DNA of 64,000 nt from Microbacterium sp. (lineage in GTDB: Bacteria > Actinomycetota > Actinomycetes > Actinomycetales > Microbacteriaceae), in NCBI GenBank assembly GCA_002703245.1, contig NZTV01000083.1, forward strand, positions 1 through 64,000, read 5' to 3'. Position numbers and translations under genes: made by a program. This document shows positions 1-64,000 of the stretch, piece by piece; within the stretch, counting starts at the first letter, position 1, and each line of letters opens with the position of its first letter. Under the pieces are notes generated by a model. That model ran no database searches. It saw nothing but the letters and a program-made list of their open reading frames with translations, and was not told the origin of the DNA.

Positions 1-1611
1 GAGGTGCCATGCGCCGAGAGCGGTGGCGGCGCGGGTGTCACCCGGGTCACGCCGGAGCGCCTCGCGCAGGTAGGGGAGGGCATCGCGCGTCGGGTGCCGG
101 GACTGCTGCAGGTGCGTCGCGGTGACCAGGAGCTCATCGGCCGAGGCGATATCGGTCGGCGCCGAGGGCTCGGTCGCGACCCACGGCTCCCCGTGGGTCG
201 AATCACGCGCACGCCACTCGACCAGCACGACGTCGCCGTGGCGCAGTGTCACACGATCGACGTCGGTGGCGTCACCCGACCCGGCATCGATCACCTGCAC
301 CAGCGGCGCGGCGGGGGAGAGTTCACCGGTCCATTGCCACACGTCGTCTTCGCCCACGGCAGCCGACACCGCGAGCCCGTCGAAAGCCCGGGTGACCGCG
401 ACCCCGATCCGCGTGCCGCCCGGAGTCGCATCCACCGCGATCGCGGCATCCGTCGTCGCCTGTCGCACCGGACCCGTTCGGTGGATCGGGTACCAGTACT
501 GACGGAAGCGCTTGGTCTCCCCGGGCAGCAGCCACGCGAAGTCGGGCTGATTGTCGGTGTAGACGCCCGCCATCAGCTCGACGTAAGGGCCGTCGCTGTC
601 GGTCAGCTGCGCGTCCCAGGCGCGGCCGATCTCACCGTCTCCCCACGTCCATTGCTTCTTGCCGGGAGAGATCGCCGGGTCGGCCCAGTGTACGAATCCG
701 GCGTCTTCGGCGTGATCGTATCCGCCGAAGAACGCGTCGTCAGTGTCGGTGATCATGTACGACGTGGGCACGGGGATGTTGCTGTACACGTCGAGGAGGT
801 CGGCGTCGGCGCGCTCCGCGGCCAGGGCGGGATAGTCGACGCCGTAGTACGGCCGATCCGCACGCGGGAACGCCGAGACCGCGCGTCGCGCGTGATCTGC
901 GACGTAGGCCACGTCGTCGGGGAAGAAGGACTGGTAGTGCTCGTGCGAGGCCGCGGCGACATTCGCCCACCACAGAAAGGTCTGCGTCGCATCGGTTCGG
1001 TTGTGCAGGTGCACGTCGGCTTCGATGAGGGACGAGCCCGGCCGCAGGCGGATGCCGTGCGTTCCGCGCATCCGCTGCAGGGGGTCGATGTCGCTGTGCC
1101 AGACCACGACCGCGCCGTCATCTTCTCGCTCAACGCGTGCGTCCACCGGCAGGAACGTCCCCGGGCGGTGATGTTGCGGCCAGTTGAACTCCACGCCGCC
1201 CGAAATCCACGGGCCGGCGAGCCCCACCAGGGCCGGTTTGATGACGTTGTTGCGGTAGAAGAAGTCGTAGCCGGCGACCTTGTCGAACCCGATGTGGATG
1301 CGCCCGCCGATCTCGGGGAGGAGCATCAGCCGCACGAAGGCGTTCTCGAGGTGTATTGCGTGCCACTGTCGCGGCCTCTTCTCCGCCGAGACCGCGTCGA
1401 TCATCGGCAGCGGATACACGCGCCCGCTCGATCCCTGGTAGACCCTCCGGTCCAGGAACAGCGGGTAGGGGTCGGGGTCGCCCGGGTCGTAGGTGTCGAT
1501 CCACACCGGCTCGCTCCAGCAGGCCACGCCGCCGTCGGCGAGGATCGCCGCCTGCTCGGCGGGCGGCTCGGGCAGGAGGATGCGGCTCAGGGCGTCGTCT
1601 TTGCGTGTCAC
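1..1611 (-). CDS. DUF5107 / TPR-repeat protein, partial at window edge
   Basis: Partial gene: 537 codons are visible from GTG 1611 and the reading frame runs out of the window, so the C-terminus is missing. The N-terminal part contains the stretch PEIGGRIHIGFDK followed by DFFYRNNVIKPALVGLAGPW and GGVEFNWPQHHRPGTF, the hallmark of the DUF5107 family. The last visible residues (LREALRRDP, TRAATALGAW) look like tetratricopeptide repeats, which follow the DUF5107 domain in long family members. A TAG lies in frame three codons upstream, so GTG 1611 is the first possible start, and a TAGCGT box six bases before it suggests a leaderless mRNA. Family members commonly sit beside sugar ABC importers, as here, but the biochemical role is not established. 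Confidence 0.88.
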   Translation of the reverse strand, partial: MTRKDDALSRILLPEPPAEQAAILADGGVACWSEPVWIDTYDPGDPDPYPLFLDRRVYQGSSGRVYPLPMIDAVSAEKRPRQWHAIHLENAFVRLMLLPEIGGRIHIGFDKVAGYDFFYRNNVIKPALVGLAGPWISGGVEFNWPQHHRPGTFLPVDARVEREDDGAVVVWHSDIDPLQRMRGTHGIRLRPGSSLIEADVHLHNRTDATQTFLWWANVAAASHEHYQSFFPDDVAYVADHARRAVSAFPRADRPYYGVDYPALAAERADADLLDVYSNIPVPTSYMITDTDDAFFGGYDHAEDAGFVHWADPAISPGKKQWTWGDGEIGRAWDAQLTDSDGPYVELMAGVYTDNQPDFAWLLPGETKRFRQYWYPIHRTGPVRQATTDAAIAVDATPGGTRIGVAVTRAFDGLAVSAAVGEDDVWQWTGELSPAAPLVQVIDAGSGDATDVDRVTLRHGDVVLVEWRARDSTHGEPWVATEPSAPTDIASADELLVTATHLQQSRHPTRDALPYLREALRRDPGDTRAATALGAWHL

Positions 1612-1617
1612 CCGTGA

Positions 1618-1623
1618 ACGCTA
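1618..1623 (-). promoter_or_regulatory. -10 box for leaderless DUF5107 transcript
   Basis: TAGCGT on the minus strand, separated by six bases from GTG 1611. The same geometry recurs at several other genes in the window. No convincing -35 hexamer was identified. Confidence 0.5.
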
Positions 1624-1733
1624 ACCCGCACGCGGACGGACTCACCATGGTCGAAGGGCGCCCCGACCTGGACGATCCGCTGGCGAGGGACCTGGTTCGA
1701 CGGCGACCCGTCCCGAGCTCGTGGGGGTGGTGC

Positions 1734-1739
1734 GACAAT
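1734..1739 (+). promoter_or_regulatory. -10 box for leaderless AraC transcript
   Basis: GACAAT on the plus strand, six bases before GTG 1746. It supports the chosen start of the AraC gene, because transcription would begin at or next to the start codon. Confidence 0.4.
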
Positions 1740-1745
1740 GGCGCG

Positions 1746-2624
1746 GTGGACGGCGCACACCTCGAACGGCCCGACGGGTTTGAGCACCAGCTCCTCAGCG
1801 TCGTGCCCCGCCCGCAGGTCGAGACGGCGCTCGCGCGCGGGGTCACCCGCCGCATGACGGTCACCGACGCCGGGTACTTTCCCCGCGCGGAGCATCACGG
1901 CCGGCATCGCCCGAGCGGTGTTCCCGAGACGATCGTCATCGTGTGTGTCGCCGGCGCGGGATGGGTCGACGTCGCGGGCGTCCGCACGCGGGTGGGGAGT
2001 TCGACGGCGATCGTCATCCCCGCGGGCACTCCGCACGCCTACGGCGCGGCGCCCGAGGATCCCTGGACCATCTGGTGGTGCCATGTGCGTGGAACCGATG
2101 TCGCCGAGCTCGTCGAGGCGTGCGGCGTCGACGGCGGCCACGTCACCCTGTCGCTGCGGAGCGTGGAGAAGGCGACCGCCCTGCTGGATGAGATCTCTCG
2201 GGCTCTCTCTCGCGACACCACACCCGCGCGACTCGTGGCGACATCCGGCATGGCCTGGCGCCTGTTCACGCAGCTCGCCGTCGACCGACGCCTGGCCGTC
2301 GACGGTACGCCGCTCGAACGTGCGATGCGCTACCTCGAGGAGCGGATCGACGGGCGCGTGTCAGTTCCGGAGCTCGCCGCGATGGTGGGACTGTCGCCCT
2401 CACACCTGGCCGCCCTGTTCCGCGACGCCACCGGCGGGGGAGTGCTCGCCCATCACAACGCGCTGAAGATGGCGCGGGCACGCGTGCTGCTCGACACCAC
2501 TGACATGACCGTCGCCGACGTCGGTCGTGCGACAGGGTTCGACGACGCGTTCTACTTCTCCCGGCAGTTCCGCCGCATGCACGGCGTGAGCCCCCGCGCC
2601 TACCGCGAGCACCGCAAGGGCTGA
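1746..2624 (+). CDS. AraC-family transcriptional regulator
   Basis: 292 residues from GTG 1746. An N-terminal cupin-like sugar-sensing domain (roughly residues 20-150, including VIPAGTPHAYG) is followed by two C-terminal helix-turn-helix motifs: VSVPELAAMVGLSPSHLAALFRD with DATGGGVLAHH, and MTVADVGRATGFDDAFYFSR ending in GVSPRAYREH, the usual AraC signature. It is divergent from the DUF5107 gene and convergent with the sugar ABC importer, so it probably controls both. ATG 1647 is also in frame, but the added 33 residues look non-coding and the GACAAT box favours GTG 1746. Confidence 0.9.
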   Translation: MDGAHLERPDGFEHQLLSVVPRPQVETALARGVTRRMTVTDAGYFPRAEHHGRHRPSGVPETIVIVCVAGAGWVDVAGVRTRVGSSTAIVIPAGTPHAYGAAPEDPWTIWWCHVRGTDVAELVEACGVDGGHVTLSLRSVEKATALLDEISRALSRDTTPARLVATSGMAWRLFTQLAVDRRLAVDGTPLERAMRYLEERIDGRVSVPELAAMVGLSPSHLAALFRDATGGGVLAHHNALKMARARVLLDTTDMTVADVGRATGFDDAFYFSRQFRRMHGVSPRAYREHRKG

Positions 2625-2631
2625 GGGCAAG

Positions 2632-3558
2632 TCAGCCCTTCGTGGCGCCGGCGGTGAGGTCGGCGCGCCAGAACCTCTGCATCGCGACCATGAGCACCAC
2701 CAGGAGCACCGCCGACACCGCAGAACCGGTGACGACCAGCTGATAGAACATCGGATCCCGCTGTGTCTGCGAGTTCCAGAGGGTCAAGCCCAGGGTGACG
2801 GGGAACGTCTTCGTGTCGTTGAGCATCACGAGAGGCAGGAGGTAGTTGTTCCAGATCGTGACGAACTGGAACAGGAAGATCGTCACCAGGGCCGGGCTCA
2901 TCATCCGCACCGCCATCGTCGCGAAGATGCGCAGGTCTCCGGCGCCGTCGATGCGGGCGGCCTCGATGATCTCGTCAGGGACGCTGGCGTTCGCGTGGAT
3001 ACGGGCGAGGTAGACCCCGAACGGGCTCACCATGCTCGGCAGCAGCACCGCCCAGTACGTGCCCGTCAGACCCACCGTGTTCAGCAGGAAGTACAGGGGA
3101 AGCGCGATCACCGTCGCCGGCACGAGCACACCGCCGAGAATGGTCGAGAACAGGGCCTCGCGACCCCAGAACGAATACTTCGCGATCGCATACCCGCACG
3201 CGGCCGACAACACCATCGCCACGAGCGCCCCGGCGCCCGAGTACAGGATGCTGTTGAGCACCCAGCGTGTGAAGATCCCGCCGTCCTGCGTGAAAAGGGT
3301 CGCCAGGTTCTCCCACGCCTGCGGACTGTCGGAGAACCATAGGCCGAACGAGCTGAACAGGTCGCCGGGAGACTTCGTCGCCGCGACCATCACCCACACC
3401 AGCGGCAGCAGGAAGTAGATCGCCGCGACGATCAACACGACGTTGACGGCGGCGGCACCGCCGACCGTGCCCTCGCGACCGCCTCGCCGGCGACGGTGCG
3501 CCTGCGGGGCGACACCCGGGACGTTCGTGGTGGCGGGAGCGCTCTGCGTGGTCACCAT
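2632..3558 (-). CDS. Sugar ABC transporter permease (MalG/CUT1 type)
   Basis: 308 residues with about six membrane segments starting near residue 35. The EAA loop EIIEAARIDGAGDLRIFATM, which contacts the ATPase, marks it as a MalG-like CUT1 permease. ATG 3558 overlaps the stop of the upstream permease by seven bases (ATGGTGA), which implies translational coupling. The family works as a heterodimer with the neighbouring permease, a lipoprotein and a shared ATPase. No ATPase gene lies in the cluster, as is common in actinobacteria, where an MsiK-like subunit is encoded elsewhere. Confidence 0.92.
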   Translation of the reverse strand: MVTTQSAPATTNVPGVAPQAHRRRRGGREGTVGGAAAVNVVLIVAAIYFLLPLVWVMVAATKSPGDLFSSFGLWFSDSPQAWENLATLFTQDGGIFTRWVLNSILYSGAGALVAMVLSAACGYAIAKYSFWGREALFSTILGGVLVPATVIALPLYFLLNTVGLTGTYWAVLLPSMVSPFGVYLARIHANASVPDEIIEAARIDGAGDLRIFATMAVRMMSPALVTIFLFQFVTIWNNYLLPLVMLNDTKTFPVTLGLTLWNSQTQRDPMFYQLVVTGSAVSAVLLVVLMVAMQRFWRADLTAGATKG

Positions 3559-4499
3559 GCGCGGTTCCCCTTCCGGTTGACCAGGCGGAGGAATCCGAAC
3601 GAGAACACGAACCCGATGAGGGCGACGATGACGGCCATCGCCGCCGCGAGGTTCGGGTTGCCCTGTGCGAACGCCTGATTGTAGGCCGCCATGTTGGGGG
3701 TGAATGTGGAGTTGATCGCCGTCGTCAACGGCGCCAGCACGAGAGGTTCGACGAACAGCTGCAAGGTGCCGATGATCGTGAACACCGTCACGAGGATGAT
3801 CGACGGGCGCACCAGCGGCAGCTTGATGTTCCACATGATCGACCAGGCCGACGCGCCGTCCATCCGCGCCGCCTCATACAGCTCCGACGGGATCGCATCC
3901 AGCGCCGCCAGAAGAATGACCATGTTGTACCCGGCGAAGCCCCACAGGGCGATGTTCGCGATCGCGAACAGCACATTGCCGCTCGACAGCGGATCCACCT
4001 CGACTCCGACACTCGCCAGCACCTGCAGCACGGGGCTGGTCGCGGGAACGTAGAGGAAGCCCCACAGCAGGGTCGCGATCACGCCGGGTACTCCGTACGG
4101 GGCGAAGTACAGCACGCGGAAGAACCGCGGCGCCCGCGCCCGCCCACTGTCGATCAGCAGCGCCAACGACAGGGCGGTGAACACCATCAGCGGCACCTCG
4201 ATGAGCGAGAACACCAGCAGGCGCCCGAGGCTCGCCACAAACGCCGGGTCACCGAACGCGCGGGCGTAGTTCTCGAGGAAGACGAACACCGTCTCCGGAG
4301 CGCCCAGGCCCAGCCCGGAACTGCGCGTGGCGAACATGCTCTGCACGAGCGCGAACACGATCGGCGCGACGAAGAACAGCACGAACATCACAACGAACGG
4401 GAAGACGAGAACCCACAATGCCGGACGCGGCCGCGTGCGCCGCCGGATGGGGGCGGGGGTGGAGCCGGGGCTGTGGGCAGAGACAGATGCCGTGGTCAC
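3552..4499 (-). CDS. Sugar ABC transporter permease (MalF/CUT1 type)
   Basis: 315 residues from GTG 4499, which has a GAAGG ribosome site seven bases upstream. An N-terminal cytoplasmic tail (SPGSTPAPIRRRTRPRP) precedes six membrane segments. The EAA loop ELYEAARMDGASAWSIMWNI identifies it as the MalF-like partner of the next gene. It follows the binding-protein gene after 73 bases that contain a strong hairpin (4536-4567). Confidence 0.92.
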   Translation of the reverse strand: MTTASVSAHSPGSTPAPIRRRTRPRPALWVLVFPFVVMFVLFFVAPIVFALVQSMFATRSSGLGLGAPETVFVFLENYARAFGDPAFVASLGRLLVFSLIEVPLMVFTALSLALLIDSGRARAPRFFRVLYFAPYGVPGVIATLLWGFLYVPATSPVLQVLASVGVEVDPLSSGNVLFAIANIALWGFAGYNMVILLAALDAIPSELYEAARMDGASAWSIMWNIKLPLVRPSIILVTVFTIIGTLQLFVEPLVLAPLTTAINSTFTPNMAAYNQAFAQGNPNLAAAMAVIVALIGFVFSFGFLRLVNRKGNRAW

Positions 4500-4535
4500 A
4501 GGAGGCCTTCGATCGAAACGGAAAGGAAAGCGAGA

Positions 4536-4567
4536 GGTGGGGGTGCGCCGTGCGGCACACCCCCACC
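4536..4567 (-). terminator. Hairpin between binding protein and permeases
   Basis: A 14-base-pair stem (GGTGGGGGTGTGCC on the minus strand, with one G-T pair) and a four-base loop lies directly after the stop of the binding-protein gene, inside the operon. It has no T-tract. It probably acts as a partial terminator or 3' mRNA stabiliser that makes the binding protein more abundant than the permeases. Confidence 0.65.
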
Positions 4568-4572
4568 CAGGG

Positions 4573-5901
4573 TCAGTCGACCGAGATGCCGCGCTCCTCG
4601 AGTGCATCTACCATGTCGGTCTGCGTCTGCTCGTACGCCTCGGGCAGGGGCGTGCCGGAATCGACCGCCGCCTTGACGTTGTCGGTCAGCGACGCGAACA
4701 GCGTCGACGACAGCGGCGGCCACACCCACGAGGTGTCCACGTTCGCATCCGACTCGGCGAAGACATCCCAGATGTCCTGTCCGCCGTAGAACTCGAACAC
4801 CTCGGGGTCGTCCTGCAGCGCCTCGATCTGGCTCGTGTCGGCGATCGCCGGCCAGCCGGCACCCACATTGGTGAGGATGTTCACGCTCTCCGGGTCGGAA
4901 TTCAGCCACACCGCGAACTCCGCGGCGGCCTCGGGGTTGCTCGACCCCTTCAGCACGGCGCTCGCCGAACCGCCGGCCCAGGTCGCCGACACGTTCTCCC
5001 CGGCCTCCCACTGCGGCATCGCGCCCACGCGCCAGTCGCCCGCGGTATCGGGGGCGGTGCCGCGCAGGATCGCGTCGGCCCACGAGCCCGAGATCCAGGT
5101 GAGGATGTTGCCGTTCTGCAGGTCGGCGTTCCACTCGTTCGAGAAGTCCGCCTCGATCTTCACGAGATCCTCGTCGATCAGCTTCTGCCAGAACTCTGCG
5201 ACGTTCATCGTGTCTTCGCCATCGATGTCGACCGTCCACGCATCACCGTCGATGCCGAACCACGTCGCGCCGCCCTGCTGAGCCAGCCCGATCATCCACG
5301 GGGCCTGATTGAACGCGAACGCCGTGATGTAGCGGTCGGGGTCGGATGCGCGAATGACCTTCGCCGCCTCGTAGTACTCGTCCCAGGTCTCGGGGTAGGC
5401 GATACCGAGCTCGTCGAAGATGTCGGCGCGGTAGAACTGCCCGAGCGGGCCCGAGGCCTGCGGCACCGCGTATACGCGGTCGTCAAACACGCCCGTCTGC
5501 CACTGCCACGGCACGAACAGGCCTTCGGAGTCGCCGACGTAGTCGGTGATGTCTTCGAGAGCATCGTTGATGAGGAAGTCGGGGATCGCGTCGTAGCCGA
5601 GCTGCACGACATCGGCCGGGTCGCCGGCCTGCACCGCCGACAGCATCGTGGCGTATCCGCCGTCGGGGCCGGCGGTGATCGTCTCGAGCGTCACCTGGAT
5701 GTCGTCGTGCGAAGCGTTGAAGGCATCGACGGCGCGGTCGATGTTCGGCACCCACGACTGGAAGGTGATCTCGACCGGATCCTCAGCGGTCCCACCGCCC
5801 CCGTCGCTGGAATCCGAGCAGCCGGCGACGGCCAGAGTGAGCGCCGCGGCACCCGCGACGACACCCAGGGTGCGGCGGCGGCGGTGAGAAGAAATGGACA
5901 T
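4573..5901 (-). CDS. Extracellular sugar-binding lipoprotein (CUT1 ABC importer)
   Basis: 442 residues from ATG 5901 with an AAGGGAG ribosome site. The signal peptide has an RRRR n-region and a lipobox LAVAGC, so the mature protein is lipid-anchored at the cysteine. The body (EITFQSWVPNIDRAVDAFNA and the VQAGDPADVVQLGYD region) is typical of SBP_bac_1 binding proteins for oligosaccharides. It is first in the operon with the two permeases. The sugar cannot be told from sequence. Confidence 0.92.
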   Translation of the reverse strand: MSISSHRRRRTLGVVAGAAALTLAVAGCSDSSDGGGGTAEDPVEITFQSWVPNIDRAVDAFNASHDDIQVTLETITAGPDGGYATMLSAVQAGDPADVVQLGYDAIPDFLINDALEDITDYVGDSEGLFVPWQWQTGVFDDRVYAVPQASGPLGQFYRADIFDELGIAYPETWDEYYEAAKVIRASDPDRYITAFAFNQAPWMIGLAQQGGATWFGIDGDAWTVDIDGEDTMNVAEFWQKLIDEDLVKIEADFSNEWNADLQNGNILTWISGSWADAILRGTAPDTAGDWRVGAMPQWEAGENVSATWAGGSASAVLKGSSNPEAAAEFAVWLNSDPESVNILTNVGAGWPAIADTSQIEALQDDPEVFEFYGGQDIWDVFAESDANVDTSWVWPPLSSTLFASLTDNVKAAVDSGTPLPEAYEQTQTDMVDALEERGISVD

Positions 5902-6052
5902 ACATGCTCCCTTGCGATGCGGACGAGACAACCTCGTCTGTTCTGGTGCGCACCGAGACTAAGCGTCGGCAACCGGTGCATCACATGGGTGAAGCTGTGT
6001 CAGACATGGACGATCCTGCGGAGCCGGTGGGGATATGCGGTGAGCTTCGCGA

Positions 6053-6058
6053 TACCGT
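6053..6058 (+). promoter_or_regulatory. -10 box for leaderless cds1-like transcript
   Basis: TACCGT, six bases before GTG 6065. This is the same hexamer and spacing as at the GH15 gene (26500-26505). Confidence 0.45.
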
Positions 6059-6064
6059 CGAGGG

Positions 6065-7132
6065 GTGAGCGAGCGGAGCGAGTGGGTCGTCAAGGCCATC
6101 CATCTGCTGGAGGCCGACGCGAACCGGACCTCCGACACCCACCTGCACGTCTTCCCGCTGCCCGCCGAGTGGGGGATCGACCTCTACCTCAAAGACGAAT
6201 CGGTCCACCCCACCGGGTCGCTCAAGCACCGGCTCGCACGCTCGCTGATCCTCTATGGACTGGTCAACGGAGAAGTTGGCCCCGAAACGGTGCTCGTCGA
6301 AGCATCCAGCGGGTCGACCGCCGTGTCAGAGGCGTACTTCGCCCGCATGCTCGGCTTGCGGTTCGTGACCGTCGTGCCCCGCACGACCAGCCAGGAGAAG
6401 ATCGAACTCATCGAGTTCTACGGCGGCGAATGCCACTACGTCGACGAACCCATGGCGGTGTACGCCGAAGCCGAGCGCATCGCCGAAGGCTGCTGCGGGC
6501 ACTACCTGAACCAGTTCGCCTACGCCGAACGCGCCACCGACTGGCGCGGCAACAACAACATCGCCGAAAGCGTCTTCAACCAGATGTCGCTGGAACGGCA
6601 TCCGATCCCCACCTGGATCGTCGTCAGCGCCGGCACCGGCGGCACCTCCGCCACCTTCGGACGCTACGTGCGCTACCGGTGCCACGACACCCGCGTCGCC
6701 GTCGTCGACCCCGAAGGATCCGTGTTCTACGACGCCTGGCGGCTCGGCGACCGCACGGTCGTGAGGGGGGAGCGCTCGCGCATCGAGGGGATCGGGCGTC
6801 CCCGGGTGGAACCCTCGTTCGTGCCGAGCGTCATCGACGAGATGCTGCAGGTGCCCGACGCCGCGTCCATCGCCGCGATCCGGCTGCTGCGCGACAAGAC
6901 CCAGCACTGGGCCGGCGGATCGACCGGCACCAACCTCGTCGGAGCGTTCGAGCTGATCGCGCGCATGTTGGAGGCGGGGCAGACCGGGTCGGTGGTCACC
7001 CTCATCTGCGACGGCGGCATGCGCTACGCACACACCTACTACGACGACGCCTGGGTCGCCGCGCAAGGGATGGACCTTGCGCCGTGGACGGCACGGATGG
7101 AACGGTTCCTCACCGACGGGGTGTGGGAGTAG
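6065..7132 (+). CDS. PLP-dependent L-cysteine desulfhydrase, Cds1-like
   Basis: 355 residues of the fold-type II PLP family that includes cysteine synthase. [13 protein letters not shown] carries the PLP-binding lysine, [16 protein letters not shown] the substrate loop and [14 protein letters not shown] the glycine-rich phosphate loop. Overall it resembles the actinobacterial Cds1 group, which breaks L-cysteine down to pyruvate, ammonia and hydrogen sulfide, rather than biosynthetic CysK. That assignment comes from remembered family similarity. It stands alone, divergent from the sugar importer, and ends at a shared terminator. Confidence 0.8.
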
Positions 7133-7161
7133 GGGCCCTGTTCGGGGAGTAGTCGTGGAGC

Positions 7162-7198
7162 GGGCGCGCGGCGCGGCCGCAAGGCACGCCGCGCGCCC
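7162..7198. terminator. Bidirectional terminator hairpin
   Basis: A perfect 12-base-pair stem (GGGCGCGCGGCG) with a 13-base loop lies between the convergent ends of the desulfhydrase gene and the D-amino-acid operon. There is no T-tract, as is usual in high-GC actinobacteria. Confidence 0.7.
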
Positions 7199-7204
7199 GG
7201 GGCG

Positions 7205-8236
7205 TCAGCCCGCCGACCCCGGCGCGTGCGCCGCGGCCAGCATCTGCTTCTCCATCTCCAGAGTGAGGAAGTTCAGCTTCCCGGCGTCGACGAACTTGTC
7301 GCTGACCTCGCCGGCGATGCCGTGCTGCACCGCAAGCTCATCCACGAGGTCAAGTTTGCATTCGGGTGCGCCGGCGCTCAGATCCACCTTGGCCAGGTCC
7401 ACCCACACCGTGTTGGGGCGCGTCGTCGACTCGAACACATACTGCTTGTTCGTGAGGTCGGCGACGACCTGCCACAGCGTCTGCGACGCGTCCGGCTTGC
7501 CCGGGTCCGGCTCGCGGAACGGCTGCGCCGCGTTGCGGATGACCGAGAACATGCCCGCGATCGCTTGAAGCTCGCTCCGGGGCTGTTCCAGCCGCGAAAC
7601 GTAGTACGACGCGCGTGCAAAGCGATCGCTGGCAAGAGTCGACCCGGGGAGCGGGGCGGCACCCCCGAGCCCGGTCACCGTCTTCACGAGTTCCAGCTGA
7701 TGGTCGTACGTCGGCGAGTTCGTCATCACCGTGTAGTCGGCGCTGTGGTAGACCTTCGGCTTGCCGTCGGCATACTCGATGATCGCCGAATCACCGGTCG
7801 AATCGTCGAGTGCGAGGTGGATCGCCGGCGGCTTGCCGCCGGTCGGGTCGATCATCTGCACGACCTGCACGTCCGTCGACTCGGTCCACTCGACCGCCTC
7901 GGCCACGGTGGCGAAGTTGTCGAGGTAGTACTGCAGCCAGGTCGCCTGGCTCAGCTGGGTCCGCGTCGAATCCGGAGTGCCGTAGTCGGACTCCGCAAGC
8001 CACAACACGTGTCCGGCGAGGCCGACGTCGTTGAGGCCATCGACGGAGATCATGTCGAATGCCGTCGCGACGACACTGCCGTACGTCGATGTCCAGGTGA
8101 GCTTCCCCTCCACGCCGTCATCTCGAAAGATGCCCTTGGGCTGAGTCCACAGGTTAGTCTGCAGATCTTCGTGGAAGTCCATGTTCCGACCCACGAGGAC
8201 GCCGTCGGCGTGGTGCCAAACAACTCGAGTACACAT
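7205..8236 (-). CDS. Linear amide C-N hydrolase (choloylglycine/penicillin V acylase family)
   Basis: 343 residues of an Ntn hydrolase. After loss of Met1, Cys2 (MCTRVVW) would be the nucleophile. GRNMDF supplies the conserved Arg and Asp, and TNSPTYDHQ the conserved Asn of the family. There is no signal peptide, so it is cytoplasmic. It is the last gene of a five-gene operon, 14 bases after the racemase gene. The context suggests it hydrolyses an N-acyl amino acid or similar linear amide rather than bile salts or penicillin. Confidence 0.85.
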   Translation of the reverse strand: MCTRVVWHHADGVLVGRNMDFHEDLQTNLWTQPKGIFRDDGVEGKLTWTSTYGSVVATAFDMISVDGLNDVGLAGHVLWLAESDYGTPDSTRTQLSQATWLQYYLDNFATVAEAVEWTESTDVQVVQMIDPTGGKPPAIHLALDDSTGDSAIIEYADGKPKVYHSADYTVMTNSPTYDHQLELVKTVTGLGGAAPLPGSTLASDRFARASYYVSRLEQPRSELQAIAGMFSVIRNAAQPFREPDPGKPDASQTLWQVVADLTNKQYVFESTTRPNTVWVDLAKVDLSAGAPECKLDLVDELAVQHGIAGEVSDKFVDAGKLNFLTLEMEKQMLAAAHAPGSAG

Positions 8237-8250
8237 ATCCGGTCCTTTCC

Positions 8251-9099
8251 TCAGGAGTTCGACGGCACCGTGCCGGTGCCGAAATCGACGGTGTCGAGCG
8301 TGTAGTCACGCGTGATGTTCAGCTCGGACAAGACCGTCTCGTACACCGGCCGCCCGCCGCTGGTGTTGATGTGCAGGGAGCCGACCGTGTCGTGATCTCC
8401 GTGGTGCAGAAGGCCGGCGTCGCTGAGGTGCAACCGGATCGCACGGGCCTGCGCCTTCGCGGGGTTGATGAACGCGACATGCGGCGCCTTGCGCTGGAAC
8501 ACGTCCTCGACGATCGGGTAGTGCGTGCAGCCGAGCACGATGTCCTTCACGTCCGGGTGCGCACCCATCAAGTTGTCGAGGTGAGTTTGCACCTCCTGAT
8601 CGATGGCCGGGCTCGCCAGATCGCCCTGTTCGATGAGGGCGGCGAGCTTCTCGCTCGGTTCCCCATACACCTGCATGTCGCCCTCGAGCTCGTCGATCAG
8701 GCGCGGGTAGCACTGCGACGCGATGGTGAAAGCCGTCGCGATGACACCGACCCGGGTGTACTGCAGTTTCACGACATCCTCGGCTGCGGCGCGGATGATC
8801 GACAGCACCGGGAACCCGAATCGATTCTCGTACCCGGCCAGGCCCGGGGTGTCGAAGGTCGCCGAGATGGTGTTGCACGCGACCGCGACCATCTTCACCT
8901 CGCGTTCGGCGAGAAACTCCAGCATCCGGGTCGTGAGGTGGGCGATGTCCTCACCCGTGCGGTTGCCGTAAGGAGCGTTGCCGTTGTCACCGCAGTAGAT
9001 GATGTTCTCGCCCGGGAGAAGCTTGGAGAGCTGCGCGACAGTCGTCAGCCCACCGACCCCCGAATCGATCACTCCGATCGGAGAGGTTGCATCGACCAT
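8251..9099 (-). CDS. Aspartate/glutamate racemase family protein
   Basis: 282 residues from ATG 9099, with AAGGAAG just upstream. It has the MurI-type motifs DSGVGGLT near the N-terminus, AVACNTISATF with the first catalytic cysteine, and VLGCTHYPIV with the second, so it should be active as a two-cysteine, PLP-independent racemase. In MurI this makes D-glutamate for peptidoglycan. Its place between a D-amino-acid deacylase and an amide hydrolase suggests a catabolic role, converting a D-amino acid to the L form. A housekeeping MurI may lie elsewhere. Confidence 0.85.
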   Translation of the reverse strand: MVDATSPIGVIDSGVGGLTTVAQLSKLLPGENIIYCGDNGNAPYGNRTGEDIAHLTTRMLEFLAEREVKMVAVACNTISATFDTPGLAGYENRFGFPVLSIIRAAAEDVVKLQYTRVGVIATAFTIASQCYPRLIDELEGDMQVYGEPSEKLAALIEQGDLASPAIDQEVQTHLDNLMGAHPDVKDIVLGCTHYPIVEDVFQRKAPHVAFINPAKAQARAIRLHLSDAGLLHHGDHDTVGSLHINTSGGRPVYETVLSELNITRDYTLDTVDFGTGTVPSNS

Positions 9100-9122
9100 T
9101 GATCTTCCTTTCGTTCGTTGTC

Positions 9123-10715
9123 TTACAGTGGCTCGTGCAGGACCGCCCCGTGCCGTTGCGGGAGAACCCGTCCCCCGCCAAAGGCCCGGGATCCCGCGAT
9201 CCAGACATCGGCCACGCCCGTGGCCAGGCGCTTCGGCTCGGCGAAGTCCGCACGGTCGGTGATCTGTTGCGGATCGAAACGCACCAGATCGGCCACATTC
9301 CCCGGCGCGATCACCCCGCGCGCGGAAAGACCGATGCGCGACTCCGGCAGCGAGGTCATCTTGCGGACCGCATCTTCGAGGGTGAGCACGCCCCGCTCGC
9401 GGACATACTCGCCCAACACGCGGGCGAAAGTCCCGAACGACCGCGGATGCGGCCTGCCCGACCCGTTGATACCCAGCGTCCACCCGTCGCTCGCGACCGA
9501 CACGAGCGGGTGTCGGAGCACCGCGGTGACATCGGACTCGGCCATCGCGTGATTGACGATCGCGACTGCGCCTCGGTGAGCCTCGAGAACCCGCAACGCC
9601 GCCTCCGCAGGGGAACATTCGAGCCGTTCGCCGAGATCGACCAGCGACGATCCCGTGCTCCACGTGAAATCGTCGCCGGCGGCGGGCCCGAGCGCGGCGA
9701 TGACGACCCCGCCCGGGTCGACGTCGCGTCCGAACCGCGAGGCGAGCCCGGCCGCCACACGCCTCCGCTCCGCGGGATCCGCCAGGCGTGCCATGAGGGC
9801 CGGTGCGCCACCATCCATGGCGAACGCCGGAAGACGCGAGGTCAACGTGGTACTCGACGCCGTGTACGGGTAGACATCCGCCGCCACATCGAAACCGGCG
9901 GCGTTCGCCGCATCGATCCGTTCCAGGGCGCGCAGAGGGAGACCGTGATTGGCGGGGCCCATTGCTTTCAGGTGTGAGATCTCCACCGACGCCCCACCGA
10001 CCCGAGCGGCAAGGAGAGCCTCGTCGACGGCCTCAAGGAGGTCACCGGACTCATTGCGCATATGCGTCGAATAGAGAAGCCCGGCATCCGCCGCGGCCTT
10101 CGCCAGCACCACAAGCTCGTATCCGCTCGCAAACGACCCCGGCGCGTACACCAGGCCGGTGCTGAAACCACGGACGCCCTGGTCGGCCGCGCGGCGGATC
10201 TCTTCCGCCATGGTCGCGAGCTCGTCATCGGTGGCGGCACGATTCGTCATTCCCAGCACGTGGGCACGCAACGTCGTATGCCCCAGTTGCAGCACCACGT
10301 TCACCCCGGGCCGGCGGGCATCGGTCGCGGAAGCGTATCCATGGGTGTCAGCCCAGTCTCCGGTGAAGACCGCGTCGAACTGCGCACCGGCCTGACGGAG
10401 GAGGTCCAGGTTGCGCACCGGGAACGTGGAGGCCCCGCAGTTCCCGGTGACGACGGTCGTGACCCCCTGCGCGAGCTGGCTCTCGGCCGCAGGCGACCCC
10501 TGGATGGTGAAGTCCGCGTGCGAGTGCACGTCGATGAAGCCGGGTGCGACGACATCGCCGCCGGCGTCGACGACCTCGCCCGCTTCCGCGTGCGCGAGCC
10601 GCGGATCAGCGTCCACGGCGGCGACGCGGCCGTCGCTCACCGCGACCGTGCCCTTCCACGCGGGAGCGCCGGTGCCATCGACGATGCGCGCATTCGTGAT
10701 CAACAGATCGAACAT
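9123..10715 (-). CDS. N-acyl-D-amino-acid deacylase (D-aminoacylase)
   Basis: 530 residues from ATG 10715, with GAGGTAGAG upstream. It is an amidohydrolase-superfamily protein: HSHADF near residue 65 gives the first metal ligands, GNCGAS is typical of D-aminoacylases, HMRNES and ISHLKAMG carry later metal histidines, and VASDGW the catalytic aspartate. The family removes the acyl group from N-acyl-D-amino acids. The gene starts two bases after the transporter stop and is followed by the racemase after 23 bases, so product and next step are co-expressed. Confidence 0.9.
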   Translation of the reverse strand: MFDLLITNARIVDGTGAPAWKGTVAVSDGRVAAVDADPRLAHAEAGEVVDAGGDVVAPGFIDVHSHADFTIQGSPAAESQLAQGVTTVVTGNCGASTFPVRNLDLLRQAGAQFDAVFTGDWADTHGYASATDARRPGVNVVLQLGHTTLRAHVLGMTNRAATDDELATMAEEIRRAADQGVRGFSTGLVYAPGSFASGYELVVLAKAAADAGLLYSTHMRNESGDLLEAVDEALLAARVGGASVEISHLKAMGPANHGLPLRALERIDAANAAGFDVAADVYPYTASSTTLTSRLPAFAMDGGAPALMARLADPAERRRVAAGLASRFGRDVDPGGVVIAALGPAAGDDFTWSTGSSLVDLGERLECSPAEAALRVLEAHRGAVAIVNHAMAESDVTAVLRHPLVSVASDGWTLGINGSGRPHPRSFGTFARVLGEYVRERGVLTLEDAVRKMTSLPESRIGLSARGVIAPGNVADLVRFDPQQITDRADFAEPKRLATGVADVWIAGSRAFGGGRVLPQRHGAVLHEPL

Positions 10716-10717
10716 CT

Positions 10718-12172
10718 CTACCTCGTCTCGAAGAACAGCATCGCGACGTACATGAGGGCCACGGGAACCAGCAGGACCCAACCGGTGAGCAGCATCGTCC
10801 GGAGATTCGTCGAATGTGCCAGACCCATCGTGGAGACCATGTTCGGATTGGGGAACGGGCCGTACGTGTCGGCCTTGCTCGCGAACAGGAGGACGACCAC
10901 CCACGAGTTCGCCCCCACCCCGATCTGTGTCGCGAGCGGGCCGAACACCTTGTCGATCAACACCACCTGAGCCGCCGTCGCCCCCGGGACCCCCACCCAG
11001 CCGATGAGCGCGATGATCAGGGAGAAGACGAACGGCGAGCTCGACTCCAGCTGCGGGCCGAGCAACGCGAGAACGGTATCGAAAGGCTGGAGCCGATCGA
11101 TGATGAGGAACAGCACCGCCAGCAGCCAGAACAACAGGAACACGCCGGCCATGCTCCACATGCCTCCCCCGATCGCCGACAGCCACCGCCGCAACGGCAT
11201 CCGGCTGGAAAATCCCACGCCGATCGCCAACAGCGGGAGGGCCAGGAGCGGGAAGATCAGCCCGATCGCCGTGACGACCGCGAAGATGACCGAAGCGACC
11301 AGCAACACGACGAACACGAGGGTGGCGACACGGGTGGACCGCGTCATGACACGGTTCCCCTCCGCCGCCTCGGTCGCGGAGTACCAATCCTCGTTCTTGG
11401 CGCTACGCCGCTGCACGACCGGAACCCACAGCATTCCGACCAACAGCGTCACCACCGCCAGCGGCCCCGCGCCGTACAGCACATACTCGCCGTACCCGAC
11501 GCCCGCCGCCTGCATGATCGCGACGTTGCTGCCCGCGAACGGCGCGAGGGCGAGTCCCGCACACCCGCCGATGAACATCAGAGCCGCCGTCGCGGTCCGG
11601 GTGTATCCCAGACGCGCGGCGACGGGGATCAGCAGCGGGGCGGCAATCGCGAGGGCTCCGGCGAGTGTGCCCAGCGAGACGACCAGCACCAGGCAGGAGA
11701 GCATGATCCCGATGGCGACCGTCCGCGGTCCGCGCGCACCGACCAGGCGGAGCACCCCCGTCACGATCATCTGAGCGACACCGGATTCGCGAAGAACACC
11801 GCCGAGGCCGGCGCCGAGCACGATGACCAGGCCGATGATGGTCACCTGGTTGGTCACCGAGCCGACGAGAATCGCCGCGGCCTCCGGCGCCGTCGGCAGG
11901 CTGAGGAACAGCGCAGCGGCCAACGCCACCAGCGTCGCACTCAGGATCCCCATCCCGGAGATGGCCAGAACGGCGTAGAGGGCGATCGGGAGCAGCCCCC
12001 ACAACCCTGCGGGGTCGGAGCCGTCGCCCTGGATCGCGGCGCCCACCGCGGGGGAGACCGCGACCGCGGTCACGAGACCGGCGCACGCCACCACCCAGCG
12101 GGCGATGTTCGTCGGCCGCAACCGCGGCTTCTTGCCGGGCTGTTTGGTGATCGGTGCCGTGTCAACGCGCAT
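10718..12172 (-). CDS. Multipass transporter, ion-coupled superfamily (GntP/NhaC-like)
   Basis: 484 residues with about 12 hydrophobic segments and a short charged N-terminus (KQPGKKPRLRP). The organisation (two repeated halves, the mid-protein helix-break regions GTLAGALAIAAPLL and GVPGATAAQVVLIDK) resembles ion-transporter superfamily carriers such as the GntP and NhaC groups. I cannot name the exact family. Its start overlaps the decarboxylase gene by 11 bases and its end lies two bases from the deacylase, so it is the likely importer of the operon substrate. Confidence 0.75.
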   Translation of the reverse strand: MRVDTAPITKQPGKKPRLRPTNIARWVVACAGLVTAVAVSPAVGAAIQGDGSDPAGLWGLLPIALYAVLAISGMGILSATLVALAAALFLSLPTAPEAAAILVGSVTNQVTIIGLVIVLGAGLGGVLRESGVAQMIVTGVLRLVGARGPRTVAIGIMLSCLVLVVSLGTLAGALAIAAPLLIPVAARLGYTRTATAALMFIGGCAGLALAPFAGSNVAIMQAAGVGYGEYVLYGAGPLAVVTLLVGMLWVPVVQRRSAKNEDWYSATEAAEGNRVMTRSTRVATLVFVVLLVASVIFAVVTAIGLIFPLLALPLLAIGVGFSSRMPLRRWLSAIGGGMWSMAGVFLLFWLLAVLFLIIDRLQPFDTVLALLGPQLESSSPFVFSLIIALIGWVGVPGATAAQVVLIDKVFGPLATQIGVGANSWVVVLLFASKADTYGPFPNPNMVSTMGLAHSTNLRTMLLTGWVLLVPVALMYVAMLFFETR

Positions 12173-13568
12173 CAGGAATGCGTCCGTCGAGCGTGTCGGT
12201 GCTTTCTGACGTGATCTCGACAAGATCCACCTCGCCCGATTCAGCGACGACGTCGGCGATCGTCTGCCCGCGACGCACGAGCGAGAACGATCGTCGGCCG
12301 TCGACTGTCGCCCTCGCATAGATCGCGGGCCGGGGCAGAGAGTTGTAGGCGAAGTGATTCGTCACGTAGTACCCGCCGGTGTCGGGAACGGCGATGATGT
12401 CCCCGGGCTGTATCACCGGGAGTGTTCGAGCCGTCGCGATGAGGTCGCCCGCGAAGCAGGCCGGACCGGCGACGTCGTAGACCTCGGAGGGACCCTCGCG
12501 ACGGGTCCCCTCCGGTGTGAACACCTCGACCCGCAACGGCCACGACTGGGGCATGAACACCGAGCGGGCGGCGACGTGTACCCCGATGTGCGTCACCGCC
12601 ACCGAACGCGGCCCCGCCTGCTTGACATACTCCACCCGGCCCAGCAGCGTCCCCGCCTTCGCCGTCAACGACCGCCCGAACTCGGTGGCGATCTCATACT
12701 TGCCGCTGAAGAGGTCCGGCGCCGTCTGACGGAGGGCGTCGGCGTGGTCGGAGAACGACGGCGTCGTCTCATCCGACGCGAAGTTGACGCTGAGCCCACC
12801 GCCGACATCGATCGTGTCCACCTGCTGCGCACCGGTGGCGGCCTCGATCGCGTCGGCGAGATCGACCACACGGGCCACGTCCGTGGCGGTGTGCTCAAGA
12901 GCCACTCCCTGCGACCCGGAATGCACGTGCAGCTGCCGAAGCCACGGGCGCTCGGTGAAAGCCCGCACGATCTCCTCCCGGTAGTCGGCCAGTCCGATCC
13001 CGAACTTCGACGTCGTGGTCGCGGTGCTCATCGCCTCGATCGAGCCCGCGCCGGACTGCGGATTGATGCGTAATCCGATCGACGGGATCTCTCCGCGGTG
13101 CTCGGCGATCAGACGATCGACGCGCGCGAGTTCCCCGAAATTGTCGATGTTGAAGCGCACACCCAAGGCCAATGCCTGGGCGATGTCCTGGTTGCTCTTG
13201 GCCGGGGAATCGTAGATGACCCGGTCGGGTTCGAAACCGGCGGCCAACGCCAGTTCGAGTTCACCGGGGCTGGCCACCTCACAGCCCAGGCCCATCTTCT
13301 GGAAGTGCTTCAGGACGCCGACGAGGGGAATCGCCTTCGCCGCAATCGTGTGGAGAACCGTCACCTCCGCGGGGTACGCAGCGCGCAACGATGACGCGAG
13401 CTCGTCGATCGTGTCGAGGTCGAGCACAGCACACACCGGTTCGGTGTCGGTCAGCAGACTGCGGCGTGCGACCTCACGGACGACCTGCTCGCGGCGCGAG
13501 GCGACGCTTTCGGTTGAAGGTCGATGATCAAGGACGGGCGCGGGGCGGCTGGGGGCATCGACGGGCAC
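12162..13568 (-). CDS. Fold-type III PLP decarboxylase (LysA/ornithine decarboxylase family)
   Basis: 468 residues from GTG 13568, with a TAGCGT box six bases upstream. It has the alanine-racemase-like barrel with HTIAAKAIP (PLP lysine), HVHSGSQG, VGGGLSVNF, EFGRSL, the cysteine motif GPACFAGD and the closing YNSLPRPA of diaminopimelate/ornithine decarboxylases. The usual YAVKAN around the lysine is altered to TIAAKA, so the substrate is probably not standard diaminopimelate. It is first in the operon with a transporter, D-aminoacylase, racemase and amide hydrolase. Confidence 0.82.
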   Translation of the reverse strand: MPVDAPSRPAPVLDHRPSTESVASRREQVVREVARRSLLTDTEPVCAVLDLDTIDELASSLRAAYPAEVTVLHTIAAKAIPLVGVLKHFQKMGLGCEVASPGELELALAAGFEPDRVIYDSPAKSNQDIAQALALGVRFNIDNFGELARVDRLIAEHRGEIPSIGLRINPQSGAGSIEAMSTATTTSKFGIGLADYREEIVRAFTERPWLRQLHVHSGSQGVALEHTATDVARVVDLADAIEAATGAQQVDTIDVGGGLSVNFASDETTPSFSDHADALRQTAPDLFSGKYEIATEFGRSLTAKAGTLLGRVEYVKQAGPRSVAVTHIGVHVAARSVFMPQSWPLRVEVFTPEGTRREGPSEVYDVAGPACFAGDLIATARTLPVIQPGDIIAVPDTGGYYVTNHFAYNSLPRPAIYARATVDGRRSFSLVRRGQTIADVVAESGEVDLVEITSESTDTLDGRIPDAR

Positions 13569-13574
13569 GATTCC

Positions 13575-13580
13575 ACGCTA
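13575..13580 (-). promoter_or_regulatory. -10 box of the D-amino-acid operon
   Basis: TAGCGT on the minus strand, six bases before GTG 13568, giving a leaderless transcript. The intergenic space (13569-13687) between this operon and the end of the PucR gene is the likely regulator binding region. Confidence 0.55.
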
Positions 13581-13687
13581 GGTTCGCGCTCGTCCCCCCG
13601 CCGTCTCAGTACCGGAGGACTATCCGTCTCGGCACAGTGCACATGTGAGGCGCCCGCAACGAGGCCTGGCGGGCCGACGTGTCGGCT

Positions 13688-14875
13688 CTATCGCGAGCGT
13701 CGAGCGGTGTTGTGCGCGTCAGGGAAAGCGAGAAAGGCGACGGTCGCGCGCAGGGTGCTGACCGGCTCGTCCAGATCGACCCCGGAGATCTCTCTCACCC
13801 TCTTCAAACGAGCGCGAAGCGAGTTCGCGTGGATGCCCAACCGGCCCGCGGCCGCGGTCACGTTGCCACGATGCTCCAGTGAGACGAGCACGGACGGCAG
13901 GAGATCGCTCCCGTGCACTCGGTCATACTCGGCGATCCGCATGAGCGGTGCGGCAAGGTTCGGGCCCTGTGAGCGCAGCGCGTCCGCCGCCCGGATCAGT
14001 GCGAGAGCATCCGGGACATCGTCGGCGCCGGCGACGCGCGCGCCGCCGTCCGCGGACAGTGGGGGTGCACCGAGTTTGATACGCATCGCCCGGACGATCT
14101 CGCGAGCCGCGGCGGCGGATTCGTGGAGGGTGAAGACTCCACTCACGACCGGACCGACGCCCACCGGCAGGTCTCGTGTCGTCCGGATCGCCCGTCCCAG
14201 CCGTGCGCGCAGCTGCTCCGCGACGCGGACCGAGGAGTCGGCCCCGTCGGCGCGCAAAACCGAGAACAGCATCCGATCGCTCAGGACGCTCCGCTCGTCG
14301 GGGAACTCGGCCGCGAGAGCGAGTCGGTACTGCTCGGAGGGCACGTCTCCGAGGTCCGCGGCGATGACCAGGTGGTCGAGGTCTGGCCGAAGTCCGACGA
14401 TCGCGGCAGGTGTCGCGGCATCCGCGGTGCCGCCCAGCAGCGCCAGCAGGGCACTCTCCAGTCGATGCACCGCGAGCGCAGTATCCCGCTCCAGCGCCGT
14501 TCCCGCGCCGCCTGTCGGTGCCCCTGCGTCACGCGTCAGCTCGACCAGCGCGCGAATCAGAGCGCTCGCCGCGGCCCATGACGACCGCACGAGAATCGGC
14601 GGAGCCCCCTCGTGCTGTGCCACCGAGGTCTCGGGGGGAAAGATGAGCGCCGCCGCGTCACGGCACTCCCGGACGGCAGACTCGATACGCGCCGGTTGGT
14701 CGACGGTGTCCACGACCACCACGAGCTTGCCGACATAGGATGCGCCGGATCCCCGCTCGTACACCTCTACCCCGGTCACCGGACGATCAAGCGCCAACGG
14801 GTCGACCGGCCCCTCAGGGCGGCGCAGGAGCCCCTCCGTCGAGGAAAGGACCGACCGCACATCCGGCACACGCAT
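13688..14875 (-). CDS. PucR/CdaR-family transcriptional regulator
   Basis: 395 residues. The C-terminal PucR-type helix-turn-helix (VTAAAGRLGIHANSLRARLKR, with EHRGN before it) matches this family, and DRVHGSDLLPSVLVSL precedes it as usual. The N-terminal half is a poorly conserved sensory region. PucR-type proteins often regulate purine, amino-acid or amide catabolism, and this gene lies directly upstream of the amide/D-amino-acid operon on the same strand, so it is its probable regulator. ATG 14875 has TAATAT six bases upstream. Confidence 0.85.
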   Translation of the reverse strand: MRVPDVRSVLSSTEGLLRRPEGPVDPLALDRPVTGVEVYERGSGASYVGKLVVVVDTVDQPARIESAVRECRDAAALIFPPETSVAQHEGAPPILVRSSWAAASALIRALVELTRDAGAPTGGAGTALERDTALAVHRLESALLALLGGTADAATPAAIVGLRPDLDHLVIAADLGDVPSEQYRLALAAEFPDERSVLSDRMLFSVLRADGADSSVRVAEQLRARLGRAIRTTRDLPVGVGPVVSGVFTLHESAAAAREIVRAMRIKLGAPPLSADGGARVAGADDVPDALALIRAADALRSQGPNLAAPLMRIAEYDRVHGSDLLPSVLVSLEHRGNVTAAAGRLGIHANSLRARLKRVREISGVDLDEPVSTLRATVAFLAFPDAHNTARRSR

Positions 14876-14881
14876 GGCGGC

Positions 14882-14887
14882 ATATTA
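14882..14887 (-). promoter_or_regulatory. -10 box for leaderless PucR transcript
   Basis: TAATAT on the minus strand, six bases before ATG 14875. It is the best match to the TATAAT consensus among the leaderless promoters here. Confidence 0.5.
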
Positions 14888-14983
14888 TCCGGAGGCACCC
14901 GGGTGTCTCCGACGCGGAGGATCGGCGATCGGGAACGGTCCGTGGTGGCGTCGCCGTGCCACAGCAGGTGCCGGACCCGCCCT

Positions 14984-15212
14984 TCAGTGCTGTGTGAGGA
15001 ACCCGTAGTGTGCAGCGCTGTACTCGGCCGATGACGGCTTCGGATGGTGCTTTTCGGCTGCAACGACCGCACGGTCGAGGCGCTCCACGTGTTCATCTTC
15101 GGCGTGATCGCTGACGGGACCTGAGCTGATCTGCGGTGACGGCGAAGGCGGGCTCCTCCGTCGCATGGGCGAGGGGAAGAGGCTGTTCGTCGATGTCATG
15201 AGTCGATGCCAT
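14984..15212 (-). pseudogene. Possible frameshifted small gene (about 75 codons)
   Basis: From ATG 15212 one frame reads MASTHDIDEQPLPLAHATEE and about a dozen more plausible residues before turning into arginine-rich nonsense and a stop. A second frame carries SDHAEDEHVERLDRAVVAAE and ends plausibly at 14984. Joined by a one-base correction near 15120-15140 they would give one small acidic protein. No ribosome site is seen and the family is unknown. The rest of 14888-15279 holds no recognisable gene. Confidence 0.3.
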
Positions 15213-15279
15213 GATCTGGGTGACGGGCGTCGACCGAGCCACCCTGACGCGGAATGGGGAAGGTGAAGGGCCCCGACGG

Positions 15280-15678
15280 TCAGAGCGCGGACGCGATATC
15301 GGTCTGCGCGAAGTCGTTGCCCTTGAACAGCAGCGGGGCGCCCAGATGGCGGGCGAGTGCGTACGCGTAACAGTCGCCCAGGTTCAGGGCTGCCGCGTGT
15401 CGTCCCTTGCCGAAGCGGCGCCACGCGGCCGAGGCGATCGTCGCCTGCGTGGCGTCGAGAGCAACGATGCGGATATCCGCCTCCCGCAGGACGGCTGCAA
15501 GGTCTTGCGCGGCGGCAGCACCCTGGCGAGCTTCGGCGACGATCGTCGCCTCGACCACCGTGGCGGCGCTGACGCACATGTCACCGCTGTTCGCGGCGAT
15601 CGCGCGAGCGAACAGCGGCGCATCGTCCTCGCCGAGCACGATCGCCATGAGCGCCGAGGTGTCGACCGCGATGGTCAC
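15280..15678 (-). CDS. vapC: PIN-domain ribonuclease toxin, VapC
   Basis: 132 residues. The PIN acidic residues are present: VDTSALMAIVLGE at the N-terminus, VEATIVAEAR in the middle and LGDCYAYALARHL with LFKGNDF near the C-terminus. VapC toxins cleave specific RNAs when freed from VapB. The start (ATG 15678) overlaps the antitoxin stop by four bases (ATGA), the normal order and coupling of a vapBC pair. Confidence 0.92.
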   Translation of the reverse strand: MTIAVDTSALMAIVLGEDDAPLFARAIAANSGDMCVSAATVVEATIVAEARQGAAAAQDLAAVLREADIRIVALDATQATIASAAWRRFGKGRHAAALNLGDCYAYALARHLGAPLLFKGNDFAQTDIASAL

Positions 15679-15929
15679 GTGGGCAATCCGGCATCGTCGT
15701 ATCCCAGAATCTCGTCTGCGGAACGGCCGTCGAGAGCTTCGCGCTGCCGGGCTCGCGCGATGATGCTCTCGAGTTCGGCGAGGACGTCGGGAGCGGCATC
15801 CCGCGCCTGCACGCGTGCCAGGCGCTCAGCGAACGCGGCGCGCGCGGCGACGGTGATGCTCTCTCCGGTGGCGGCGGCGAGAGCGCGGGCGAGGCGGTCG
15901 GCCTCGGGGTCCTTGATGTTCAGCGCCAT
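15675..15929 (-). CDS. vapB: VapB-type antitoxin
   Basis: 84 residues. MALNIKDPEADRLARALAAA followed by TGESITVAARAA is the usual short DNA-binding N-terminus of the PSK/VapB group, and the C-terminal part (RSADEILGYDDAGLPT) is the region that wraps around VapC. It precedes vapC with a four-base overlap and is expected to autoregulate the pair. Confidence 0.9.
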   Translation of the reverse strand: MALNIKDPEADRLARALAAATGESITVAARAAFAERLARVQARDAAPDVLAELESIIARARQREALDGRSADEILGYDDAGLPT

Positions 15930-16152
15930 AGCGTCATTCTACGTTCACAGGAAGAAAAGTGGCTCTGTTGGAAGAACGGCTCAGGCTGTGCTTCGGGGGT
16001 GCGTGCGCGGTGCAGAAATGGGGTTTCTCGGCGGCAAAGGGGCGGCTCGAGAAAAGCCCATCGATTTCCCCCGCAATCGGCTCTTTGGGAGGGCGGAATG
16101 TCGGTGGCCCTCCCTAGTCTCGAAGGAGATCGAACGAACGAATCGGGGCGTG

Positions 16153-17584
16153 ATGGGTGACGACGAGCAGCGCGAGGCGGACGCCCTCCGCACGCGCGAA
16201 CTCGTGGCCGAAGCCCACCGGCTTCGTCAGGTGATCGCGGCGGCAGAAGCCGATCTCGCGCGGACCCACGCGGACGCGTTTGCTCTCGCGGAGGAGCAGA
16301 CGGGCCGGTTGCGTGATGCCTCGACGCGAGAGCGCGAGATGCCGTTGCGGTCGATGGCGGCGGAACTCGCCGTCGACGCGCGGATGAGCGACCGGACGAT
16401 GCAGACGCACCTGTTCGACGCGCACCGGACGGTGACGCAGTTCCCGGTCACCTGGGAGGCATGGCACGACGGGCGGGTGTCACGGGCACACGTTCGAGTG
16501 ATCGTGGAGGCCGGGGCTGAGCTCGATGATGAGCACGCGCGGGTGGTGTTCGAGCAAGACGTGCTGGGCTACGCGGAGACGACGTCGCCGAGCCGGGTGC
16601 GGTCGTATGCCGAGCAGGTCGCGGAGAAGCTGAACCCGCGGAGTATGCAGGAGCGGCATGACAAGGCCGTGTTGGATCGGCGGGTGTGGGTCGAAGACCT
16701 CCGCGACGGCATGTCGATGCTCGGCGCGATCGGACCCTCCGTCGAGATTCACGGGGTCTACGACCGGCTCACCCGGCAGGGGAAGGCGGTCAAGGCCGCT
16801 GATCGGGCCGCGCGGCGCGAGGTCGCGGAGGGTGACGGTGGGCCAGTGGCCGCGGAGGGTGACGGCGAGCGTTTGACCTCGGAGCACAATGCGGGACCCG
16901 ACGGGGTGGATGAAGGCGTCAATGGTGAGGTGTGGTTCGACGTGCGGACCCTCGACCAGATCCGCACGGACCTGCTGCTGGACATGATGCTCACCTCCAC
17001 CCCCTCGGTCGACGGGACCGACGGCGTGGTCGAGGGCGGACTGGGCGCGATCCGCGCGCACGTGCAGGTCACCGTGCCGGCGACGACCCTCGCCGGTACC
17101 ACGACCGGGGGTGCGGAGCTCGACGGCAGGTGCGCGGTGGATCCGGAGACGGCGAGGATCCTCGCCGGGAACGCTCCCGGGTTCGATCGGGTGCTCCTCG
17201 ACCCCATTGGAGGCGCCGTTCTGGCTGTGGATCGGCGGCACGCGACGGCGGCGCAGAAGCGGTATCTGATGGCACGGGATGTGCGATGCCGGTTCCCCGG
17301 CTGCCGGAGACCCGCCAGGGATTGCGAATGGGATCACCGGGAGGACTATGCCCTCGGTGGGAAAACCGACGTCGAGAACCTCGGAGCGTTTCTGCAAGAG
17401 ACACCACACGGTGAAACATGCAGCCGGATGGAGCGTCGTTCAGCACCCGGGTGGGAGGCTGCACTTCACCGCGCCCTCCGGGCTTGAGTACACCGAAGAT
17501 CCGCCACCCCGGGTGATGTTCATCCCCGACCCCTCGGGCGACACCGAACCGAGCGCGACACCGCAGCCGGTCGCACCGTTCTGA
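16153..17584 (+). pseudogene. HNH endonuclease, DUF222/13E12 family, frameshifted
   Basis: From ATG 16153 (or the adjacent GTG 16150) the frame reads a long DUF222 region (SMAAELAVDARMSDRTMQTH, RVIVEAGAELDDEHARVV) and then the start of the HNH domain, CRFPGCRRPARDCEWDH. At the TTT at 17389-17391 the frame is lost and ends at 17487 with unrelated residues. Removing one T restores AFCKRHHTVKHAAGWSV and a C-terminus to 17584. So a single extra base splits the zinc/HNH motif. The family is multicopy in actinobacteria. A sequencing error in a T run is equally possible. Confidence 0.85.
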
Positions 17585-17609
17585 CGCGCGTGTGCGCGAG
17601 GCGCGCGTC
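17583..17609. terminator. Hairpin between convergent HNH and lipoprotein genes
   Basis: An eight-base-pair GC stem (GACGCGCG) with an 11-base loop overlaps the ends of both convergent genes. It is a plausible bidirectional terminator without a T-tract. Confidence 0.45.
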
Positions 17610-18249
17610 ACCCGGCGATGCGCTCCCAGGTGAGGTCGACCGGGTCGCCGGTGGTCTCGTAGGGGACCACCATCGTCTCCTCGCTGCAGGTCACCGCGCC
17701 CGCGGAACTGTCCAGCGGCGTGTGTTCGAGGAACTGGTTCGTCAGGTCACCCAGATCCATGGGCTGCCCGCCGACGGTCACATCGACCTCGAGGGAGCTG
17801 TCGTCGGTCTCCAGCAGGATCCGATCGTCATCGGAGACACTCCACGCCCCGCTGATGGTCCCCGTGACCACCACGCTCGGTTCCATCGAGGTCGCCCCCG
17901 CCTCGATGAGCAGGTCGAACCCGTAATCGGAGGCGTACGACGACGCACCGTCACCCGACAGGGTCAGCTCGACGGTGCCGTACGGGGCGATCTCCACCTC
18001 GTCGATCTGGCCGGAGAGCGTGCCGTAGAACCGCACCAACTCCGCCTCCGGGATCAGCCACGTGCCCACCACGCACTCTTCCAGCGACACCGCGACCGCC
18101 TCGGGGGTCTCCACCGCACCCGGCGTCGTTGTGGCCTCCGCCACCGGTGTCGCCGCGTCGTCATCGGCCCCGCCCGTACACCCGGTCATCACCAAGGCCG
18201 CCGTGGCGGCGACCGCGGCCAGTGTCAACGGTGACGTGCGCTTGCGCAT
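17608..18249 (-). CDS. Putative lipoprotein of unknown function
   Basis: 213 residues from ATG 18249, preceded by a GGGGGAGGA ribosome site. A signal peptide with KR in the n-region leads to the lipobox ALVMTGC, followed by an acidic and threonine-rich linker. The exported part (about residues 55-213) has two cysteines (EECVVGTW, AVTCSEE) that could form a disulfide, and reads as a beta-rich domain. I do not recognise the family. Confidence 0.8.
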   Translation of the reverse strand: MRKRTSPLTLAAVAATAALVMTGCTGGADDDAATPVAEATTTPGAVETPEAVAVSLEECVVGTWLIPEAELVRFYGTLSGQIDEVEIAPYGTVELTLSGDGASSYASDYGFDLLIEAGATSMEPSVVVTGTISGAWSVSDDDRILLETDDSSLEVDVTVGGQPMDLGDLTNQFLEHTPLDSSAGAVTCSEETMVVPYETTGDPVDLTWERIAG

Positions 18250-18631
18250 GGATCCTCCCCCGATCGTGACGGGCCCGCCCCGTCCCGCGTCCTACTCTGG
18301 CCGGTCGGCGCCATCGATCCAAGAGGGGGCGACGACTCGAATCACCCGCGGGTGACGCCGCGGGCGATTCTTCGCCGTCGCCGACGCCTTCGGACGAGCC
18401 CGCGTGCGATCGTGATGGGGGCTTCAGCGCCGAGACGCCGCCACCCGATCGTGGCCGCGCGCTGTGGCGCCCGGCCCCGTGGGGAGGAGCGGGCCACGAC
18501 GCCCCAGCAGCTGCTCTTCTCCTCCCCGCCGTGAATCCGCGTCGGTCGCCGCCCGGCCCCGCCCGCACGCCCGAGCTTCCTGCCCGACGAGATCCGAGAG
18601 CTGCTCCGCCGCGACCCGGAGTGAGGAGACC
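18250..18631. other. 382-base intergenic region without a recognised gene
   Basis: No intact gene is visible. Just before the next gene, one frame ends with PSFLPDEIRELLRRDPE and a stop at 18624. This looks protein-like but is cut off upstream by a stop at 18532 with no start between. It may be a gene remnant or chance. Confidence 0.4.
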
Positions 18632-18943
18632 ATGCCCGACACCATCGAGACACTGACCTTCGCGGCCACGGTGTCACGATCCATCGCCGACGTGGCGATG
18701 CTCGTCGCCGTCCCTGGTGCGATCGTCTTGGCGATCCTGCTCGCGCTCGACAACGTCGACCTGCTGCTCGTGCCCTTCGCGGGGCTCACCGTCAGTGTGC
18801 TCCTGGCCGCCGTCGGACTCGGCGCGCAGTACGTGCAGCCGCTCATCGACGTCCTCATCGTCACCGCCTGCGCCGCGGCAATAGGCACCGGCGTGCGCGT
18901 CCTCCGCGAGCGACGTGCGCACCTCGCCCGAAGGGCCCGCTGA
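18632..18943 (+). CDS. Small membrane protein, paralogue of the gene at 24336
   Basis: 103 residues with GTGAGGAG seven bases before ATG 18632. There are three hydrophobic segments (near residues 20-42, 44-65 and 68-88) and a basic tail ending RRAHLARRAR. The N-terminus MPDTIETLTFAATVSRSIAD closely matches MPGTIEFLTFTATASTALAD of the gene at 24336-24641, so the two are paralogues. The family is not known to me. It precedes the TspO-like gene by about 150 bases on the same strand. Confidence 0.8.
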   Translation: MPDTIETLTFAATVSRSIADVAMLVAVPGAIVLAILLALDNVDLLLVPFAGLTVSVLLAAVGLGAQYVQPLIDVLIVTACAAAIGTGVRVLRERRAHLARRAR

Positions 18944-19097
18944 AGCTCGAAGGGCGGTGCGGGGGCGATGATGGCCGCCGACTCCCCGGTACGCAAGCCC
19001 CATGGTGGTGCATCCACGCGGGGTCTACGGTCGGAACACATCAGCGAACGGTCGTACATCCGCGACCGTTCCGCGCCCGCAAGCCCTGGAGGTATCC

Positions 19098-19922
19098 GTG
19101 TCCTCGCCGACGAAGACCCACCGTGACCACAGCACCCGCACGCAGGCGATCACCCGGCAGGTGATCATCCTGGTGAGCTCCGTACTCGCCATCATCGCCG
19201 CCTTCATCGGATCCGGCGCGTTCTTCGGAACCCCCATCCAAGAGGCCGCAGGGGGGTTCCTCAACTCCGACTCGACACTCGTCGCACCCGGCACCGGCGC
19301 ATTCCGCATCTGGAGCGTCATCTACACCGGCATGCTCGCCTACGCCATCTGGCAGGTGCTCCCCGCGCAACGTCACGACGCGCGGCAGGAGCGGATCGGC
19401 TGGTGGGTCGCCGCGTCACTGATCCTCAACGCCGTGTGGATCGGCGTCGTCCAAGCCGACCTGCTGTGGTTGAGTCTGCCGGTGATCGCCGTGCTGTTGT
19501 TCGTCCTGTGCCGCATCTTCGTCATCCTGCGCCGCACCGCGCCGAAGAACATCGTCGAGACCATCGTCGCCGACGGTGCCATCGGCCTGTACCTGGGATG
19601 GGTGATCATCGCGACCGTCGCCAACGCCACCGCGATCTTCTACGCCACCGGCTTCGAAGGATTCGGCATCGCTCCGGCGGTGTGGTCCTCGATCGTGCTC
19701 GCCGCCGCGGCCGCCATCGGAATCGCCCTGGCGTTCTGGGGCGGCGGACGACTCGCACCGGCCGCATCGCTCAGCTGGGGGGTCGCCTGGGTCGCCGTCG
19801 CCCGGTTCACCGACGAGCCCTACTCGCCCGAGACCGGCACCGCGGCGATCGTCGCGGTCGTGCTGATCGTCGCGGCGACCGTCATCGCGCGGGTCCGCCA
19901 CGACATGCGCGCGCGCCGCTGA
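19098..19922 (+). CDS. TspO/MBR-like membrane protein
   Basis: 274 residues from GTG 19098, with GGAGG upstream. About eight membrane segments are visible, longer than the classic five-helix TspO but like actinobacterial proteins annotated as TspO/MBR or tryptophan-rich sensory protein. FRIWSVIYTGMLAYAIWQVL resembles the family's core helix 2, and tryptophans recur in helices 3, 5, 6 and 7. TspO proteins bind tetrapyrroles and respond to stress; that role here is inferred. Confidence 0.7.
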   Translation: MSSPTKTHRDHSTRTQAITRQVIILVSSVLAIIAAFIGSGAFFGTPIQEAAGGFLNSDSTLVAPGTGAFRIWSVIYTGMLAYAIWQVLPAQRHDARQERIGWWVAASLILNAVWIGVVQADLLWLSLPVIAVLLFVLCRIFVILRRTAPKNIVETIVADGAIGLYLGWVIIATVANATAIFYATGFEGFGIAPAVWSSIVLAAAAAIGIALAFWGGGRLAPAASLSWGVAWVAVARFTDEPYSPETGTAAIVAVVLIVAATVIARVRHDMRARR

Positions 19923-20025
19923 CGCACAGGCTGACCCGCGGGCTGAGACAGAGAGACTGACACAAGAGAGGCAGATCGGGGGACATTCGCTAGTCTGGGG
20001 CCGAACCGCTTGGAAGGTCACCCGA

Positions 20026-21834
20026 ATGCCTCATCCCGAGCCTGTCTTCGCGCGCGCCCGTGTCGGCGTCGAGAAGTCGGCTCGGCGTGCCCGGAACATC
20101 GCCGCGCGAGGCACCGCCATCTGGTGGGAGGCCGTCTCGGGCGGCGCGTTCTACAACAAATGGAGCACCGGGCTGTCGTTCGTCCTCGCAACATTCATCA
20201 GCGTCCCGACCTTCAGCCACGGATCCCCCGAGGGGTACGCGAAGGCCGTCGTCGTCGCCGCGATCGGCTGGGTCGTCCTCGCGATCCTGGTCACCCCGGC
20301 CGCGTTCGCCGAACGACGCGTGCGCAGCCCGGGGGTGCGCGCGGTGACCGTGCTCGTCGCCCTCGTCGTTGCCGCATCCATCCGGACCCCCCTGAACGAC
20401 CTGCTCGGGGTCCTGCTGTGGGACACCCGCAGCGAGGGGGACTTCGGGCCGCGCGTGGCCACCAACATCACGTGGGCGCTCATGCTGTTCTCGCTCGTCG
20501 CGATCACCCACACCCAATACGCGCAGCGACGCGTCACCACCGAGCGACTCGAGAACGCGCTCGCGACGATGCGTACCCGCCTCGCCCGCGCGCAGACACA
20601 GTCCGAGGCGACCCGTACCCGCCTCGCCGACACCGCGCACCGCCTCCGGGATGCCCGGGAGCAGATGCTCTCCGGTGACATCGACTTCGACACGGTCCGC
20701 GCCTACGCCGACCAGGTGCGCGCCGAGAGTCACCGGATCGAGCGCCGTGCCGACGAGGTCGCCGAGGAGGTCTCCACTCCGGAGGTCTCCGAGCGGCTCA
20801 CGCGCCCGCGACGATCGCTTTCCGAACGGCTCGTCGCCACGCCCTGGCTCCTCGTGGCGCTGCTCTACGTCGTGGGCACCGTCCCGTTCTCCTTCGCCGC
20901 GGGTGGGCCCCACGTCGTGTTGGTGGGAGCGGCGGGGATCTCCGCGATCGACCTGGCCGCGGGGGCGCTCGTGCGCTGGGTGATCCCACCCCGGGGATCC
21001 CGCCTTCGCGCGCCCCTCTACCTCGCCGTGTGGCTCGTCGCCGGCGCCGGCGCGTGCGTGTTGACCTTCGCCGTGGTCCCCGGAATCGGGATGCTCGGGC
21101 TCACCGGGATGGTCCTGGTCCCGGGCATGGTCATCGTGCTCGCCCTGTGCATCGACGCCGTGCAAGAAGCCCGCGACGTCGCGCGCCGCTCGGAAGAACT
21201 CCTCCCACAGGTCGCCCGAGACGTCGCCGAACAGACCGCACGGGCGATCGACCCGCTCCGCGCCGCCGTCGACCTCCTGCACGGCGGCGTCCAGGGGCGG
21301 TGCGTCGTCTTCGCCGCACACGTCGACGAGGGGGCCGCCACCGACAAACACATCGCCGATTTCCGGCGGCTCACCGACGACATCTTCGATCGACTCCTCG
21401 ACGAGCAAGCGTGCGACGTCGCGGAACAGGAGACCGGGATCGTGCTGCGTGAGGCCGAACCCGGCGCCGGACCGATCGAGCGGATCCTGGGAGCGTGGGG
21501 CGCGATCATGGAGATCACCGTGCGAACCTCCGACCGGGCCGCGCTCGCGCTCACCGACGCCGAGACGGCCGATCAGGTCGTCGACGTCGTCAACGAGGCG
21601 CTGGTGAACGCCGTGAAGCACTCCGGAGCGCGCGCGGCCCTCGTCCGCCTCACGATCGCCGCAGACGGCCGGCTCCGCGTCCGTGCGATCTCACGCGGAA
21701 CGTTGTCCGACCCCGACGGCCAGCGGGCCGGCATCGGAACGAGCAGCCTCGACGCCACGGTCACCCAATCCGGCGATGACGTCGTCTTCGATGCCCGGCT
21801 GCCCTGGCGGGACCCGGCCGCGATGATCTTCTGA
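20026..21834 (+). CDS. Membrane protein with histidine-kinase-type ATPase domain
   Basis: 602 residues. The N-terminal part has about four membrane segments (roughly residues 45-165), then a coiled-coil-like stretch (residues 165-245, rich in Arg, Glu and Ala), a second group of segments (residues 275-385) and a C-terminal HATPase_c-like domain with NEALVNAVKHSGARAALV as N-box and GIGTSSLD as a G-box. No clear phosphoacceptor histidine motif precedes the ATPase, and there is no response regulator nearby. It may be a degenerate orphan sensor. The promoter has TAGTCT at 19991. Confidence 0.75.
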   Translation: MPHPEPVFARARVGVEKSARRARNIAARGTAIWWEAVSGGAFYNKWSTGLSFVLATFISVPTFSHGSPEGYAKAVVVAAIGWVVLAILVTPAAFAERRVRSPGVRAVTVLVALVVAASIRTPLNDLLGVLLWDTRSEGDFGPRVATNITWALMLFSLVAITHTQYAQRRVTTERLENALATMRTRLARAQTQSEATRTRLADTAHRLRDAREQMLSGDIDFDTVRAYADQVRAESHRIERRADEVAEEVSTPEVSERLTRPRRSLSERLVATPWLLVALLYVVGTVPFSFAAGGPHVVLVGAAGISAIDLAAGALVRWVIPPRGSRLRAPLYLAVWLVAGAGACVLTFAVVPGIGMLGLTGMVLVPGMVIVLALCIDAVQEARDVARRSEELLPQVARDVAEQTARAIDPLRAAVDLLHGGVQGRCVVFAAHVDEGAATDKHIADFRRLTDDIFDRLLDEQACDVAEQETGIVLREAEPGAGPIERILGAWGAIMEITVRTSDRAALALTDAETADQVVDVVNEALVNAVKHSGARAALVRLTIAADGRLRVRAISRGTLSDPDGQRAGIGTSSLDATVTQSGDDVVFDARLPWRDPAAMIF

Positions 21835-21842
21835 GCGCGCCC

Positions 21843-22124
21843 TCAGGCGGCCTGCGCGGCACGCTGGTGGTGGATGATCAGCACATCCATCGCCTCACGC
21901 AGCCCCACCCCGCTGCCCACGCGGGTCGACCGGCCGTCGAACACGAGCCACGTGCCGTCGGCTTCACGGTCCAGGTACCCGAGGAAGACGCCGTCGCGGT
22001 TGGCGACGTGGAAGCCGTCTTCGACCCGGGCCCACGCGATGCCCGACGCACGCCGGGCCGCGACGATATCGCCGGTCGGGCGGCTGTCGTGAGGGGCGAG
22101 AGAGGATGTCGCAACGGAAGGCAC
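21843..22124 (-). CDS. Small hypothetical protein
   Basis: 93 residues from GTG 22124; ATG 22169 would add 15 residues. The core ARVEDGFHVANRDGVFLGYL followed by TWLVFDGRSTRVGSGVG and LREAMDVLIIHHQ reads as a compact, beta-rich soluble domain with a final helix. No family is recognised. It is convergent with the sensor gene at 20026, eight bases from its end. Confidence 0.6.
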   Translation of the reverse strand: MPSVATSSLAPHDSRPTGDIVAARRASGIAWARVEDGFHVANRDGVFLGYLDREADGTWLVFDGRSTRVGSGVGLREAMDVLIIHHQRAAQAA

Positions 22125-22195
22125 GCCACCACCCTGCCGTGTCGTCGCCGGATCCAGAGGCCCTTGCATCGGAGGCCGGTTTTATGACAGGCGGC

Positions 22196-22250
22196 GGGGG
22201 AAGCACGCGTCGCAGGCCCGAACAGACCGGACCTGCGACGCGATTCCCCC
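22196..22250. terminator. Large inverted repeat between two minus-strand genes
   Basis: GGGGGAA and CGCGTCGCAGG pair with CCTGCGACGCG and TTCCCCC, giving 18 base pairs interrupted by a 3/1 internal loop and closed by a 15-base loop. It lies downstream of the ECF sigma gene and upstream of the small hypothetical gene. Likely a terminator for the sigma gene, but there is no T-tract and the stem is unusually long. Confidence 0.55.
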
Positions 22251-22328
22251 GGGCATCTCTGCCCCTCCCACCTGAAGAGATGCGGTCGGGCCGAATCCGT
22301 TACGCGGATGCGTGGAAAAAGTTCGAGA

Positions 22329-24176
22329 TCACCCGGTGAGGAGAGCGCGCAACCGCGTCGAGGCCGCGTTCGCACCGCTGTCGTCACCGGGGTAGTCGAC
22401 GACGACGGTCGCATTCCGGAGGAGATCCAGCACGGTCGGGCGGAACACCAGGATGCCGGCGCCCTGATCGTCCACCGTCGCGGTGCTGCGTGTCACGCCG
22501 TCCACGACCAGAGCGACCGCTTCGCCCGGCGTGCCGTGCACGACGAGGTCGACGTGGAGGGCGGTCGACCCCGGCGGGAAGTACACCTTCGACGAGGCGA
22601 TGTGAAGCGGCGTGTACGCGACCGGGGCGGGCTCCGGCTCCGGAGTGGGGTCTGGTGTCGGTGTGGGGTCTGGTGTCGGAGTGGGTTCGGGTGTCGGTGT
22701 GGGGTCTGGTGTCGGTGTGGGTGTCGGAGTGGGTTCGGGTGTCGGGGTCGGGGTGGGTTCTGGCGTCGGTTCCGGCGTGGGCTCGGGCTCTGGTGTCGGC
22801 TCTGGTGTCGGCTCGGGCTCCGGTGTGGGTGTGGGTGTGGGTGTCGGGGTGGACTCGGCTCTCGGCTCGGGAGCGACGGGCGGCGCCGGCTGTGGCGCCG
22901 CATCCGTCGTCGAACCGGAGTCGGCGGAGGGCTCCGGCGCGGTGCTCTCGGCTGTCGCGGACGGTGACGGGCTCGGCGTGGGCCACACGGGAGTCGCCGA
23001 CGGGCTCGGGTCCGAGACCGTCGTGTCGGTCTCCTCCTCGGTGGTCGTCGCGACCACGACCTCCTCCGATGATGCGGCCCCGGGCATCCACGTCGAGGTG
23101 GTGGCCGCGGCGATCCCGCCCACGCCCACCACCGCGGCGGCCACCGCCGCGACGATCATCACCGGCGCCGAGGCCAGGACACCACCGGCGCCCGCCGCTC
23201 CCGCCGCGCCCGCCGCTCCCGCCGCTCCCGCCGCTGCCGCGGCGCCCGACGCGCCCGCACCACCGGCTCCGGCCGAGCCGCCCGCGGAACCCGCACTGCC
23301 GGCCGCGGCGCCGGAAGCACCACCTGGATCCGGCACCACCGGAACGCCCTCGAAGCCCGTCGCCGACATCGCCAGCGGCGTCGACGCCGGCAGCCCTTGC
23401 AGCGACGCCAGATAGCCGCCCGCGGCCGTCGAACCCAGAATCAGCGGGAGCACCACGATCGCCAGGCGTGAGCCGACCTGCCGGGCCTCCTCGGCCACGA
23501 TGATGCACTGTGCGCACGTGCTCAGGTGCGCGTCGATTCGCATCGTGTCGCGCTTGCCCGCCGTCGCGCGGGTGTAGGCACCGAGACGTTCGACCGTCCA
23601 CCGGCACACCGAATCGGCCGACAACGTGCGCAGATGCGCCTGGATCCATGCGTCGCGCAGACCCTCGCGGGCGCGGAATGCCAGCTGCGACACCGCGTTC
23701 GCCTTCATCCCCACCAACGCCGCCACCGCCGCCGGCTTCAACTTCTCGATCTCGGTGTACCAGAGCACCTCCTGCCAGCGGGTCGGGAGGCTGCGGAACG
23801 CCTGCACCGTGGTGGACCGGTCCAAAGCGGCGTCGGTCTCATCCCACTCGGTGCGCGGGTCGACGACCTCGTCGAGCTGATCGTCCGCGAACTCCCGCTG
23901 ACCGCGTCCCCACGCGGCGGCCGTATTGCGCACCGTCGTGAACAGATACGCCCGGAACCCCGTCGTCGGCCCGCCGCCGCGCATGATGCTGCGATACACC
24001 AGCGCGAAGGACTCCGACACCAGATCGTCCGCGTCGAACCCGGACTGCATCGACGCGGCCACCGTGAGGGCGGCCTGCTGGTGGCGTTGCCACAACTGGG
24101 CGAACGCGCCGCGGTCACCGTCGCGGGTGGCAGCCACCAGATCGAGGTCCGAAGCCCTCGACGCATCCTCCAACAT
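22329..24176 (-). CDS. ECF sigma factor fused to anti-sigma-like zinc finger, membrane region and Pro-Thr-rich tail
   Basis: 615 residues from ATG 24176 (a GTG 17 codons upstream is possible). Residues 10-90 are sigma region 2 (DDLVSESFALVYRSIMRG), residues 125-180 region 4 (LPTRWQEVLWYTEIEKLKP, AVSQLAFRAREGLRDAW). HLSTCAQC (His217, Cys221, Cys224) is a zinc-finger anti-sigma motif. Hydrophobic segments follow at about 237-258 and 334-358, separated by a Gly-Ala-Ser-rich stretch, then a long proline/threonine/glutamate repeat (about 385-525) and a 90-residue beta-rich domain. So sigma factor, anti-sigma and surface sensor appear joined in one chain. Confidence 0.85.
   Translation of the reverse strand: MLEDASRASDLDLVAATRDGDRGAFAQLWQRHQQAALTVAASMQSGFDADDLVSESFALVYRSIMRGGGPTTGFRAYLFTTVRNTAAAWGRGQREFADDQLDEVVDPRTEWDETDAALDRSTTVQAFRSLPTRWQEVLWYTEIEKLKPAAVAALVGMKANAVSQLAFRAREGLRDAWIQAHLRTLSADSVCRWTVERLGAYTRATAGKRDTMRIDAHLSTCAQCIIVAEEARQVGSRLAIVVLPLILGSTAAGGYLASLQGLPASTPLAMSATGFEGVPVVPDPGGASGAAAGSAGSAGGSAGAGGAGASGAAAAAGAAGAAGAAGAAGAGGVLASAPVMIVAAVAAAVVGVGGIAAATTSTWMPGAASSEEVVVATTTEEETDTTVSDPSPSATPVWPTPSPSPSATAESTAPEPSADSGSTTDAAPQPAPPVAPEPRAESTPTPTPTPTPEPEPTPEPTPEPEPTPEPTPEPTPTPTPEPTPTPTPTPDPTPTPEPTPTPDPTPTPDPTPEPEPAPVAYTPLHIASSKVYFPPGSTALHVDLVVHGTPGEAVALVVDGVTRSTATVDDQGAGILVFRPTVLDLLRNATVVVDYPGDDSGANAASTRLRALLTG
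22640..22860 (-). repeat. Low-complexity repeat encoding the Pro-Thr-Glu-rich linker
   Basis: Short imperfect tandem units built from GGTGTCGG, GGTGTGGG and GGTTCTGG on the plus strand encode alternating PEPTPEPT and PTPTPDPT in the sigma fusion. Such arrays can change length by slippage, altering the linker length. Confidence 0.85.
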
Positions 24177-24335
24177 CCCGCCCCCAGTCGTCGTCGCCCG
24201 CACGGTGCGGACGATGGAGTGATGCACAGACGCCCGCGGGCATTACGCGCGTACGGCGAACTCGCAGGATCGCCGCCCCGGCGCGGGCGGTGCCCGAAAA
24301 CGCTATCGCATGCGTGCTGCGAGAGCCCTGGATCC

Positions 24336-24641
24336 TCAGCCGGCTCGGCGCTCGGTCAGAGCCGATCGTGCCGCGGCGAGGAACTGGCCGGCGAAGATCG
24401 CGACACCGGTGCCTGCGGCGATGATCGCCAACGGGTACCAGTGCCCGGCGGCGATGCCCACGGCCGCCATCAGCATGCTCACGATCACGACGCCCAACGG
24501 CAGCAACAGCAGGTCGGCACGGTTGGTGGCCAGCAACGCGATCATCGCGACCAACGCGGGGACGGCCAGGATCAGGGCCGTGTCGGCCAGCGCCGTCGAC
24601 GCGGTGGCTGTGAACGTCAGGAACTCGATGGTCCCGGGCAT
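24336..24641 (-). CDS. Small membrane protein, paralogue of the gene at 18632
   Basis: 101 residues from ATG 24641, with AGAGGA upstream. It has three hydrophobic segments and a basic C-terminus (ARSALTERRAG). Similarity to the 18632 protein runs along the whole length, with the same MPxTIExLTFxAT start, conserved LL-pairs in segment two (ADLLLLPLGVVIVS against VDLLLVPFAGLTVS) and AAVG before segment three. It is divergently oriented to that copy, on the other side of the TspO/sensor/sigma block. Confidence 0.8.
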   Translation of the reverse strand: MPGTIEFLTFTATASTALADTALILAVPALVAMIALLATNRADLLLLPLGVVIVSMLMAAVGIAAGHWYPLAIIAAGTGVAIFAGQFLAAARSALTERRAG

Positions 24642-24765
24642 GGTGGTCCTCTCGGGGTGGGGGTGGTGATGTGTTCCGCAGGCGGACACAAGAGAGATGC
24701 AGGGGCGGGCGATTCTTTATGCGGTTCGCGCCGAATCCGTGGCCCGCGGCGGCGCACGCGACAGA

Positions 24766-24795
24766 CGAGGGGCCCCGCCGAAGCGGAGCCCCTCG
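24766..24795 (-). terminator. Terminator of the SDR gene at 24810
   Basis: CGAGGGGC pairs with GCCCCTCG, and an inner CCGC/GCGG stem closes on a CGAA loop, just downstream of the SDR stop codon on the minus strand. Confidence 0.6.
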
Positions 24796-24809
24796 CGTGC
24801 GGCAGCCGG

Positions 24810-25700
24810 TCAGTGGATGGGCACTCCGCCGGTCACGGCGATCGTCTCGCCGACCACGTAGCTCGACTCCTGCGACGCGAGGAAGACGAACGCCGGTGCC
24901 AGCTCGACCGGTTGCCCGGCCCGACCCATCGGGGTCTGCTCACCGAAGTGTTCGATCTTCTCGTTCGGCACGAACGCCGGCTGCAGTGGGGTCCAGATCG
25001 GGCCCGGGGCGACACCGTTCACGCGGATGCCGCGACCGATGAGCTGCTGGGCGAGGGCGCGCGTCCAGTTGGCGATCCCCGCCTTCGACACGGCGTACTC
25101 GGCCAGCGACGGGGAGGGCGTGAAGCCCTGCTCGCTCGTGGTCGTGATCACCGCCGCGCCCGGGGGAAGATGCGGCGAGGCCGCCTTGGTCAACCAGAAC
25201 AACGGGTAGATGTTGGCCTTCATGACGTGATCGAGCGTGTCGGTCTCGAACTCGTCGATGCTGTCCACCGTCGGCATCGTGCCGGCGTTGATCACGAGGA
25301 TGTCGATGCCGCCGAGCTCCTCGACCGTCTTCGCGACCACATCGATGTCGGTCTGCTCGTCCTGCAGATCACCGGGCAGCAGCACCGCCGTGCGGCCCTC
25401 CGCCTCGATGAGCGACGCGACCTCCTCGGCCTGCTCCTGCTCCTGGGGAAGGTAGCTGAGGGCGACGTCGGCGCCCTCACGGGCGTACGCGATCGCCACG
25501 GCGCGACCGATGCCGGAGTCGGCGCCGGTGACCAGCGCCTTCCGGCCGGGAAGCCGACCGGTGCCGATGTAGGTCGACTCGCCGTGGTCGGGTGCCGGAT
25601 CCATCTTATGGATCGTGCCCGGCGCGTCCTGCTGCTGCGGCGGGAACGGCGGCCGGGGGAACTGGGTCGTGGGATCTTGCATCGTGTACATGCTCGTCAT
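24810..25700 (-). CDS. SDR-family oxidoreductase, general-stress (YghA/GSP39) type
   Basis: 296 residues from ATG 25700, with AGGAGG upstream. An N-terminal extension rich in Pro and Gln (DPTTQFPRPPFPPQQQ) precedes the Rossmann motif VTGADSGIGRAVAIAY, NAG (VINAGTMPT), the catalytic Ser and YAVSK. This extended SDR type is typical of general-stress aldehyde/alcohol dehydrogenases, NAD(P)-dependent with unknown physiological substrate. It lies 52 bases downstream of dps on the same strand, probably one stress operon. Confidence 0.88.
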   Translation of the reverse strand: MTSMYTMQDPTTQFPRPPFPPQQQDAPGTIHKMDPAPDHGESTYIGTGRLPGRKALVTGADSGIGRAVAIAYAREGADVALSYLPQEQEQAEEVASLIEAEGRTAVLLPGDLQDEQTDIDVVAKTVEELGGIDILVINAGTMPTVDSIDEFETDTLDHVMKANIYPLFWLTKAASPHLPPGAAVITTTSEQGFTPSPSLAEYAVSKAGIANWTRALAQQLIGRGIRVNGVAPGPIWTPLQPAFVPNEKIEHFGEQTPMGRAGQPVELAPAFVFLASQESSYVVGETIAVTGGVPIH

Positions 25701-25752
25701 CGCGTTTCCTCCTCGTGGGATGTGCGGATGGGGGTCGGAAGGGGCGGTGCGG

Positions 25753-26304
25753 TCAGCGCTTGGTGGGCACGCGGTTCTCGGCGCTGACCATCCAGGTCAG
25801 CTGCTCGAGCCGCACGAGCACCTCGTGGAGAAGGTCGGCGCTGGTGGGGTCCTCCTCGTCGATGCCGTCGTGCACCTCGCGCACGGTGCCGGTCACGGCC
25901 TCGAGACGCTCGGTCATCAGGTCGACGACCTCGGCGGTGTCGATCTCGCCCTGCGGGAACTCCGGCAGCGTCGTGGTCTCGGCGATGATGTCGCTGCGAC
26001 CGTCGGGGAGGGCGTGGAGGGCGCGCATGCGCTCGGCGATCGTGTCGGTGAACTCGCGCGCGGCGTCGATGATCTCGTCCAGCTGCAGATGGGTGTCGCG
26101 GAAGTTCTTGCCGACGACGTTCCAATGCGCCTGCTTGCCCTGCAACGACAGCTCGATGAGGTCGACCATCACCTTCTGCATGCTCTCGCTGAGCTGCTGC
26201 GACGCGGTGAAGCCGTTCTCGGCGTTCTGCTCGTCGGTCAGGCCGGCGCCCGAGCCGCCGCGCGCGGGGCGACGCTTGTTCTTCGTGGGGGTGGAATCGG
26301 CCAT
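25753..26304 (-). CDS. dps: Dps-family DNA-binding ferritin-like protein
   Basis: 183 residues from ATG 26304, with AGGGAGG upstream. A basic, flexible N-terminus (PTKNKRRPARGG), able to bind DNA, leads into the Dps four-helix core. The ferroxidase residues are present: LQGKQAHWNVVGKNF gives the His and Trp, and LHLQLDEIIDAAREF-type sequence (THLQLDEIIDA) the Asp and Glu. The protein stores iron and protects DNA under oxidative or starvation stress. A TAGCGT box at 26341-26346 on the minus strand may be its promoter. Confidence 0.92.
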   Translation of the reverse strand: MADSTPTKNKRRPARGGSGAGLTDEQNAENGFTASQQLSESMQKVMVDLIELSLQGKQAHWNVVGKNFRDTHLQLDEIIDAAREFTDTIAERMRALHALPDGRSDIIAETTTLPEFPQGEIDTAEVVDLMTERLEAVTGTVREVHDGIDEEDPTSADLLHEVLVRLEQLTWMVSAENRVPTKR

Positions 26305-26499
26305 GGGAGACCTCCCTTTCGTGAGGAGTGGACGGATGCGACGCTAGGCCCGCCGCGGGCCTGCGGACACGGGCTTGCAGGACAGGCGCTTCGTTGCTAG
26401 TTTCCGCCGCGGGGGTCCGCCACCGGGCCCGACACGCGCGGCGTCTAGCCCCCGGCGGGCGAGCGCGCAACCCTCCGGGCCGCATCCCGGTGGGGTTCT

Positions 26500-26505
26500 T
26501 ACCGT
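26500..26505 (+). promoter_or_regulatory. -10 box for leaderless GH15 operon
   Basis: TACCGT, six bases before ATG 26512. No ribosome site is present upstream of the ATG, consistent with a leaderless mRNA. Confidence 0.5.
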
Positions 26506-26511
26506 GGTGCC

Positions 26512-28335
26512 ATGCACGACATCTCCTCGGCGCACCCCGCCCCGGCATCGGGCGCCGACCTGCGCACCTACGCGCCCATCGGCGACGGTCGCACCGTGGC
26601 GCTGATCGGCCGCAACGGCCGCGTCGACTGGATGCCGCTGCCCAACCTCGACTCCACGCCGGTGTTCGCGCGTCTCCTCGACGACGCAACCGGGGGATGC
26701 ATCGACCTCGAACCGGTCGAGCCGTACACCGTCACCCGACGCTACGTGGCCGACACCAACGTGCTGACCACCACCTACGAGACCGCCTCCGGTCGTGCCC
26801 GGGTCACCGACACGATGGTCACCGGTGTCGCCGGGCGTCTGCCCTGGGCCGAGCTCGCGCGGCGCGTGGAGGGGATCTCCGGTGCCGTCGAGTTCGCGTG
26901 GGCGGTGACCCCCGGCACCCGCCTGCAGACCGCCGGACCCTGGCTCGAACGGGTGCACGGGCGTCGCATCCTGCGCGTCGGGACGACATCCCTCGCCGTC
27001 GACGGGGAGGATCACGGCGAGTCCGACGCCGACGACGTCGACGGGCGCCCCGCCATTTCAGGCCGATTCGGCACCGACGAAGGATCACGCCATCTGATCG
27101 TCATCTCCGCCACCGACGGCGAGCCGTTGCACTTCCCGGTCCCCGCGAACGTGCAACGGGGTATCGACCGCACGGTCGACCAATGGCGGCTGTGGTCGCG
27201 GGAATTCGGCTACGACGGACCGTGGGCGCCGCACGTGCAACGCAGCGCCCTCGCGCTCAAGCTGCTCGTCTACGCGCCCACCGGCGCCATCGCGGCGGCG
27301 GCGACCACCTCCCTCCCCGAGAACCCGCGCGGCGGGAAGAACTGGGAGTACCGTCTCGCATGGGTGCGCGACTTGGCCTACACCGCGCGTGCCCTGGTGC
27401 GTTTCGGACTGCGGGAGGAGACGCACGCGTCGATCTCGTGGCTGGTGCGCACCATCCGCGAACAGGGCCCGGACCTGCACGTCATGTACGACCTGGGCGG
27501 CGGCACGATCGACGGCACGCGCGAGTTCGACGTCGACGGTTGGCGCGGGATCGGACCCGTCGTGGCCGGCAACCCCGCGAACGACCAACTGCAGCTCGGC
27601 GTCTACGGTGATCTGTTCTCGATCTGCCGCACCTACGTTGACGCCGGCAACGTGCTGGACACCGAGACCGGGAGGCTCCTGGCCATCATGGCCGACCGCA
27701 CGTGTGACCTGTGGCGCAACCCCGACTCGGGCATGTGGGAGCTGTCCGAGGTACAGCACTACACGTCCTCCAAGATGGGGTGCTGGCAGGCCCTCCGCGA
27801 CGCCGTGTACCTGGGCGAGCTCGGCGTCATCCCCGGGCCGGTCGAGCGTTGGCGCGACGAGATGACGCGGGTCGAGGCGTGGGTGCACGAGCACGGCTGG
27901 TCGGAAGAGGCGGGCGCGTACGTGATGCATCCGGGCACCACCGACCTCGACGCGTCGGTGCTGCTGCACGCCGAGAGCGGATTCGACCGGGGGGAGCGGA
28001 TGTCCCGCACCATCGACCGGCTGACCGCCGAACTCGGGGCCGGCCCGCTGCTGTATCGCTACACCGGCATGGACCGCGAGGAACACACCTTCGTGGCCTG
28101 CGCGTTCTGGCGCGCGGGTGCCCTCGCGTGCGTCGGACGCCACGACGAAGCCGTCGCCGCGATGGATGATCTGGTCGCCCGCGGCAACGACGTCGGGATC
28201 TTCGCCGAGATGATCTCCGAGCACGACGGCGCGTTCTGGGGCAACCTGCCGCAGGCCCTCAGCCATCTCGCCCTCGTCAACGCCGCCCTCACGATGGAGC
28301 GGCTGGTCCCCGAGGAGGTGCTCGGTGACCGCTGA
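26512..28335 (+). CDS. Glycoside hydrolase family 15 protein
   Basis: 607 residues. The N-terminal beta domain contains YAPIGDGRTVALIGRNGRVD, typical of bacterial GH15 proteins. The (alpha/alpha)6 barrel has GGKNWEYRLAWVRDLAYT with the catalytic acid region, and REEHTFVACAFW near the C-terminus with the second glutamate. Family members are glucoamylases or trehalases; actinobacterial proteins of this layout are often trehalose hydrolases, but the substrate cannot be fixed from sequence. It has no signal peptide, so acts in the cytoplasm. It overlaps the next gene by 11 bases. Confidence 0.88.
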   Translation: MHDISSAHPAPASGADLRTYAPIGDGRTVALIGRNGRVDWMPLPNLDSTPVFARLLDDATGGCIDLEPVEPYTVTRRYVADTNVLTTTYETASGRARVTDTMVTGVAGRLPWAELARRVEGISGAVEFAWAVTPGTRLQTAGPWLERVHGRRILRVGTTSLAVDGEDHGESDADDVDGRPAISGRFGTDEGSRHLIVISATDGEPLHFPVPANVQRGIDRTVDQWRLWSREFGYDGPWAPHVQRSALALKLLVYAPTGAIAAAATTSLPENPRGGKNWEYRLAWVRDLAYTARALVRFGLREETHASISWLVRTIREQGPDLHVMYDLGGGTIDGTREFDVDGWRGIGPVVAGNPANDQLQLGVYGDLFSICRTYVDAGNVLDTETGRLLAIMADRTCDLWRNPDSGMWELSEVQHYTSSKMGCWQALRDAVYLGELGVIPGPVERWRDEMTRVEAWVHEHGWSEEAGAYVMHPGTTDLDASVLLHAESGFDRGERMSRTIDRLTAELGAGPLLYRYTGMDREEHTFVACAFWRAGALACVGRHDEAVAAMDDLVARGNDVGIFAEMISEHDGAFWGNLPQALSHLALVNAALTMERLVPEEVLGDR

Positions 28336-29248
28336 GATCCACAGCGACGTCGACGTGTTCCGCGACACGACGTCGGTGCTGGTCGAGAGCATCTTCTGGG
28401 ATGAGCGCACCGCCGAGGTGGTGTGGGTCGACATCACCGCCGGAACACTGCACCGCGGTCGACTGGACGGTGCGGCCGACGGATCCGACGACATCGTCGT
28501 CGACCTCCCGGCCCCCGTATCCGCCGTCCAGCCCGCCGTGGACGGCGGATACGTCGCGGCCCTCAAAGACCGGGTGGTGCTCCTCGACGAGCGGGGTGGC
28601 ATCCGCAGAGTCCTCGCACACGTGACACATGCCCACAGCGGCATCCGTTTCAACGAGGGCAAGGTCGATCCCTACGGAAGGTTCGTCGTAGGCGCCATGG
28701 ACCTCACCCGCGGCGACCCCGACGCGGCCCTCTACACCGTCGACGCCGACGGCGCCCTCGCCCTCGTGCGCGGCGGATTCGGCGTCGCCAACGGGTTCGA
28801 GTGGTCCAGCGACGGCCGCACCATGTACGTCACCGACACCGCGACATCGACCGTCTACCGCGCACCGTACCGCGACGGGGGAGAACCGCTCGGAGAACTC
28901 GAGCCCTTCCTCGTCGGGCACGCATCCGACGGTCTCGCCCTCGACACCGAAGGGCGCTTCTGGAACGGCGTGTACGGCGGCGGTGAGGTGCTCTGCTGGT
29001 CGCCGGAGGGTCGGGTGCTCGCGTCGGTACCGATGCCCGCGCCGAACATCACCTCCGTCGCCTTCGTCGGCCCCGACCGCGACCTGCTCCTGGTGGGCAC
29101 CGCGCGGGAGAACCTCACCGAAGACGACCTGCGCGCCTCGCCCGCCAGCGGTTCGATCCTGCGTGTACGCACCGGCGCGACCGGCCGCCGTGTCCCGACC
29201 TTCGGGGAGCGCGCCGTCCTCCCCGAACCCTCCGCACACCACCACTGA
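28325..29248 (+). CDS. SMP-30/gluconolactonase-like protein
   Basis: 307 residues of a six-bladed beta-propeller. ESIFWDERTAEVVWVDITAG carries the first metal glutamate, RFNEGKVDPYGRFVVGAM the central Asn/Asp motif, NGFEWSSDGRTMYVTDT another metal Asn and ASDGLALDTEGRFW the catalytic Asp. The family are calcium or zinc lactonases acting on sugar lactones. It starts within the GH15 gene and is followed by an SDR after 11 bases, suggesting a small sugar-oxidation operon. Confidence 0.87.
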   Translation: MTAEIHSDVDVFRDTTSVLVESIFWDERTAEVVWVDITAGTLHRGRLDGAADGSDDIVVDLPAPVSAVQPAVDGGYVAALKDRVVLLDERGGIRRVLAHVTHAHSGIRFNEGKVDPYGRFVVGAMDLTRGDPDAALYTVDADGALALVRGGFGVANGFEWSSDGRTMYVTDTATSTVYRAPYRDGGEPLGELEPFLVGHASDGLALDTEGRFWNGVYGGGEVLCWSPEGRVLASVPMPAPNITSVAFVGPDRDLLLVGTARENLTEDDLRASPASGSILRVRTGATGRRVPTFGERAVLPEPSAHHH

Positions 29249-29259
29249 AGGGACCTGTC

Positions 29260-30060
29260 ATGGATCTCGAGATCACCGGCAAGAAGGCACTCATCACCGG
29301 GGGTGACTCCGGCATCGGGTGGGAGACCGCGCGACTCCTGCTCGCCGAAGGCGCGACCGTCGTCATCAGCGACAAGGACCAGGAGGCCCTCGACGAGGCG
29401 GCCGCGGCCCTCGACGCCCCCGACGGTGCGCTGTTCGCCTTCGCCGCCGACATCACCGACACCACAGACCTCGCCGAACTGCACCGCAAGACCTCCGCCG
29501 CGGTCGGCGCCATCGACATCCTCGTGCAATCCGCCGGCATCACCGGCGCACAGGGACTGTTCCACGAGATCGACGACGAAGGGTGGACCCGCACCCTCGA
29601 CGTCGATCTGCTCGGGCCGGTCCGACTCATCCGCGAATTCCTGCCCGACCTGCGCACCGGGGGGTGGGGGCGCCTCATCCTGCTCGCCTCCGAAGACGCC
29701 GTCCAGCCGTACGACGACGAGCTGCCCTACTGTGCGGCCAAGGCCGGCATCCTCGCGCTGACCAAGGGCCTGTCGCGCTCGTACGCACGCGAGGGGCTGC
29801 TCGTGAACGCGGTGTCACCCGCGTTCATCCGCACCCCCATGACCGACGCGATGATGGACAAGCGCTCCGCCGAGCTCGGCGTCACCTTCGGCGAAGCGAT
29901 CAGCTCTTTCCTCGACCAGGAGCGGCCCTTCATGGAACTGAAGCGCCGCGGCGAAGCCACCGAGGTCGCCGCCGTCATCGCCTTCCTGTGCTCCGCGCAG
30001 GCATCGTTCGTCAACGGCTCGAACTACCGGGTCGACTCCGGCTCGGTGGCCACGATCTGA
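29260..30060 (+). CDS. SDR-family oxidoreductase
   Basis: 266 residues. TGGDSGIGWETARLL is the cofactor motif, VQSAGITGAQ the NAG-like motif, LASEDA the serine and YCAAK the catalytic Tyr and Lys. The acidic SDKD after beta strand 2 favours NAD over NADP. In this operon it could make a sugar lactone for the SMP-30 protein or reduce its product. Confidence 0.87.
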   Translation: MDLEITGKKALITGGDSGIGWETARLLLAEGATVVISDKDQEALDEAAAALDAPDGALFAFAADITDTTDLAELHRKTSAAVGAIDILVQSAGITGAQGLFHEIDDEGWTRTLDVDLLGPVRLIREFLPDLRTGGWGRLILLASEDAVQPYDDELPYCAAKAGILALTKGLSRSYAREGLLVNAVSPAFIRTPMTDAMMDKRSAELGVTFGEAISSFLDQERPFMELKRRGEATEVAAVIAFLCSAQASFVNGSNYRVDSGSVATI

Positions 30061-30071
30061 GGAGGGAACCC

Positions 30072-31267
30072 ATGAGCGAGGACACCCCCACGTACGACTA
30101 CCTGATCGTCGGCGGCGGATGGTCGCCGACGCCGCCGCACGCGGCATCCGCGAGCGCGACGAGACCGGCAGGATCGGCATCCTCAGCGCCGACGGCGATG
30201 AGCCGTACACGCGACCGGCGCTGACGAAGAAGCTGTGGACCGACCCCGACTTCACGTGGGAGCAGGTGCCGCTGAACACCGTCGCCGACACCGGCGCCGA
30301 CCTGCGCTTGAACACCCTCGTCACCCGCATCGACCGGTTCGGCCGGGCGGTGGAGACAGCCGACGGGGAGACCGTCGGCTACCGCCGGCTGCTGTTGGCG
30401 ACCGGCTCGAGACCCCGCACCATCCCGGCACCGGAGGGGGACGACCGCGTCGTGGCGTTCCGCTCGGCACACGACTACCGCCGGTTGCGGGACCTGGCCA
30501 CGCGAGGGGGACGCATCATCGTCGTCGGCGGCGGCTACATCGGCACCGAGATCGCCGCCGCGCTCGTGCAGAACGGGGTCGAGACCGAGCTGGTCTTCCC
30601 CGACGAGACCCTGGGGGCCTCGCAGTTCCCGCCCGCGCTCGCCGAGCGCCACCAGGCACTGTTCGTCGACGGCGGCGTACGACTCGTGCCCGGGCGGCGG
30701 GTCGAGGAGATCCGCGCCGAGGGGAACATCCTTCACGCCGTGCTCGACGACGGTGGTGTGCGCGCCGGCGACGCTGTCGTGATCGGACTCGGCGCCGATC
30801 CCGTCGTCGACCTCGCGGCGGAGGCCGAGCTCGCCGTCGACGACGGCGTGCTCGTCGACGAGCACCTCACCACCAGCGACGACTCGATCTGGGCCGCCGG
30901 CGACATCGCCGTCTACCCCGACCCGATCCTCGGGCGCAGCCGGGTCGAGCACGTCGACAACGCCACCGAGATGGGTGAGGCGGCCGGACGCGCCATGGCG
31001 GGGGAGGAGGCCCCGTACCGGCACACGCCGTACTTCTACTCGCAGGTGTTCGGCACCCGGTGGGAGGCCGTGGGCACCGTCGACGCCTCGCGCGACCCGC
31101 TGACGGTCGATCTCGACGATGGACGGGCCGTCGTGTACTACCGCGACGAGACGGGAGCGCCGATCGGCGTGCTGCTGTGGAACGTCTCCGACGCCCGCGA
31201 TTCGGCCCGCGCCGTACTCGTGGACCGGGAAAGGTCCGAACCGGCGCTGCGCGCCCGCATCCGCTAG
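30072..31267 (+). pseudogene. FAD/NAD-dependent oxidoreductase, frameshifted at the FAD motif
   Basis: From ATG 30072 (GGAGG ribosome site 11 bases upstream) the frame reads MSEDTPTYDYLIVGGG and then runs into nonsense. The rest of the protein continues in another frame from 30119 as MVADAAARGIRERDETGRIG to 31267. One missing base after 30118, inside GGCGGCGG, breaks the FAD-binding GxGxxA motif. Repaired, it is a 398-residue protein with the NAD motif VVGGGYIGTEIAAAL and WAAGDIA of the monodehydroascorbate/AIF-type reductases. It is last in the GH15 operon. A sequencing error is plausible. Confidence 0.85.
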
Positions 31268-31321
31268 GACAGCCGCACCGGCGGCCCGCTACGCCTCGCG
31301 CCGTCGACAACACAGGAGAAT

Positions 31322-31377
31322 CTCCACCCGTGGGGCACCGGCGGGCCGGACACCGGTCGAGACGGGGTGGATCTCCT
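31322..31377. repeat. Inverted repeat upstream of the PAS kinase gene
   Basis: TCCACCCGT is mirrored by ACGGGGTGGA (one bulged base) across about 37 bases, with CACCGG/CCGGTC inside. It could be a terminator of the upstream operon or an operator for the kinase gene. Confidence 0.35.
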
Positions 31378-31453
31378 GTCATTTTCACCGATGTTCTGCG
31401 CGTCACGTGGCAGATATTGTCCAAGCCCGTTGTTTCACGACAGAGTTGTCTCT

Positions 31454-33070
31454 ATGACGCGGGCGCACCAGGGACGTGATGTCCGCTGGCGCGTCCGGAC
31501 GGCCATACGCGCTCAGTTGCCTTTCCTGCTCGGGGTGCTCTATCTCGTCGCCGCGATCGCGCTGTCGACGCCGGAGCTGTTCGCCCCCGCCCTCGTGAGA
31601 TGGGGGTTCGCGCTCGTCGCGTTCGCGACCGTGGTCGCGCTCGCTCTGCCGTGGGAACACGCGGCTCCCGGTTGGCTCACTGTCATCCCCGCGATCGACC
31701 TGCTCGCGATCGCGTTCCTCCGCAACGACCTCGCCGCGACCTTCGGCTGGGTCGGTGGGTTGGCGCTGTTCCCGATCCTGTGGCTCGCCTACGGGTTCGC
31801 CTGGTACGCCATCTTCGGCGCCGTGCTCGGGTCGGCGTTCATCACCTCGTTTCCCTACCTGCTCGATCAGGCGCTGCCGTCGACGGCATTGCAATGGTTC
31901 AACCTGCTGGGGCTGCCGGTGCTCAGCGTCGGGATCGGCCTCGTGGCGATGCTCGCCTCGCAGCGCCTCCGACGCAGCGCCGCCGCGACGCACGACGCGT
32001 TGCAGGCCTCACGCGACGGGGAGATCCTGCTCGCAGACGTGTTGAACACCGTCAACGCGGGTATCGTCCACTTCGACGCCGACGGGCGGCTGGCCGGCGC
32101 GAACGCGCACGCGGTCCGCCTCGCCGAACTCGGCGGCATCGACATGACCGAGCCACCCTTCGTCGGTGACGCGATCCTCGGTCCCGACCGCGCCACCCCG
32201 GTGCCGGGGGATCAGCAGATCGTCGAGCGTGCGCTGCGCGGCGAAGAACTCGACGACGGCATCGCATGGCTGGGCCGGCCGGGGAGCCAGGTCGCGGTCG
32301 TCGCCTCCGCCCGACGCGTGCGGCGCGACGACGGGGAGCTGCTGGGCACCGTGCTCGTCGTCTACGACGTCACCGAACTGGCCCACGCGGCGGAACTGCG
32401 TGAGCAGTTCCTCGAAACGGTCTCCCACGAACTGAGGACGCCGATGACGGGCATCCTCGGGTTCCTCGACCTCCTGGAGGAGGAGACCGACGACTCCGCG
32501 GTGAAGCAACGCCAGTACCTCGATGTGGTGCGCCGGCGCAGTGCGGATCTGATGGACCGCATCCGGGAGATGCTCGCCGCTGCCGAGTCGGACACCCCGC
32601 TGCACCCGGGGCCGGTGGATGTCGCGGCGCTCCTCGACCGCGCGATCGGCGCCGTGACCGCGAAGGTCGCGGACACCGCGGCCCGCACCGTGGTGAGCGC
32701 GCCCGACCAGGCGCTGGCCACCCTGGACGGCGCCCGGCTGAGTCAGGCCGTGCGCGAGCTGCTCCTGAACGCCCTCAAATTCAGCGACCCCGGCACGCCC
32801 ATCGCCGTGGTGCTCTCGGTCGACGACGAGCGGGTGCGGCTGTCGGTCGAGAACCTCGGTCCCGACATCGCCCCCGAGGAGCAGCCGCGCGTATACGACC
32901 GGTTCTACCGCACACCGTCGGCGATCTCCCGTGCCGTGCAGGGATTCGGCCTCGGACTCACCGTCGTCGCCGCGACCGCCGCCGCGCACGGTGGCCACGT
33001 GCACCTCGACAGCGGCGGCGGGCACACGAGGTTCACGCTCGACCTGCCGCGCGCCGTCGCGCCCGCCTGA
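31454..33070 (+). CDS. Orphan PAS-domain sensor histidine kinase
   Basis: 538 residues from ATG 31454. Six hydrophobic segments (residues 21-168) form a membrane sensor, a PAS-like domain follows (residues 192-310, VLNTVNAGIVHFDADGRL), then the H-box ETVSHELRTPMTGILGF with phosphoacceptor His325, N-box RELLLNALKFSD and the G2 region GFGLGLTVV. It should autophosphorylate. No response regulator gene is adjacent. ATG 31454 has only a weak ribosome site, so the start is less certain than the frame. Confidence 0.88.
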   Translation: MTRAHQGRDVRWRVRTAIRAQLPFLLGVLYLVAAIALSTPELFAPALVRWGFALVAFATVVALALPWEHAAPGWLTVIPAIDLLAIAFLRNDLAATFGWVGGLALFPILWLAYGFAWYAIFGAVLGSAFITSFPYLLDQALPSTALQWFNLLGLPVLSVGIGLVAMLASQRLRRSAAATHDALQASRDGEILLADVLNTVNAGIVHFDADGRLAGANAHAVRLAELGGIDMTEPPFVGDAILGPDRATPVPGDQQIVERALRGEELDDGIAWLGRPGSQVAVVASARRVRRDDGELLGTVLVVYDVTELAHAAELREQFLETVSHELRTPMTGILGFLDLLEEETDDSAVKQRQYLDVVRRRSADLMDRIREMLAAAESDTPLHPGPVDVAALLDRAIGAVTAKVADTAARTVVSAPDQALATLDGARLSQAVRELLLNALKFSDPGTPIAVVLSVDDERVRLSVENLGPDIAPEEQPRVYDRFYRTPSAISRAVQGFGLGLTVVAATAAAHGGHVHLDSGGGHTRFTLDLPRAVAPA

Positions 33071-33101
33071 GCCTGAAGCGACGCCCCGGAGGGTAGGGGC
33101 A

Positions 33102-33159
33102 TTCCCCACGGCGATACGGGAATCCTCCAATGGTCGGGCCCCGCGTCCGACGCTTGACT
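33102..33159 (+). promoter_or_regulatory. Shared-motif promoter A (RpiB-transketolase operon)
   Basis: Left arm TTCCCCAC, right arm GGGAATCCTCC, then AT at 33130 and, after 22 bases, the hexamer TTGACT at 33154-33159 in the -10 position. It is the weakest of the five related promoters, its left arm being shifted one base. Transcription would start near 33166, 40 bases before the RpiB-like gene. Confidence 0.7.
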
Positions 33160-33205
33160 GAGGGGACCACAACGGGTCGCGATGAGGCGACAGAGAGGGA
33201 GCCCC

Positions 33206-33664
33206 ATGCCTGGCACGATGCGCATCGCCTTCGGTTCGGATCCGAACGCGACAGACCTCAAGGAAGCCCTCATGGCCGTCGCCGAGGCACGCGGCCACAC
33301 CGCCGCCGACCTCGGCGCCACGGACCCCGTCTACGCACACGTCGCCACCGACGTCGCCACCGCTGTCGCCGCGGGCGACTACGACCGCGGCGTACTTCTG
33401 TGCGGAACCGGTATCGGCGTCTCGATCGCGGCCAACAAGGTACCCGGTGCCTACTGTGCGCTCGTTTCGGACGTGTACTCCGCGGAACGCGCCCAGCTCA
33501 GCAACAACGCGAACCTGATCTCCATGGGCGCGCAGACGTTGGGTGTGGAAGTCGCGAAGGCCCTCTTGGCGCGGTACCTCGAGTGCGACTTCGATCCCGA
33601 GAGTCGGAGCGGTCCGAAGGTCGCGGCCATCACGGCGTTCGAACGACGGTCGGCATCGGCGTGA
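33206..33664 (+). CDS. RpiB/LacAB-family sugar-phosphate isomerase
   Basis: 152 residues from ATG 33206 with AGAGAGGGAG upstream. FGSDPNATDLKEAL is the substrate-binding N-terminus, LCGTGIGVSIAANKVPG the RpiB signature with the usual catalytic Cys, and SNNANLISMGAQTLG the following loop. Family members interconvert aldose and ketose phosphates (ribose-5-P, galactose-6-P, and in tetritol pathways erythrulose-4-P and erythrose-4-P). The neighbouring kinase and TIM-like isomerase make the tetrose role attractive but unproven. The stop overlaps the transketolase start (GTGA). Confidence 0.9.
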   Translation: MPGTMRIAFGSDPNATDLKEALMAVAEARGHTAADLGATDPVYAHVATDVATAVAAGDYDRGVLLCGTGIGVSIAANKVPGAYCALVSDVYSAERAQLSNNANLISMGAQTLGVEVAKALLARYLECDFDPESRSGPKVAAITAFERRSASA

Positions 33665-34530
33665 ACACGATCGACGTGACCGCCGCGGAGGACATCGAGC
33701 TGAGGATCCTTGCGACGCGCGCGCGTCGGAACGTGCTGCGGATGCTCGATGCCGGCGGCTCCGGACATCTCGGCGGCGCATACTCGTGCATCGACATCGT
33801 CACGGCGCTGTATGCGAGGGTGCTTCGTCATGACCCGGCCAATCCGGGGTGGACCGGTCGGGATCGTTTCCTCCTGTCGGCCGGTCACAAGGCGCTCGCC
33901 CAGTACGCTGTCCTGGCCCTGTTCGACTACTTCCCGGCAGAGGTGCTCGATACCTACGGGGCGTTCGGCACGGTCTTGCCGGGCCATCCCGACATGAAGA
34001 AGCTGCCGGGGGTCGAAGCGAACACCGGGGCGCTCGGACACGGCACGGCCATCGCCGCGGGGATGGCGATGGCGGCCCGGACATCGGTCGAGTCCTGGCG
34101 CACATTCGTGCTGCTCGGCGACGGCGAGCTGGCCGAAGGGTCGAACTGGGAAGCCTTCGCGATGGCCGCGCATCATCGGCTCGGCAACCTCACGGCGATC
34201 ATCGACGTCAACGGACTCCAGATCAGCGGAGAGGCCGAACAGATCATGGGGATGGAACCCATCGCCGAGAAGATGCGGGCATTCGGGTGGGTGGTGCAGG
34301 AGATCGACGGCCACGACTATCGACAGATCCTCGACGCGCTCGGTCGCGCCCGTGTCGACACCTCCGCCCCGACGGCCATCGTCGCGCACACCGTCAAAGG
34401 TGAGGGCCTGGGCCGGCTGGCGGGCACGGTGGGCTCGCACTATTGGACCCCGAGCCGGGAGGAGCTGGGGGAGGCGTTCATCGAACTCGACCGACGCCTC
34501 GTCTCGCTCGGACGTGAGCGTGTCGCATGA
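33661..34530 (+). CDS. Transketolase, N-terminal (TPP-binding) subunit
   Basis: 289 residues from GTG 33661, overlapping the RpiB-like gene by four bases. SGHLGGAYSCIDIVTALY, RDRFLLSAGHKALAQYA and LLGDGELAEGSNWEAFAMA (the TPP/Mg site GDGEL to N) match the first half of transketolase. Activity needs the second subunit, encoded by the next gene. Split transketolases of this kind are found in housekeeping archaeal/firmicute forms and in dedicated sugar-catabolic clusters, such as that for apulose phosphate. Confidence 0.92.
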   Translation: MNTIDVTAAEDIELRILATRARRNVLRMLDAGGSGHLGGAYSCIDIVTALYARVLRHDPANPGWTGRDRFLLSAGHKALAQYAVLALFDYFPAEVLDTYGAFGTVLPGHPDMKKLPGVEANTGALGHGTAIAAGMAMAARTSVESWRTFVLLGDGELAEGSNWEAFAMAAHHRLGNLTAIIDVNGLQISGEAEQIMGMEPIAEKMRAFGWVVQEIDGHDYRQILDALGRARVDTSAPTAIVAHTVKGEGLGRLAGTVGSHYWTPSREELGEAFIELDRRLVSLGRERVA

Positions 34531-35480
34531 CCGGCCGTGACCCGCGCAAGGCCTTCGGAGCCGCCGTCCATCGCGTCGCCCGGGAGAACGACGATGTCGT
34601 GGCGATCTCGGTCGACTCCGGTCTGAGCTCCGGGTTGGGGGGCATGAAGGACGAGTTCCCCGAACGGTACATCGAAGTCGGAATCATGGAGCAGGCCGCG
34701 ACGGGCCTCGCGGCCGGCCTCGCCACAGCCGGCAGGATTCCGGTTCTCTGCGCGATCGCACCGTTCGTCACCGCGCGGAACTTCGAGATGTTCCGGAACG
34801 ACGTCGGATACATGCGTCAGAACGTGAAGATCGTCGGCCGCAACGCGGGACTGAGCTATTCGCCGCTCGGACCGACCCACCACTCCCTGGAGGACTGCGC
34901 GCTCGCGCGCCTGATCCCTGGGATCGCGGTCATCACTCCCGCCGATTGCGGGGAGATCGAGGATGCCGTCGCGGCGATGATCGCTCACGAAGGCCCGGTC
35001 TATCTGCGGTTGGGTGCCGGGACCGTCCCCGATCTCTACGAGACGGGCAGCTTCCGGTGGGGGCGGGGGCGGACGCTCTCGCGGGGGGACGACCTCACCG
35101 TGATCAGTTCCGGGCACATCACCGCCGAGGTGATCGACGCCGTCCTCGCCTTGCAGAAGCAGGGCATCGACGTGGAGCACCTCGCACTGTCCATGGTGGA
35201 ACCTCTCGACCATGACCTCGTCGTCGAGGCGGCGCGCCGCACCCGACGGGTCGTAACCGTCGAGGAGCACTATGTGCGTGGGGGGTTGGGTGGCGCGGTC
35301 GCCGAACTGCTCGCGGAACGGTGTCCCGTGCCGCTGCAGGTCATGGGCGCACCGCACCGTTTCATCTCGAGCGGTCCGTACCGCGACGTCATCGAGGGGT
35401 GTGGCCTGGATGCGCAGTCGATCGCCGACCGCGCGGCGGAGTTCGTCCGGGCGACCGCGCCGGTCACGACACACGGATGA
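34527..35480 (+). CDS. Transketolase, C-terminal subunit
   Basis: 317 residues, starting with an ATGA overlap. It has the pyrimidine-binding domain (VGIMEQAATGLAAGLATAG, with the glutamate that activates TPP), LSYSPLGPTHHSLEDCALAR and the C-terminal domain. Together with the preceding subunit it completes a transketolase moving two-carbon units between sugar phosphates. Its 3' end overlaps the convergent oxidoreductase gene by 17 bases. Confidence 0.92.
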   Translation: MTGRDPRKAFGAAVHRVARENDDVVAISVDSGLSSGLGGMKDEFPERYIEVGIMEQAATGLAAGLATAGRIPVLCAIAPFVTARNFEMFRNDVGYMRQNVKIVGRNAGLSYSPLGPTHHSLEDCALARLIPGIAVITPADCGEIEDAVAAMIAHEGPVYLRLGAGTVPDLYETGSFRWGRGRTLSRGDDLTVISSGHITAEVIDAVLALQKQGIDVEHLALSMVEPLDHDLVVEAARRTRRVVTVEEHYVRGGLGGAVAELLAERCPVPLQVMGAPHRFISSGPYRDVIEGCGLDAQSIADRAAEFVRATAPVTTHG

Positions 35481-36447
35481 CGGTCTTCCCGATCCCGTGG
35501 CCGGCGCCGACTCGGGTCAGTGCGGCCGCGAGGGTTTCCGCCGACAGGCGCGGATAGACCTGTCGGGTGGGTGAACGCAGCGCACCGGTGTCCGCGAGTG
35601 CGGCCACTCTCGCGAGGATCTCGGCGTGCGGCGTGCCGGGGCCGGCCCACTCCGGGACCGCCTTGATGAACATGAAGACCCAATGCCACGTCCCGCTCAA
35701 GGGTTTCAGGGGCGTCACGTCGATCGGGCCCCGGTCGACGCCGACGACGTGGCCGAACGGCGCGAGGCACGCGGCGAGGTCGTCGATGCGTCCGCGGGAG
35801 GCCGTCGAGATGACAGCGTCCACCCCTCCCGGGGCGATGCGGCGAACCTGCGGGGCCAGCGCAGACGCATGGTCGACGATGTCGTGTGCGCCGAAGCGTC
35901 TGGCCCAGGCGGACGACTCGGGTCGTGCGGCGGTCGCGATCATCCGCACGTGGGGGAGTGTCGCGCGCGCGAGCTGGATCACAGCCGTGCCGACGCCTCC
36001 CGCGCCGCCGACCATCAGCAGTGTGGCGCGCGTGGATGATCCCCACCGGAGCTGGTCGTGCAGTGCTTCCCATGCCGTGATCATCGTCAAAGGCAGCCCC
36101 GCGGTGTCGACGGCCGACCACTCTCGGGGTGCGCGCGCGCAAAGGCGCTCATCGACGAGGTGGTGAGGTTGAGCGGCGCCGTCACGGTCGAGGGTGCCGG
36201 CATAGAACACGCGTTCACCGAGATCGAAGGCACCCGCGTGCGGACCCCGGCCGATGACCTCCCCGGTCGCATCGAACCCGGGTACCACGCCGGCCGGTTC
36301 CGCCGCTGCGCGCTTGAGATCGACAGGATTGACGCCCATCGCATCGACCCGCACCACGAGATCGTGCCCGGTGGGCACCGGAACGGGACGTTCACGAGGA
36401 ACGACCGTCAGGTGCCCGCCGGGCACGATTCGCGCGATCAGCGCCAT
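35464..36447 (-). CDS. Quinone-oxidoreductase-like MDR protein
   Basis: 327 residues of the medium-chain dehydrogenase/reductase superfamily without the zinc cysteines. VDAMGVNPVDLKRAAA and the NADPH motif VGGAGGVGTAVIQLAR fit the QOR branch. The end of the chain (VYPRLSAETLAAALTRVGAG) is the usual C-terminal helix. It is the last gene of the aldolase-to-QOR operon. It probably reduces an activated carbonyl or quinone with NADPH; whether it is a pathway step or a detoxifier is open. Confidence 0.87.
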   Translation of the reverse strand: MALIARIVPGGHLTVVPRERPVPVPTGHDLVVRVDAMGVNPVDLKRAAAEPAGVVPGFDATGEVIGRGPHAGAFDLGERVFYAGTLDRDGAAQPHHLVDERLCARAPREWSAVDTAGLPLTMITAWEALHDQLRWGSSTRATLLMVGGAGGVGTAVIQLARATLPHVRMIATAARPESSAWARRFGAHDIVDHASALAPQVRRIAPGGVDAVISTASRGRIDDLAACLAPFGHVVGVDRGPIDVTPLKPLSGTWHWVFMFIKAVPEWAGPGTPHAEILARVAALADTGALRSPTRQVYPRLSAETLAAALTRVGAGHGIGKTVIRVS

Positions 36448-36486
36448 GCCGACGCTCTCACGCGTCGAATGGTTCGGGCAGGCGGA

Positions 36487-37041
36487 TCACTGCTTGGTCT
36501 CGTCGACCTTCGCCGGGTGGAACAGTCGTGTCGTCCCGGCCGCCTTCGCCTCATCGTCCACGACGGTGCCGTTCGGCGCCGAGACCACCTCGAGTTGCAT
36601 CCCCCACGGGGCCATGAAGTAGCACCAGGTCAGGCCCAGGTTGGGACCCTCGGTGTAGCTGGTCGGTTCCCCGAGGACTTCGACACCCTGCTCGCGCAGG
36701 TAGGCGATCGCCTCGTCGATGTCGTCGACATAGAAGGCGAGGTGGTGTCCGCCGATGTCGCTGTTCTTCGGCGGTGTCGCGGCCTGGTCCGGCGCGTCGT
36801 ACTGGAAGATCTCCAGGTTGCTGCCGTTGCCGAGGCGCAGATAGCGGAACTCCTTGATGACCGAACGCGGATGCACCCGCAGGTGCTCGGTCATCCAATC
36901 GGTGTCGTCGTTTCGGAAGTCGGTGGCGGCGACGAACAGCTCTTCTGCGCCGAGCACGTTGATGAAGAAGTCGCACGCTTCATCGATGTCGGGAACGGTG
37001 AAGCCGATGTGCTCCATTCCGCGGATTCCGGGGATTGCCAT
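36487..37041 (-). CDS. VOC-family (glyoxalase-like) protein
   Basis: 184 residues with AAGGAGG upstream of ATG 37041. Two betaalphabetabetabeta modules are visible: MEHIGFTVPDIDEACDFFIN and GGHHLAFYVDDIDEAIAYLR. Potential metal ligands are His in MEHIGF, Glu in NLEIFQYD, His in HHLAF and Glu in QLEVVSAP. The family includes glyoxalases, dioxygenases and epimerases. Being 40 bases from the QOR gene and 28 from the kinase, it is part of the pathway operon, maybe as an epimerase or isomerase. Confidence 0.88.
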   Translation of the reverse strand: MAIPGIRGMEHIGFTVPDIDEACDFFINVLGAEELFVAATDFRNDDTDWMTEHLRVHPRSVIKEFRYLRLGNGSNLEIFQYDAPDQAATPPKNSDIGGHHLAFYVDDIDEAIAYLREQGVEVLGEPTSYTEGPNLGLTWCYFMAPWGMQLEVVSAPNGTVVDDEAKAAGTTRLFHPAKVDETKQ

Positions 37042-37068
37042 GGTGTCTTCCTCCTTGCGAGCGAAAGC

Positions 37069-38802
37069 TCAGACGGTCTGTTCGGTACGGGATGCCTGCA
37101 CGACGCCGGCCATGGTCTTCGCCGCCAAGGCGAAGGACACGGCGCCGGGGTCGGGGTGGCCGACGGAGCGATCCGACAGCACCCGTGCGCGACCGAGGCG
37201 CGGCGACAGGTCAGCCGTGGCGGTGGCGGCGGCTTCCGCGACGTCGGCCGCCGTCTTCCATGCCTCGGCGGTGGATGCGCCGTCGGCGACGGCCGCGGCG
37301 AACGCGTCGGCGAACGGGACCATCGCGTCGAGCATCGTCTTGTCTCCGACGCTTCCGCCGCCGAGGCGCGCGATCGCCTCCACGAGCGCCGCGAGAGCCT
37401 GGGCCTGACGGTCGCGGTCGACCGGTGCGGTGTCGCCGAGCACATTGCCGGCCGCGGTGAGTGCGGCACCCCACAGTGCGCCGGACGCGCCGCCGGCGTT
37501 CTCCGACCAGCGGTCGCCGGCGCCGACCAGCACGGTCTGGGCCCCCGCTCCCTGCTCGAAGAGTTCGCGCGCGGCTTTGGCGGCCGCAGCGGAACCGCGC
37601 GTCATGCCGATGCCGTGGTCGCCGTCGCCGGCGATCGCGTCGAGATCACCCAGAGCGGTCGCGTTCGCTTCGATCGCTTCACTGATCAGGGTCAGCCCCT
37701 CGGTGACGATCCCCGCCGTCACGCGTGACTTCTCGCTCGCGACACGGGTGACGACCAGCTGCTCCGCCTCGGTGTTGAACACCACATCGCTCGGGAGCGG
37801 CTCGGCCATCGGTGTACGTCGCTTGTACGCGGGTGTGTCGCACTCGGCGAAGTAGTAGGGCTCCAGCGTCTCATCGAGCCAGACCAGCGTGAGCGAGACC
37901 CCACCCATGTCCAGGGAGGTCATGAACTCGCCCACTTCGCCTTCGGCGATGTCGACACCGGCATCGCGCAGTCGGTTCGCGACGGCGGTGTAGGTGACGA
38001 ACAGCTCCTCGTACTTCGCCGAGCCGAGCCCGTTGAGCATCGCGATCACGCGGGAGCCGTCGGCGGGGCGTTCCTCGAGGAGCCGATCGACCAGGAGCGC
38101 CGCGACATCGTCCGCCGTGCCGAGCTCGGTCTCGTAGATGCCCGGCTCGCCGTGCACGCCCAAGCCCACGCCGATGTGGCCCTTCGGCACCTCGAACAGA
38201 GGGTGGTCCGCGCCCGGCAGGGTGCATCCCGAGAAGGCGACGCCGAAGGTCATCACGCGGTTGTTCGCATGATGGAACACCTCGACGACCTCGTCGAGGG
38301 ACAGGCCCGCTTCGGCCGCTGCACTGGTGATCTTGAACACCGGCAGGCCCCCGGCGATCCCGCGGCGCATCTGCGGAGTGGCCGCCGGCGCCGACGCGAC
38401 GTCGTCGGTGACGACCGCGGTCGCGACCTCGACGTCTTCCGCGCGGAGACGTTCGGCCGCCTGGCCGAAGTGGAGGACGTCGCCGGCGTAGTTCAGGTGC
38501 GCGATGAACACGCCCCCGCCTTGATCGGCGGCACGTGCGACGCTGACCGCCTGTGACGCGCTCGGAGACGAGAAGATGTTTCCGGTCACCACGCCGTCCA
38601 GCAGGCCCTGTCCGACCCACCCGGTGAATGCGGGATAGTGACCCGTGCCCCCTCCGGAGATCACGGCGACCTTGCCCGGTCGCGATCGGGTGGCGCGGAC
38701 CACGCCGCCGAAGACCGCGCGCACGTACTGCGGGTTGGCCTCGACGAATCCCTCCGCGAGTTGACGCGGGAAGTCCTTCGGGTCGTTCAGCAGTGTTGTC
38801 AT
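37069..38802 (-). CDS. Fused DhaK-DhaL ketose kinase (dihydroxyacetone/erythrulose kinase family)
   Basis: 577 residues with GAAGGAG before ATG 38802. The DhaK half (1-330) has SGGGTGHYPAFTGWVGQGLL and GVGLGVHGEPGIYE, with the histidine that binds the keto group covalently. The DhaL half (about 375-577) has DAIAGDGDHGIGMTRG (Mg-ATP aspartates) and SENAGGASGALWG. It is the ATP-dependent single-chain form. Relatives phosphorylate dihydroxyacetone or D-/L-erythrulose. With TIM-like and RpiB-like isomerases in the same regulon, erythrulose kinase is a good guess. Confidence 0.92.
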   Translation of the reverse strand: MTTLLNDPKDFPRQLAEGFVEANPQYVRAVFGGVVRATRSRPGKVAVISGGGTGHYPAFTGWVGQGLLDGVVTGNIFSSPSASQAVSVARAADQGGGVFIAHLNYAGDVLHFGQAAERLRAEDVEVATAVVTDDVASAPAATPQMRRGIAGGLPVFKITSAAAEAGLSLDEVVEVFHHANNRVMTFGVAFSGCTLPGADHPLFEVPKGHIGVGLGVHGEPGIYETELGTADDVAALLVDRLLEERPADGSRVIAMLNGLGSAKYEELFVTYTAVANRLRDAGVDIAEGEVGEFMTSLDMGGVSLTLVWLDETLEPYYFAECDTPAYKRRTPMAEPLPSDVVFNTEAEQLVVTRVASEKSRVTAGIVTEGLTLISEAIEANATALGDLDAIAGDGDHGIGMTRGSAAAAKAARELFEQGAGAQTVLVGAGDRWSENAGGASGALWGAALTAAGNVLGDTAPVDRDRQAQALAALVEAIARLGGGSVGDKTMLDAMVPFADAFAAAVADGASTAEAWKTAADVAEAAATATADLSPRLGRARVLSDRSVGHPDPGAVSFALAAKTMAGVVQASRTEQTV

Positions 38803-38870
38803 TGTCGATTCAACTCCTTCGTTGAAAGGTCGGGTGCCGGTGGCTCGAGGGGTGTCGGAGCCGGCGGCGC

Positions 38871-39650
38871 TCAGGGTTGGGTGGGGTGGGTCAATACACG
38901 TTCGAGGGTGTGCAGGTCGACTCGATCACCGTCGAGGACTCCGAAAGGGTCGTCGATCACGTGCGTCGGGGTGCGGTCGGAGCCGAGCGAGTCGACGACG
39001 AGCGACGCGCCGGAGAAGTCGTCGCCCGCGGTGAAACCGCTGATGGTGACGATCGTCCGGAGCCCGGCCGCGCGGGCCGCGCGCAACCCGATGCCGCTGT
39101 CTTCGACGACCACGGCGTCGTCCGGGTCGACGGCGAGTTCGCGCACCGCCAGCTGGTAGATGTCCGGCGCGGGCTTCTTTTTCGGGACGACATCCCCCGC
39201 GAAGACACGGAATCTCCGGGCCATCTCGTCGCCGACGGCGTGTCGGAGCACCGCCTCCACCGAGGGCTGCGCCGACGTCGAGGCGACCGCGAGTTTCCAC
39301 CCCGCCTCATGGGCTTCGCGGACGAGACGTGCGACACCGGGGCGGGCCGGAATGGCACCGCTGTCGATCAGGCGCGTGTACCGTGTGGTCTTCTCGCGAT
39401 GCCAGTCGGCGAGCATCGTCGACTGCGCGGGCTCGTCGGACGGAAGCCCCGCGGCGGCGACGAACTCCGGGGTGAGCACCGACCTCATGCGTTCCTTGCC
39501 GCCGCCGATCTTCACCTTCTCGGCGTACGTGGGGACATCCCACTCCAGGGGGACCCCGAAGTGCGCGAAGGTGGCGTTGAAAGCGGGGAGGTGTCCGTCG
39601 CGTTCGGTGTCGGCGAGGACACCGTCGCAGTCGAAGATGAGGGCGGGCAT
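38871..39650 (-). CDS. HAD-superfamily hydrolase (CbbY/beta-phosphoglucomutase-like)
   Basis: 259 residues from ATG 39650, one base after the aldolase stop. FDCDGVLADTERDGH is HAD motif I with the nucleophilic and acid/base aspartates, AVASTSAQPSV motif II, the lysine lies in PKKKPAPDIY and VVVEDSGIGLRAARAAG is motif IV. The cap fits the CbbY group, which dephosphorylates sugar (bis)phosphates. It may remove side products or carry out a pathway dephosphorylation. Confidence 0.9.
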   Translation of the reverse strand: MPALIFDCDGVLADTERDGHLPAFNATFAHFGVPLEWDVPTYAEKVKIGGGKERMRSVLTPEFVAAAGLPSDEPAQSTMLADWHREKTTRYTRLIDSGAIPARPGVARLVREAHEAGWKLAVASTSAQPSVEAVLRHAVGDEMARRFRVFAGDVVPKKKPAPDIYQLAVRELAVDPDDAVVVEDSGIGLRAARAAGLRTIVTISGFTAGDDFSGASLVVDSLGSDRTPTHVIDDPFGVLDGDRVDLHTLERVLTHPTQP

Positions 39651-39651
39651 C

Positions 39652-40512
39652 TCAGGAGGCCTTCCCGGCGGAGCCGAAGTCCTCGGCCAGGCCGACGACC
39701 AGACCGATGACATCCTCGCGGGTGGCGGAGAACAGCGAGGGGGGATCCCACTTGTCGCGATCACGGGCATCCTCGAGGAAGGCTAGCGACGACTTCATGT
39801 ACGTCTCCTTCAGCGCTGTCGAGATGTTCACCTTGGCGCACCCGCGGGCGATGAGGGCGTGGAACTGTTCCAGACTCAATCCGCTGCCGCCGTGGAGGGC
39901 GATGGGGATGGATCGCGCGGTGACGATGTCCTCGACGCGCTGATAGTCCAACACGGGCGCCGCCTTGTACGAGCCGTGTGCGTTGCCGATCGAGGGCGCG
40001 AACACGTCGACGCCGGATCGGTCGATGAAGTCGAGACAGACCTCCAGCGCCTGCCGCGCCGCCTCCTCGTCGGAGCCGTGTCCGTCTTCGACGCCGGTGA
40101 TCGATTCGATCTCGCCCTCGACATGCGCCCCGTACTCGCGGGCTTCCGCGACCACCTCGATCGTCTGGCGCAGGTTCTCGGCGACCGGCATCTCGGAGGC
40201 GTCGAACAGCACCGAGTTCCAGCCGTTGCGCAGGCATTCCGTGACGACCTCCCGGTCGGGGCAGTGGTCCAGGTGCAGACACACCGGGACCTCGATCCCC
40301 TCGGTCATCGAGCGCCACATCGCCGCGAGCACCGGCGCACCGATGCTGCGCACCGTCTTGACCGATGTCTGCACGATGATGGGCGATCGTGCCTGGACGG
40401 CACCGGCCAGAACGCCCTCCATCGTGAGGTCGTTGAAGATGTTCACCGCCGGTACGCCGTACCGCTCGGTGAATGCCGTTCCGAGGATCTTCTCGAGAGA
40501 AACCACGCCCAT
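39652..40512 (-). CDS. Class II (zinc) ketose-bisphosphate aldolase
   Basis: 286 residues. The FbaA/GatY/KbaY pattern is present: PAVNIFNDLTMEGVLAGA at the start, HLDHCPDREVV with the catalytic Asp and zinc His, EGEIESITGVEDG, IGNAHGSYKAAP with a zinc His and ALHGGSGLS with another. Aldolases of this group cleave fructose- or tagatose-bisphosphate or related sugars to dihydroxyacetone phosphate and an aldehyde. It is the first gene of a five-gene operon (aldolase, HAD, kinase, VOC, QOR) driven by promoter E. Confidence 0.92.
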   Translation of the reverse strand: MGVVSLEKILGTAFTERYGVPAVNIFNDLTMEGVLAGAVQARSPIIVQTSVKTVRSIGAPVLAAMWRSMTEGIEVPVCLHLDHCPDREVVTECLRNGWNSVLFDASEMPVAENLRQTIEVVAEAREYGAHVEGEIESITGVEDGHGSDEEAARQALEVCLDFIDRSGVDVFAPSIGNAHGSYKAAPVLDYQRVEDIVTARSIPIALHGGSGLSLEQFHALIARGCAKVNISTALKETYMKSSLAFLEDARDRDKWDPPSLFSATREDVIGLVVGLAEDFGSAGKAS

Positions 40513-40538
40513 GTATTCGCTCCCATCAGGTTGCTTTC

Positions 40539-40596
40539 ACGCTATTCGGGGCGCGGAAAAGCGGCCATGAGGGGTGTCCCCCCTGGGGAGTAGGGG
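40539..40596 (-). promoter_or_regulatory. Shared-motif promoter E (aldolase-kinase operon)
   Basis: On the minus strand: CCCCTAC at 40596-40590, GGGACACCCC ending the right arm, AT at 40568-40567, 22 bases, then a perfect TAGCGT at 40544-40539. The start of transcription would be near 40532, about 20 bases before the aldolase ATG, with GGGAGCG as ribosome site. A second CCCTAC half-site lies just upstream. Confidence 0.75.
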
Positions 40597-40612
40597 AATC
40601 ACGTAGGGCAGA

Positions 40613-42454
40613 TCAGAAGGCCGGTGCGGTCTCGCCCATGCCGGCGAGCATGGTGCGGTTGTGTGCCCCGCATTTGCGCAGCAGCGAGCCGACGTGCTTC
40701 TCGACCGTCTTGACGGAGATCCCCAGTTCGGTCGCGATCTGCTTGTCGGCCATGCCCTTGGCCACAAGGCCGCGGACCTCGACCTCTCGGGCGGTGAGTC
40801 GCTCGCCCGGAGACGCGGCGGTACCGCCGTTGTCGAGCAGATGCTCGTACAGCCCCGCGTCGATCATCGCGACGCCCTCTCCGGCGGCGACGATACTGCG
40901 GGCGATCGCATCGGGCGAAGAACGCTTGGTGAGGTACCCGCGTACCCCCACGTCACGCGTCAGGCGGATCTGGTCGACGTTGGGCGACTCCATGTACGCG
41001 ACGATCGACGCTCTGCCGTTGACCGCCTTCAGGCGTTCCGCGATCTGCGGCAGTGCGCGCTCATGGGTGTCGAGATCGACGACGACGACGTCGGGCGCCA
41101 CCTGGTCGATGCTCGCCAGCAGGTCATCGGAATCCTGGCCCTCCGTGATGATCTGCATCGAAGGTTCGTGCAACTGCAACACCCGGACCAAGCCGGCCGA
41201 GACCAGAGGCTGGGTGCTGGAGATCAGGACCTTCCACGGTGCCGTCGCCGGCGTCGCATCCGCATCCGGCATCTCCGGGAGGACCACGCGGACCTTCGTG
41301 CCCCACCCCTCGATCGATTCGATGTCGAACTCACCGCCGAGATGGGTCACCCGGGACGAGATGCCGTGCAGCCCGAGGCCGCCCTCCGGGGACCGGGGGC
41401 CGGTGTAGCCGTGGGATGAGGGAACGAAGCCTCTCCCGTCGTCTTCGATGAGGAGGGTCACCGAATGTGAGCTGTAGAGAAGACCGACCCGCACCGTGGC
41501 GGCACGCGCATGGTTGACCACGTTGGTCAGCGCCTCCTGCGCGATCCGCAACAGCTGGTGGGAGACCTCGGATGACACCTCGCGCCGCGTACCCGACACC
41601 GACAGGGCGGTCTGCAGCGGCGCGACCGACGAGACCCAGTCGAGCTCGTCCGACAGCGCCTGCTCCAGGGTTCCGCCCTCGAGGGCGGTCGGACCGATGC
41701 CCGCGGCCGTCCGCCGGGCCTCCATGAGTGCGGCCTCGGCGCGCTCCCGGGCCTCCTCGATGTGCGCCCGAGACGGGTGTGAGGGGGAGAGCAGCTCGGA
41801 GGCGTGGCGGAGTTCGATCACCATCGACCGCAGCGCGTGACCGACCGTGGAGTGCACATCGCGCACGACGCCTTCCCGTTCGTGCGCCACGGCGATCTCC
41901 CGATCGCGTTTGGACAGTCGCGTGTGCATCTCGGCATTGGCCAGCGCGATCGCGGCGTGGCTGGCGAACAGTTCGGCCAGCTCGGCGTCGGTCGTGGTGA
42001 ACAGCCGGTCGGGTTCGTCGCCGAAGATCACGCAACTGCCGATGATGCGATCCCCCCAGCGGATGGGGACGCCGAGGACGGCGCAGCTCCAGCGCGGGTC
42101 CTCGGCGGAGATGTGCCCGGCGGTGATGGCCGAATAGGAGTGCAACACCACGGCGCTGCGTGTGCGGACGATTTCTCCGGTGACGCCCTGATCCAGGGAG
42201 AACGTCTGCCCCTCGGAGCACCCCACCCCCACATCGACGCGTTTGGTGTAGGTGCCCGCGACTTCGTCGACGAGGCTGATCGAACCCGAGTGGCATCCGA
42301 GCAACCGGGTGGCACTTCTCAGAATGCGCTCCAGCAGAGGCTGAAGCTCGAACTGACCCGCCAGCTCAGCAGCTGACTCGGTGATCGCACGAAGGTGCCC
42401 GGAGGGGGTCAAGACCTCGGGGGCGGTCTCTACGTACGCGAATTCCTGTGACAT
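40613..42454 (-). CDS. One-chain sensor kinase and LuxR-type regulator (GAF-HisKA3-HATPase-REC-HTH)
   Basis: 613 residues from ATG 42454, after GAGGAGGA. Residues 25-175 form a GAF domain, about 185-250 a HisKA_3-like segment with His201 (RDVHSTVGHAL), 295-393 an HATPase_c domain (IAQEALTNVVNHA, EDDGRGFV, GGLGLHGISSRV), 405-530 a receiver domain and 552-605 a LuxR helix-turn-helix (LTAREVEVRGLVAKGMADKQ). No membrane segment. The receiver keeps Asp460 and Lys510, but the acidic pair that binds Mg is replaced by Ser412-Ser413, and the residue after His201 is Ser rather than Asp/Glu. It is the likely regulator of the surrounding island. Confidence 0.9.
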   Translation of the reverse strand: MSQEFAYVETAPEVLTPSGHLRAITESAAELAGQFELQPLLERILRSATRLLGCHSGSISLVDEVAGTYTKRVDVGVGCSEGQTFSLDQGVTGEIVRTRSAVVLHSYSAITAGHISAEDPRWSCAVLGVPIRWGDRIIGSCVIFGDEPDRLFTTTDAELAELFASHAAIALANAEMHTRLSKRDREIAVAHEREGVVRDVHSTVGHALRSMVIELRHASELLSPSHPSRAHIEEARERAEAALMEARRTAAGIGPTALEGGTLEQALSDELDWVSSVAPLQTALSVSGTRREVSSEVSHQLLRIAQEALTNVVNHARAATVRVGLLYSSHSVTLLIEDDGRGFVPSSHGYTGPRSPEGGLGLHGISSRVTHLGGEFDIESIEGWGTKVRVVLPEMPDADATPATAPWKVLISSTQPLVSAGLVRVLQLHEPSMQIITEGQDSDDLLASIDQVAPDVVVVDLDTHERALPQIAERLKAVNGRASIVAYMESPNVDQIRLTRDVGVRGYLTKRSSPDAIARSIVAAGEGVAMIDAGLYEHLLDNGGTAASPGERLTAREVEVRGLVAKGMADKQIATELGISVKTVEKHVGSLLRKCGAHNRTMLAGMGETAPAF

Positions 42455-42499
42455 GAGCGGTCCTCCTCGACCGTCATCGGAGTGCGACGACTGGTCGGG

Positions 42500-42505
42500 A
42501 GTGTA
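42500..42505 (-). promoter_or_regulatory. Probable -10 box of the sensor-regulator gene
   Basis: TACACT on the minus strand, 46 bases upstream of ATG 42454, in the divergent region shared with promoter B of the PFK-like gene. Confidence 0.35.
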
Positions 42506-42558
42506 CACCTCGTGCGTCTGCGCGCCACCGGCCGCGGATCGTGGGGGAGGGGGTGTAT

Positions 42559-42616
42559 TCCCTACGCGGCATCGGGGGAATCCCGTATGGGGACGCGCGC
42601 CGCGGGGGACTAACGT
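42559..42616 (+). promoter_or_regulatory. Shared-motif promoter B (PFK-like gene)
   Basis: TCCCTAC at 42559, GGGGAATCCC as right arm, AT at 42587, 22 bases, TAACGT at 42611-42616. The start codon GTG 42623 follows six bases later, so this mRNA is leaderless. It lies between the regulator gene and the PFK-like gene and could serve both directions. Confidence 0.75.
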
Positions 42617-42622
42617 CTTCCC

Positions 42623-43615
42623 GTGGGCACCGCACGACGCCGATTCGGCGTTCTCGCGGGCGGCGATGACTATCCCGGACTCAACGGCGTGATCCGGGCT
42701 GCCGTCCTGCGGGGAGCGCAAGGCCATGAGGCCGACTTCGTGGGTTTCGTGGACGGATGGCGCGGCGTGCTCGACGCGCAGACCATCGAACTCGGGTGGC
42801 GGGCCGTCCGAGGGGCGGCGGCCGCTCCGGGAACCGTCCTCGGCGCCTCACCGCACGACGATGCGGTGGGCTCGCCCGACCTCGACGCCGTCGTCGCGGG
42901 CGTGCGCATGTCGAACCTCGACGGGCTGCTGATGGTGGGCGGGGAGCAGACCATGGCCGTGGCCGAATCGCTCTCGCGCACGGGTGTCTGCGTGCTCGCC
43001 GTGCCGACGTCGGTCGAGAACGCACTCGGATGCACCGAACGGGCGCTCGGGTTCGACACCGTGGTGGGAGTCGGTGCGGAGGCGATGAGCCGACTCCGCG
43101 CCGTCGGAGACGCCCAGCAGCGGTGCGTGGTCGCGGAGGTGATCGGGCGCGACGTCGGGTGGATCGCCCTGCACGCGGGGCTCGCCGCTGCCGCCGACGT
43201 CGTGCTGGTCCCGGAGTGGCCTCAGACGCGAGAGCAGATCCGGGAGCGTCTCCGGGTCACCGCTCGACGAGGCCACCTCGTGGTCGTGGCCGAGGGGTTC
43301 GCGCTGGCCGCCGACGAGGCGGGGGCCGGAGGGGCCGGAACCCGGCTCCGCCAGATCATCGAATCGCACACCGGCGTCGAGCCCCTCGTCAGCGGGCTCG
43401 CTCCGGTGCAGCGCGGGGCCGCGCCCAGTGCGGCGGACCGGGTGCTGGCCGCGCAGCTCGGGTATGCCGCGGCGGATGCGCTCGTGCGTGGTCGGCATGG
43501 CGTGATGGTCACCGTCGCCGACCACGACGTGAGGCTGTCGCCGCTGGGCGAACGCGGGCGATCCCGCACGGTCTCTCGCGAGCAATACCGCCGATTCCAG
43601 TCCCTGCTCGGGTGA
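42623..43615 (+). CDS. ATP-phosphofructokinase-like protein with altered active site
   Basis: 330 residues from GTG 42623. The PFK fold is recognisable in LAGGDDYPGLNGVIRAA, LLMVGGEQTMAVAE, the GFDTVVG segment and EVIGRDVGWIALHAGLAA. The catalytic loop, PKTIDND in typical enzymes, reads PTSVENA (residues 128-134): the Lys is Thr, the catalytic Asp is Glu and the second Asp is Ala. It may use another sugar phosphate or donor, or be a non-catalytic sensor. It is the only gene under promoter B. Confidence 0.8.
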   Translation: MGTARRRFGVLAGGDDYPGLNGVIRAAVLRGAQGHEADFVGFVDGWRGVLDAQTIELGWRAVRGAAAAPGTVLGASPHDDAVGSPDLDAVVAGVRMSNLDGLLMVGGEQTMAVAESLSRTGVCVLAVPTSVENALGCTERALGFDTVVGVGAEAMSRLRAVGDAQQRCVVAEVIGRDVGWIALHAGLAAAADVVLVPEWPQTREQIRERLRVTARRGHLVVVAEGFALAADEAGAGGAGTRLRQIIESHTGVEPLVSGLAPVQRGAAPSAADRVLAAQLGYAAADALVRGRHGVMVTVADHDVRLSPLGERGRSRTVSREQYRRFQSLLG

Positions 43616-43638
43616 CGGGGTGCGCGTCGGTGGGGTCA

Positions 43639-43696
43639 TCCCTACCGCGACGGCGGGAAAGCCCGCATACCGTCGCCGCTGCGCCCTCCCTAGCAT
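43639..43696 (+). promoter_or_regulatory. Shared-motif promoter C (E1-E2 operon)
   Basis: TCCCTAC at 43639, GGGAAAGCCC at 43655-43664, AT at 43667, 22 bases, TAGCAT at 43691-43696. Expected start near 43703, about 50 bases before the E1 gene. Confidence 0.8.
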
Positions 43697-43751
43697 CGGG
43701 ACGAGAGTTGCATCGCCGCGGATGCCGGCTCAGAGATCGAGGATGACCTAG

Positions 43752-45944
43752 ATGACGACGAAGAAGAAGCTTGCCCCCGCTTCCCCGTGGGTGGAACTTC
43801 GCACCACCATGAAGGACTGGGACGCCGCAGACCCGGCGTTGCTGACCACGATGGCCACCCAACTCCACCTGATCCGGGCGTTCGAGGAGAGCGTGCTCGA
43901 TCTGGCGGGGCAGAAGCTCATCAACGGCCCGGCTCACTCCAGCATCGGACAGGAGGGCGGCGCGGTCGGATCGATCCTGCCGTTGACGGTCGCCGACCAG
44001 ATAAACGGCTCGCACCGAGGACACCACCAGTTCCTCGCCAAGGCGCTCACCGCCGTGCAGCCCGACGGGTTCGGCATGACCGGAGACTTCTCGGGTGAGG
44101 TCCGCGAGGTGCTCTCCCGCAGCCTGTCGGAGATCTGCGGCCTGGCCGCCGGGTACTGCGGTGGCCGTGGCGGCTCGATGCACCTGCAGTGGAAGGAGAT
44201 CGGGGCGATGGGCACGAACGCCATCGTCGGCGGTGCGGTCCCGTTCGCGACCGGCTTCGCCTGGTCCGATCGGCATGCGGGCACGGATGCGGTCTCGGTG
44301 ACCTACTTCGGCGACGGAGCGATGAACATCGGATCCGTTCTGGAGAGTCTGAACCTCGCCTCGGCGTGGTCGTTGCCGGTGTGCTTCTTCGTGGAGAACA
44401 ACCAGTACGCGGTCTCGACCACGGTCGAGGAGGCGACGGGAGAACCGCGTCTGTCCGCCCGGGCACTCGGATTCAACATCCCGAGCTGGCGCGTGGACGG
44501 TATGGACCCCCTCGCGGTGCACCTGGCGATGGAGGAGGCGCTCGAGCACATGCGGGCGGGCAAGGGCCCGACCATGATCGAGGCTGACGTCTACCGCTAC
44601 TTCCACCAGAACGGACCTTTCCCGGGCAGTGCGTTCGGCTATCGCGACCGAGACGAAGAGACGGCGTGGCGTGGCCGCGACCCGCTCGAGGCCATCGGCG
44701 GTCACCTGATCCGGCGCGGCATCGTCGGCCCGGACGAGATCGCCGACCTGCGTGCGCGGTGCAAGGCGATCATGTCCTCGGTGTGCGACGAGCTGCTCGA
44801 GCCCGATCCCGACCGCAAGGGCCAGCAGCGCTTCCGGCTGGACCTGTGGCCGGACCCGAGCGCGATCGACGAGGGGATCCGGGGTGACCTGTCCGAGCTC
44901 GACGGCGCGCGCTACCTCGAAGCCGGCGACGTCACCGGCGCCACGACCACCGTGCGTTTCGTCGACGCCGTCGCGGAGGTGATGTCGCGACGCATGGCGC
45001 GGGACGAGCGCATCGTCGTGCTCGGCGAGGACGTGCACAAGCTCAGCGGAGGGCCGCGCGGGGCGACCAAGGGCCTGAAAGAGGCCTATCCCGATCGTGT
45101 GCTGGGAACGCCCATCAGCGAAGCGGCCTTCAGCGGTCTGGCCGGCGGCATGGCCCTGGACGGCCGCTACCGCCCGGTCATCGAGCTCATGTACGCCGAC
45201 TTCGTGTGGGTGGCCGCCGATCAGCTGTTCAATCAGATCGGCAAGGCCCGCCACATGTTCGGCGGCCAGCACAGCATGCCGTTGGTGATGCGCATCAAGG
45301 TGGGTACCCGCACCGGCTACGGGTCCCAGCACTCGATGGACCCCGCCGGAGTCATGGCCTCATCCGCCGGGTGGCGCATCGTGGCCCCGTCGACACCCCA
45401 CGACTACATCGGCGCCATGAATGCGGCGTTGCAGTGTGAGGACCCGGTCGCGGTGCTCGAGCACGATGCGGACCTGTATCGCGCCGAGGGCGCGGTGCCC
45501 GACGGTGACCTGGACTACCTCCTTCCCGTCGGATCTGCCGCCGTGCGCCGGACCGGCGAGGCCGTGACGGTGCTGACCTACCTGTCGATGGTCGCGCCCA
45601 GCGTGGAAGCTGCGGAGCTCAGCGGCGTGGACGCTGAGGTCATCGATCTGCGCTGGCTCGACATGGCCAGTATCGACTGGGACACGATCGAGCGGAGCAT
45701 CACGAAGACCAATCGCGTGATGATCGTCGAGCAGGGATCCCGGCAGACCTCCTACGGGGCGCTCTTGGCCGATGAGATCCAGCGCCGGTACTTCGATTGG
45801 CTGGACGCCCCTGTCGCGCGGGTCTGCGGAAGCGAGTCGTCGCCGAGTATCAGCAAGGTCCTCGAAGAGGCGGCTCTCGCGAACGCGGACGACGTCGCGG
45901 CGGGTCTGACCAGACTCGCCTTCGACACGGAAGGGGCCGACTGA
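43752..45944 (+). CDS. 2-oxoacid/acetoin dehydrogenase E1, alpha and beta fused
   Basis: 730 residues. Residues 1-370 are E1 alpha: IRAFEESVLDLAGQ, SSIGQEGGAVGS, GGRGGSMHLQW and the TPP motif YFGDGAMNIGSVLESLNLA to ENNQYAVSTT. Residues from about 395 are E1 beta: VVLGEDVHKLSGG, GTPISEAAFSGLAGGMALDG and HSMDPAGVMASSAGWRIVAPS. The subunits are usually separate genes; here one chain carries both. Closest in feel to acetoin dehydrogenase AcoA/AcoB-type E1, but the substrate is uncertain. It is coupled by one base to the E2 gene. No E3 gene is in the window. Confidence 0.9.
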   Translation: MTTKKKLAPASPWVELRTTMKDWDAADPALLTTMATQLHLIRAFEESVLDLAGQKLINGPAHSSIGQEGGAVGSILPLTVADQINGSHRGHHQFLAKALTAVQPDGFGMTGDFSGEVREVLSRSLSEICGLAAGYCGGRGGSMHLQWKEIGAMGTNAIVGGAVPFATGFAWSDRHAGTDAVSVTYFGDGAMNIGSVLESLNLASAWSLPVCFFVENNQYAVSTTVEEATGEPRLSARALGFNIPSWRVDGMDPLAVHLAMEEALEHMRAGKGPTMIEADVYRYFHQNGPFPGSAFGYRDRDEETAWRGRDPLEAIGGHLIRRGIVGPDEIADLRARCKAIMSSVCDELLEPDPDRKGQQRFRLDLWPDPSAIDEGIRGDLSELDGARYLEAGDVTGATTTVRFVDAVAEVMSRRMARDERIVVLGEDVHKLSGGPRGATKGLKEAYPDRVLGTPISEAAFSGLAGGMALDGRYRPVIELMYADFVWVAADQLFNQIGKARHMFGGQHSMPLVMRIKVGTRTGYGSQHSMDPAGVMASSAGWRIVAPSTPHDYIGAMNAALQCEDPVAVLEHDADLYRAEGAVPDGDLDYLLPVGSAAVRRTGEAVTVLTYLSMVAPSVEAAELSGVDAEVIDLRWLDMASIDWDTIERSITKTNRVMIVEQGSRQTSYGALLADEIQRRYFDWLDAPVARVCGSESSPSISKVLEEAALANADDVAAGLTRLAFDTEGAD

Positions 45945-47248
45945 TGGCCAGTGCGCTGCGGATGCCCGGTGTCTCGGCCGACTCCGAGGAGGCGGTGCTC
46001 GTCGAATGGTCCGTCTCGACAGGAGCGAGCATCGGTGAAGGCGACGCCGTCGCGGTCGTCGAGACCGAGAAGGCCAATGTCGATATCGTCGCGGACGCCG
46101 CCGGAACCGTATGGCGACTGCTCGCCGAACCCGGCGAATCGGTGGTGGTGGGAAACCCCATCGCCGTCGTCCTGGCCGCCGGGGAGGGTGACGACGCGGG
46201 AGAAGCGCTGCTGACGAGCCTCGGACTGGGTGAGGACGAGAAAACGGCATCCGATCCCGATGCCCCCGACTCCGCACCCGCCCCCGATACCGCACCCGCC
46301 GGCGAGCCGGTCGCGGCCCCGGCGTCGAGCGCTAGCGCGCCGAGCCCCGCGGGAGAAGGGCGACGACTGTTCGCCTCACCCCTGGTGCGCCGGTTGGCCC
46401 ACGAAGCGGGGGTGTCGCTGGAGAGCGTGCCCGGTAGCGGTCCGCACGGTCGTGTCGTCAAACGCGATCTCGAGAAGCTGCTGGCCGCCTCGGCTACTCC
46501 GCTCCCGTCGACGCCACCCCCGGCTGCACCGACCCCGGCGTCGGCAGCCGTGACCGAGGCCGCGCCGGCGGAGGAGGGCGACATCCCCCACACGCGCATG
46601 AGGCGCGCGATCGCGGGAGCGCTGACGGCGAGCAAGCAGCAGTCCCCGCACTTCTATCTGTCCCGAAGCGTTCGGATGGACGCCCTGCTGGATCTGCGCG
46701 CGACCATCAACGCCGCGTCGACCACGCGTGTGTCGGTCAACGACTTCATCGTCAAGGCGATCGCGGATGCGTTCGTGGCGGTCCCCGAGGCCAATGTCAT
46801 GTGGCTTCCCGACGCGGTCAGACCCCTGTCCTCGATCGATGTCTCCGTGGCCATCGGCAGCGAGAAGGGCCTGGTGACCCCCGTCGTCCGGGACGTCGAT
46901 CGGCTACGACTGACCGAGGTCTCCAAACGGGTGCGGGACTATGTCGCACGGGCCGACGAAGGACGCCTCCGACAGGAGGACCTCGAGGGAGGGGCGTTCA
47001 CGGTGTCCAACCTCGGCATGTTCGGTGTCGAGGAGTTCTCCGCGATCATCAACCCGCCGCAGGTGGGCATCCTCGCCGTCGGGGCCGTCGTCGAGACGCC
47101 CGTGGTGGAGCAGGGTCGCATCGTGCCCGCCCGCGTGATGAAGGTGACGGCGTCGTTCGATCATCGTCCGATCGACGGCGTGTTGGGTGCCCGGTGGCTC
47201 GCGGCGTTCGCCGCCGCCCTGGAGAACCCCTACACACTCCTGGCCTGA
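45944..47248 (+). CDS. Dihydrolipoamide acyltransferase E2
   Basis: 434 residues from ATG 45944, overlapping the E1 stop by one base. Residues 1-80 are a lipoyl domain with the lipoylated Lys43 in VVETEKANVDI. A Pro/Ala-rich linker leads to the E1/E3-binding domain (FASPLVRRLAHEAGVSLESV, GPHGRVVKRDL). The catalytic domain (about 215-434) includes FTVSNLGMFGVEEFSAIINP and the active-site His407 in FDHRPIDG. It receives the acyl group from the fused E1 and passes it to CoA. E3 must be supplied from elsewhere. Confidence 0.93.
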   Translation: MASALRMPGVSADSEEAVLVEWSVSTGASIGEGDAVAVVETEKANVDIVADAAGTVWRLLAEPGESVVVGNPIAVVLAAGEGDDAGEALLTSLGLGEDEKTASDPDAPDSAPAPDTAPAGEPVAAPASSASAPSPAGEGRRLFASPLVRRLAHEAGVSLESVPGSGPHGRVVKRDLEKLLAASATPLPSTPPPAAPTPASAAVTEAAPAEEGDIPHTRMRRAIAGALTASKQQSPHFYLSRSVRMDALLDLRATINAASTTRVSVNDFIVKAIADAFVAVPEANVMWLPDAVRPLSSIDVSVAIGSEKGLVTPVVRDVDRLRLTEVSKRVRDYVARADEGRLRQEDLEGGAFTVSNLGMFGVEEFSAIINPPQVGILAVGAVVETPVVEQGRIVPARVMKVTASFDHRPIDGVLGARWLAAFAAALENPYTLLA

Positions 47249-47271
47249 CGCCCTGTCGGCGGGGGGGGGAG

Positions 47272-47329
47272 TCCCTACCCGCCGATAGGGAAAGCCCCAA
47301 TTACGGGGTCGGAGGGCACCTGGAAGCGT
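47272..47329 (+). promoter_or_regulatory. Shared-motif promoter D (ABC importer-TIM operon)
   Basis: TCCCTAC at 47272, GGGAAAGCCC at 47288-47297, AT at 47300, 22 bases, AAGCGT at 47324-47329. It has the clearest two arms of the five. Expected start near 47336, about 40 bases before the binding-protein gene. Confidence 0.8.
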
Positions 47330-47376
47330 GAGAGACGACAAGCGATGTCCTGTCGCAAGTTCAAGGGAGAACGCGC

Positions 47377-48432
47377 ATGAAACTCAAGCACACCCGGCGC
47401 TCGGTCGCCGCTGCAACGATCGGCATCGCGGCGCTCGCCGCCGCAGGATGCACCACCGTCGGCTCCAGCGACGGCGGCGACGCCGGATCCGGTGACGACG
47501 ACGGCAAGTACCGTATCGTCACCGTCTCGAAGGTCGAGGGGATCACCTGGTTCCAGCGGATGTCCGAAGGCGTCGACATGTTCAACGACGAGTATTCGGA
47601 CGAGGTCGAGGCCTACCAGACCGGCCCGGACTCGGGAGACCCCGCTCAGCAGGTCCAGATCGTCGAGGACCTCATCGCCCAGCAGGTCGACGCCATCATC
47701 GTCGTCCCCAACGACGTGCTCGGAATCGCCCCGGTGCTGGAACGCGCACGCGAAGCCGGCATCATCGTCGGCGTCACCGAGGCCACGCAGCTCGTCGGCA
47801 CCGACTCGATCGACTACGACGTGGAGGCCTTCTACAACGCCGAGTTCGGCGCCGGGTTCGGTCAGCAGCTCACCGAGGCGATGAACTGCGAAGGGGAGTA
47901 CGCCACGAGCGTGGGCCTGCTCACCAGTGAGTCGCACATGGAGTGGCTCGCGGCGGCCAACGAGTACATCGCCGAGAACTGCCCCGACATGGTCAACGTC
48001 TCGCCGACGCCGTACGAGAACGAGAACGACGACCAGGTCAGCCGCGACCTCGCCGAAGAGATCCTCAGCGCGTATCCCGATCTGGGCGGGTACTTGGCGA
48101 CCACCCCGTCGGGTGGCTCCGGAATGGCCAGTGCGCTGCGCGACAAGGGGCGCCAGGACGTCCAGGTCGTCGCCCTGACCCTGCCGTCCGTGGCCGGGCC
48201 CGACCTCGAAGAGGGCTACATGTTCGCCGGTCAGGGATGGGACCCCGCCGGGTGGGGATGGGCCCTCAACGACGTCGCCCTCCGGATGCTCAAGGGTGAG
48301 GACGTCACCACGGGGACCGACCTCGGTTGGCCCGGATACGAAGAGGTCGTGGTCGACGGTCAGCTCATCATCGGCAACGACATCCAGCAGTACTACCCGG
48401 GTGACTTCGCCGACGGCGACTACCCGTTCTGA
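47377..48432 (+). CDS. Sugar-binding lipoprotein, ribose/LsrB-type
   Basis: 351 residues with GGAGA before ATG 47377. A signal peptide (KLKHTRRSVAAATIGIAALA) with lipobox AAAGC is followed by an acidic linker and a periplasmic-binding-protein type I fold (IVEDLIAQQVDAIIVVPND, YLATTPSGGSGMASALRDKG). Overall it is closest to the LsrB/RhaS-like binding proteins that take autoinducer-2, rhamnose or tetritols. It is first in the importer operon, followed by an intra-operon hairpin. Confidence 0.92.
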   Translation: MKLKHTRRSVAAATIGIAALAAAGCTTVGSSDGGDAGSGDDDGKYRIVTVSKVEGITWFQRMSEGVDMFNDEYSDEVEAYQTGPDSGDPAQQVQIVEDLIAQQVDAIIVVPNDVLGIAPVLERAREAGIIVGVTEATQLVGTDSIDYDVEAFYNAEFGAGFGQQLTEAMNCEGEYATSVGLLTSESHMEWLAAANEYIAENCPDMVNVSPTPYENENDDQVSRDLAEEILSAYPDLGGYLATTPSGGSGMASALRDKGRQDVQVVALTLPSVAGPDLEEGYMFAGQGWDPAGWGWALNDVALRMLKGEDVTTGTDLGWPGYEEVVVDGQLIIGNDIQQYYPGDFADGDYPF

Positions 48433-48438
48433 TCCCTC

Positions 48439-48467
48439 GCGGGCGGCGCACCCCGTGCGCCGCCCGC
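48439..48467 (+). terminator. Hairpin between binding protein and ATPase genes
   Basis: A perfect 13-base-pair stem (GCGGGCGGCGCAC) with a three-base loop begins seven bases after the binding-protein stop, within the operon. As at 4536-4567, it probably tunes the excess of binding protein over membrane parts by partial termination or 3'-end protection. Confidence 0.7.
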
Positions 48468-48492
48468 TCGGAAACCGCACAAAGGAGTCGCG

Positions 48493-50055
48493 TTGCCCGA
48501 GACGACCCCCGCCGCATCGTCGCCGCTGCTGTCAGCACGTGGCCTCGAGATCTCCTTCGGCGGAATCCAAGCCCTCCGCGGTGTCGACCTCGACATCGCA
48601 CCCGGAGAGATCCACTGCCTGGCCGGCGAGAACGGGTCGGGCAAGTCGACCTTCACCAAGATCGTCGCCGGCGTCTATCAGGCCGACGCGGGGGAGATCG
48701 TCTTCGACGGTGAACCCGCGCACTGGCACCATCCGAGTGACGCGGTCGCCGCGGGGATCCAGGTCATCTACCAGGACCTGTCGTTGTTCCCGCACCTCTC
48801 GGTCGCGGAGAACATCGCCGTCAACCACATGATGCAGGACCGCTCGCCGATCATCAGTCGCAAGCGGATGCGGGCCATAGCCCGGGAGCAACTCGAGCGC
48901 ATCGGGCTGGACCTGCCGCTGGATGCGCCGGTGGGCTCGCTGTCGATGGCCAATCGTCAGCTGGTCGCGATCTGTCGTGCGCTGAGCATGGATGCGCGCC
49001 TGCTGTTCATGGACGAGCCGACCACCGCGTTGACCAACAGGGAGGTGTCTCGCCTGCTGGAGATCGTCCTCGATCTCAAGCGTCGGGGCCTGTCGATCGT
49101 GTTCATCAGCCACAAGCTCGACGAGGTCTTCTCCATCGCCGACAACATCAGCGTGTTCCGCGACGGGATCAAGGTCGGAGACTTCGCCGCAGCCGACCTG
49201 GACGAGGTGTCCCTCAGCCGTCACATGACCGGCCGCGACGTGACCTACGAGCGGTATCACCGCACGCAGGATGACGATAGGCCCGTCCTCGAAGTCCGGG
49301 AACTCGCGCGCGAGGGGCACTACGCGGACGTCTCCTTCGACGTGCGCCGCGGCGACATCCTCGGTGTGATCGGACTGCTCGGTTCGGGACGCACCGAGAT
49401 GGCGCTGTCCCTGTTCGGGCTCAACCACCACACCGGCGGCACCATCGTCGTCGACGGTGAGCCGGTGCGCATCCGAGCCCCCTGGGACGCCATGCGTCAC
49501 GGGATCGCACTCGTCCCGGAAGACCGCCACGAGCAGGGCCTGTTCGGCAAGCAGTCCGTGGCGGTCAACGCCACCGCGACCATGCTCGACCGGATCCTGA
49601 GTCCGTTCCGGACCCTCTCCCCGACCAAGGAGAAGGCCCTCGCGCAACGGGTGGTCGACGAGATGAAGGTCAACAACCGCGACATCGCGACCCGCGTGTC
49701 CAATCTGTCCGGCGGAAACCAGCAGAAGGTCGTCATCGGGAAGTGGCTCTTCCGCGACCCGAAGGTCTTCATCCTCGACAGTCCCACCGTGGGTATCGAC
49801 ATCGGATCCAAGTCCGAGATCTACGACCAGATCCACCGGCTCGCACGAGAGGACATGGCGGTGATCATGATCTCCGATGAAGCCGAGGAGGTCGTGGCCA
49901 ACTGCAACCGCATCCTCGTCATGCACGACGGTCACATCCTGCGCACCTTCGAGGAGGGGGAGATCCGGGCCGAAGGGTTCCGGGACCGCCTCGACGACAT
50001 CATCGCCAACCCCGACGACCAGGATCAGCCCGAGCAGCAGGAGGTGGCGCGATGA
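48493..50055 (+). CDS. Sugar ABC transporter ATPase, RbsA type (two NBDs)
   Basis: 520 residues from TTG 48493, seven bases after AAAGGAGT. The first nucleotide-binding domain has Walker A GENGSGKST, signature LSMANRQLVAICRAL and Walker B LLFMDEPTTAL. The second has the degenerate Walker A GLLGSGRTEM that is normal for RbsA proteins, signature LSGGNQQKVVIGKWL and FILDSPTVGIDIGSK. It powers the two permeases that follow. The permease gene starts inside its stop codon (ATGA). Confidence 0.94.
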   Translation: MPETTPAASSPLLSARGLEISFGGIQALRGVDLDIAPGEIHCLAGENGSGKSTFTKIVAGVYQADAGEIVFDGEPAHWHHPSDAVAAGIQVIYQDLSLFPHLSVAENIAVNHMMQDRSPIISRKRMRAIAREQLERIGLDLPLDAPVGSLSMANRQLVAICRALSMDARLLFMDEPTTALTNREVSRLLEIVLDLKRRGLSIVFISHKLDEVFSIADNISVFRDGIKVGDFAAADLDEVSLSRHMTGRDVTYERYHRTQDDDRPVLEVRELAREGHYADVSFDVRRGDILGVIGLLGSGRTEMALSLFGLNHHTGGTIVVDGEPVRIRAPWDAMRHGIALVPEDRHEQGLFGKQSVAVNATATMLDRILSPFRTLSPTKEKALAQRVVDEMKVNNRDIATRVSNLSGGNQQKVVIGKWLFRDPKVFILDSPTVGIDIGSKSEIYDQIHRLAREDMAVIMISDEAEEVVANCNRILVMHDGHILRTFEEGEIRAEGFRDRLDDIIANPDDQDQPEQQEVAR

Positions 50056-51080
50056 CCCGTTCACCGTTCGCCGCGGTCTTCCACCGCAAGATGACCACGA
50101 TGGAGAAGATGCTCTCGCTCATCATCGTGGGCTACATCATCCTCGTCGCCACGCAGAGTGCGAGCTTCTTCAGCGTCTCCACCCTCTTCGACCTCATTCG
50201 CTCGGGCGCCGCGCTGACGATCTTCGCCTTCGGCGTGCTGATCGTCTTCATCTCCGGGGGAATCGACGTCTCCTTCGCCGCGATCGGCATCGTCGCCGGC
50301 TACTCCGCCGTCCTGATCTCCAAGGCGACGGGGGTCGACGACATCTTGTTCATCATCGTCGTCGCCGTCGTCATCGGGTGCGGTCTCGGGTCGATCAATG
50401 CGCTTCTGATCCATCTTCACAACCTCCCGACCCTGATCGTCACCCTCGGAACCGCCAGCGTGTTCCACGGCGCGATGGCACTCCTGCTCGGCATGGAGAC
50501 CTTCACCCGATCCGGGGTCCCGCAGTCGATCCTCGACTTCGGTGCGGCGCGGCTGTTCACCATCGGAGGTGACTCCGGTCAGGCGGGGCTGTCGATCTTC
50601 CTTCCGCTGGTGATCGGCGTCGGCGTCCTCACGTGGTTCCTGCTGTACCGAACCCGGATCGGGCGCTCCGTCTACGCGCTGGGGAGCAACGCGGAGTCGG
50701 CGTCGCGGGTGGGGATGAGCCTGCTCAAGACCCAACTGTTCATCTACATGTATGTGGGAGCCCTTTCCGGCCTCGCGGGGATCGTGTATTTCAGCGGGTT
50801 GGCCTACATCAACCCCGCGGCGTTGATCGGTACCGAACTCGCCGTCATCGCGGCCGTCGTGATCGGCGGGGCGAAGCTCACCGGTGGCGAGGGGACGATC
50901 CTCGGCACCGTGCTCGGAGTCATGATCTGGCAGCTCCTGCAGAACACGCTCATCCACCTCGGGCTCGACTCGTCGTTCCAGGACCTCTTCTTCGGGGCCG
51001 TCCTGGTCGCCATCCTCGGGTTCATCTACTTCCGGCAACGCCAGGCGAACAGACGCGCCCTGGTCTTCTCGTCGAACTGA
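50052..51080 (+). CDS. Sugar ABC transporter permease, RbsC/LsrC-like
   Basis: 342 residues with about ten membrane segments. FISGGIDVSFAAIGIVAGYS matches the BPD_transp_2 motif (GGIDLSVG in RbsC), and ALGSNAESASRVGMSLLKTQ the conserved cytoplasmic loop contacting the ATPase. The four-base overlap with the ATPase gene indicates coupling. It forms a heterodimer with the next, distinct permease, as in Lsr systems. Confidence 0.93.
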   Translation: MTRSPFAAVFHRKMTTMEKMLSLIIVGYIILVATQSASFFSVSTLFDLIRSGAALTIFAFGVLIVFISGGIDVSFAAIGIVAGYSAVLISKATGVDDILFIIVVAVVIGCGLGSINALLIHLHNLPTLIVTLGTASVFHGAMALLLGMETFTRSGVPQSILDFGAARLFTIGGDSGQAGLSIFLPLVIGVGVLTWFLLYRTRIGRSVYALGSNAESASRVGMSLLKTQLFIYMYVGALSGLAGIVYFSGLAYINPAALIGTELAVIAAVVIGGAKLTGGEGTILGTVLGVMIWQLLQNTLIHLGLDSSFQDLFFGAVLVAILGFIYFRQRQANRRALVFSSN

Positions 51081-51091
51081 AGGGCACGCCC

Positions 51092-52162
51092 ATGAACAGG
51101 TTCACCACCTTCCTCGCCCGAGACAAGGACTTCACCGTCTTGGCGATCACGACGATCGTCGTGACCTTCGCCCTCTACATGTTGCTCGGACAGCGGGTGT
51201 TCTCCCTCGCGGGGGTCCAGTCGATGTCGATCCAGGTCAGCGAGTTCGGCCTTCTCGCGATCGCCATGGGCCTGGCGATGCTCACCGGGGGCATCGACTT
51301 GTCGATCGTCGCGGCGGCGGGGCTCGCGGGGGTCATGGCCTCCCTGGTGATGAGCGGCCAGATCATCCCCGTCACCGAGGACAACTCGGGGATGTTGTTC
51401 GTGCTGGGGATCGTCGTCGCGCTGGTGACGGGACTGATGACCGGTCTGCTCAACGGGCTGATCATCGCGAAGCTGTCGGTACCGCCGATCCTGGCCACCC
51501 TGGGCACGATGATCCTGTTCACCGGGATCGGCATGGCCATCACCACGGGCAACAGTGTCGGGATCCTCGTGGCAGGGTTCTCGGACATCGCCGCGATCGC
51601 GATCGGACCGGCACCGCTGGTGTTCGTGATGCTCATCGTCGTCTTCGTCCTCGTCGGGCTCACGCTGACCAAGACGCGCTTCGGGCGTCGGATCTACTTG
51701 TTCGGGGAGAACGATGTCGCGTTGCGCTTCTCGGGTGCGCGCACGGAGCGGACGATCATCTTCACGTACATGATGATCGGCATCATCGTCGGGCTCGCCG
51801 CGATCGTGATCATCGCGCGCGCGAACTCGATGCGTGTCGGCTTCGGCGAGTCCTACCTGCTGCAGACGATCCTCGCCGTCGTGCTTGCAGGCTTCAACCC
51901 GTTCGGCGGAAAGGGGCGGATCATCAGCCTGGGCTTCGCTCTCGTCCTCCTCCAGACCCTGTCGACGTCGATGACGGCGTTCGGGTTCTCGCCGTACGCC
52001 AAGAACCTCGTCTGGGGCCTGATGCTCCTCGTGGTCATGGTCGTGACGTACTACGTGAACCGCCCGCGCGCGAAAGTCCGCCGTCCGAGGGACATGACCG
52101 GTGGTCTGGTCGCTCCGACGGGCACATTCCCCACCGTCCGCAGCAAGGCCGGCGCGCGATGA
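51092..52162 (+). CDS. Sugar ABC transporter permease, second (LsrD-like)
   Basis: 356 residues from ATG 51092. MLTGGIDLSIVAAAGLAGVM is the family motif and LFGENDVALRFSGARTERTI the cytoplasmic loop. The two permeases differ clearly, so the pore is a heterodimer, which fits Lsr-type and erythritol-type importers better than the ribose homodimer. A basic 35-residue C-terminal tail follows the last helix. Its stop overlaps the TIM-like gene (ATGA). Confidence 0.93.
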   Translation: MNRFTTFLARDKDFTVLAITTIVVTFALYMLLGQRVFSLAGVQSMSIQVSEFGLLAIAMGLAMLTGGIDLSIVAAAGLAGVMASLVMSGQIIPVTEDNSGMLFVLGIVVALVTGLMTGLLNGLIIAKLSVPPILATLGTMILFTGIGMAITTGNSVGILVAGFSDIAAIAIGPAPLVFVMLIVVFVLVGLTLTKTRFGRRIYLFGENDVALRFSGARTERTIIFTYMMIGIIVGLAAIVIIARANSMRVGFGESYLLQTILAVVLAGFNPFGGKGRIISLGFALVLLQTLSTSMTAFGFSPYAKNLVWGLMLLVVMVVTYYVNRPRAKVRRPRDMTGGLVAPTGTFPTVRSKAGAR

Positions 52163-52911
52163 GTCGGATGCTCGCGCCACTGGTCCTGGGCGTGGGCCTG
52201 AAGATGTATCTCGATCACGACCAGACCCTTCGCTGGGTCGAGCGCCTGCGTGATGCGGTGGGCGGGCACCCGGCGCTCACGGACGGCTCGGCGACCCTTT
52301 TCGTGCTTCCGACCTTCCCCTCGCTCTCCGAATCACGTCGTCTGCTCGCACACACGTCGGTGGCTCTCGGAGCGCAGGATCTCGCGGCGGAGGACGCCGG
52401 AGCCTTCACCGGCGAAGTCAGCGGTGTGGAGCTTCGTCAAGTCGGCTGTGTGTTCGTCGAGGTCGCGCACGCCGAGCGCCGCGCCCTCTTCGGCGAGGAC
52501 GATGAGCTGATCGCTCGGAAGTACGACGCCGCGCGGCGGAACGGCCTCGTCCCGGTCGTCTGTGTGGGCGAGGCCGAGCCGGGGGATCCGGAGGCCGCCG
52601 CCGAGGAGTGTCTTCGGCAACTGGACGCCATCGTCCGCACCACGGCGCCGGGTCAGCCGATGGTGGTCGCATACGAACCGGTCTGGGCGATCGGCGCGGC
52701 CCGACCGGCATCCATTGCGCATGTCCGGCATGTCTGTACGCGTATCCGCACCCGGATCGATCCGGACCTGGCCCGTGTGATCTACGGCGGAAGCGCCCGC
52801 CCCGGGATGCTCCCGGCGCTCCGTGGCGCCGCCGATGGGCTGTTCCTCGGGCGGGCGGCCCACGACGTCGAGGCGGTGGTTCGCGTGCTCGACGAGTGCC
52901 TGTCGGCCTGA
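52159..52911 (+). CDS. Triosephosphate-isomerase-like sugar-phosphate isomerase
   Basis: 250 residues. The TIM catalytic residues are present: Lys15 (GVGLKMYL), His104 (VEVAHAERRALFGE) and Glu173 (VAYEPVWAIG), with the phosphate loop IYGGSARPG and DGLFLGRAAHD. Canonical NxK is changed to GLK, and the sequence is divergent from housekeeping TpiA, like the EryH/LerI isomerases that act on L-erythrulose-1-phosphate or 3-ketotetrose phosphates. It is the last gene of the importer operon, overlapping the permease, which argues for a pathway-specific role. Confidence 0.88.
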   Translation: MSRMLAPLVLGVGLKMYLDHDQTLRWVERLRDAVGGHPALTDGSATLFVLPTFPSLSESRRLLAHTSVALGAQDLAAEDAGAFTGEVSGVELRQVGCVFVEVAHAERRALFGEDDELIARKYDAARRNGLVPVVCVGEAEPGDPEAAAEECLRQLDAIVRTTAPGQPMVVAYEPVWAIGAARPASIAHVRHVCTRIRTRIDPDLARVIYGGSARPGMLPALRGAADGLFLGRAAHDVEAVVRVLDECLSA

Positions 52912-53025
52912 TCTCCGGCGACCCTCCTGATGAGAGCGTTCTCATGAACAGGCTCGCGTGCTTTGTCGATCGGTGTCCAGGCCGATATGGTCAGCAGGTT
53001 GGACATTCGGGGGGATGGATGACGC

Positions 53026-53424
53026 ATGCTGCTGATCACCGGGATCGTGCTCGTACCGGCGGGGCTCCTGATGCTGTGGGTGGCCTGGGCCAGTGGCCGT
53101 GACCGGCTGCAACGCAACGGCACCGTGGGGGTGCGCACACGGCTGACCATGGAGTGTGACGCCGCCTGGTTCGCGGCGCAGCGCGCCGCGGCATCCGCCA
53201 CCGCCATCGGCGGCGCCGGGGCGCTGCTGGGCGGAATCGGCGCGATCGTCATGGCGATGGTCGAGGCGAGCCGGCCGGGACTGTCCTTCCCGTTCGCGAT
53301 GGCCACCTGGACTCTCCTGGCCCTGGGCGCTGCCGGGTGGAGCATCGCCTGGGCGCTCGCCGGTGTCGGACGCGGCGCCCGTGCCGCCGAGGCGCTGTGC
53401 GCGCAGCGGCCCGGCTGCGTGTGA
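53026..53424 (+). CDS. SdpI-like small membrane protein
   Basis: 132 residues with four hydrophobic segments. VGVRTRLTMECDAAWFAAQRAA matches the conserved loop of SdpI/YhfL-family proteins (GIRTRxTxxSxxAW), which in Bacillus gives immunity to the SdpC toxin; in actinobacteria the role is unknown. The ribosome site GGGGGGATGG lies before ATG 53026. It stands alone between the catabolic island and a convergent esterase pseudogene. Confidence 0.75.
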   Translation: MLLITGIVLVPAGLLMLWVAWASGRDRLQRNGTVGVRTRLTMECDAAWFAAQRAAASATAIGGAGALLGGIGAIVMAMVEASRPGLSFPFAMATWTLLALGAAGWSIAWALAGVGRGARAAEALCAQRPGCV

Positions 53425-53445
53425 GGGTCCGGCCTCACGCCGAGT

Positions 53446-54375
53446 TCAGCGAGGGGCCACGGCGGGGGTGAGCCGGGCGTCCAACCACACCGTCGCGCGG
53501 TCGACGAGTGACCGTGCGAGGTCGCTGTCGGGGGCCCACGACTCGAAGCCGTGCGGTGCGCCCTCGACGACATCGAGGGTCACCTCCACGCCGTCGTGCC
53601 GCATCCGCTCGGCGTAGGCGACGTCCTCGTCGTGGAACAGCTCGATGGCGGAGGTGTAGACCCATGCCGGAGGGAGCCCGGACAGATCCCCGCGGCGTGC
53701 GGGGACGGCGTATCGGGGCACCTCGGCCACGGCGAAGGCGTCGCCCAGATACGCACGCCACCCGACGAGGTTCGACCGGTTGTTTCACACGAAGTGGTCG
53801 TCGGCGTCGCGGGAGCGATCGGCGGCCGTGCGGTCGTCGAGCATCGGGCACCACAGCCACTGTGCCGCCACCGGCGTGCCTTCGTCGTGGAGACGCTGGA
53901 CCAGCGCCGCGGCGAGTCCACCACCCGCGCTCTGGCCGCCCACGGCGATGCGCAAGGGGTCGACGGCGTACCCGGCGGCGTGCGCGACCAGCCAGGCGAA
54001 ACCCGCCGCGACGTCCTCCAGCGCGGCGGGGAACGGATGCTTCGGCGCCACACGGTAATCCACCGACACCACGATCGCGCCGGTTCGCGCCGCGGTCTCG
54101 CCGCACAGCCGGTCGTCCATCCGTGGGGAGCCCATCACAAGCCCGCCACCGTGGATCCACAGCAACGCCGCACCGGACGCGCGCTCCGGGACGTACACCC
54201 GCAGTCGCACCCCGCCGGCGCGCGCGGTGCGACGCTCGACTCCGGACACGCGAGCCCCCGGGGTCAGGCGGGTCGCCCCGGCGGCCGCCCGGCGGAACAG
54301 CGCGTTCTCGAGACGGAATCGCGGCATCCGCCGGGTCGTGGCACGGAGGTCGGGGTCGACGCGGTCGATGTCCAT
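53446..54375 (-). pseudogene. HSL-type alpha/beta-hydrolase (esterase) with internal stop
   Basis: From ATG 54375 (GGAGA upstream) the frame gives MDIDRVDPDLRATTRRMPRF, WIHGGGLVMGSP (oxyanion HGGG) and AVGGQSAGGG with the nucleophilic serine. A TGA at 53787-53785 follows DADDHFV, then the same frame continues NNRSNLVGWRAYLGDAFAV and on to the catalytic His in GAPHGFESW and a stop at 53446. Relatives have Trp before NN, so TGG has become TGA at codon 197. The truncated product lacks the catalytic His and Asp. Confidence 0.88.
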
Positions 54376-54578
54376 CGGGAGGTCTCCGTCCTGCTCTCCG
54401 GGCGATCCGGGGCGGGGGTGCGTGGGTCTTCCTCACCTTCCCACAGGGGAGGTGTCCCCGCCGTTCCCCACGGGGCGCGGTGAGCATCGTGCCCAGCCGA
54501 TGACCATCTCGTGCTGACGATCTGCTCAGGTTCGACGGGTATGCTCGGGCGTGCCGATTCGAAGGAAGGTGTACGGAG

Positions 54579-54716
54579 ATGGAATTCGCTTGGGAAGCCG
54601 CCGTGGTGATCGCCGCGGTCGCCGCGCTCGCTGTCGTGACGGTGCGCGAGACGCTGCGTGACGGGTACCGGGCACGCGTGACCCGCACCATCTACGACAC
54701 CCGGAACCCGCAGTAA
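54579..54716 (+). CDS. Small single-span membrane peptide, 45 residues
   Basis: ATG 54579 follows GGAAGG and GGAG, and a TATGCT box lies at 54540-54545. The product begins MEFAWEAAVVIAAVAALAVV, one hydrophobic helix, followed by a basic, helical tail (RETLRDGYRARVTRTIYD) and NPQ. A strong terminator follows 20 bases after the stop. Promoter, ribosome site, codon pattern and terminator together support a real small gene of unknown function. Confidence 0.7.
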   Translation: MEFAWEAAVVIAAVAALAVVTVRETLRDGYRARVTRTIYDTRNPQ

Positions 54717-54735
54717 GCGGTCACCGACCGATCAC

Positions 54736-54768
54736 AGAACGCCCCCGCCGATCCGGTGGGGGCGTTCT
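54736..54768 (+). terminator. Rho-independent terminator
   Basis: A perfect 11-base-pair stem (AGAACGCCCCC with GGGGGCGTTCT) and an 11-base loop, ending in TTCTTC, directly after the small membrane peptide gene. This is the most classical terminator in the window. Confidence 0.85.
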
Positions 54769-55241
54769 TCGTCTGCGGGCGCGGTCACGTTCGAGGGCGA
54801 GATGACCTTGGGCTCCCGCTCGCGTCGGAGCAGGCCGTCCCCCACGAGGAGCCCCCCATGGTGGGTCGCCGCGGGCCGGGTCTGCTCGAGTGTGTCCGTC
54901 AGGTGCGACACCGTCCCCCATTCGCCCCTCCGGCGACGAGATCACGTTCGGCTCCTGCAGGCACGTGGGATCGACGACCGTCGTGTACCGGTTTCGACCG
55001 CATCCGTCAAGGGCCTCTTCGTCGCGGCGGCGTTGGAGGATGATCGAACATGCAGGGCGCGAAACGATCCACACGGCAGTTCGGGACGTCGCCGGCCCAT
55101 CCGGATTCCTCCCAGTGCTCGGATGACCGCGACGGTCTGCCACCTGCGGGAAGACGTGGCGGGCGACCTTGGGGAAGGCACGCGAACACCACGGATTCCG
55201 GGCTCCTCGCCATCGGGTAGGCGAGGGGCCCCTTCGTGCGC
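54769..55241. other. 473-base region without a recognised gene
   Basis: All open frames here are arginine-rich and unlike proteins. The only structure seen is an imperfect GC hairpin at 55201-55230 (GGCTCCTCGCC with GGCGAGGGGCC), a likely terminator for the PPOX gene that ends at 55242 on the minus strand. Confidence 0.55.
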
Positions 55242-55652
55242 TCACTGGGTCTTCGGTCCCCGCGAGTAGTCCTTGGACCACGCCTTTGTGACACGGACGC
55301 GGTAGGCGGCGGGGTCGATCCCCCGAGGGTACGGCTCACCGGTGTACTCGACGGCGAGACGGTCGACGATCTGCCACGCACCCTTACCCTCGACCCGTGA
55401 CGTGACGCGTCCGCGCACGTGGGCCATGTTGAACGGCGCGCCCGGGGCCGTGATCGAAACCGCGACACGGGGATCTGCGGTGACGTTGCGGTCCTTGAGG
55501 GAGCCCGCGATCGTGAACCACACGAGCTCTTCGCCGTCGACGCCGATCCATATCGGCGCGGAGTGCGGCGATCCGTCTGGCATCAGCGTCGCCAAATGGG
55601 CTATCTGGCCCCGTTCGAAGAAGGGGCGCGCAACGGTCCAGGTGTCGGTCAT
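55242..55652 (-). CDS. PPOX-class pyridoxamine 5'-phosphate-oxidase-like flavin protein
   Basis: 136 residues from ATG 55652. IAHLATLMPDGSPHSAPIWIGVDGE is the conserved first beta hairpin of the split-barrel PPOX family, followed by KDRNVTADPRVAVSI and VRGRVTSRVEG. In actinobacteria such proteins often bind F420 or flavin and reduce small molecules rather than make PLP. It is a single gene; 55653-55860 upstream holds no gene. Confidence 0.85.
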   Translation of the reverse strand: MTDTWTVARPFFERGQIAHLATLMPDGSPHSAPIWIGVDGEELVWFTIAGSLKDRNVTADPRVAVSITAPGAPFNMAHVRGRVTSRVEGKGAWQIVDRLAVEYTGEPYPRGIDPAAYRVRVTKAWSKDYSRGPKTQ

Positions 55653-55860
55653 GGCGGCATCCTCACATCTCATCGGAGGATGCGCGAGAGGGTGGCCCCC
55701 TCGGCGGCGCCGCGACGGGGGAGGGGGAGGTGGCAACGTCGCCGAGGGGACCACCACCCAAAGCGCGAGGTTCGGGCAATCGACAATGTAGCGAGATCGG
55801 GGCCCGGCATCAATACGAGACCGCATCCGATCTTTCAGGTCGCGGCGTGTTCCGCGTTGG

Positions 55861-56214
55861 TCAACGGGGGAGAAGTGCGGCGATGCGGTCCACCGCACCC
55901 GGGGTGACGCGGAAATACGCCCATGTGCCCCGCTTGGTGCGGGTGAGGAACCCGGCGGCGGTGAGCACCTTGAGATGGTGCGACACCGTCGGCTGTGACA
56001 GGCCGACCGGTTCGGTGAGATCGCACGCGCACGCTTCGCCGTCGGGCGATGCCGCGACGATGGACATCAGCCGGAGGCGCGTCGGGTCGGCGAGCGCTTT
56101 GAGTGCCGTCGCGAGCGCGGCCGCCTGGGTGTCGGACAACGCCTCGGCGGGCACGGGGCGCCCGCACGCGGCTGCGTCGAGCTCGGTGTTCAGGAGCGGG
56201 AGCGCGGAGGCCAT
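55861..56214 (-). CDS. arsR: ArsR-family arsenic-responsive repressor
   Basis: 117 residues from ATG 56214. KALADPTRLRLMSIVAAS begins the winged helix, and GEACACDLTEPVGLSQPTVS combines the metalloid-binding Cys-x-Cys with the recognition helix, completed by HHLKVLTAAGFL. Cys33 in AACG could provide a third ligand. It is divergent from arsO across an operator with three TCGATATAG elements, so it should repress both genes until arsenite binds. Confidence 0.9.
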   Translation of the reverse strand: MASALPLLNTELDAAACGRPVPAEALSDTQAAALATALKALADPTRLRLMSIVAASPDGEACACDLTEPVGLSQPTVSHHLKVLTAAGFLTRTKRGTWAYFRVTPGAVDRIAALLPR

Positions 56215-56226
56215 GCATCGATGATA

Positions 56227-56285
56227 ATCGATATTGACAAATCTCGATATAGCGGGGGACACTATATCGACCGATCTCGATATAG
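56227..56285. promoter_or_regulatory. ArsR operator in the arsR-arsO divergent promoter
   Basis: TCGATATAG occurs at 56244-56252 and 56277-56285 and inverted (CTATATCGA) at 56262-56270; ATCGATAT at 56227 is a fourth partial copy. The 56244/56262 pair is a perfect nine-base inverted repeat with a nine-base gap. The AT-rich tract stands out from the GC-rich surroundings. Confidence 0.8.
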
Positions 56286-56297
56286 CCGGAGGTTCTC

Positions 56298-57608
56298 GTG
56301 ACCCTGCTCGACCTGACCCCTCGCGTCGCCGTCAACGACGCGCTCACCGCTCTGCCGGTCGCCGTCATCGGTGCGGGCCCCGTGGGCCTTGCCGCCGCCG
56401 CGCATCTGGCCGAGCGGGGACTCCCCTTCGAAGTCCTCGAGGCCGGGGACGACGTCGGTGCCGCGATCCGTCGTTGGGGGCACACGCGCCTGTTCTCGCC
56501 GTGGCGCTATCTGATCGACCCCGCGGCCGAGCGGCTCCTCGACGCCGCCGGCTGGGAAGCGCCGGCGTCGGGCCGCGTGCCCACGGGCGCGGACCTCGTC
56601 GCGTCGTACCTCGAGCCGCTCGCACAGACCCCGGAGATGGCCGGTCGCATCCGTTTCGGGGTGACGGTCACGGCTGTGTCCCGTCGCGGCATGGACCGCA
56701 CCCGGAGCGCCGGCCGTGACGACACCCCGTTCGTTCTGCGCCTCACCGAACACGACGGACAGGTGCGGGAGATCTCCGCCCGTGCGGTGATCGACGCATC
56801 CGGAACGTACGCCTCCCCGAACCCGCTGGCCTCCTCCGGTCTTCCGCCGCTCGGATCCGGGGGCGCAGACCGTGTGCTGCACGCTTTGCCCGATGTCCTC
56901 GGCGCCGATCGCGCCCTGTTCGCCGGTCGTCACACGACCGTCGTCGGAGCCGGCCACTCCGCGGCCAACACCCTGCTCGCGCTCGCCGACCTCGCCGTCG
57001 ACGCACCCGGTACCCGTGTCAGCTGGCTGATCCGCAACGCCTCCGCCGTGCGGGTGACCTCGTCCGACGACGACGAGCTCGCGCACCGGGCCGCGCTCGG
57101 ATCGAAGCTGGACCGGCTCGTCGCCCAGGGGCGCGTGACCAAGATCGACTCGTTCGAGATCTCCGGTGTCGACGAATGCGATGAGGGGGTTCGTCTCGTC
57201 GGCACGCGGCGCGGTGAGCCGGCCACGCACGACAGCGACCTGGTCGTCAACGCGACCGGTTTCCGGCCCGATCTCGACATGCTCCGCGAGATCCGCCTCG
57301 ATCTCGACGAGGTCGTCGAGGCGCCTCGCCGGCTCGCCCCGCTGATCGACCCGAATCTGCACTCGTGCGGCACGGTCGAGCCTCATGGATTCGACGAGCT
57401 GACCCACCCCGACAAGGGCTTCTTCATCGTCGGCATGAAGTCCTACGGTCGTGCCCCGACGTTCCTGTTGGCCACGGGGTACGAACAGGTCCGCTCCATC
57501 GCCGCGTGGCTCGACGGGGACATGCGGGCGGCGACCGCCGTGCAACTGGATCTACCCGCCACCGGTGTCTGCTCGACGGACATCGGCGGCGGAACCTGCT
57601 GCAGCTGA
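56298..57608 (+). CDS. arsO: ArsO-like flavoprotein monooxygenase
   Basis: 436 residues from GTG 56298, with GGAGG upstream. It has the FAD motif VIGAGPVGLAAAAHLAERGL, the NADP motif VVGAGHSAANTLLAL and VVNATGFRPDLDML, in the order of class B flavin monooxygenases. The C-terminus CSTDIGGGTCCS, with three cysteines, is typical of ArsO proteins of actinobacterial ars operons. ArsO is thought to help oxidise or detoxify arsenicals; the reaction is not firmly known. No arsenite pump or arsenate reductase lies beside it. Confidence 0.85.
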   Translation: MTLLDLTPRVAVNDALTALPVAVIGAGPVGLAAAAHLAERGLPFEVLEAGDDVGAAIRRWGHTRLFSPWRYLIDPAAERLLDAAGWEAPASGRVPTGADLVASYLEPLAQTPEMAGRIRFGVTVTAVSRRGMDRTRSAGRDDTPFVLRLTEHDGQVREISARAVIDASGTYASPNPLASSGLPPLGSGGADRVLHALPDVLGADRALFAGRHTTVVGAGHSAANTLLALADLAVDAPGTRVSWLIRNASAVRVTSSDDDELAHRAALGSKLDRLVAQGRVTKIDSFEISGVDECDEGVRLVGTRRGEPATHDSDLVVNATGFRPDLDMLREIRLDLDEVVEAPRRLAPLIDPNLHSCGTVEPHGFDELTHPDKGFFIVGMKSYGRAPTFLLATGYEQVRSIAAWLDGDMRAATAVQLDLPATGVCSTDIGGGTCCS

Positions 57609-57634
57609 GTTCCCGTCACCTTTCGGCGGAGGGC

Positions 57635-57672
57635 GGCCGGCGCGGGGAGTGGGGGACTCCGCCGCGCCGGCC
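57635..57672. terminator. Bidirectional terminator between arsO and the DUF7882 gene
   Basis: GGCCGGCGCGG plus GGAGT pair with ACTCC plus CCGCGCCGGCC, a 16-base-pair stem with one bulge and a five-base loop, between convergent genes. Confidence 0.7.
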
Positions 57673-57725
57673 CGGAAGGGAGCGCTCCGCGCTGGGGGCG
57701 AGCGCTCCGTCGTCCGGTCGGACGG

Positions 57726-58115
57726 TCAGGCGGCGACCGTCGACCGAGCACGCACCGGGGCGCGGCGCGCCGCGGGCCGCATGCGGGTCGGCGCGGGCGT
57801 CACGGTCGGTTCGGGGATCTCCGCATCGATGTCGACGCTCAGTCCCGCCGACGAATTGGCCATCTCGGCCATGTTCTTGAGGGTGGGCTGGTCGAGCTTC
57901 TCGGGCTCCGCCGATGCGAAGACGAAGCGCATCGGAATGGCCGGCTGCAGCCAGAGGGTCGTGCGGCCCGGCTGCTGGTCCTTCCCGTGCTTCCACGAGA
58001 GCGTGAAGCTCTCGCCTCGTCGCAGCTTCGTGCCGACGACCACCTTCACATGGGCCAGAAGCCGATCGGGCAACTCGATCGGCTCGACGTCGTTCGCGTA
58101 GTACAGGCGCCCCAT
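57726..58115 (-). CDS. DUF7882-family protein
   Basis: 129 residues from ATG 58115, with AAGGGGA upstream. GRLYYANDVEPIELPDRLLA followed by HVKVVVGTKLRRGESFTLSW is the short conserved domain seen in Microbacteriaceae proteins often misnamed ATP-dependent DNA ligase. The last 40 residues are Pro/Arg/Ala-rich and disordered. The function is unknown. It is divergent from a MarR regulator across a short AT-rich operator-like region. Confidence 0.75.
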   Translation of the reverse strand: MGRLYYANDVEPIELPDRLLAHVKVVVGTKLRRGESFTLSWKHGKDQQPGRTTLWLQPAIPMRFVFASAEPEKLDQPTLKNMAEMANSSAGLSVDIDAEIPEPTVTPAPTRMRPAARRAPVRARSTVAA

Positions 58116-58169
58116 CAGATTCCCCTTCACGCTCTCGTGGATTACGATGCAAGTAACTCTTCCGTATTT

Positions 58170-58188
58170 TTACTAGGTTGTCTAGTTA
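58170..58188. promoter_or_regulatory. Likely MarR operator
   Basis: TTACTAG, five bases, CTAGTTA: an almost perfect inverted repeat in the AT-rich divergent region between the DUF7882 and MarR genes. MarR-family proteins usually bind such sites beside their own gene. Confidence 0.55.
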
Positions 58189-58235
58189 TCTCCGCGAAAG
58201 GTATGGCCCATCGGTCGGACGGACAGGAGGAAACG

Positions 58236-58802
58236 GTGAAGACGGCACGAGCGTCCCGGCGGAACACCGCCGCCGACCGGTCGCGCCCGGCCGAGCCCGC
58301 AACGGTGACCGTCGACCTCGCCGGCTACTGGTACGAAGCCGACCTCACCGACACCCGAGCGCGCTCGCGCGCGGTCCTCGAGGCGCTCCGGCTCTACCGC
58401 GCCGCCGAGATGGCGATGCGGCGGCGCACCCGGGAGTCCATGGCGATGGGGGAGAACGAGCTCCTCGTCCTGCGTTACCTCATCCGCAAGGGCGACGCCT
58501 TCGTCCGACCCGTCGAGCTGGCCGCCTACCTCGGCGTCTCGACCGCATCCATGACGGCCCTGCTGGACCGGCTCGAGAAGTCCGGCCACATCACACGCAT
58601 CGCCAACCCGGACGACCGGCGCAGCATCTTCGTGCGCGCGACCCCCTTGACCGAGGAGGAGGTCCGGGCCACCCTGGGGACGATGCACGAACGGATGTAC
58701 GCCGCGGTCGAGGGGATGAGCGCCTCGGAAGCCGAGGCGGTCGTCTCCTTCCTCACCCGGATGTCCCACGCGGTCGACGCCGTGGCGGTGGAGGCGCCGT
58801 GA
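58236..58802 (+). CDS. MarR-family transcriptional regulator
   Basis: 188 residues from GTG 58236, chosen because GGAGG lies six bases upstream; ATG 58203 would add 11 residues but has no spaced ribosome site. The winged helix includes GENELLVLRYLIRKGDAFVR, VELAAYLGVSTASMTALLDR, LEKSGHITRIANPDDRRSIF. It probably controls itself and the divergent DUF7882 gene through the 58170 repeat. Its stop overlaps the start of a small broken gene (GTGA). Confidence 0.88.
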   Translation: MKTARASRRNTAADRSRPAEPATVTVDLAGYWYEADLTDTRARSRAVLEALRLYRAAEMAMRRRTRESMAMGENELLVLRYLIRKGDAFVRPVELAAYLGVSTASMTALLDRLEKSGHITRIANPDDRRSIFVRATPLTEEEVRATLGTMHERMYAAVEGMSASEAEAVVSFLTRMSHAVDAVAVEAP

Positions 58803-58981
58803 TCTACGTGCTCGTGGGTGGTCCGCGTGACGGCCAGTAAGTCGACGACATCCCCCACGGCTACCGCCCGGATTCGTCCGAACGGCCGGCATCGCCGTAC
58901 GACGCGATCGAGGGCTTCGAGATGATCCGCGCCGTGTGGTTGCCCACCGACCGCGCGCGACTGCGCGTGTTGCGTGACTGA
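58799..58981 (+). pseudogene. Small gene with an internal stop, downstream of marR
   Basis: GTG 58799 overlaps the MarR stop. The frame reads MIYVLVGGPRDGQ, then TAA at 58838-58840, then VDDIPHGYRPDSSERPASPY and on to a natural stop at 58981. The flow of sequence across the TAA suggests a 60-residue protein in which one sense codon (likely CAA or GAA) became TAA. The family is not identified. Confidence 0.65.
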
Positions 58982-59007
58982 CCGCGTGCGCGGCGGGAAC
59001 GGCCCGG

Positions 59008-59994
59008 TCACTCGGGAGGGGCCACCGCGGCCCCGTCCGCGCGGGTCTTCACCAGGCTTGCCACCGTCGCCACGGTGATGGTCGTGGCGATGAACAGCAA
59101 CGAGAACCAGATCGGGATCTCCGGGGCCCACGCGACACTCTCGCCGCCGTTGACGAAGGGCACCTCGTTCACGTGCAGCGCGTGGAGCACGAGCTTGACG
59201 CCGATGAAGCCCAGGATCACCGCGAGTCCCTGGGCGAGGTAGACCAGACGCTCCAACAGCCCGCCGATGAGGAAGTACAGCTGACGCAGGCCCATGAGCG
59301 CGAACGCGTTCGCCGTGAACACGATGTACGCCTCCTCGGTCAGGCCGTAGACGGCGGGGATGGAATCCACGGCGAAGATCAGGTCGATGAACCCGATCGC
59401 CACGATCGTCAGGAACATCGGGGTGAACAAGCGGCGGCCCTGCCTGACCGTCGTGAGGCGACCCCCGTCGTCGTCGTCGCTGACCGGCAGGTGCCGACGG
59501 ACGAAGGTCATGAAGCGTCCGTGGGCGGGGTCGTGGTCGCCGCCCGTGAACGCCTGGCGGTACGCGAGCACCAGGAGCAGCGCCCCGAACAGATAGAACA
59601 CCCACGAGAAGTTCGCGATCAGCCCCGCACCGATCGCGATGAACGCACCGCGCAGCACCAGCGCGATCACGATGCCGATCATCAAGACCTTCTGCTGATA
59701 GATCTTCGGCACGGCGAAGCCGGTCATGAGCAGCAGGAAGACGAACAGGTTGTCGACCGACAGTGCCTTCTCGGTCAGGTACCCGGCGAAGTACTCCCCG
59801 CCGTAGGTCCATCCGGCCACCGAGCCGAGACCGACGCCGAACAGCAGCGCCAGACCGATGTAGAAGGCCGACCAACGCGCCGCCTCGCCGACGGACGGCT
59901 CGTGAGGACGGCGCACGTGGGCGAAGAACTCGTAGACGAAGAACGCGACGGTCACCGCAAGGGTGAGGATCCAGACCAGGGGGGTGACGGGCAT
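59008..59994 (-). CDS. TerC-family integral membrane protein
   Basis: 328 residues from ATG 59994, with GGAG seven bases upstream. About nine membrane segments. The TerC hallmark ALSVDNLFVFLLLMTGFAVP appears in the first half and FIDLIFAVDSIPAVYGL in the second, each with the membrane-buried acidic residues thought to bind metal ions. Relatives such as MeeF/MeeY and Alx export manganese to load secreted enzymes; older annotations say tellurium resistance. Confidence 0.92.
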   Translation of the reverse strand: MPVTPLVWILTLAVTVAFFVYEFFAHVRRPHEPSVGEAARWSAFYIGLALLFGVGLGSVAGWTYGGEYFAGYLTEKALSVDNLFVFLLLMTGFAVPKIYQQKVLMIGIVIALVLRGAFIAIGAGLIANFSWVFYLFGALLLVLAYRQAFTGGDHDPAHGRFMTFVRRHLPVSDDDDGGRLTTVRQGRRLFTPMFLTIVAIGFIDLIFAVDSIPAVYGLTEEAYIVFTANAFALMGLRQLYFLIGGLLERLVYLAQGLAVILGFIGVKLVLHALHVNEVPFVNGGESVAWAPEIPIWFSLLFIATTITVATVASLVKTRADGAAVAPPE

Positions 59995-60082
59995 CACAGG
60001 CTCCAAGAGGGGACGATGGCTGACGGGCCAAGGTCTCTTCCGGTCCTGCGGACCCGATGGATGCGGGACACACCGTCGCGTC

Positions 60083-60118
60083 CGTCATGACGCATCCACC
60101 GCAGACGGGAGTACTCCC
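60083..60118. promoter_or_regulatory. Two palindromes in the terC-QOR divergent region
   Basis: CGTCATGACG at 60083-60092 and GGGAGTACTCCC at 60107-60118 are exact palindromes in the 194-base space between divergently transcribed genes. They may be binding sites for an unidentified regulator. Confidence 0.4.
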
Positions 60119-60188
60119 CTTGTGTCCGACCATCATACGGGTGCATCCGGGGGAGGGTCTCGGCCGGAATACCCTTCCGGAGGTCGCC

Positions 60189-61187
60189 ATGAAGACGAAG
60201 AAGTCCCCTACCGCCCACGCCTACCGCTACACCCACGACGGAGACGCCGAGGTGCTCGCCAAGCACTCATTCCCGCTCGCCCCGCCGGGGCCCGACGAAG
60301 TGAGTGTCGAGGTGATCGCCGCCGGCATCAACCACATGGAGGCGTTCCTGCGCAACGGCCGGGAGGAGACCTGGGCAGACGACCCGTGGCCCCGCGGCTC
60401 CGGCAGCGACTTCGCCGGCATCGTCATCGCCACCGGCGCGCACGTGTCGTCGATCCGAGTCGGCGCCGACGTCGTCGGGCACGTGCGCACCGGTGCCCAT
60501 GCCAGCCACCTCAACGTGCCCGTCACCCACGTCGTCCCCAAGCCGGGCGGGGTCGACTGGGAGACCGCGGGCGGACTCTACCTGGCGGGGGCCACCGCCC
60601 TCGAGGTGCTCGAGGACCTCCGCATCGGACCCGACGACACCGTCGTGGTGACCGCGGCCGCCGGCGGCGTGGGAAGCATCCAGGTGCAGCTGGCCGCGCG
60701 TCGCGGCGCCCGGGTGATCGGCACGTGCGGCGCACGCAACTTCGACTACCTCCGGCAGATCGGGATCACGCCGGTCGAATACGGGCCGGGCATCGTCGAA
60801 CGCATCGAGAAGGCCGCGGGCGGTGCGCGGGTCACCGCCTACATCGACAACTTCGGCAAGGACACCGAGAACGTGGCGGAGGCGTTGGGGGTTCCGGGCG
60901 AGAAATACCGTTCGAGCGAGGACCGCCGCGACATCGAGCTGGCGCTGCTCCGCGACGACCCCGAGGCGGTCGCGCACGGCACCGAACGGCTCCGACAGGT
61001 CACACGGCTGGCCGGAACCGGTGGCTTCCGCCTGCTCGTGTCGGGCCTGTACCCCCTCGACGACATCGTCGAGGCGTATCACGATCTCGAAAAGCTCCAC
61101 TCCCGCGGCAAGATCGTGCTCGCGACACATCCGGTGAGCACCTCCCGCACCCTGCGGGCCCGGGAGTTGCACGAGTCGATGCCCTGA
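60189..61187 (+). CDS. Quinone-oxidoreductase-like NADP-dependent protein
   Basis: 332 residues from ATG 60189, with GGAGG upstream. AAGINHMEAFLRNG and the nucleotide motif AAAGGVGSIQVQLAARRGAR place it in the zinc-free QOR branch of the medium-chain superfamily. It lies alone, divergent from terC. The substrate is unknown. Confidence 0.87.
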   Translation: MKTKKSPTAHAYRYTHDGDAEVLAKHSFPLAPPGPDEVSVEVIAAGINHMEAFLRNGREETWADDPWPRGSGSDFAGIVIATGAHVSSIRVGADVVGHVRTGAHASHLNVPVTHVVPKPGGVDWETAGGLYLAGATALEVLEDLRIGPDDTVVVTAAAGGVGSIQVQLAARRGARVIGTCGARNFDYLRQIGITPVEYGPGIVERIEKAAGGARVTAYIDNFGKDTENVAEALGVPGEKYRSSEDRRDIELALLRDDPEAVAHGTERLRQVTRLAGTGGFRLLVSGLYPLDDIVEAYHDLEKLHSRGKIVLATHPVSTSRTLRARELHESMP

Positions 61188-61212
61188 CCCGGCGCGACGA
61201 CCGCGTGCGGGG

Positions 61213-62133
61213 TCAACCGGTGACGGTCGTGAGCGTGTCGCCGGACCACAGGACGATCCCGTCCGCGGTGGGCGTGATCGCCAGCGCGCCGGTGGGGTCG
61301 GCCTCCGGCGCACAACCCGCCGGGGAGGACCTCCCCGGGTCGGCGTCGGCGTAGCGCGTGAGAGCGACACCCTCGCAGTCGGGGGCGGCGCCGGCGACGA
61401 CGACATCGGCCCCGTCGATCGCCACCGCTCCGACGCCGGCGGCGGAGATGGGGGTCCAGCTCGTGCCCGTGGCGTCGAGGACCCATGCCTGCGCGTCACA
61501 CACCAGCGCCACGGTCTCGCCCGAGGCGCGTAGTCCGCGCGCCTCGGCGCACGGCGCGTCGATCGGTCCGGCGGGCTGCTCCACGACCGCAGGGTCGGTG
61601 GGGGAGATGTACCGCGCGGCCGACAGGACCAGGTCGTCGTAGGGCTCCCAGAAGGCCCCCTGGGTGAAGGTCCGCCAGCCCTGTGTCCCGCAGTCCTCGC
61701 CGACGCCGACCACCATCTCGGCCTCCGTATCGGCGAACGCGTCGAGCGAGGCGACTGCGGCGATGTCGCGATAGCGGCCGGTCACGTCCACCCACGTCTG
61801 ACCGGCGTCGTCCGAGCGTTCCACGAGGGGCTCGGTGTCCCCGCATGCGCCCGCCGTGGCCCGCCACCACGCGGCGGCGCCGACCGAGAGGAACCGTTCA
61901 TCCGCCCGCGCGACCGTGCCGACCTCCGGAGCCGTCGCAGTCGGTGTGGGAGAAGAGGTCTCCACGCCGAGCGAAAAGGTCGGTACCGGCGCGGCGCTCT
62001 GCCCGTCGACGGTGGGGTTCGCGCGGTCGTACGCCAGATAGGCGAGCGCACCGACCGCGATCGCGAGCACGACGACGAGCGCGACCGCGCTCCACTGGGC
62101 AGCCGTCGGCGTGCCCGTTCTTCCCCCGGCCAT
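61213..62133 (-). CDS. Membrane-anchored hypothetical protein
   Basis: 306 residues. A short cytoplasmic N-terminus (MAGGRTGTPTAAQW) precedes one membrane helix (SAVALVVVLAIAVGALAYLAY), then a Ser/Thr/Pro linker and an extracellular domain of about 230 residues with repeating strand patterns (VERSDDAGQTWVDVTGRYRD, TGTSWTPISAAGVGAVAIDG), like photosystem-stability or BNR-type beta-propellers. Six cysteines could form disulfides. It follows the tyrosine kinase gene by six bases, so it may belong to the exopolysaccharide operon. Confidence 0.75.
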   Translation of the reverse strand: MAGGRTGTPTAAQWSAVALVVVLAIAVGALAYLAYDRANPTVDGQSAAPVPTFSLGVETSSPTPTATAPEVGTVARADERFLSVGAAAWWRATAGACGDTEPLVERSDDAGQTWVDVTGRYRDIAAVASLDAFADTEAEMVVGVGEDCGTQGWRTFTQGAFWEPYDDLVLSAARYISPTDPAVVEQPAGPIDAPCAEARGLRASGETVALVCDAQAWVLDATGTSWTPISAAGVGAVAIDGADVVVAGAAPDCEGVALTRYADADPGRSSPAGCAPEADPTGALAITPTADGIVLWSGDTLTTVTG

Positions 62134-62139
62134 CGGTGA

Positions 62140-63777
62140 TTACGGCGTGGTCGGGCGCCAGGCGGAGTCACCCTCCGGAGCCTGCTCCGGGGGTGCGCCC
62201 GCCGCTTCGGCGCGGGTGGCGGGGACCGGTGGGGTCTCGGCGGTCGCCGTCGACCGACGACGCGAGGGTGTGTCCGTCACGGGTGCCTCGTCGGACGCGG
62301 AGTCGGGGCCGGCGAGACCGAAGAAGCTCTCGTCCATCGGCGCCGCCTCGGTCTCGGGCTCGACGGGGGCGGGGGCACTCGTGCGGCGCGCCCCACGCTT
62401 CTTCTGCGGCTCCTCGCGGTAGCCGTAACCGTATCCGTAGCCCGCCCCGTAGGCGTAGTAGGAGTCGGGGCCGCGGGTGGGAACCATCGTCAGGGCGACA
62501 CCGGCGATCTTCGCACCGACGGTGCCGAGGGCGTCGATCGCCCCGGTGAGCTGGTGACGGTTGGTCCGGCCCGCGGCGATGATGACGATCGCACCGGAGG
62601 TCGACTTGGCCAGGATCGCCCCGTCGGTCACCGGCAACAGCGGCGGCGCGTCGCACAGCACGACGTCGAAGTCGCGCTCGAGCACGCTCAGCAGCGTCTC
62701 CATCTGCTTCGACCCGAGCAGCTCGCTCGGGTTCGGGGGGATCTTCCCCGCCGGCAGCACATAGAGGCTGCGGTGCCCCCACGGGAGCATGACATCGCCC
62801 ACGCGGGCGCGTCCGATCAGCACATCGGTCAGACCCGCGCCGCCCTCGATCCCGAGGTACTCGGCGACCTTGGGCTTGCGCAGATCGGTGTCCAGAAGCG
62901 CGACGCGCTTCCCCGCGTCCGCGAGCGCGATGGCCAGGTTGATCGTCGTGGTCGACTTCCCCTCGCTGGGCACGCTGGAGGTCACGACGAAGCTCGACCG
63001 ACCCTCCATATCGAGGAACTGGAGGTTCGTGCGCATCGTGCGGAATGATTCGGCGCGGGGACTCAGCGGATCCGCATGCACGATGAGGGGGCGTTCCTTG
63101 GCCTTGGGGTCGAAGGCGATCGCGCCGATCAGGGGGGTGTCGGTCACGAGCTCGACGTCACGCGGGGTGCGGATGCGGGTGTCGACGACCGACCGCAGCA
63201 CCGCCACACCCACGCCGATGGCCAGCCCCACCAGGGCGCCCAGCGCGAGGTTCAACGGCACGTTGGGGCTCGACGGACTGAGGGGCGGGATCGCGTCCTC
63301 CACGCGGGTGAGGCGCACCGGGCTCGTCTCGGCACCGGTGGTGTTCTCGATGGCCTCGACGGCCGAGGACAGACTTGCCCCGAGTGCGTTGGCGACGTTC
63401 GCCGCCTGCACCGGGTCGGGGTCGGTCACGGTGATCGTCACGAGCTGGGTGTTCAGCGGGTTGGAGGCGGAGACCTTCGTCGACAGCGCGTCGGAGGTGA
63501 CCCCGAGACCGAGCTCGGCGATGACCGGGTTGGTGACGATGGGTTTGGTCACCAGCTCCGCGTAGGTCGTCATGCGCGACTGGGTGAAGTTCGACCCCTG
63601 CTGCAGCTCCGAGACGGTGGAGCCTGCCTGTGTCGACACGAAGACGGTGCTGGAGGCCTCGTACTGCGGCACGCGGGTCAAGGAGTACGCCGCGGCGCTC
63701 CCGACGCCCACAAGCGTCGCGATCACGATGATCAGCCAGTTCTTGCGCAGGATGCGGATGTAGTCGGTGAGCTCCAT
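62140..63777 (-). CDS. Polysaccharide-export tyrosine kinase (Wzc/CpsCD-like)
   Basis: 545 residues from ATG 63777. The Wzz-like chain-length domain (membrane helices near 14-35 and 170-195) is fused to a BY-kinase: Walker A VPSEGKSTTTINLA, Walker A-prime ALLDTDLRKPKV and Walker B VVLCDAPPLL. After the kinase comes a tyrosine cluster (YYAYGAGYGYGYGYREE), the autophosphorylation tail. A further 80-residue acidic, proline-rich tail is extra to most family members. It should control capsule or exopolysaccharide assembly together with the phosphatase next to it. Confidence 0.93.
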   Translation of the reverse strand: MELTDYIRILRKNWLIIVIATLVGVGSAAAYSLTRVPQYEASSTVFVSTQAGSTVSELQQGSNFTQSRMTTYAELVTKPIVTNPVIAELGLGVTSDALSTKVSASNPLNTQLVTITVTDPDPVQAANVANALGASLSSAVEAIENTTGAETSPVRLTRVEDAIPPLSPSSPNVPLNLALGALVGLAIGVGVAVLRSVVDTRIRTPRDVELVTDTPLIGAIAFDPKAKERPLIVHADPLSPRAESFRTMRTNLQFLDMEGRSSFVVTSSVPSEGKSTTTINLAIALADAGKRVALLDTDLRKPKVAEYLGIEGGAGLTDVLIGRARVGDVMLPWGHRSLYVLPAGKIPPNPSELLGSKQMETLLSVLERDFDVVLCDAPPLLPVTDGAILAKSTSGAIVIIAAGRTNRHQLTGAIDALGTVGAKIAGVALTMVPTRGPDSYYAYGAGYGYGYGYREEPQKKRGARRTSAPAPVEPETEAAPMDESFFGLAGPDSASDEAPVTDTPSRRRSTATAETPPVPATRAEAAGAPPEQAPEGDSAWRPTTP

Positions 63778-63854
63778 ACTGGCGCCAATCCTGCCACAGC
63801 CGTTGTTACAGACGATGACGCGGCGTGCGAGCTCCTCCGGGCGTGGTCGGGGAC

Positions 63855-64000
63855 TCAGTCCGGGGCGACGACGAGTCGGACGACCCGGACAACCTCGTCG
63901 ACGGCGGGCACGAGCTGGGCGGCCGAGCGCTGATACACGCTCCACTCCTGGCGGAACGGGTCCACGACGTCGTCGTCCTCCGGGTCGGCCGGGGGAGGGG
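63855..64000 (-). CDS. Low-molecular-weight protein-tyrosine phosphatase, C-terminal part
   Basis: Partial: the last 48 codons are in the window. DDDVVDPFRQEWSVYQRSAA followed by QLVPAVDEVVRVVRLVVAPD matches the C-terminus of Wzb-type phosphatases (the DP in DVVDPF is the catalytic acid loop). It lies 77 bases upstream of the tyrosine kinase on the same strand, the usual pairing in which it dephosphorylates the kinase tail. Confidence 0.8.
   Translation of the reverse strand, partial: PPPADPEDDDVVDPFRQEWSVYQRSAAQLVPAVDEVVRVVRLVVAPD

Follow-up and report, generated by a model that had tools for sequence, protein, structure and literature searches.

The window analysed here is a 64,000-nucleotide stretch of a Microbacterium sp. 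contig (NZTV01000083.1), and it holds a cluster of sugar-use genes read from five promoters. By Pfam and NCBIfam matches, the first operon (33182..35480, + strand) encodes an RpiB-like isomerase and the N- and C-terminal halves of a transketolase, while the second (35464..40512, - strand; intergenic gaps of -1 to 68 bases) encodes a class II aldolase, a HAD phosphatase, a DhaK-type kinase, a VOC protein and a zinc-type dehydrogenase. A PFK-like gene (42623..43615, + strand), assigned by Pfam and alignment, has its signature residues substituted. It is followed by an operon for a fused E1 alpha-beta protein and the E2 protein of a 2-oxoacid-dehydrogenase-like complex (43752..47248, + strand) and by one for a sugar-type ABC importer (binding protein, ATPase and two permeases) with a TIM-like isomerase (47377..52911, + strand). 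A 613-residue regulator, the candidate binder of the sites described below, is encoded at 40613..42454 on the - strand.

All five promoters contain two tandem dyads of the form GGG-N4-CCC, the inner arms of which frequently extend to CCCTAC / GTAGGG. The dyads lie 21-22 bp from each other (20-25 across all loci compared), with dyad 2 placed 26 bp from the -10 box. The RpiB-transketolase promoter (33097..33159, + strand) comprises dyad 1 at 33097-33106 (GGGCATTCCC), dyad 2 at 33118-33127 (GGGAATCCTC) and the -10 box TTGACT at 33154-33159. In the promoter of the aldolase operon (fba-HAD-dhaK-VOC-MDR; 40539..40602, - strand), dyad 1 occupies 40593-40602, dyad 2 occupies 40572-40581 or, alternatively, a position one base closer to the -10 box, and the box itself, TAGCGT, lies at 40539-40544. 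The PFK-like promoter (42553..42616, + strand; dyads at 42553-42562 and 42575-42584, TAACGT at 42611-42616) sits between the PFK-like gene and the divergently oriented regulator gene. With the GTG start codon (42623) falling on the seventh base past its -10 box, the PFK-like mRNA may be leaderless. The same plan recurs at the E1-E2 promoter (43633..43696, + strand), with dyads at 43633-43642 and 43655-43664 and TAGCAT at 43691-43696, and at the importer promoter (47266..47329, + strand), with dyads at 47266-47275 and 47288-47297 and AAGCGT at 47324-47329. Two of the five -10 boxes, TTGACT and AAGCGT, are weak.

An earlier note had described these promoters by a single string, TCCCTAC-N9-GGGAAAGCCC-N2-AT, within a 58-base shared architecture. 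The common plan is real; the block, however, measures 63-64 bases and its spacer is variable. The string occurs exactly at the E1-E2 (43639) and importer (47272) promoters, with two mismatches at the PFK-like promoter (42559) and with three at the aldolase promoter (40596), whereas the RpiB-transketolase site (33102) is out of register, its spacer being one base shorter, but fits the two-dyad architecture. The left element of the string proved to be the right half of the full dyad 1, dyad 2 having been seen whole. From the AT to the -10 box the distance is exactly 22 bases at all five promoters, as originally proposed.

Runs of GGG and CCC are frequent at 69% GC, and GC-rich stretches could resemble one another in this way by chance or through shared repeats. 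Dinucleotide shuffles, though, predict 0.01 matches to the literal string in the window against the four found, and we also applied a profile independent of the window, R1, whose 57 aldolase promoters all come from other genomes. The collection began with 67 upstream regions, L092 having already been removed for its Ns; it was reduced to 60 by taking out L065, L086, L100 and L107 by hand and L083, L090 and L112 by score, and to 57 by taking out L101, L110 and L111 by hand. With filters off, R1 placed the five sites on top in the window: E1-E2 at 31.2 bits, aldolase at 23.9, PFK-like at 23.7, importer at 19.1 and RpiB-transketolase at 17.6. The runners-up reached 14.6 bits (the importer site on the opposite strand) and 13.2 bits, in agreement with the earlier observation that the window holds no further copy. 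The same five, in the same order, were the best among the 150 of 1698 first-look candidates scored in the 3.03 Mb genome (84% complete), with the PFK-like site scoring 21.7 bits in that scan. Among these scored candidates nothing comparable emerged outside the cluster, where the earlier note had considered frequent matches damaging to its proposal. The sixth-ranked match (C19; 15.2 bits), the best on another contig among the 150 scored, lies inside a 472-residue reading frame and was set aside. The shuffle expectation and the R1 ranks in window and genome led us to reject chance likeness; an RNA element was rejected as well, given that the block precedes the -10 box and that no Rfam family reached its gathering score in 32000-53000. 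We assign these two explanations together a negligible probability.

Many related soil bacteria share this operator and carry it beside the same unusual one-protein sensor-regulator. The aldolase gene is present in 68 of the 79 loci with regulator relatives, with the operator upstream in most, and of 80 regions preceding aldolase and PFK genes, 73 score above the 95th percentile of their dinucleotide shuffles. The earlier note had looked to orthologous clusters for conservation of the motif, and there the plan is found: in L040 (Cryobacterium sp. Y11) and G582 it occurs at the aldolase, E1 and importer promoters. The L040 importer promoter (missed by R1 at E <= 0.05) and the G582 E1 promoter (missed at E <= 0.2) were recognised through the dyad plan. 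R1 was built without any PFK promoter and detects one in 10 of 13 PFK-bearing loci, seven at 16.9-23.2 bits and three at 12.7-13.3. Among 22 held-out loci, namely the ten dropped from R1, L092 and eleven more, R1 matched 10 and missed 12; the latter include four with distant relatives (28-32%), several partial copies, and L101, L077, L089 and L099, which have no simple fit to the model. A search of the family for the fused E1 gene recovered mostly a more distant relative, and of seven places inspected only G582 has the whole cluster. A related aldolase-HAD-E1-E2 cluster, with an aldolase 46-48% identical, occurs in G700, G419, G559, G760 and G717, where neither a full regulator relative (G419 has one partial match, at 33%) nor an R1 match was found; G585, with E1-E2 only, likewise gave no R1 match.

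The conserved geometry bears on what kind of promoter this is. In 64 aldolase promoter regions (L065, L086, L100 and L092 being out), we located dyads blind to the -10 box, and TANNNT starts 25-27 bases past dyad 2 in 57 of them while being near-absent elsewhere among the 55 positions inspected. A -35 hexamer with at least four of six matches appears in one of 58 promoters in this analysis, compared with 8% of random positions. A constant spacing from the -10 box would also be seen if an alternative sigma factor recognised the pair, with dyad 2 acting as an extended -35. We rejected this reading, which we regard as very improbable: the 26 bases between the end of dyad 2 and the -10 box exceed the reach of a -35 element, and dyad 1, also conserved, is found farther upstream still. 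Two dyads ahead of the -10 box, the second at a fixed distance, and the absence of a -35 element are features that an activator-dependent promoter would be expected to show.

The protein at 40613-42454, which the earlier note had named as the candidate binder, is more than a simple LuxR-type regulator. Pfam, the predicted fold and 73 aligned rows indicate one chain with the domain order GAF, HisKA_3, HATPase_c, atypical receiver and LuxR-type (GerE) helix-turn-helix. It is a single open frame and its relatives match over near full length, unlike a separate kinase and response regulator. The GerE helix-turn-helix is clear (PF00196, 54.3 bits against a cut-off of 23.5), whereas the receiver match, at 25.4 bits, falls under its cut-off of 30.2. 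In the window protein, ST replaces the acidic pair of the receiver, with the Asp and Lys retained. The 73 rows comprise frames of more than 500 residues and count some genes twice (two Jiangella loci are also G041 and G235); across them the kinase phospho-acceptor His is found in 71 and the N-box Asn in all 73, and the receiver has DD in 10, the Asp in 51 and the Lys in 3. Judged by these residues, the receiver is mostly decayed across the relatives. In the Protein Data Bank, the receiver-helix-turn-helix half is closest to VraR, NarL and DevR. In NCBIfam the kinase part comes closest to the kinases of MadSR and MctSR, yet it scores far under their curated cut-offs (MadS, 94.3 bits against 500; MctS, 87.4 bits against 700).

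Shorter relatives show how much of this chain accompanies the operator. Some are GAF-receiver-helix-turn-helix proteins that have lost the kinase, a form found in Cryobacterium gelidum; the G336 / L114 regulator, likewise without a kinase, is an intact open frame rather than a broken gene. At eight loci the kinase and receiver are both lost and a GAF-helix-turn-helix protein, the form seen in Marisediminicola senii, precedes the same aldolase gene; here dyad 1 is weaker, and dyad 2 is kept in all eight at 26-27 bases to the -10 box. This comparison omitted L242, L249, L250 and L264 (short locus without aldolase); dyad 2 with a -10 box was not found in L245, L258 and L111, and the scoring placed the L263 dyads wrongly. 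Since the receiver is mostly decayed and the short forms retain dyad 2 and its -10 distance, the phosphorelay may be dispensable, and the series of domain losses points to ligand-driven, NarL-like activation.

Regulator and site also co-occur across the class: R1 finds a match in 9 of 11 regulator-bearing genomes compared with 12 of 383 others (Fisher p 3e-11). The two unmatched regulator-bearing genomes lacked a match at E <= 0.001 in this large scan with stricter filters. Of the 12 other genomes, G336 has the kinase-less regulator relative, and the remaining 11 have no cassette near the match; with two regulator-bearing genomes unmatched and these 12 matched, R1 alone is incompletely specific. 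The conserved operators might then be bound by a different NarL-type regulator, the neighbouring gene being a passenger or acting through that protein. Similar sites elsewhere in 11 genomes without a regulator relative and the degenerate receiver would suit such an arrangement. Set against it are the co-occurrence itself, the presence of the cassette HAD gene in 11 of 11 regulator-bearing genomes, the absence of an operator site at the aldolase cassettes of G360 and G378, which have no regulator, the retention of precisely the GAF and helix-turn-helix domains in the shortest forms beside dyad 2, and the string ISVKTVEKHVG, identical in 48 of the 73 rows. We consider a different binder unlikely.

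We infer that the five sites are very probably the operators of one small regulon, bound at both dyads and activated by the 40613-42454 protein, which would be switched by a ligand through its GAF domain. The protein would bind each operator as two dimers, on dyads about two helical turns apart, and activate a promoter made up of a -10 box without a -35 element. If transcription starts seven bases past the -10 box, the dyads would centre near -65 and -43, so that the proximal dimer would make a NarL-like contact with RNA polymerase while the distal dimer held the proximal one in place. The GAF domain would sense a small molecule, probably a sugar or pathway intermediate, that switches the chain on. 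A regulator that instead represses, blocking polymerase from the dyads until a ligand releases it, seems improbable to us. Some NarL-family proteins do repress, and the position of a site is by itself no proof of activation, but both dyads precede the -10 box, dyad 2 by a constant 26 bp +/- 1, and a -35 element is lacking.

The letters of the NarL site consensus differ from GGG-N4-CCC. Activation by the window protein would nonetheless resemble that by NarL, which was studied at the E. coli ogt and yeaR promoters (PMC7419079); at ogt it activates with tandem sites at -44.5 and -77.5, and it can also do so from -67.5. Both systems pair a NarL/FixJ-type DNA-binding domain with tandem dyads ahead of the -10 box, and the ogt-like layout is found here: tandem dyads, of which the proximal one borders the -35 region on its upstream side and lies near -44 in both systems, a fixed -10 distance and no -35 element. 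The differences lie in the spacing (20-25 for the dyads against 33 for the NarL sites), in the sites themselves (GGG-N4-CCC against 7-2-7) (PMC7419079) and in the window regulator, whose single chain also includes a kinase and an atypical receiver.

VraR, DevR/DosR and DesR, with the kinases VraS, DevS and DesK, are among the best solved-structure matches to the receiver-helix-turn-helix and kinase halves. In those systems the kinase and response regulator are separate proteins, unlike the single polypeptide of the window. The hybrid two-component regulators of Bacteroides, which control sugar genes, do unite all four modules, from sensor and kinase through receiver to DNA-binding domain, on a single polypeptide; those proteins, however, sit in the membrane and bind DNA through AraC-type domains. 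The circuit seems new to the literature, in which a search with narrow terms, with subscription papers mostly outside its reach, recognised no description of the regulator, operator, cassette or pathway. We speculate that an undescribed actinobacterial class arose when an entire two-component system merged into a single cytoplasmic protein, which later lost its phosphorelay, regulator and operator shrinking together. Full-length forms would be ligand-driven one-component activators whose kinase fold serves to assemble dimers or tetramers on the paired dyads, and the window regulator would have gained four promoters beyond that of the aldolase. We hold this wider proposal to fall a little short of an even prospect.

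The cluster offers a compact regulon ready for testing, with five promoters, one likely activator and a defined operator. Natural controls exist in the cassettes without regulator or site and in the regulators without kinase or without kinase and receiver, and the domain-loss series makes it directly testable whether a kinase-bearing chain works without phosphorelay. In a comparison with the tetrulose/tetritol pathway, which involves a D-erythrulose-4-phosphate isomerase, a tetrulose kinase and an isomerase, the RpiB-like protein matched NF051858 best (150 bits against a cut-off of 240), and the cluster kinase and TIM-like proteins matched general families only. If the proposed regulon holds, it would assign a regulator and an operator to the aldolase-phosphatase-dihydroxyacetone-kinase module, which occurs in several actinobacterial families.

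Relatives of the 613-aa regulator encoded at 40613-42454 on the minus strand were collected from named genomes, yielding at least 79 loci. An aldolase gene lay within the fetched stretch at 68 of the 79 listed loci, almost invariably accompanied by genes for HAD and dihydroxyacetone kinase, and dyads were visible in most of the 68 aldolase upstream regions. We trained a sequence profile of the operator, R1, on 57 of the aldolase promoters from these loci, with no contribution from the window. In an unfiltered search of the window, the five best matches (31.2 to 17.6 bits) were the promoters of the RpiB-transketolase operon (33102), the aldolase operon (40596, minus strand), the PFK-like gene (42559), the E1-E2 operon (43639) and the importer operon (47272), in agreement with the earlier note, which had seen no further copy. 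The same five headed the genome scan proposed there (3.03 Mb in 120 contigs, 84% complete, the window being contig C84), in which 150 of 1698 first-look candidates were scored; among these, the best match on another contig reached 15.2 bits and fell inside a reading frame.

The string originally described has four matches in the window at three or fewer mismatches, against 0.01 expected; the fifth site, at 33102, is the same element with a spacer one base shorter. At all five sites, 22 bases separate the AT and the -10 box. Comparison with other genomes redefines the first block of the element common to the five promoters as half a dyad. Each window site comprises two tandem dyads, GGG-N4-CCC, 21-22 bases apart from start to start, with 26 bases between dyad 2, the proximal one, and the -10 box (27 at the aldolase site on one reading). 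In two genomes (G094 and G367) the inner arms are perfect inverted copies of each other, ATTCCCCTACC...GGTAGGGGAAT; the dyad arms differ in Jiangella-like genomes, and the 22 bases to TAGCGT, counted by eye, are maintained in a further genome, G154. The shared architecture is confirmed, with these corrections to the element.

With the dyads placed blind to the -10 box, 57 of 64 aldolase promoters have a TANNNT that starts 25-27 bases past dyad 2, and the motif starts at scarcely any other position. A -35 hexamer with four of six matches at the right distance occurs in 1 of 58 promoters, compared with 8% of random positions. When the -10 box was made part of the score, 73 of the 80 regions upstream of aldolase and PFK genes lay above the 95th percentile of dinucleotide shuffles; 59 of these 73 have a gap of 26 or 27 bases, and the dyad spacing is 20-25. 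Assuming a start site 7 bases past the -10 box, the dyad centres fall near -65 and -43. For the PFK-like gene, the GTG start codon falls on the 7th base past the -10 box (42611-42623), so its mRNA may be leaderless. In the encoded protein (42623-43615), SGGDCPGLN reads GGDDYPGLN and KT-V/I-DND reads TSVENA; as the altered residues are conserved in 14 of 14 aligned relatives, the protein may lack activity or may have taken on a new role.

Regulator relatives, defined at E <= 1e-60, occur in 11 of 394 genomes of the class, and a HAD gene was found in all 11. R1 matches at E <= 0.001 occur in 21 genomes, comprising 9 of the 11 regulator-bearing genomes and 12 of the 383 others (Fisher p 3e-11). 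One of the 12, G336, carries the aldolase-HAD-kinase cassette and a kinase-less regulator relative. Near the remaining 11 sites, tblastn found no cassette, with reading frames inspected for 7; the stretches hold a partial receiver-HTH match (33%) in G332 and a PFK relative (40%) in G289. In G360 and G378 (aldolase identity 55% and 73%), two genomes with the cassette and no regulator relative, the region upstream of the aldolase gene lacks the operator. We conclude that the five sites are very probably operators of one regulon, bound and activated by the regulator, which supports the interpretation of the earlier note.

Three loci from genomes without this regulator (L167, L168 and L170) show a similar single dyad, GGTAGGGAAAACCCCAAT then CCTAGCGTG, upstream of a gene; at L167, the one inspected, this gene heads what looks like a biosynthetic cluster. 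At L086 (11780-11839) and L100 (3519-3573), operator matches directly follow the regulator, and the aldolase there is only 45-46% identical. For two full-length relatives, L242 and L264, the short stretch retrieved holds no aldolase, and the 150 bases past the regulator gene show no clear operator.

Conservation extends to orthologous clusters. Cryobacterium sp. Y11 (L040) clusters importer, E1-E2, PFK, regulator, aldolase, HAD, kinase and VOC genes, and G582, a genome of the same family, carries regulator, aldolase, HAD, kinase, VOC, E1-E2, importer, RpiB-like and TIM-like genes. The aldolase, E1 and importer promoters match the plan in both; at the L040 PFK promoter the dyads are present and the -10 box is not clear. 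R1 scored 28.4 (a training site), 14.4 and 13.3 at the L040 aldolase, E1 and PFK promoters, with no importer match at E <= 0.05, and 32.9 and 21.0 at the G582 aldolase and importer promoters, with no E1 match at E <= 0.2. Across the importer promoters of the window, L040 and G582, similarity is far higher in the operators than in the stretches that separate them from the -10 box. Among 13 loci carrying a PFK gene, R1 recognised the PFK promoter in 10, three of them weakly. RpiB-like, TIM-like and DhaK-type proteins would presumably suit a four-carbon ketose, as in the tetritol pathways of mycobacteria; family scores do not decide the pathway, the RpiB-like protein fitting NF051858 best at 150 bits, below its cut-off of 240, and the kinase and TIM-like proteins matching general families only.

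The regulator is a single open frame with GAF, HisKA_3, HATPase_c, receiver and LuxR-type HTH domains. A predicted fold agrees with this order; with a mean pLDDT of 76.5 and a pTM of 0.37, its domain placement is not reliable. Across 73 aligned rows, restricted to those over 500 aa, the kinase histidine is conserved in 71 and the N-box asparagine in 73, and the receiver retains its DD in 10, its aspartate in 51 and its lysine in 3. Shorter forms with intact frames also occur: GAF-receiver-HTH, kinase-less, in Cryobacterium gelidum and C. ruanii (L114, L117 and L160, each with a receiver above the Pfam cut-off and two dyads), and GAF-HTH, lacking kinase and receiver, at L109 and L110. A search with the GAF-HTH form at E <= 1e-30 matched 29 of the family's 398 genomes; the frames measure 254-327 aa in 7, 452 aa in G336 and at least 606 aa in 21. 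The 7 short frames and L109 each lie directly before an aldolase gene, and all eight loci have dyad 2 with TANNNT 26-27 bases past it. Compared with 75 promoters of full forms, these 8 have lower scores for dyad 1, the distal one (median 5.75 versus 7.8, Mann-Whitney p 2e-4), as they do against 15 full-form promoters from the same family (p 1e-3); a simple cut-off count gave no separation (6 of 8 versus 71 of 75, p 0.10). As the rows are related and the count does not separate them, weakening of dyad 1 in short-form promoters is only suggestive.

That the sites are real and another protein binds them is improbable, the more so given the intact kinase-less forms of the regulator that adjoin the same operator. 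The same forms strengthen both binding by the regulator and a further, tentative reading, of one-chain regulators that shed their phosphorelay and whose full forms would act as ligand-driven one-component activators. Because GAF and HTH are all that the smallest forms retain, the minimal path would be for the GAF domain to sense a ligand and signal to the HTH, and the phosphorelay is probably dispensable. Two regulator dimers would occupy the dyads at about -65 and -43 and activate the promoters. The nearest worked-out case found for comparison is NarL at ogt, where tandem sites lie at -44.5 and -77.5, NarL contacts the polymerase alpha C-terminal domain, and it is active from -67.5 alone (PMC7419079). 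The unusual one-chain regulator occurs in several actinobacterial families and probably activates in the manner of NarL; our limited literature search found no description of such a regulator or operator.

At two loci, L190 and L191, a GAF histidine kinase that is a relative of the regulator has transketolase halves and a HAD gene nearby; L190 also carries a DhaK-type kinase gene. At L191 a receiver-HTH match occupies a separate stretch, possibly pointing to a two-protein form. Contigs titled Vibrio cholerae strain 35D (L065 and L098) carry Arthrobacter-like regulator genes, L065 also with PFK and aldolase, and this assembly is probably mislabelled or contaminated.
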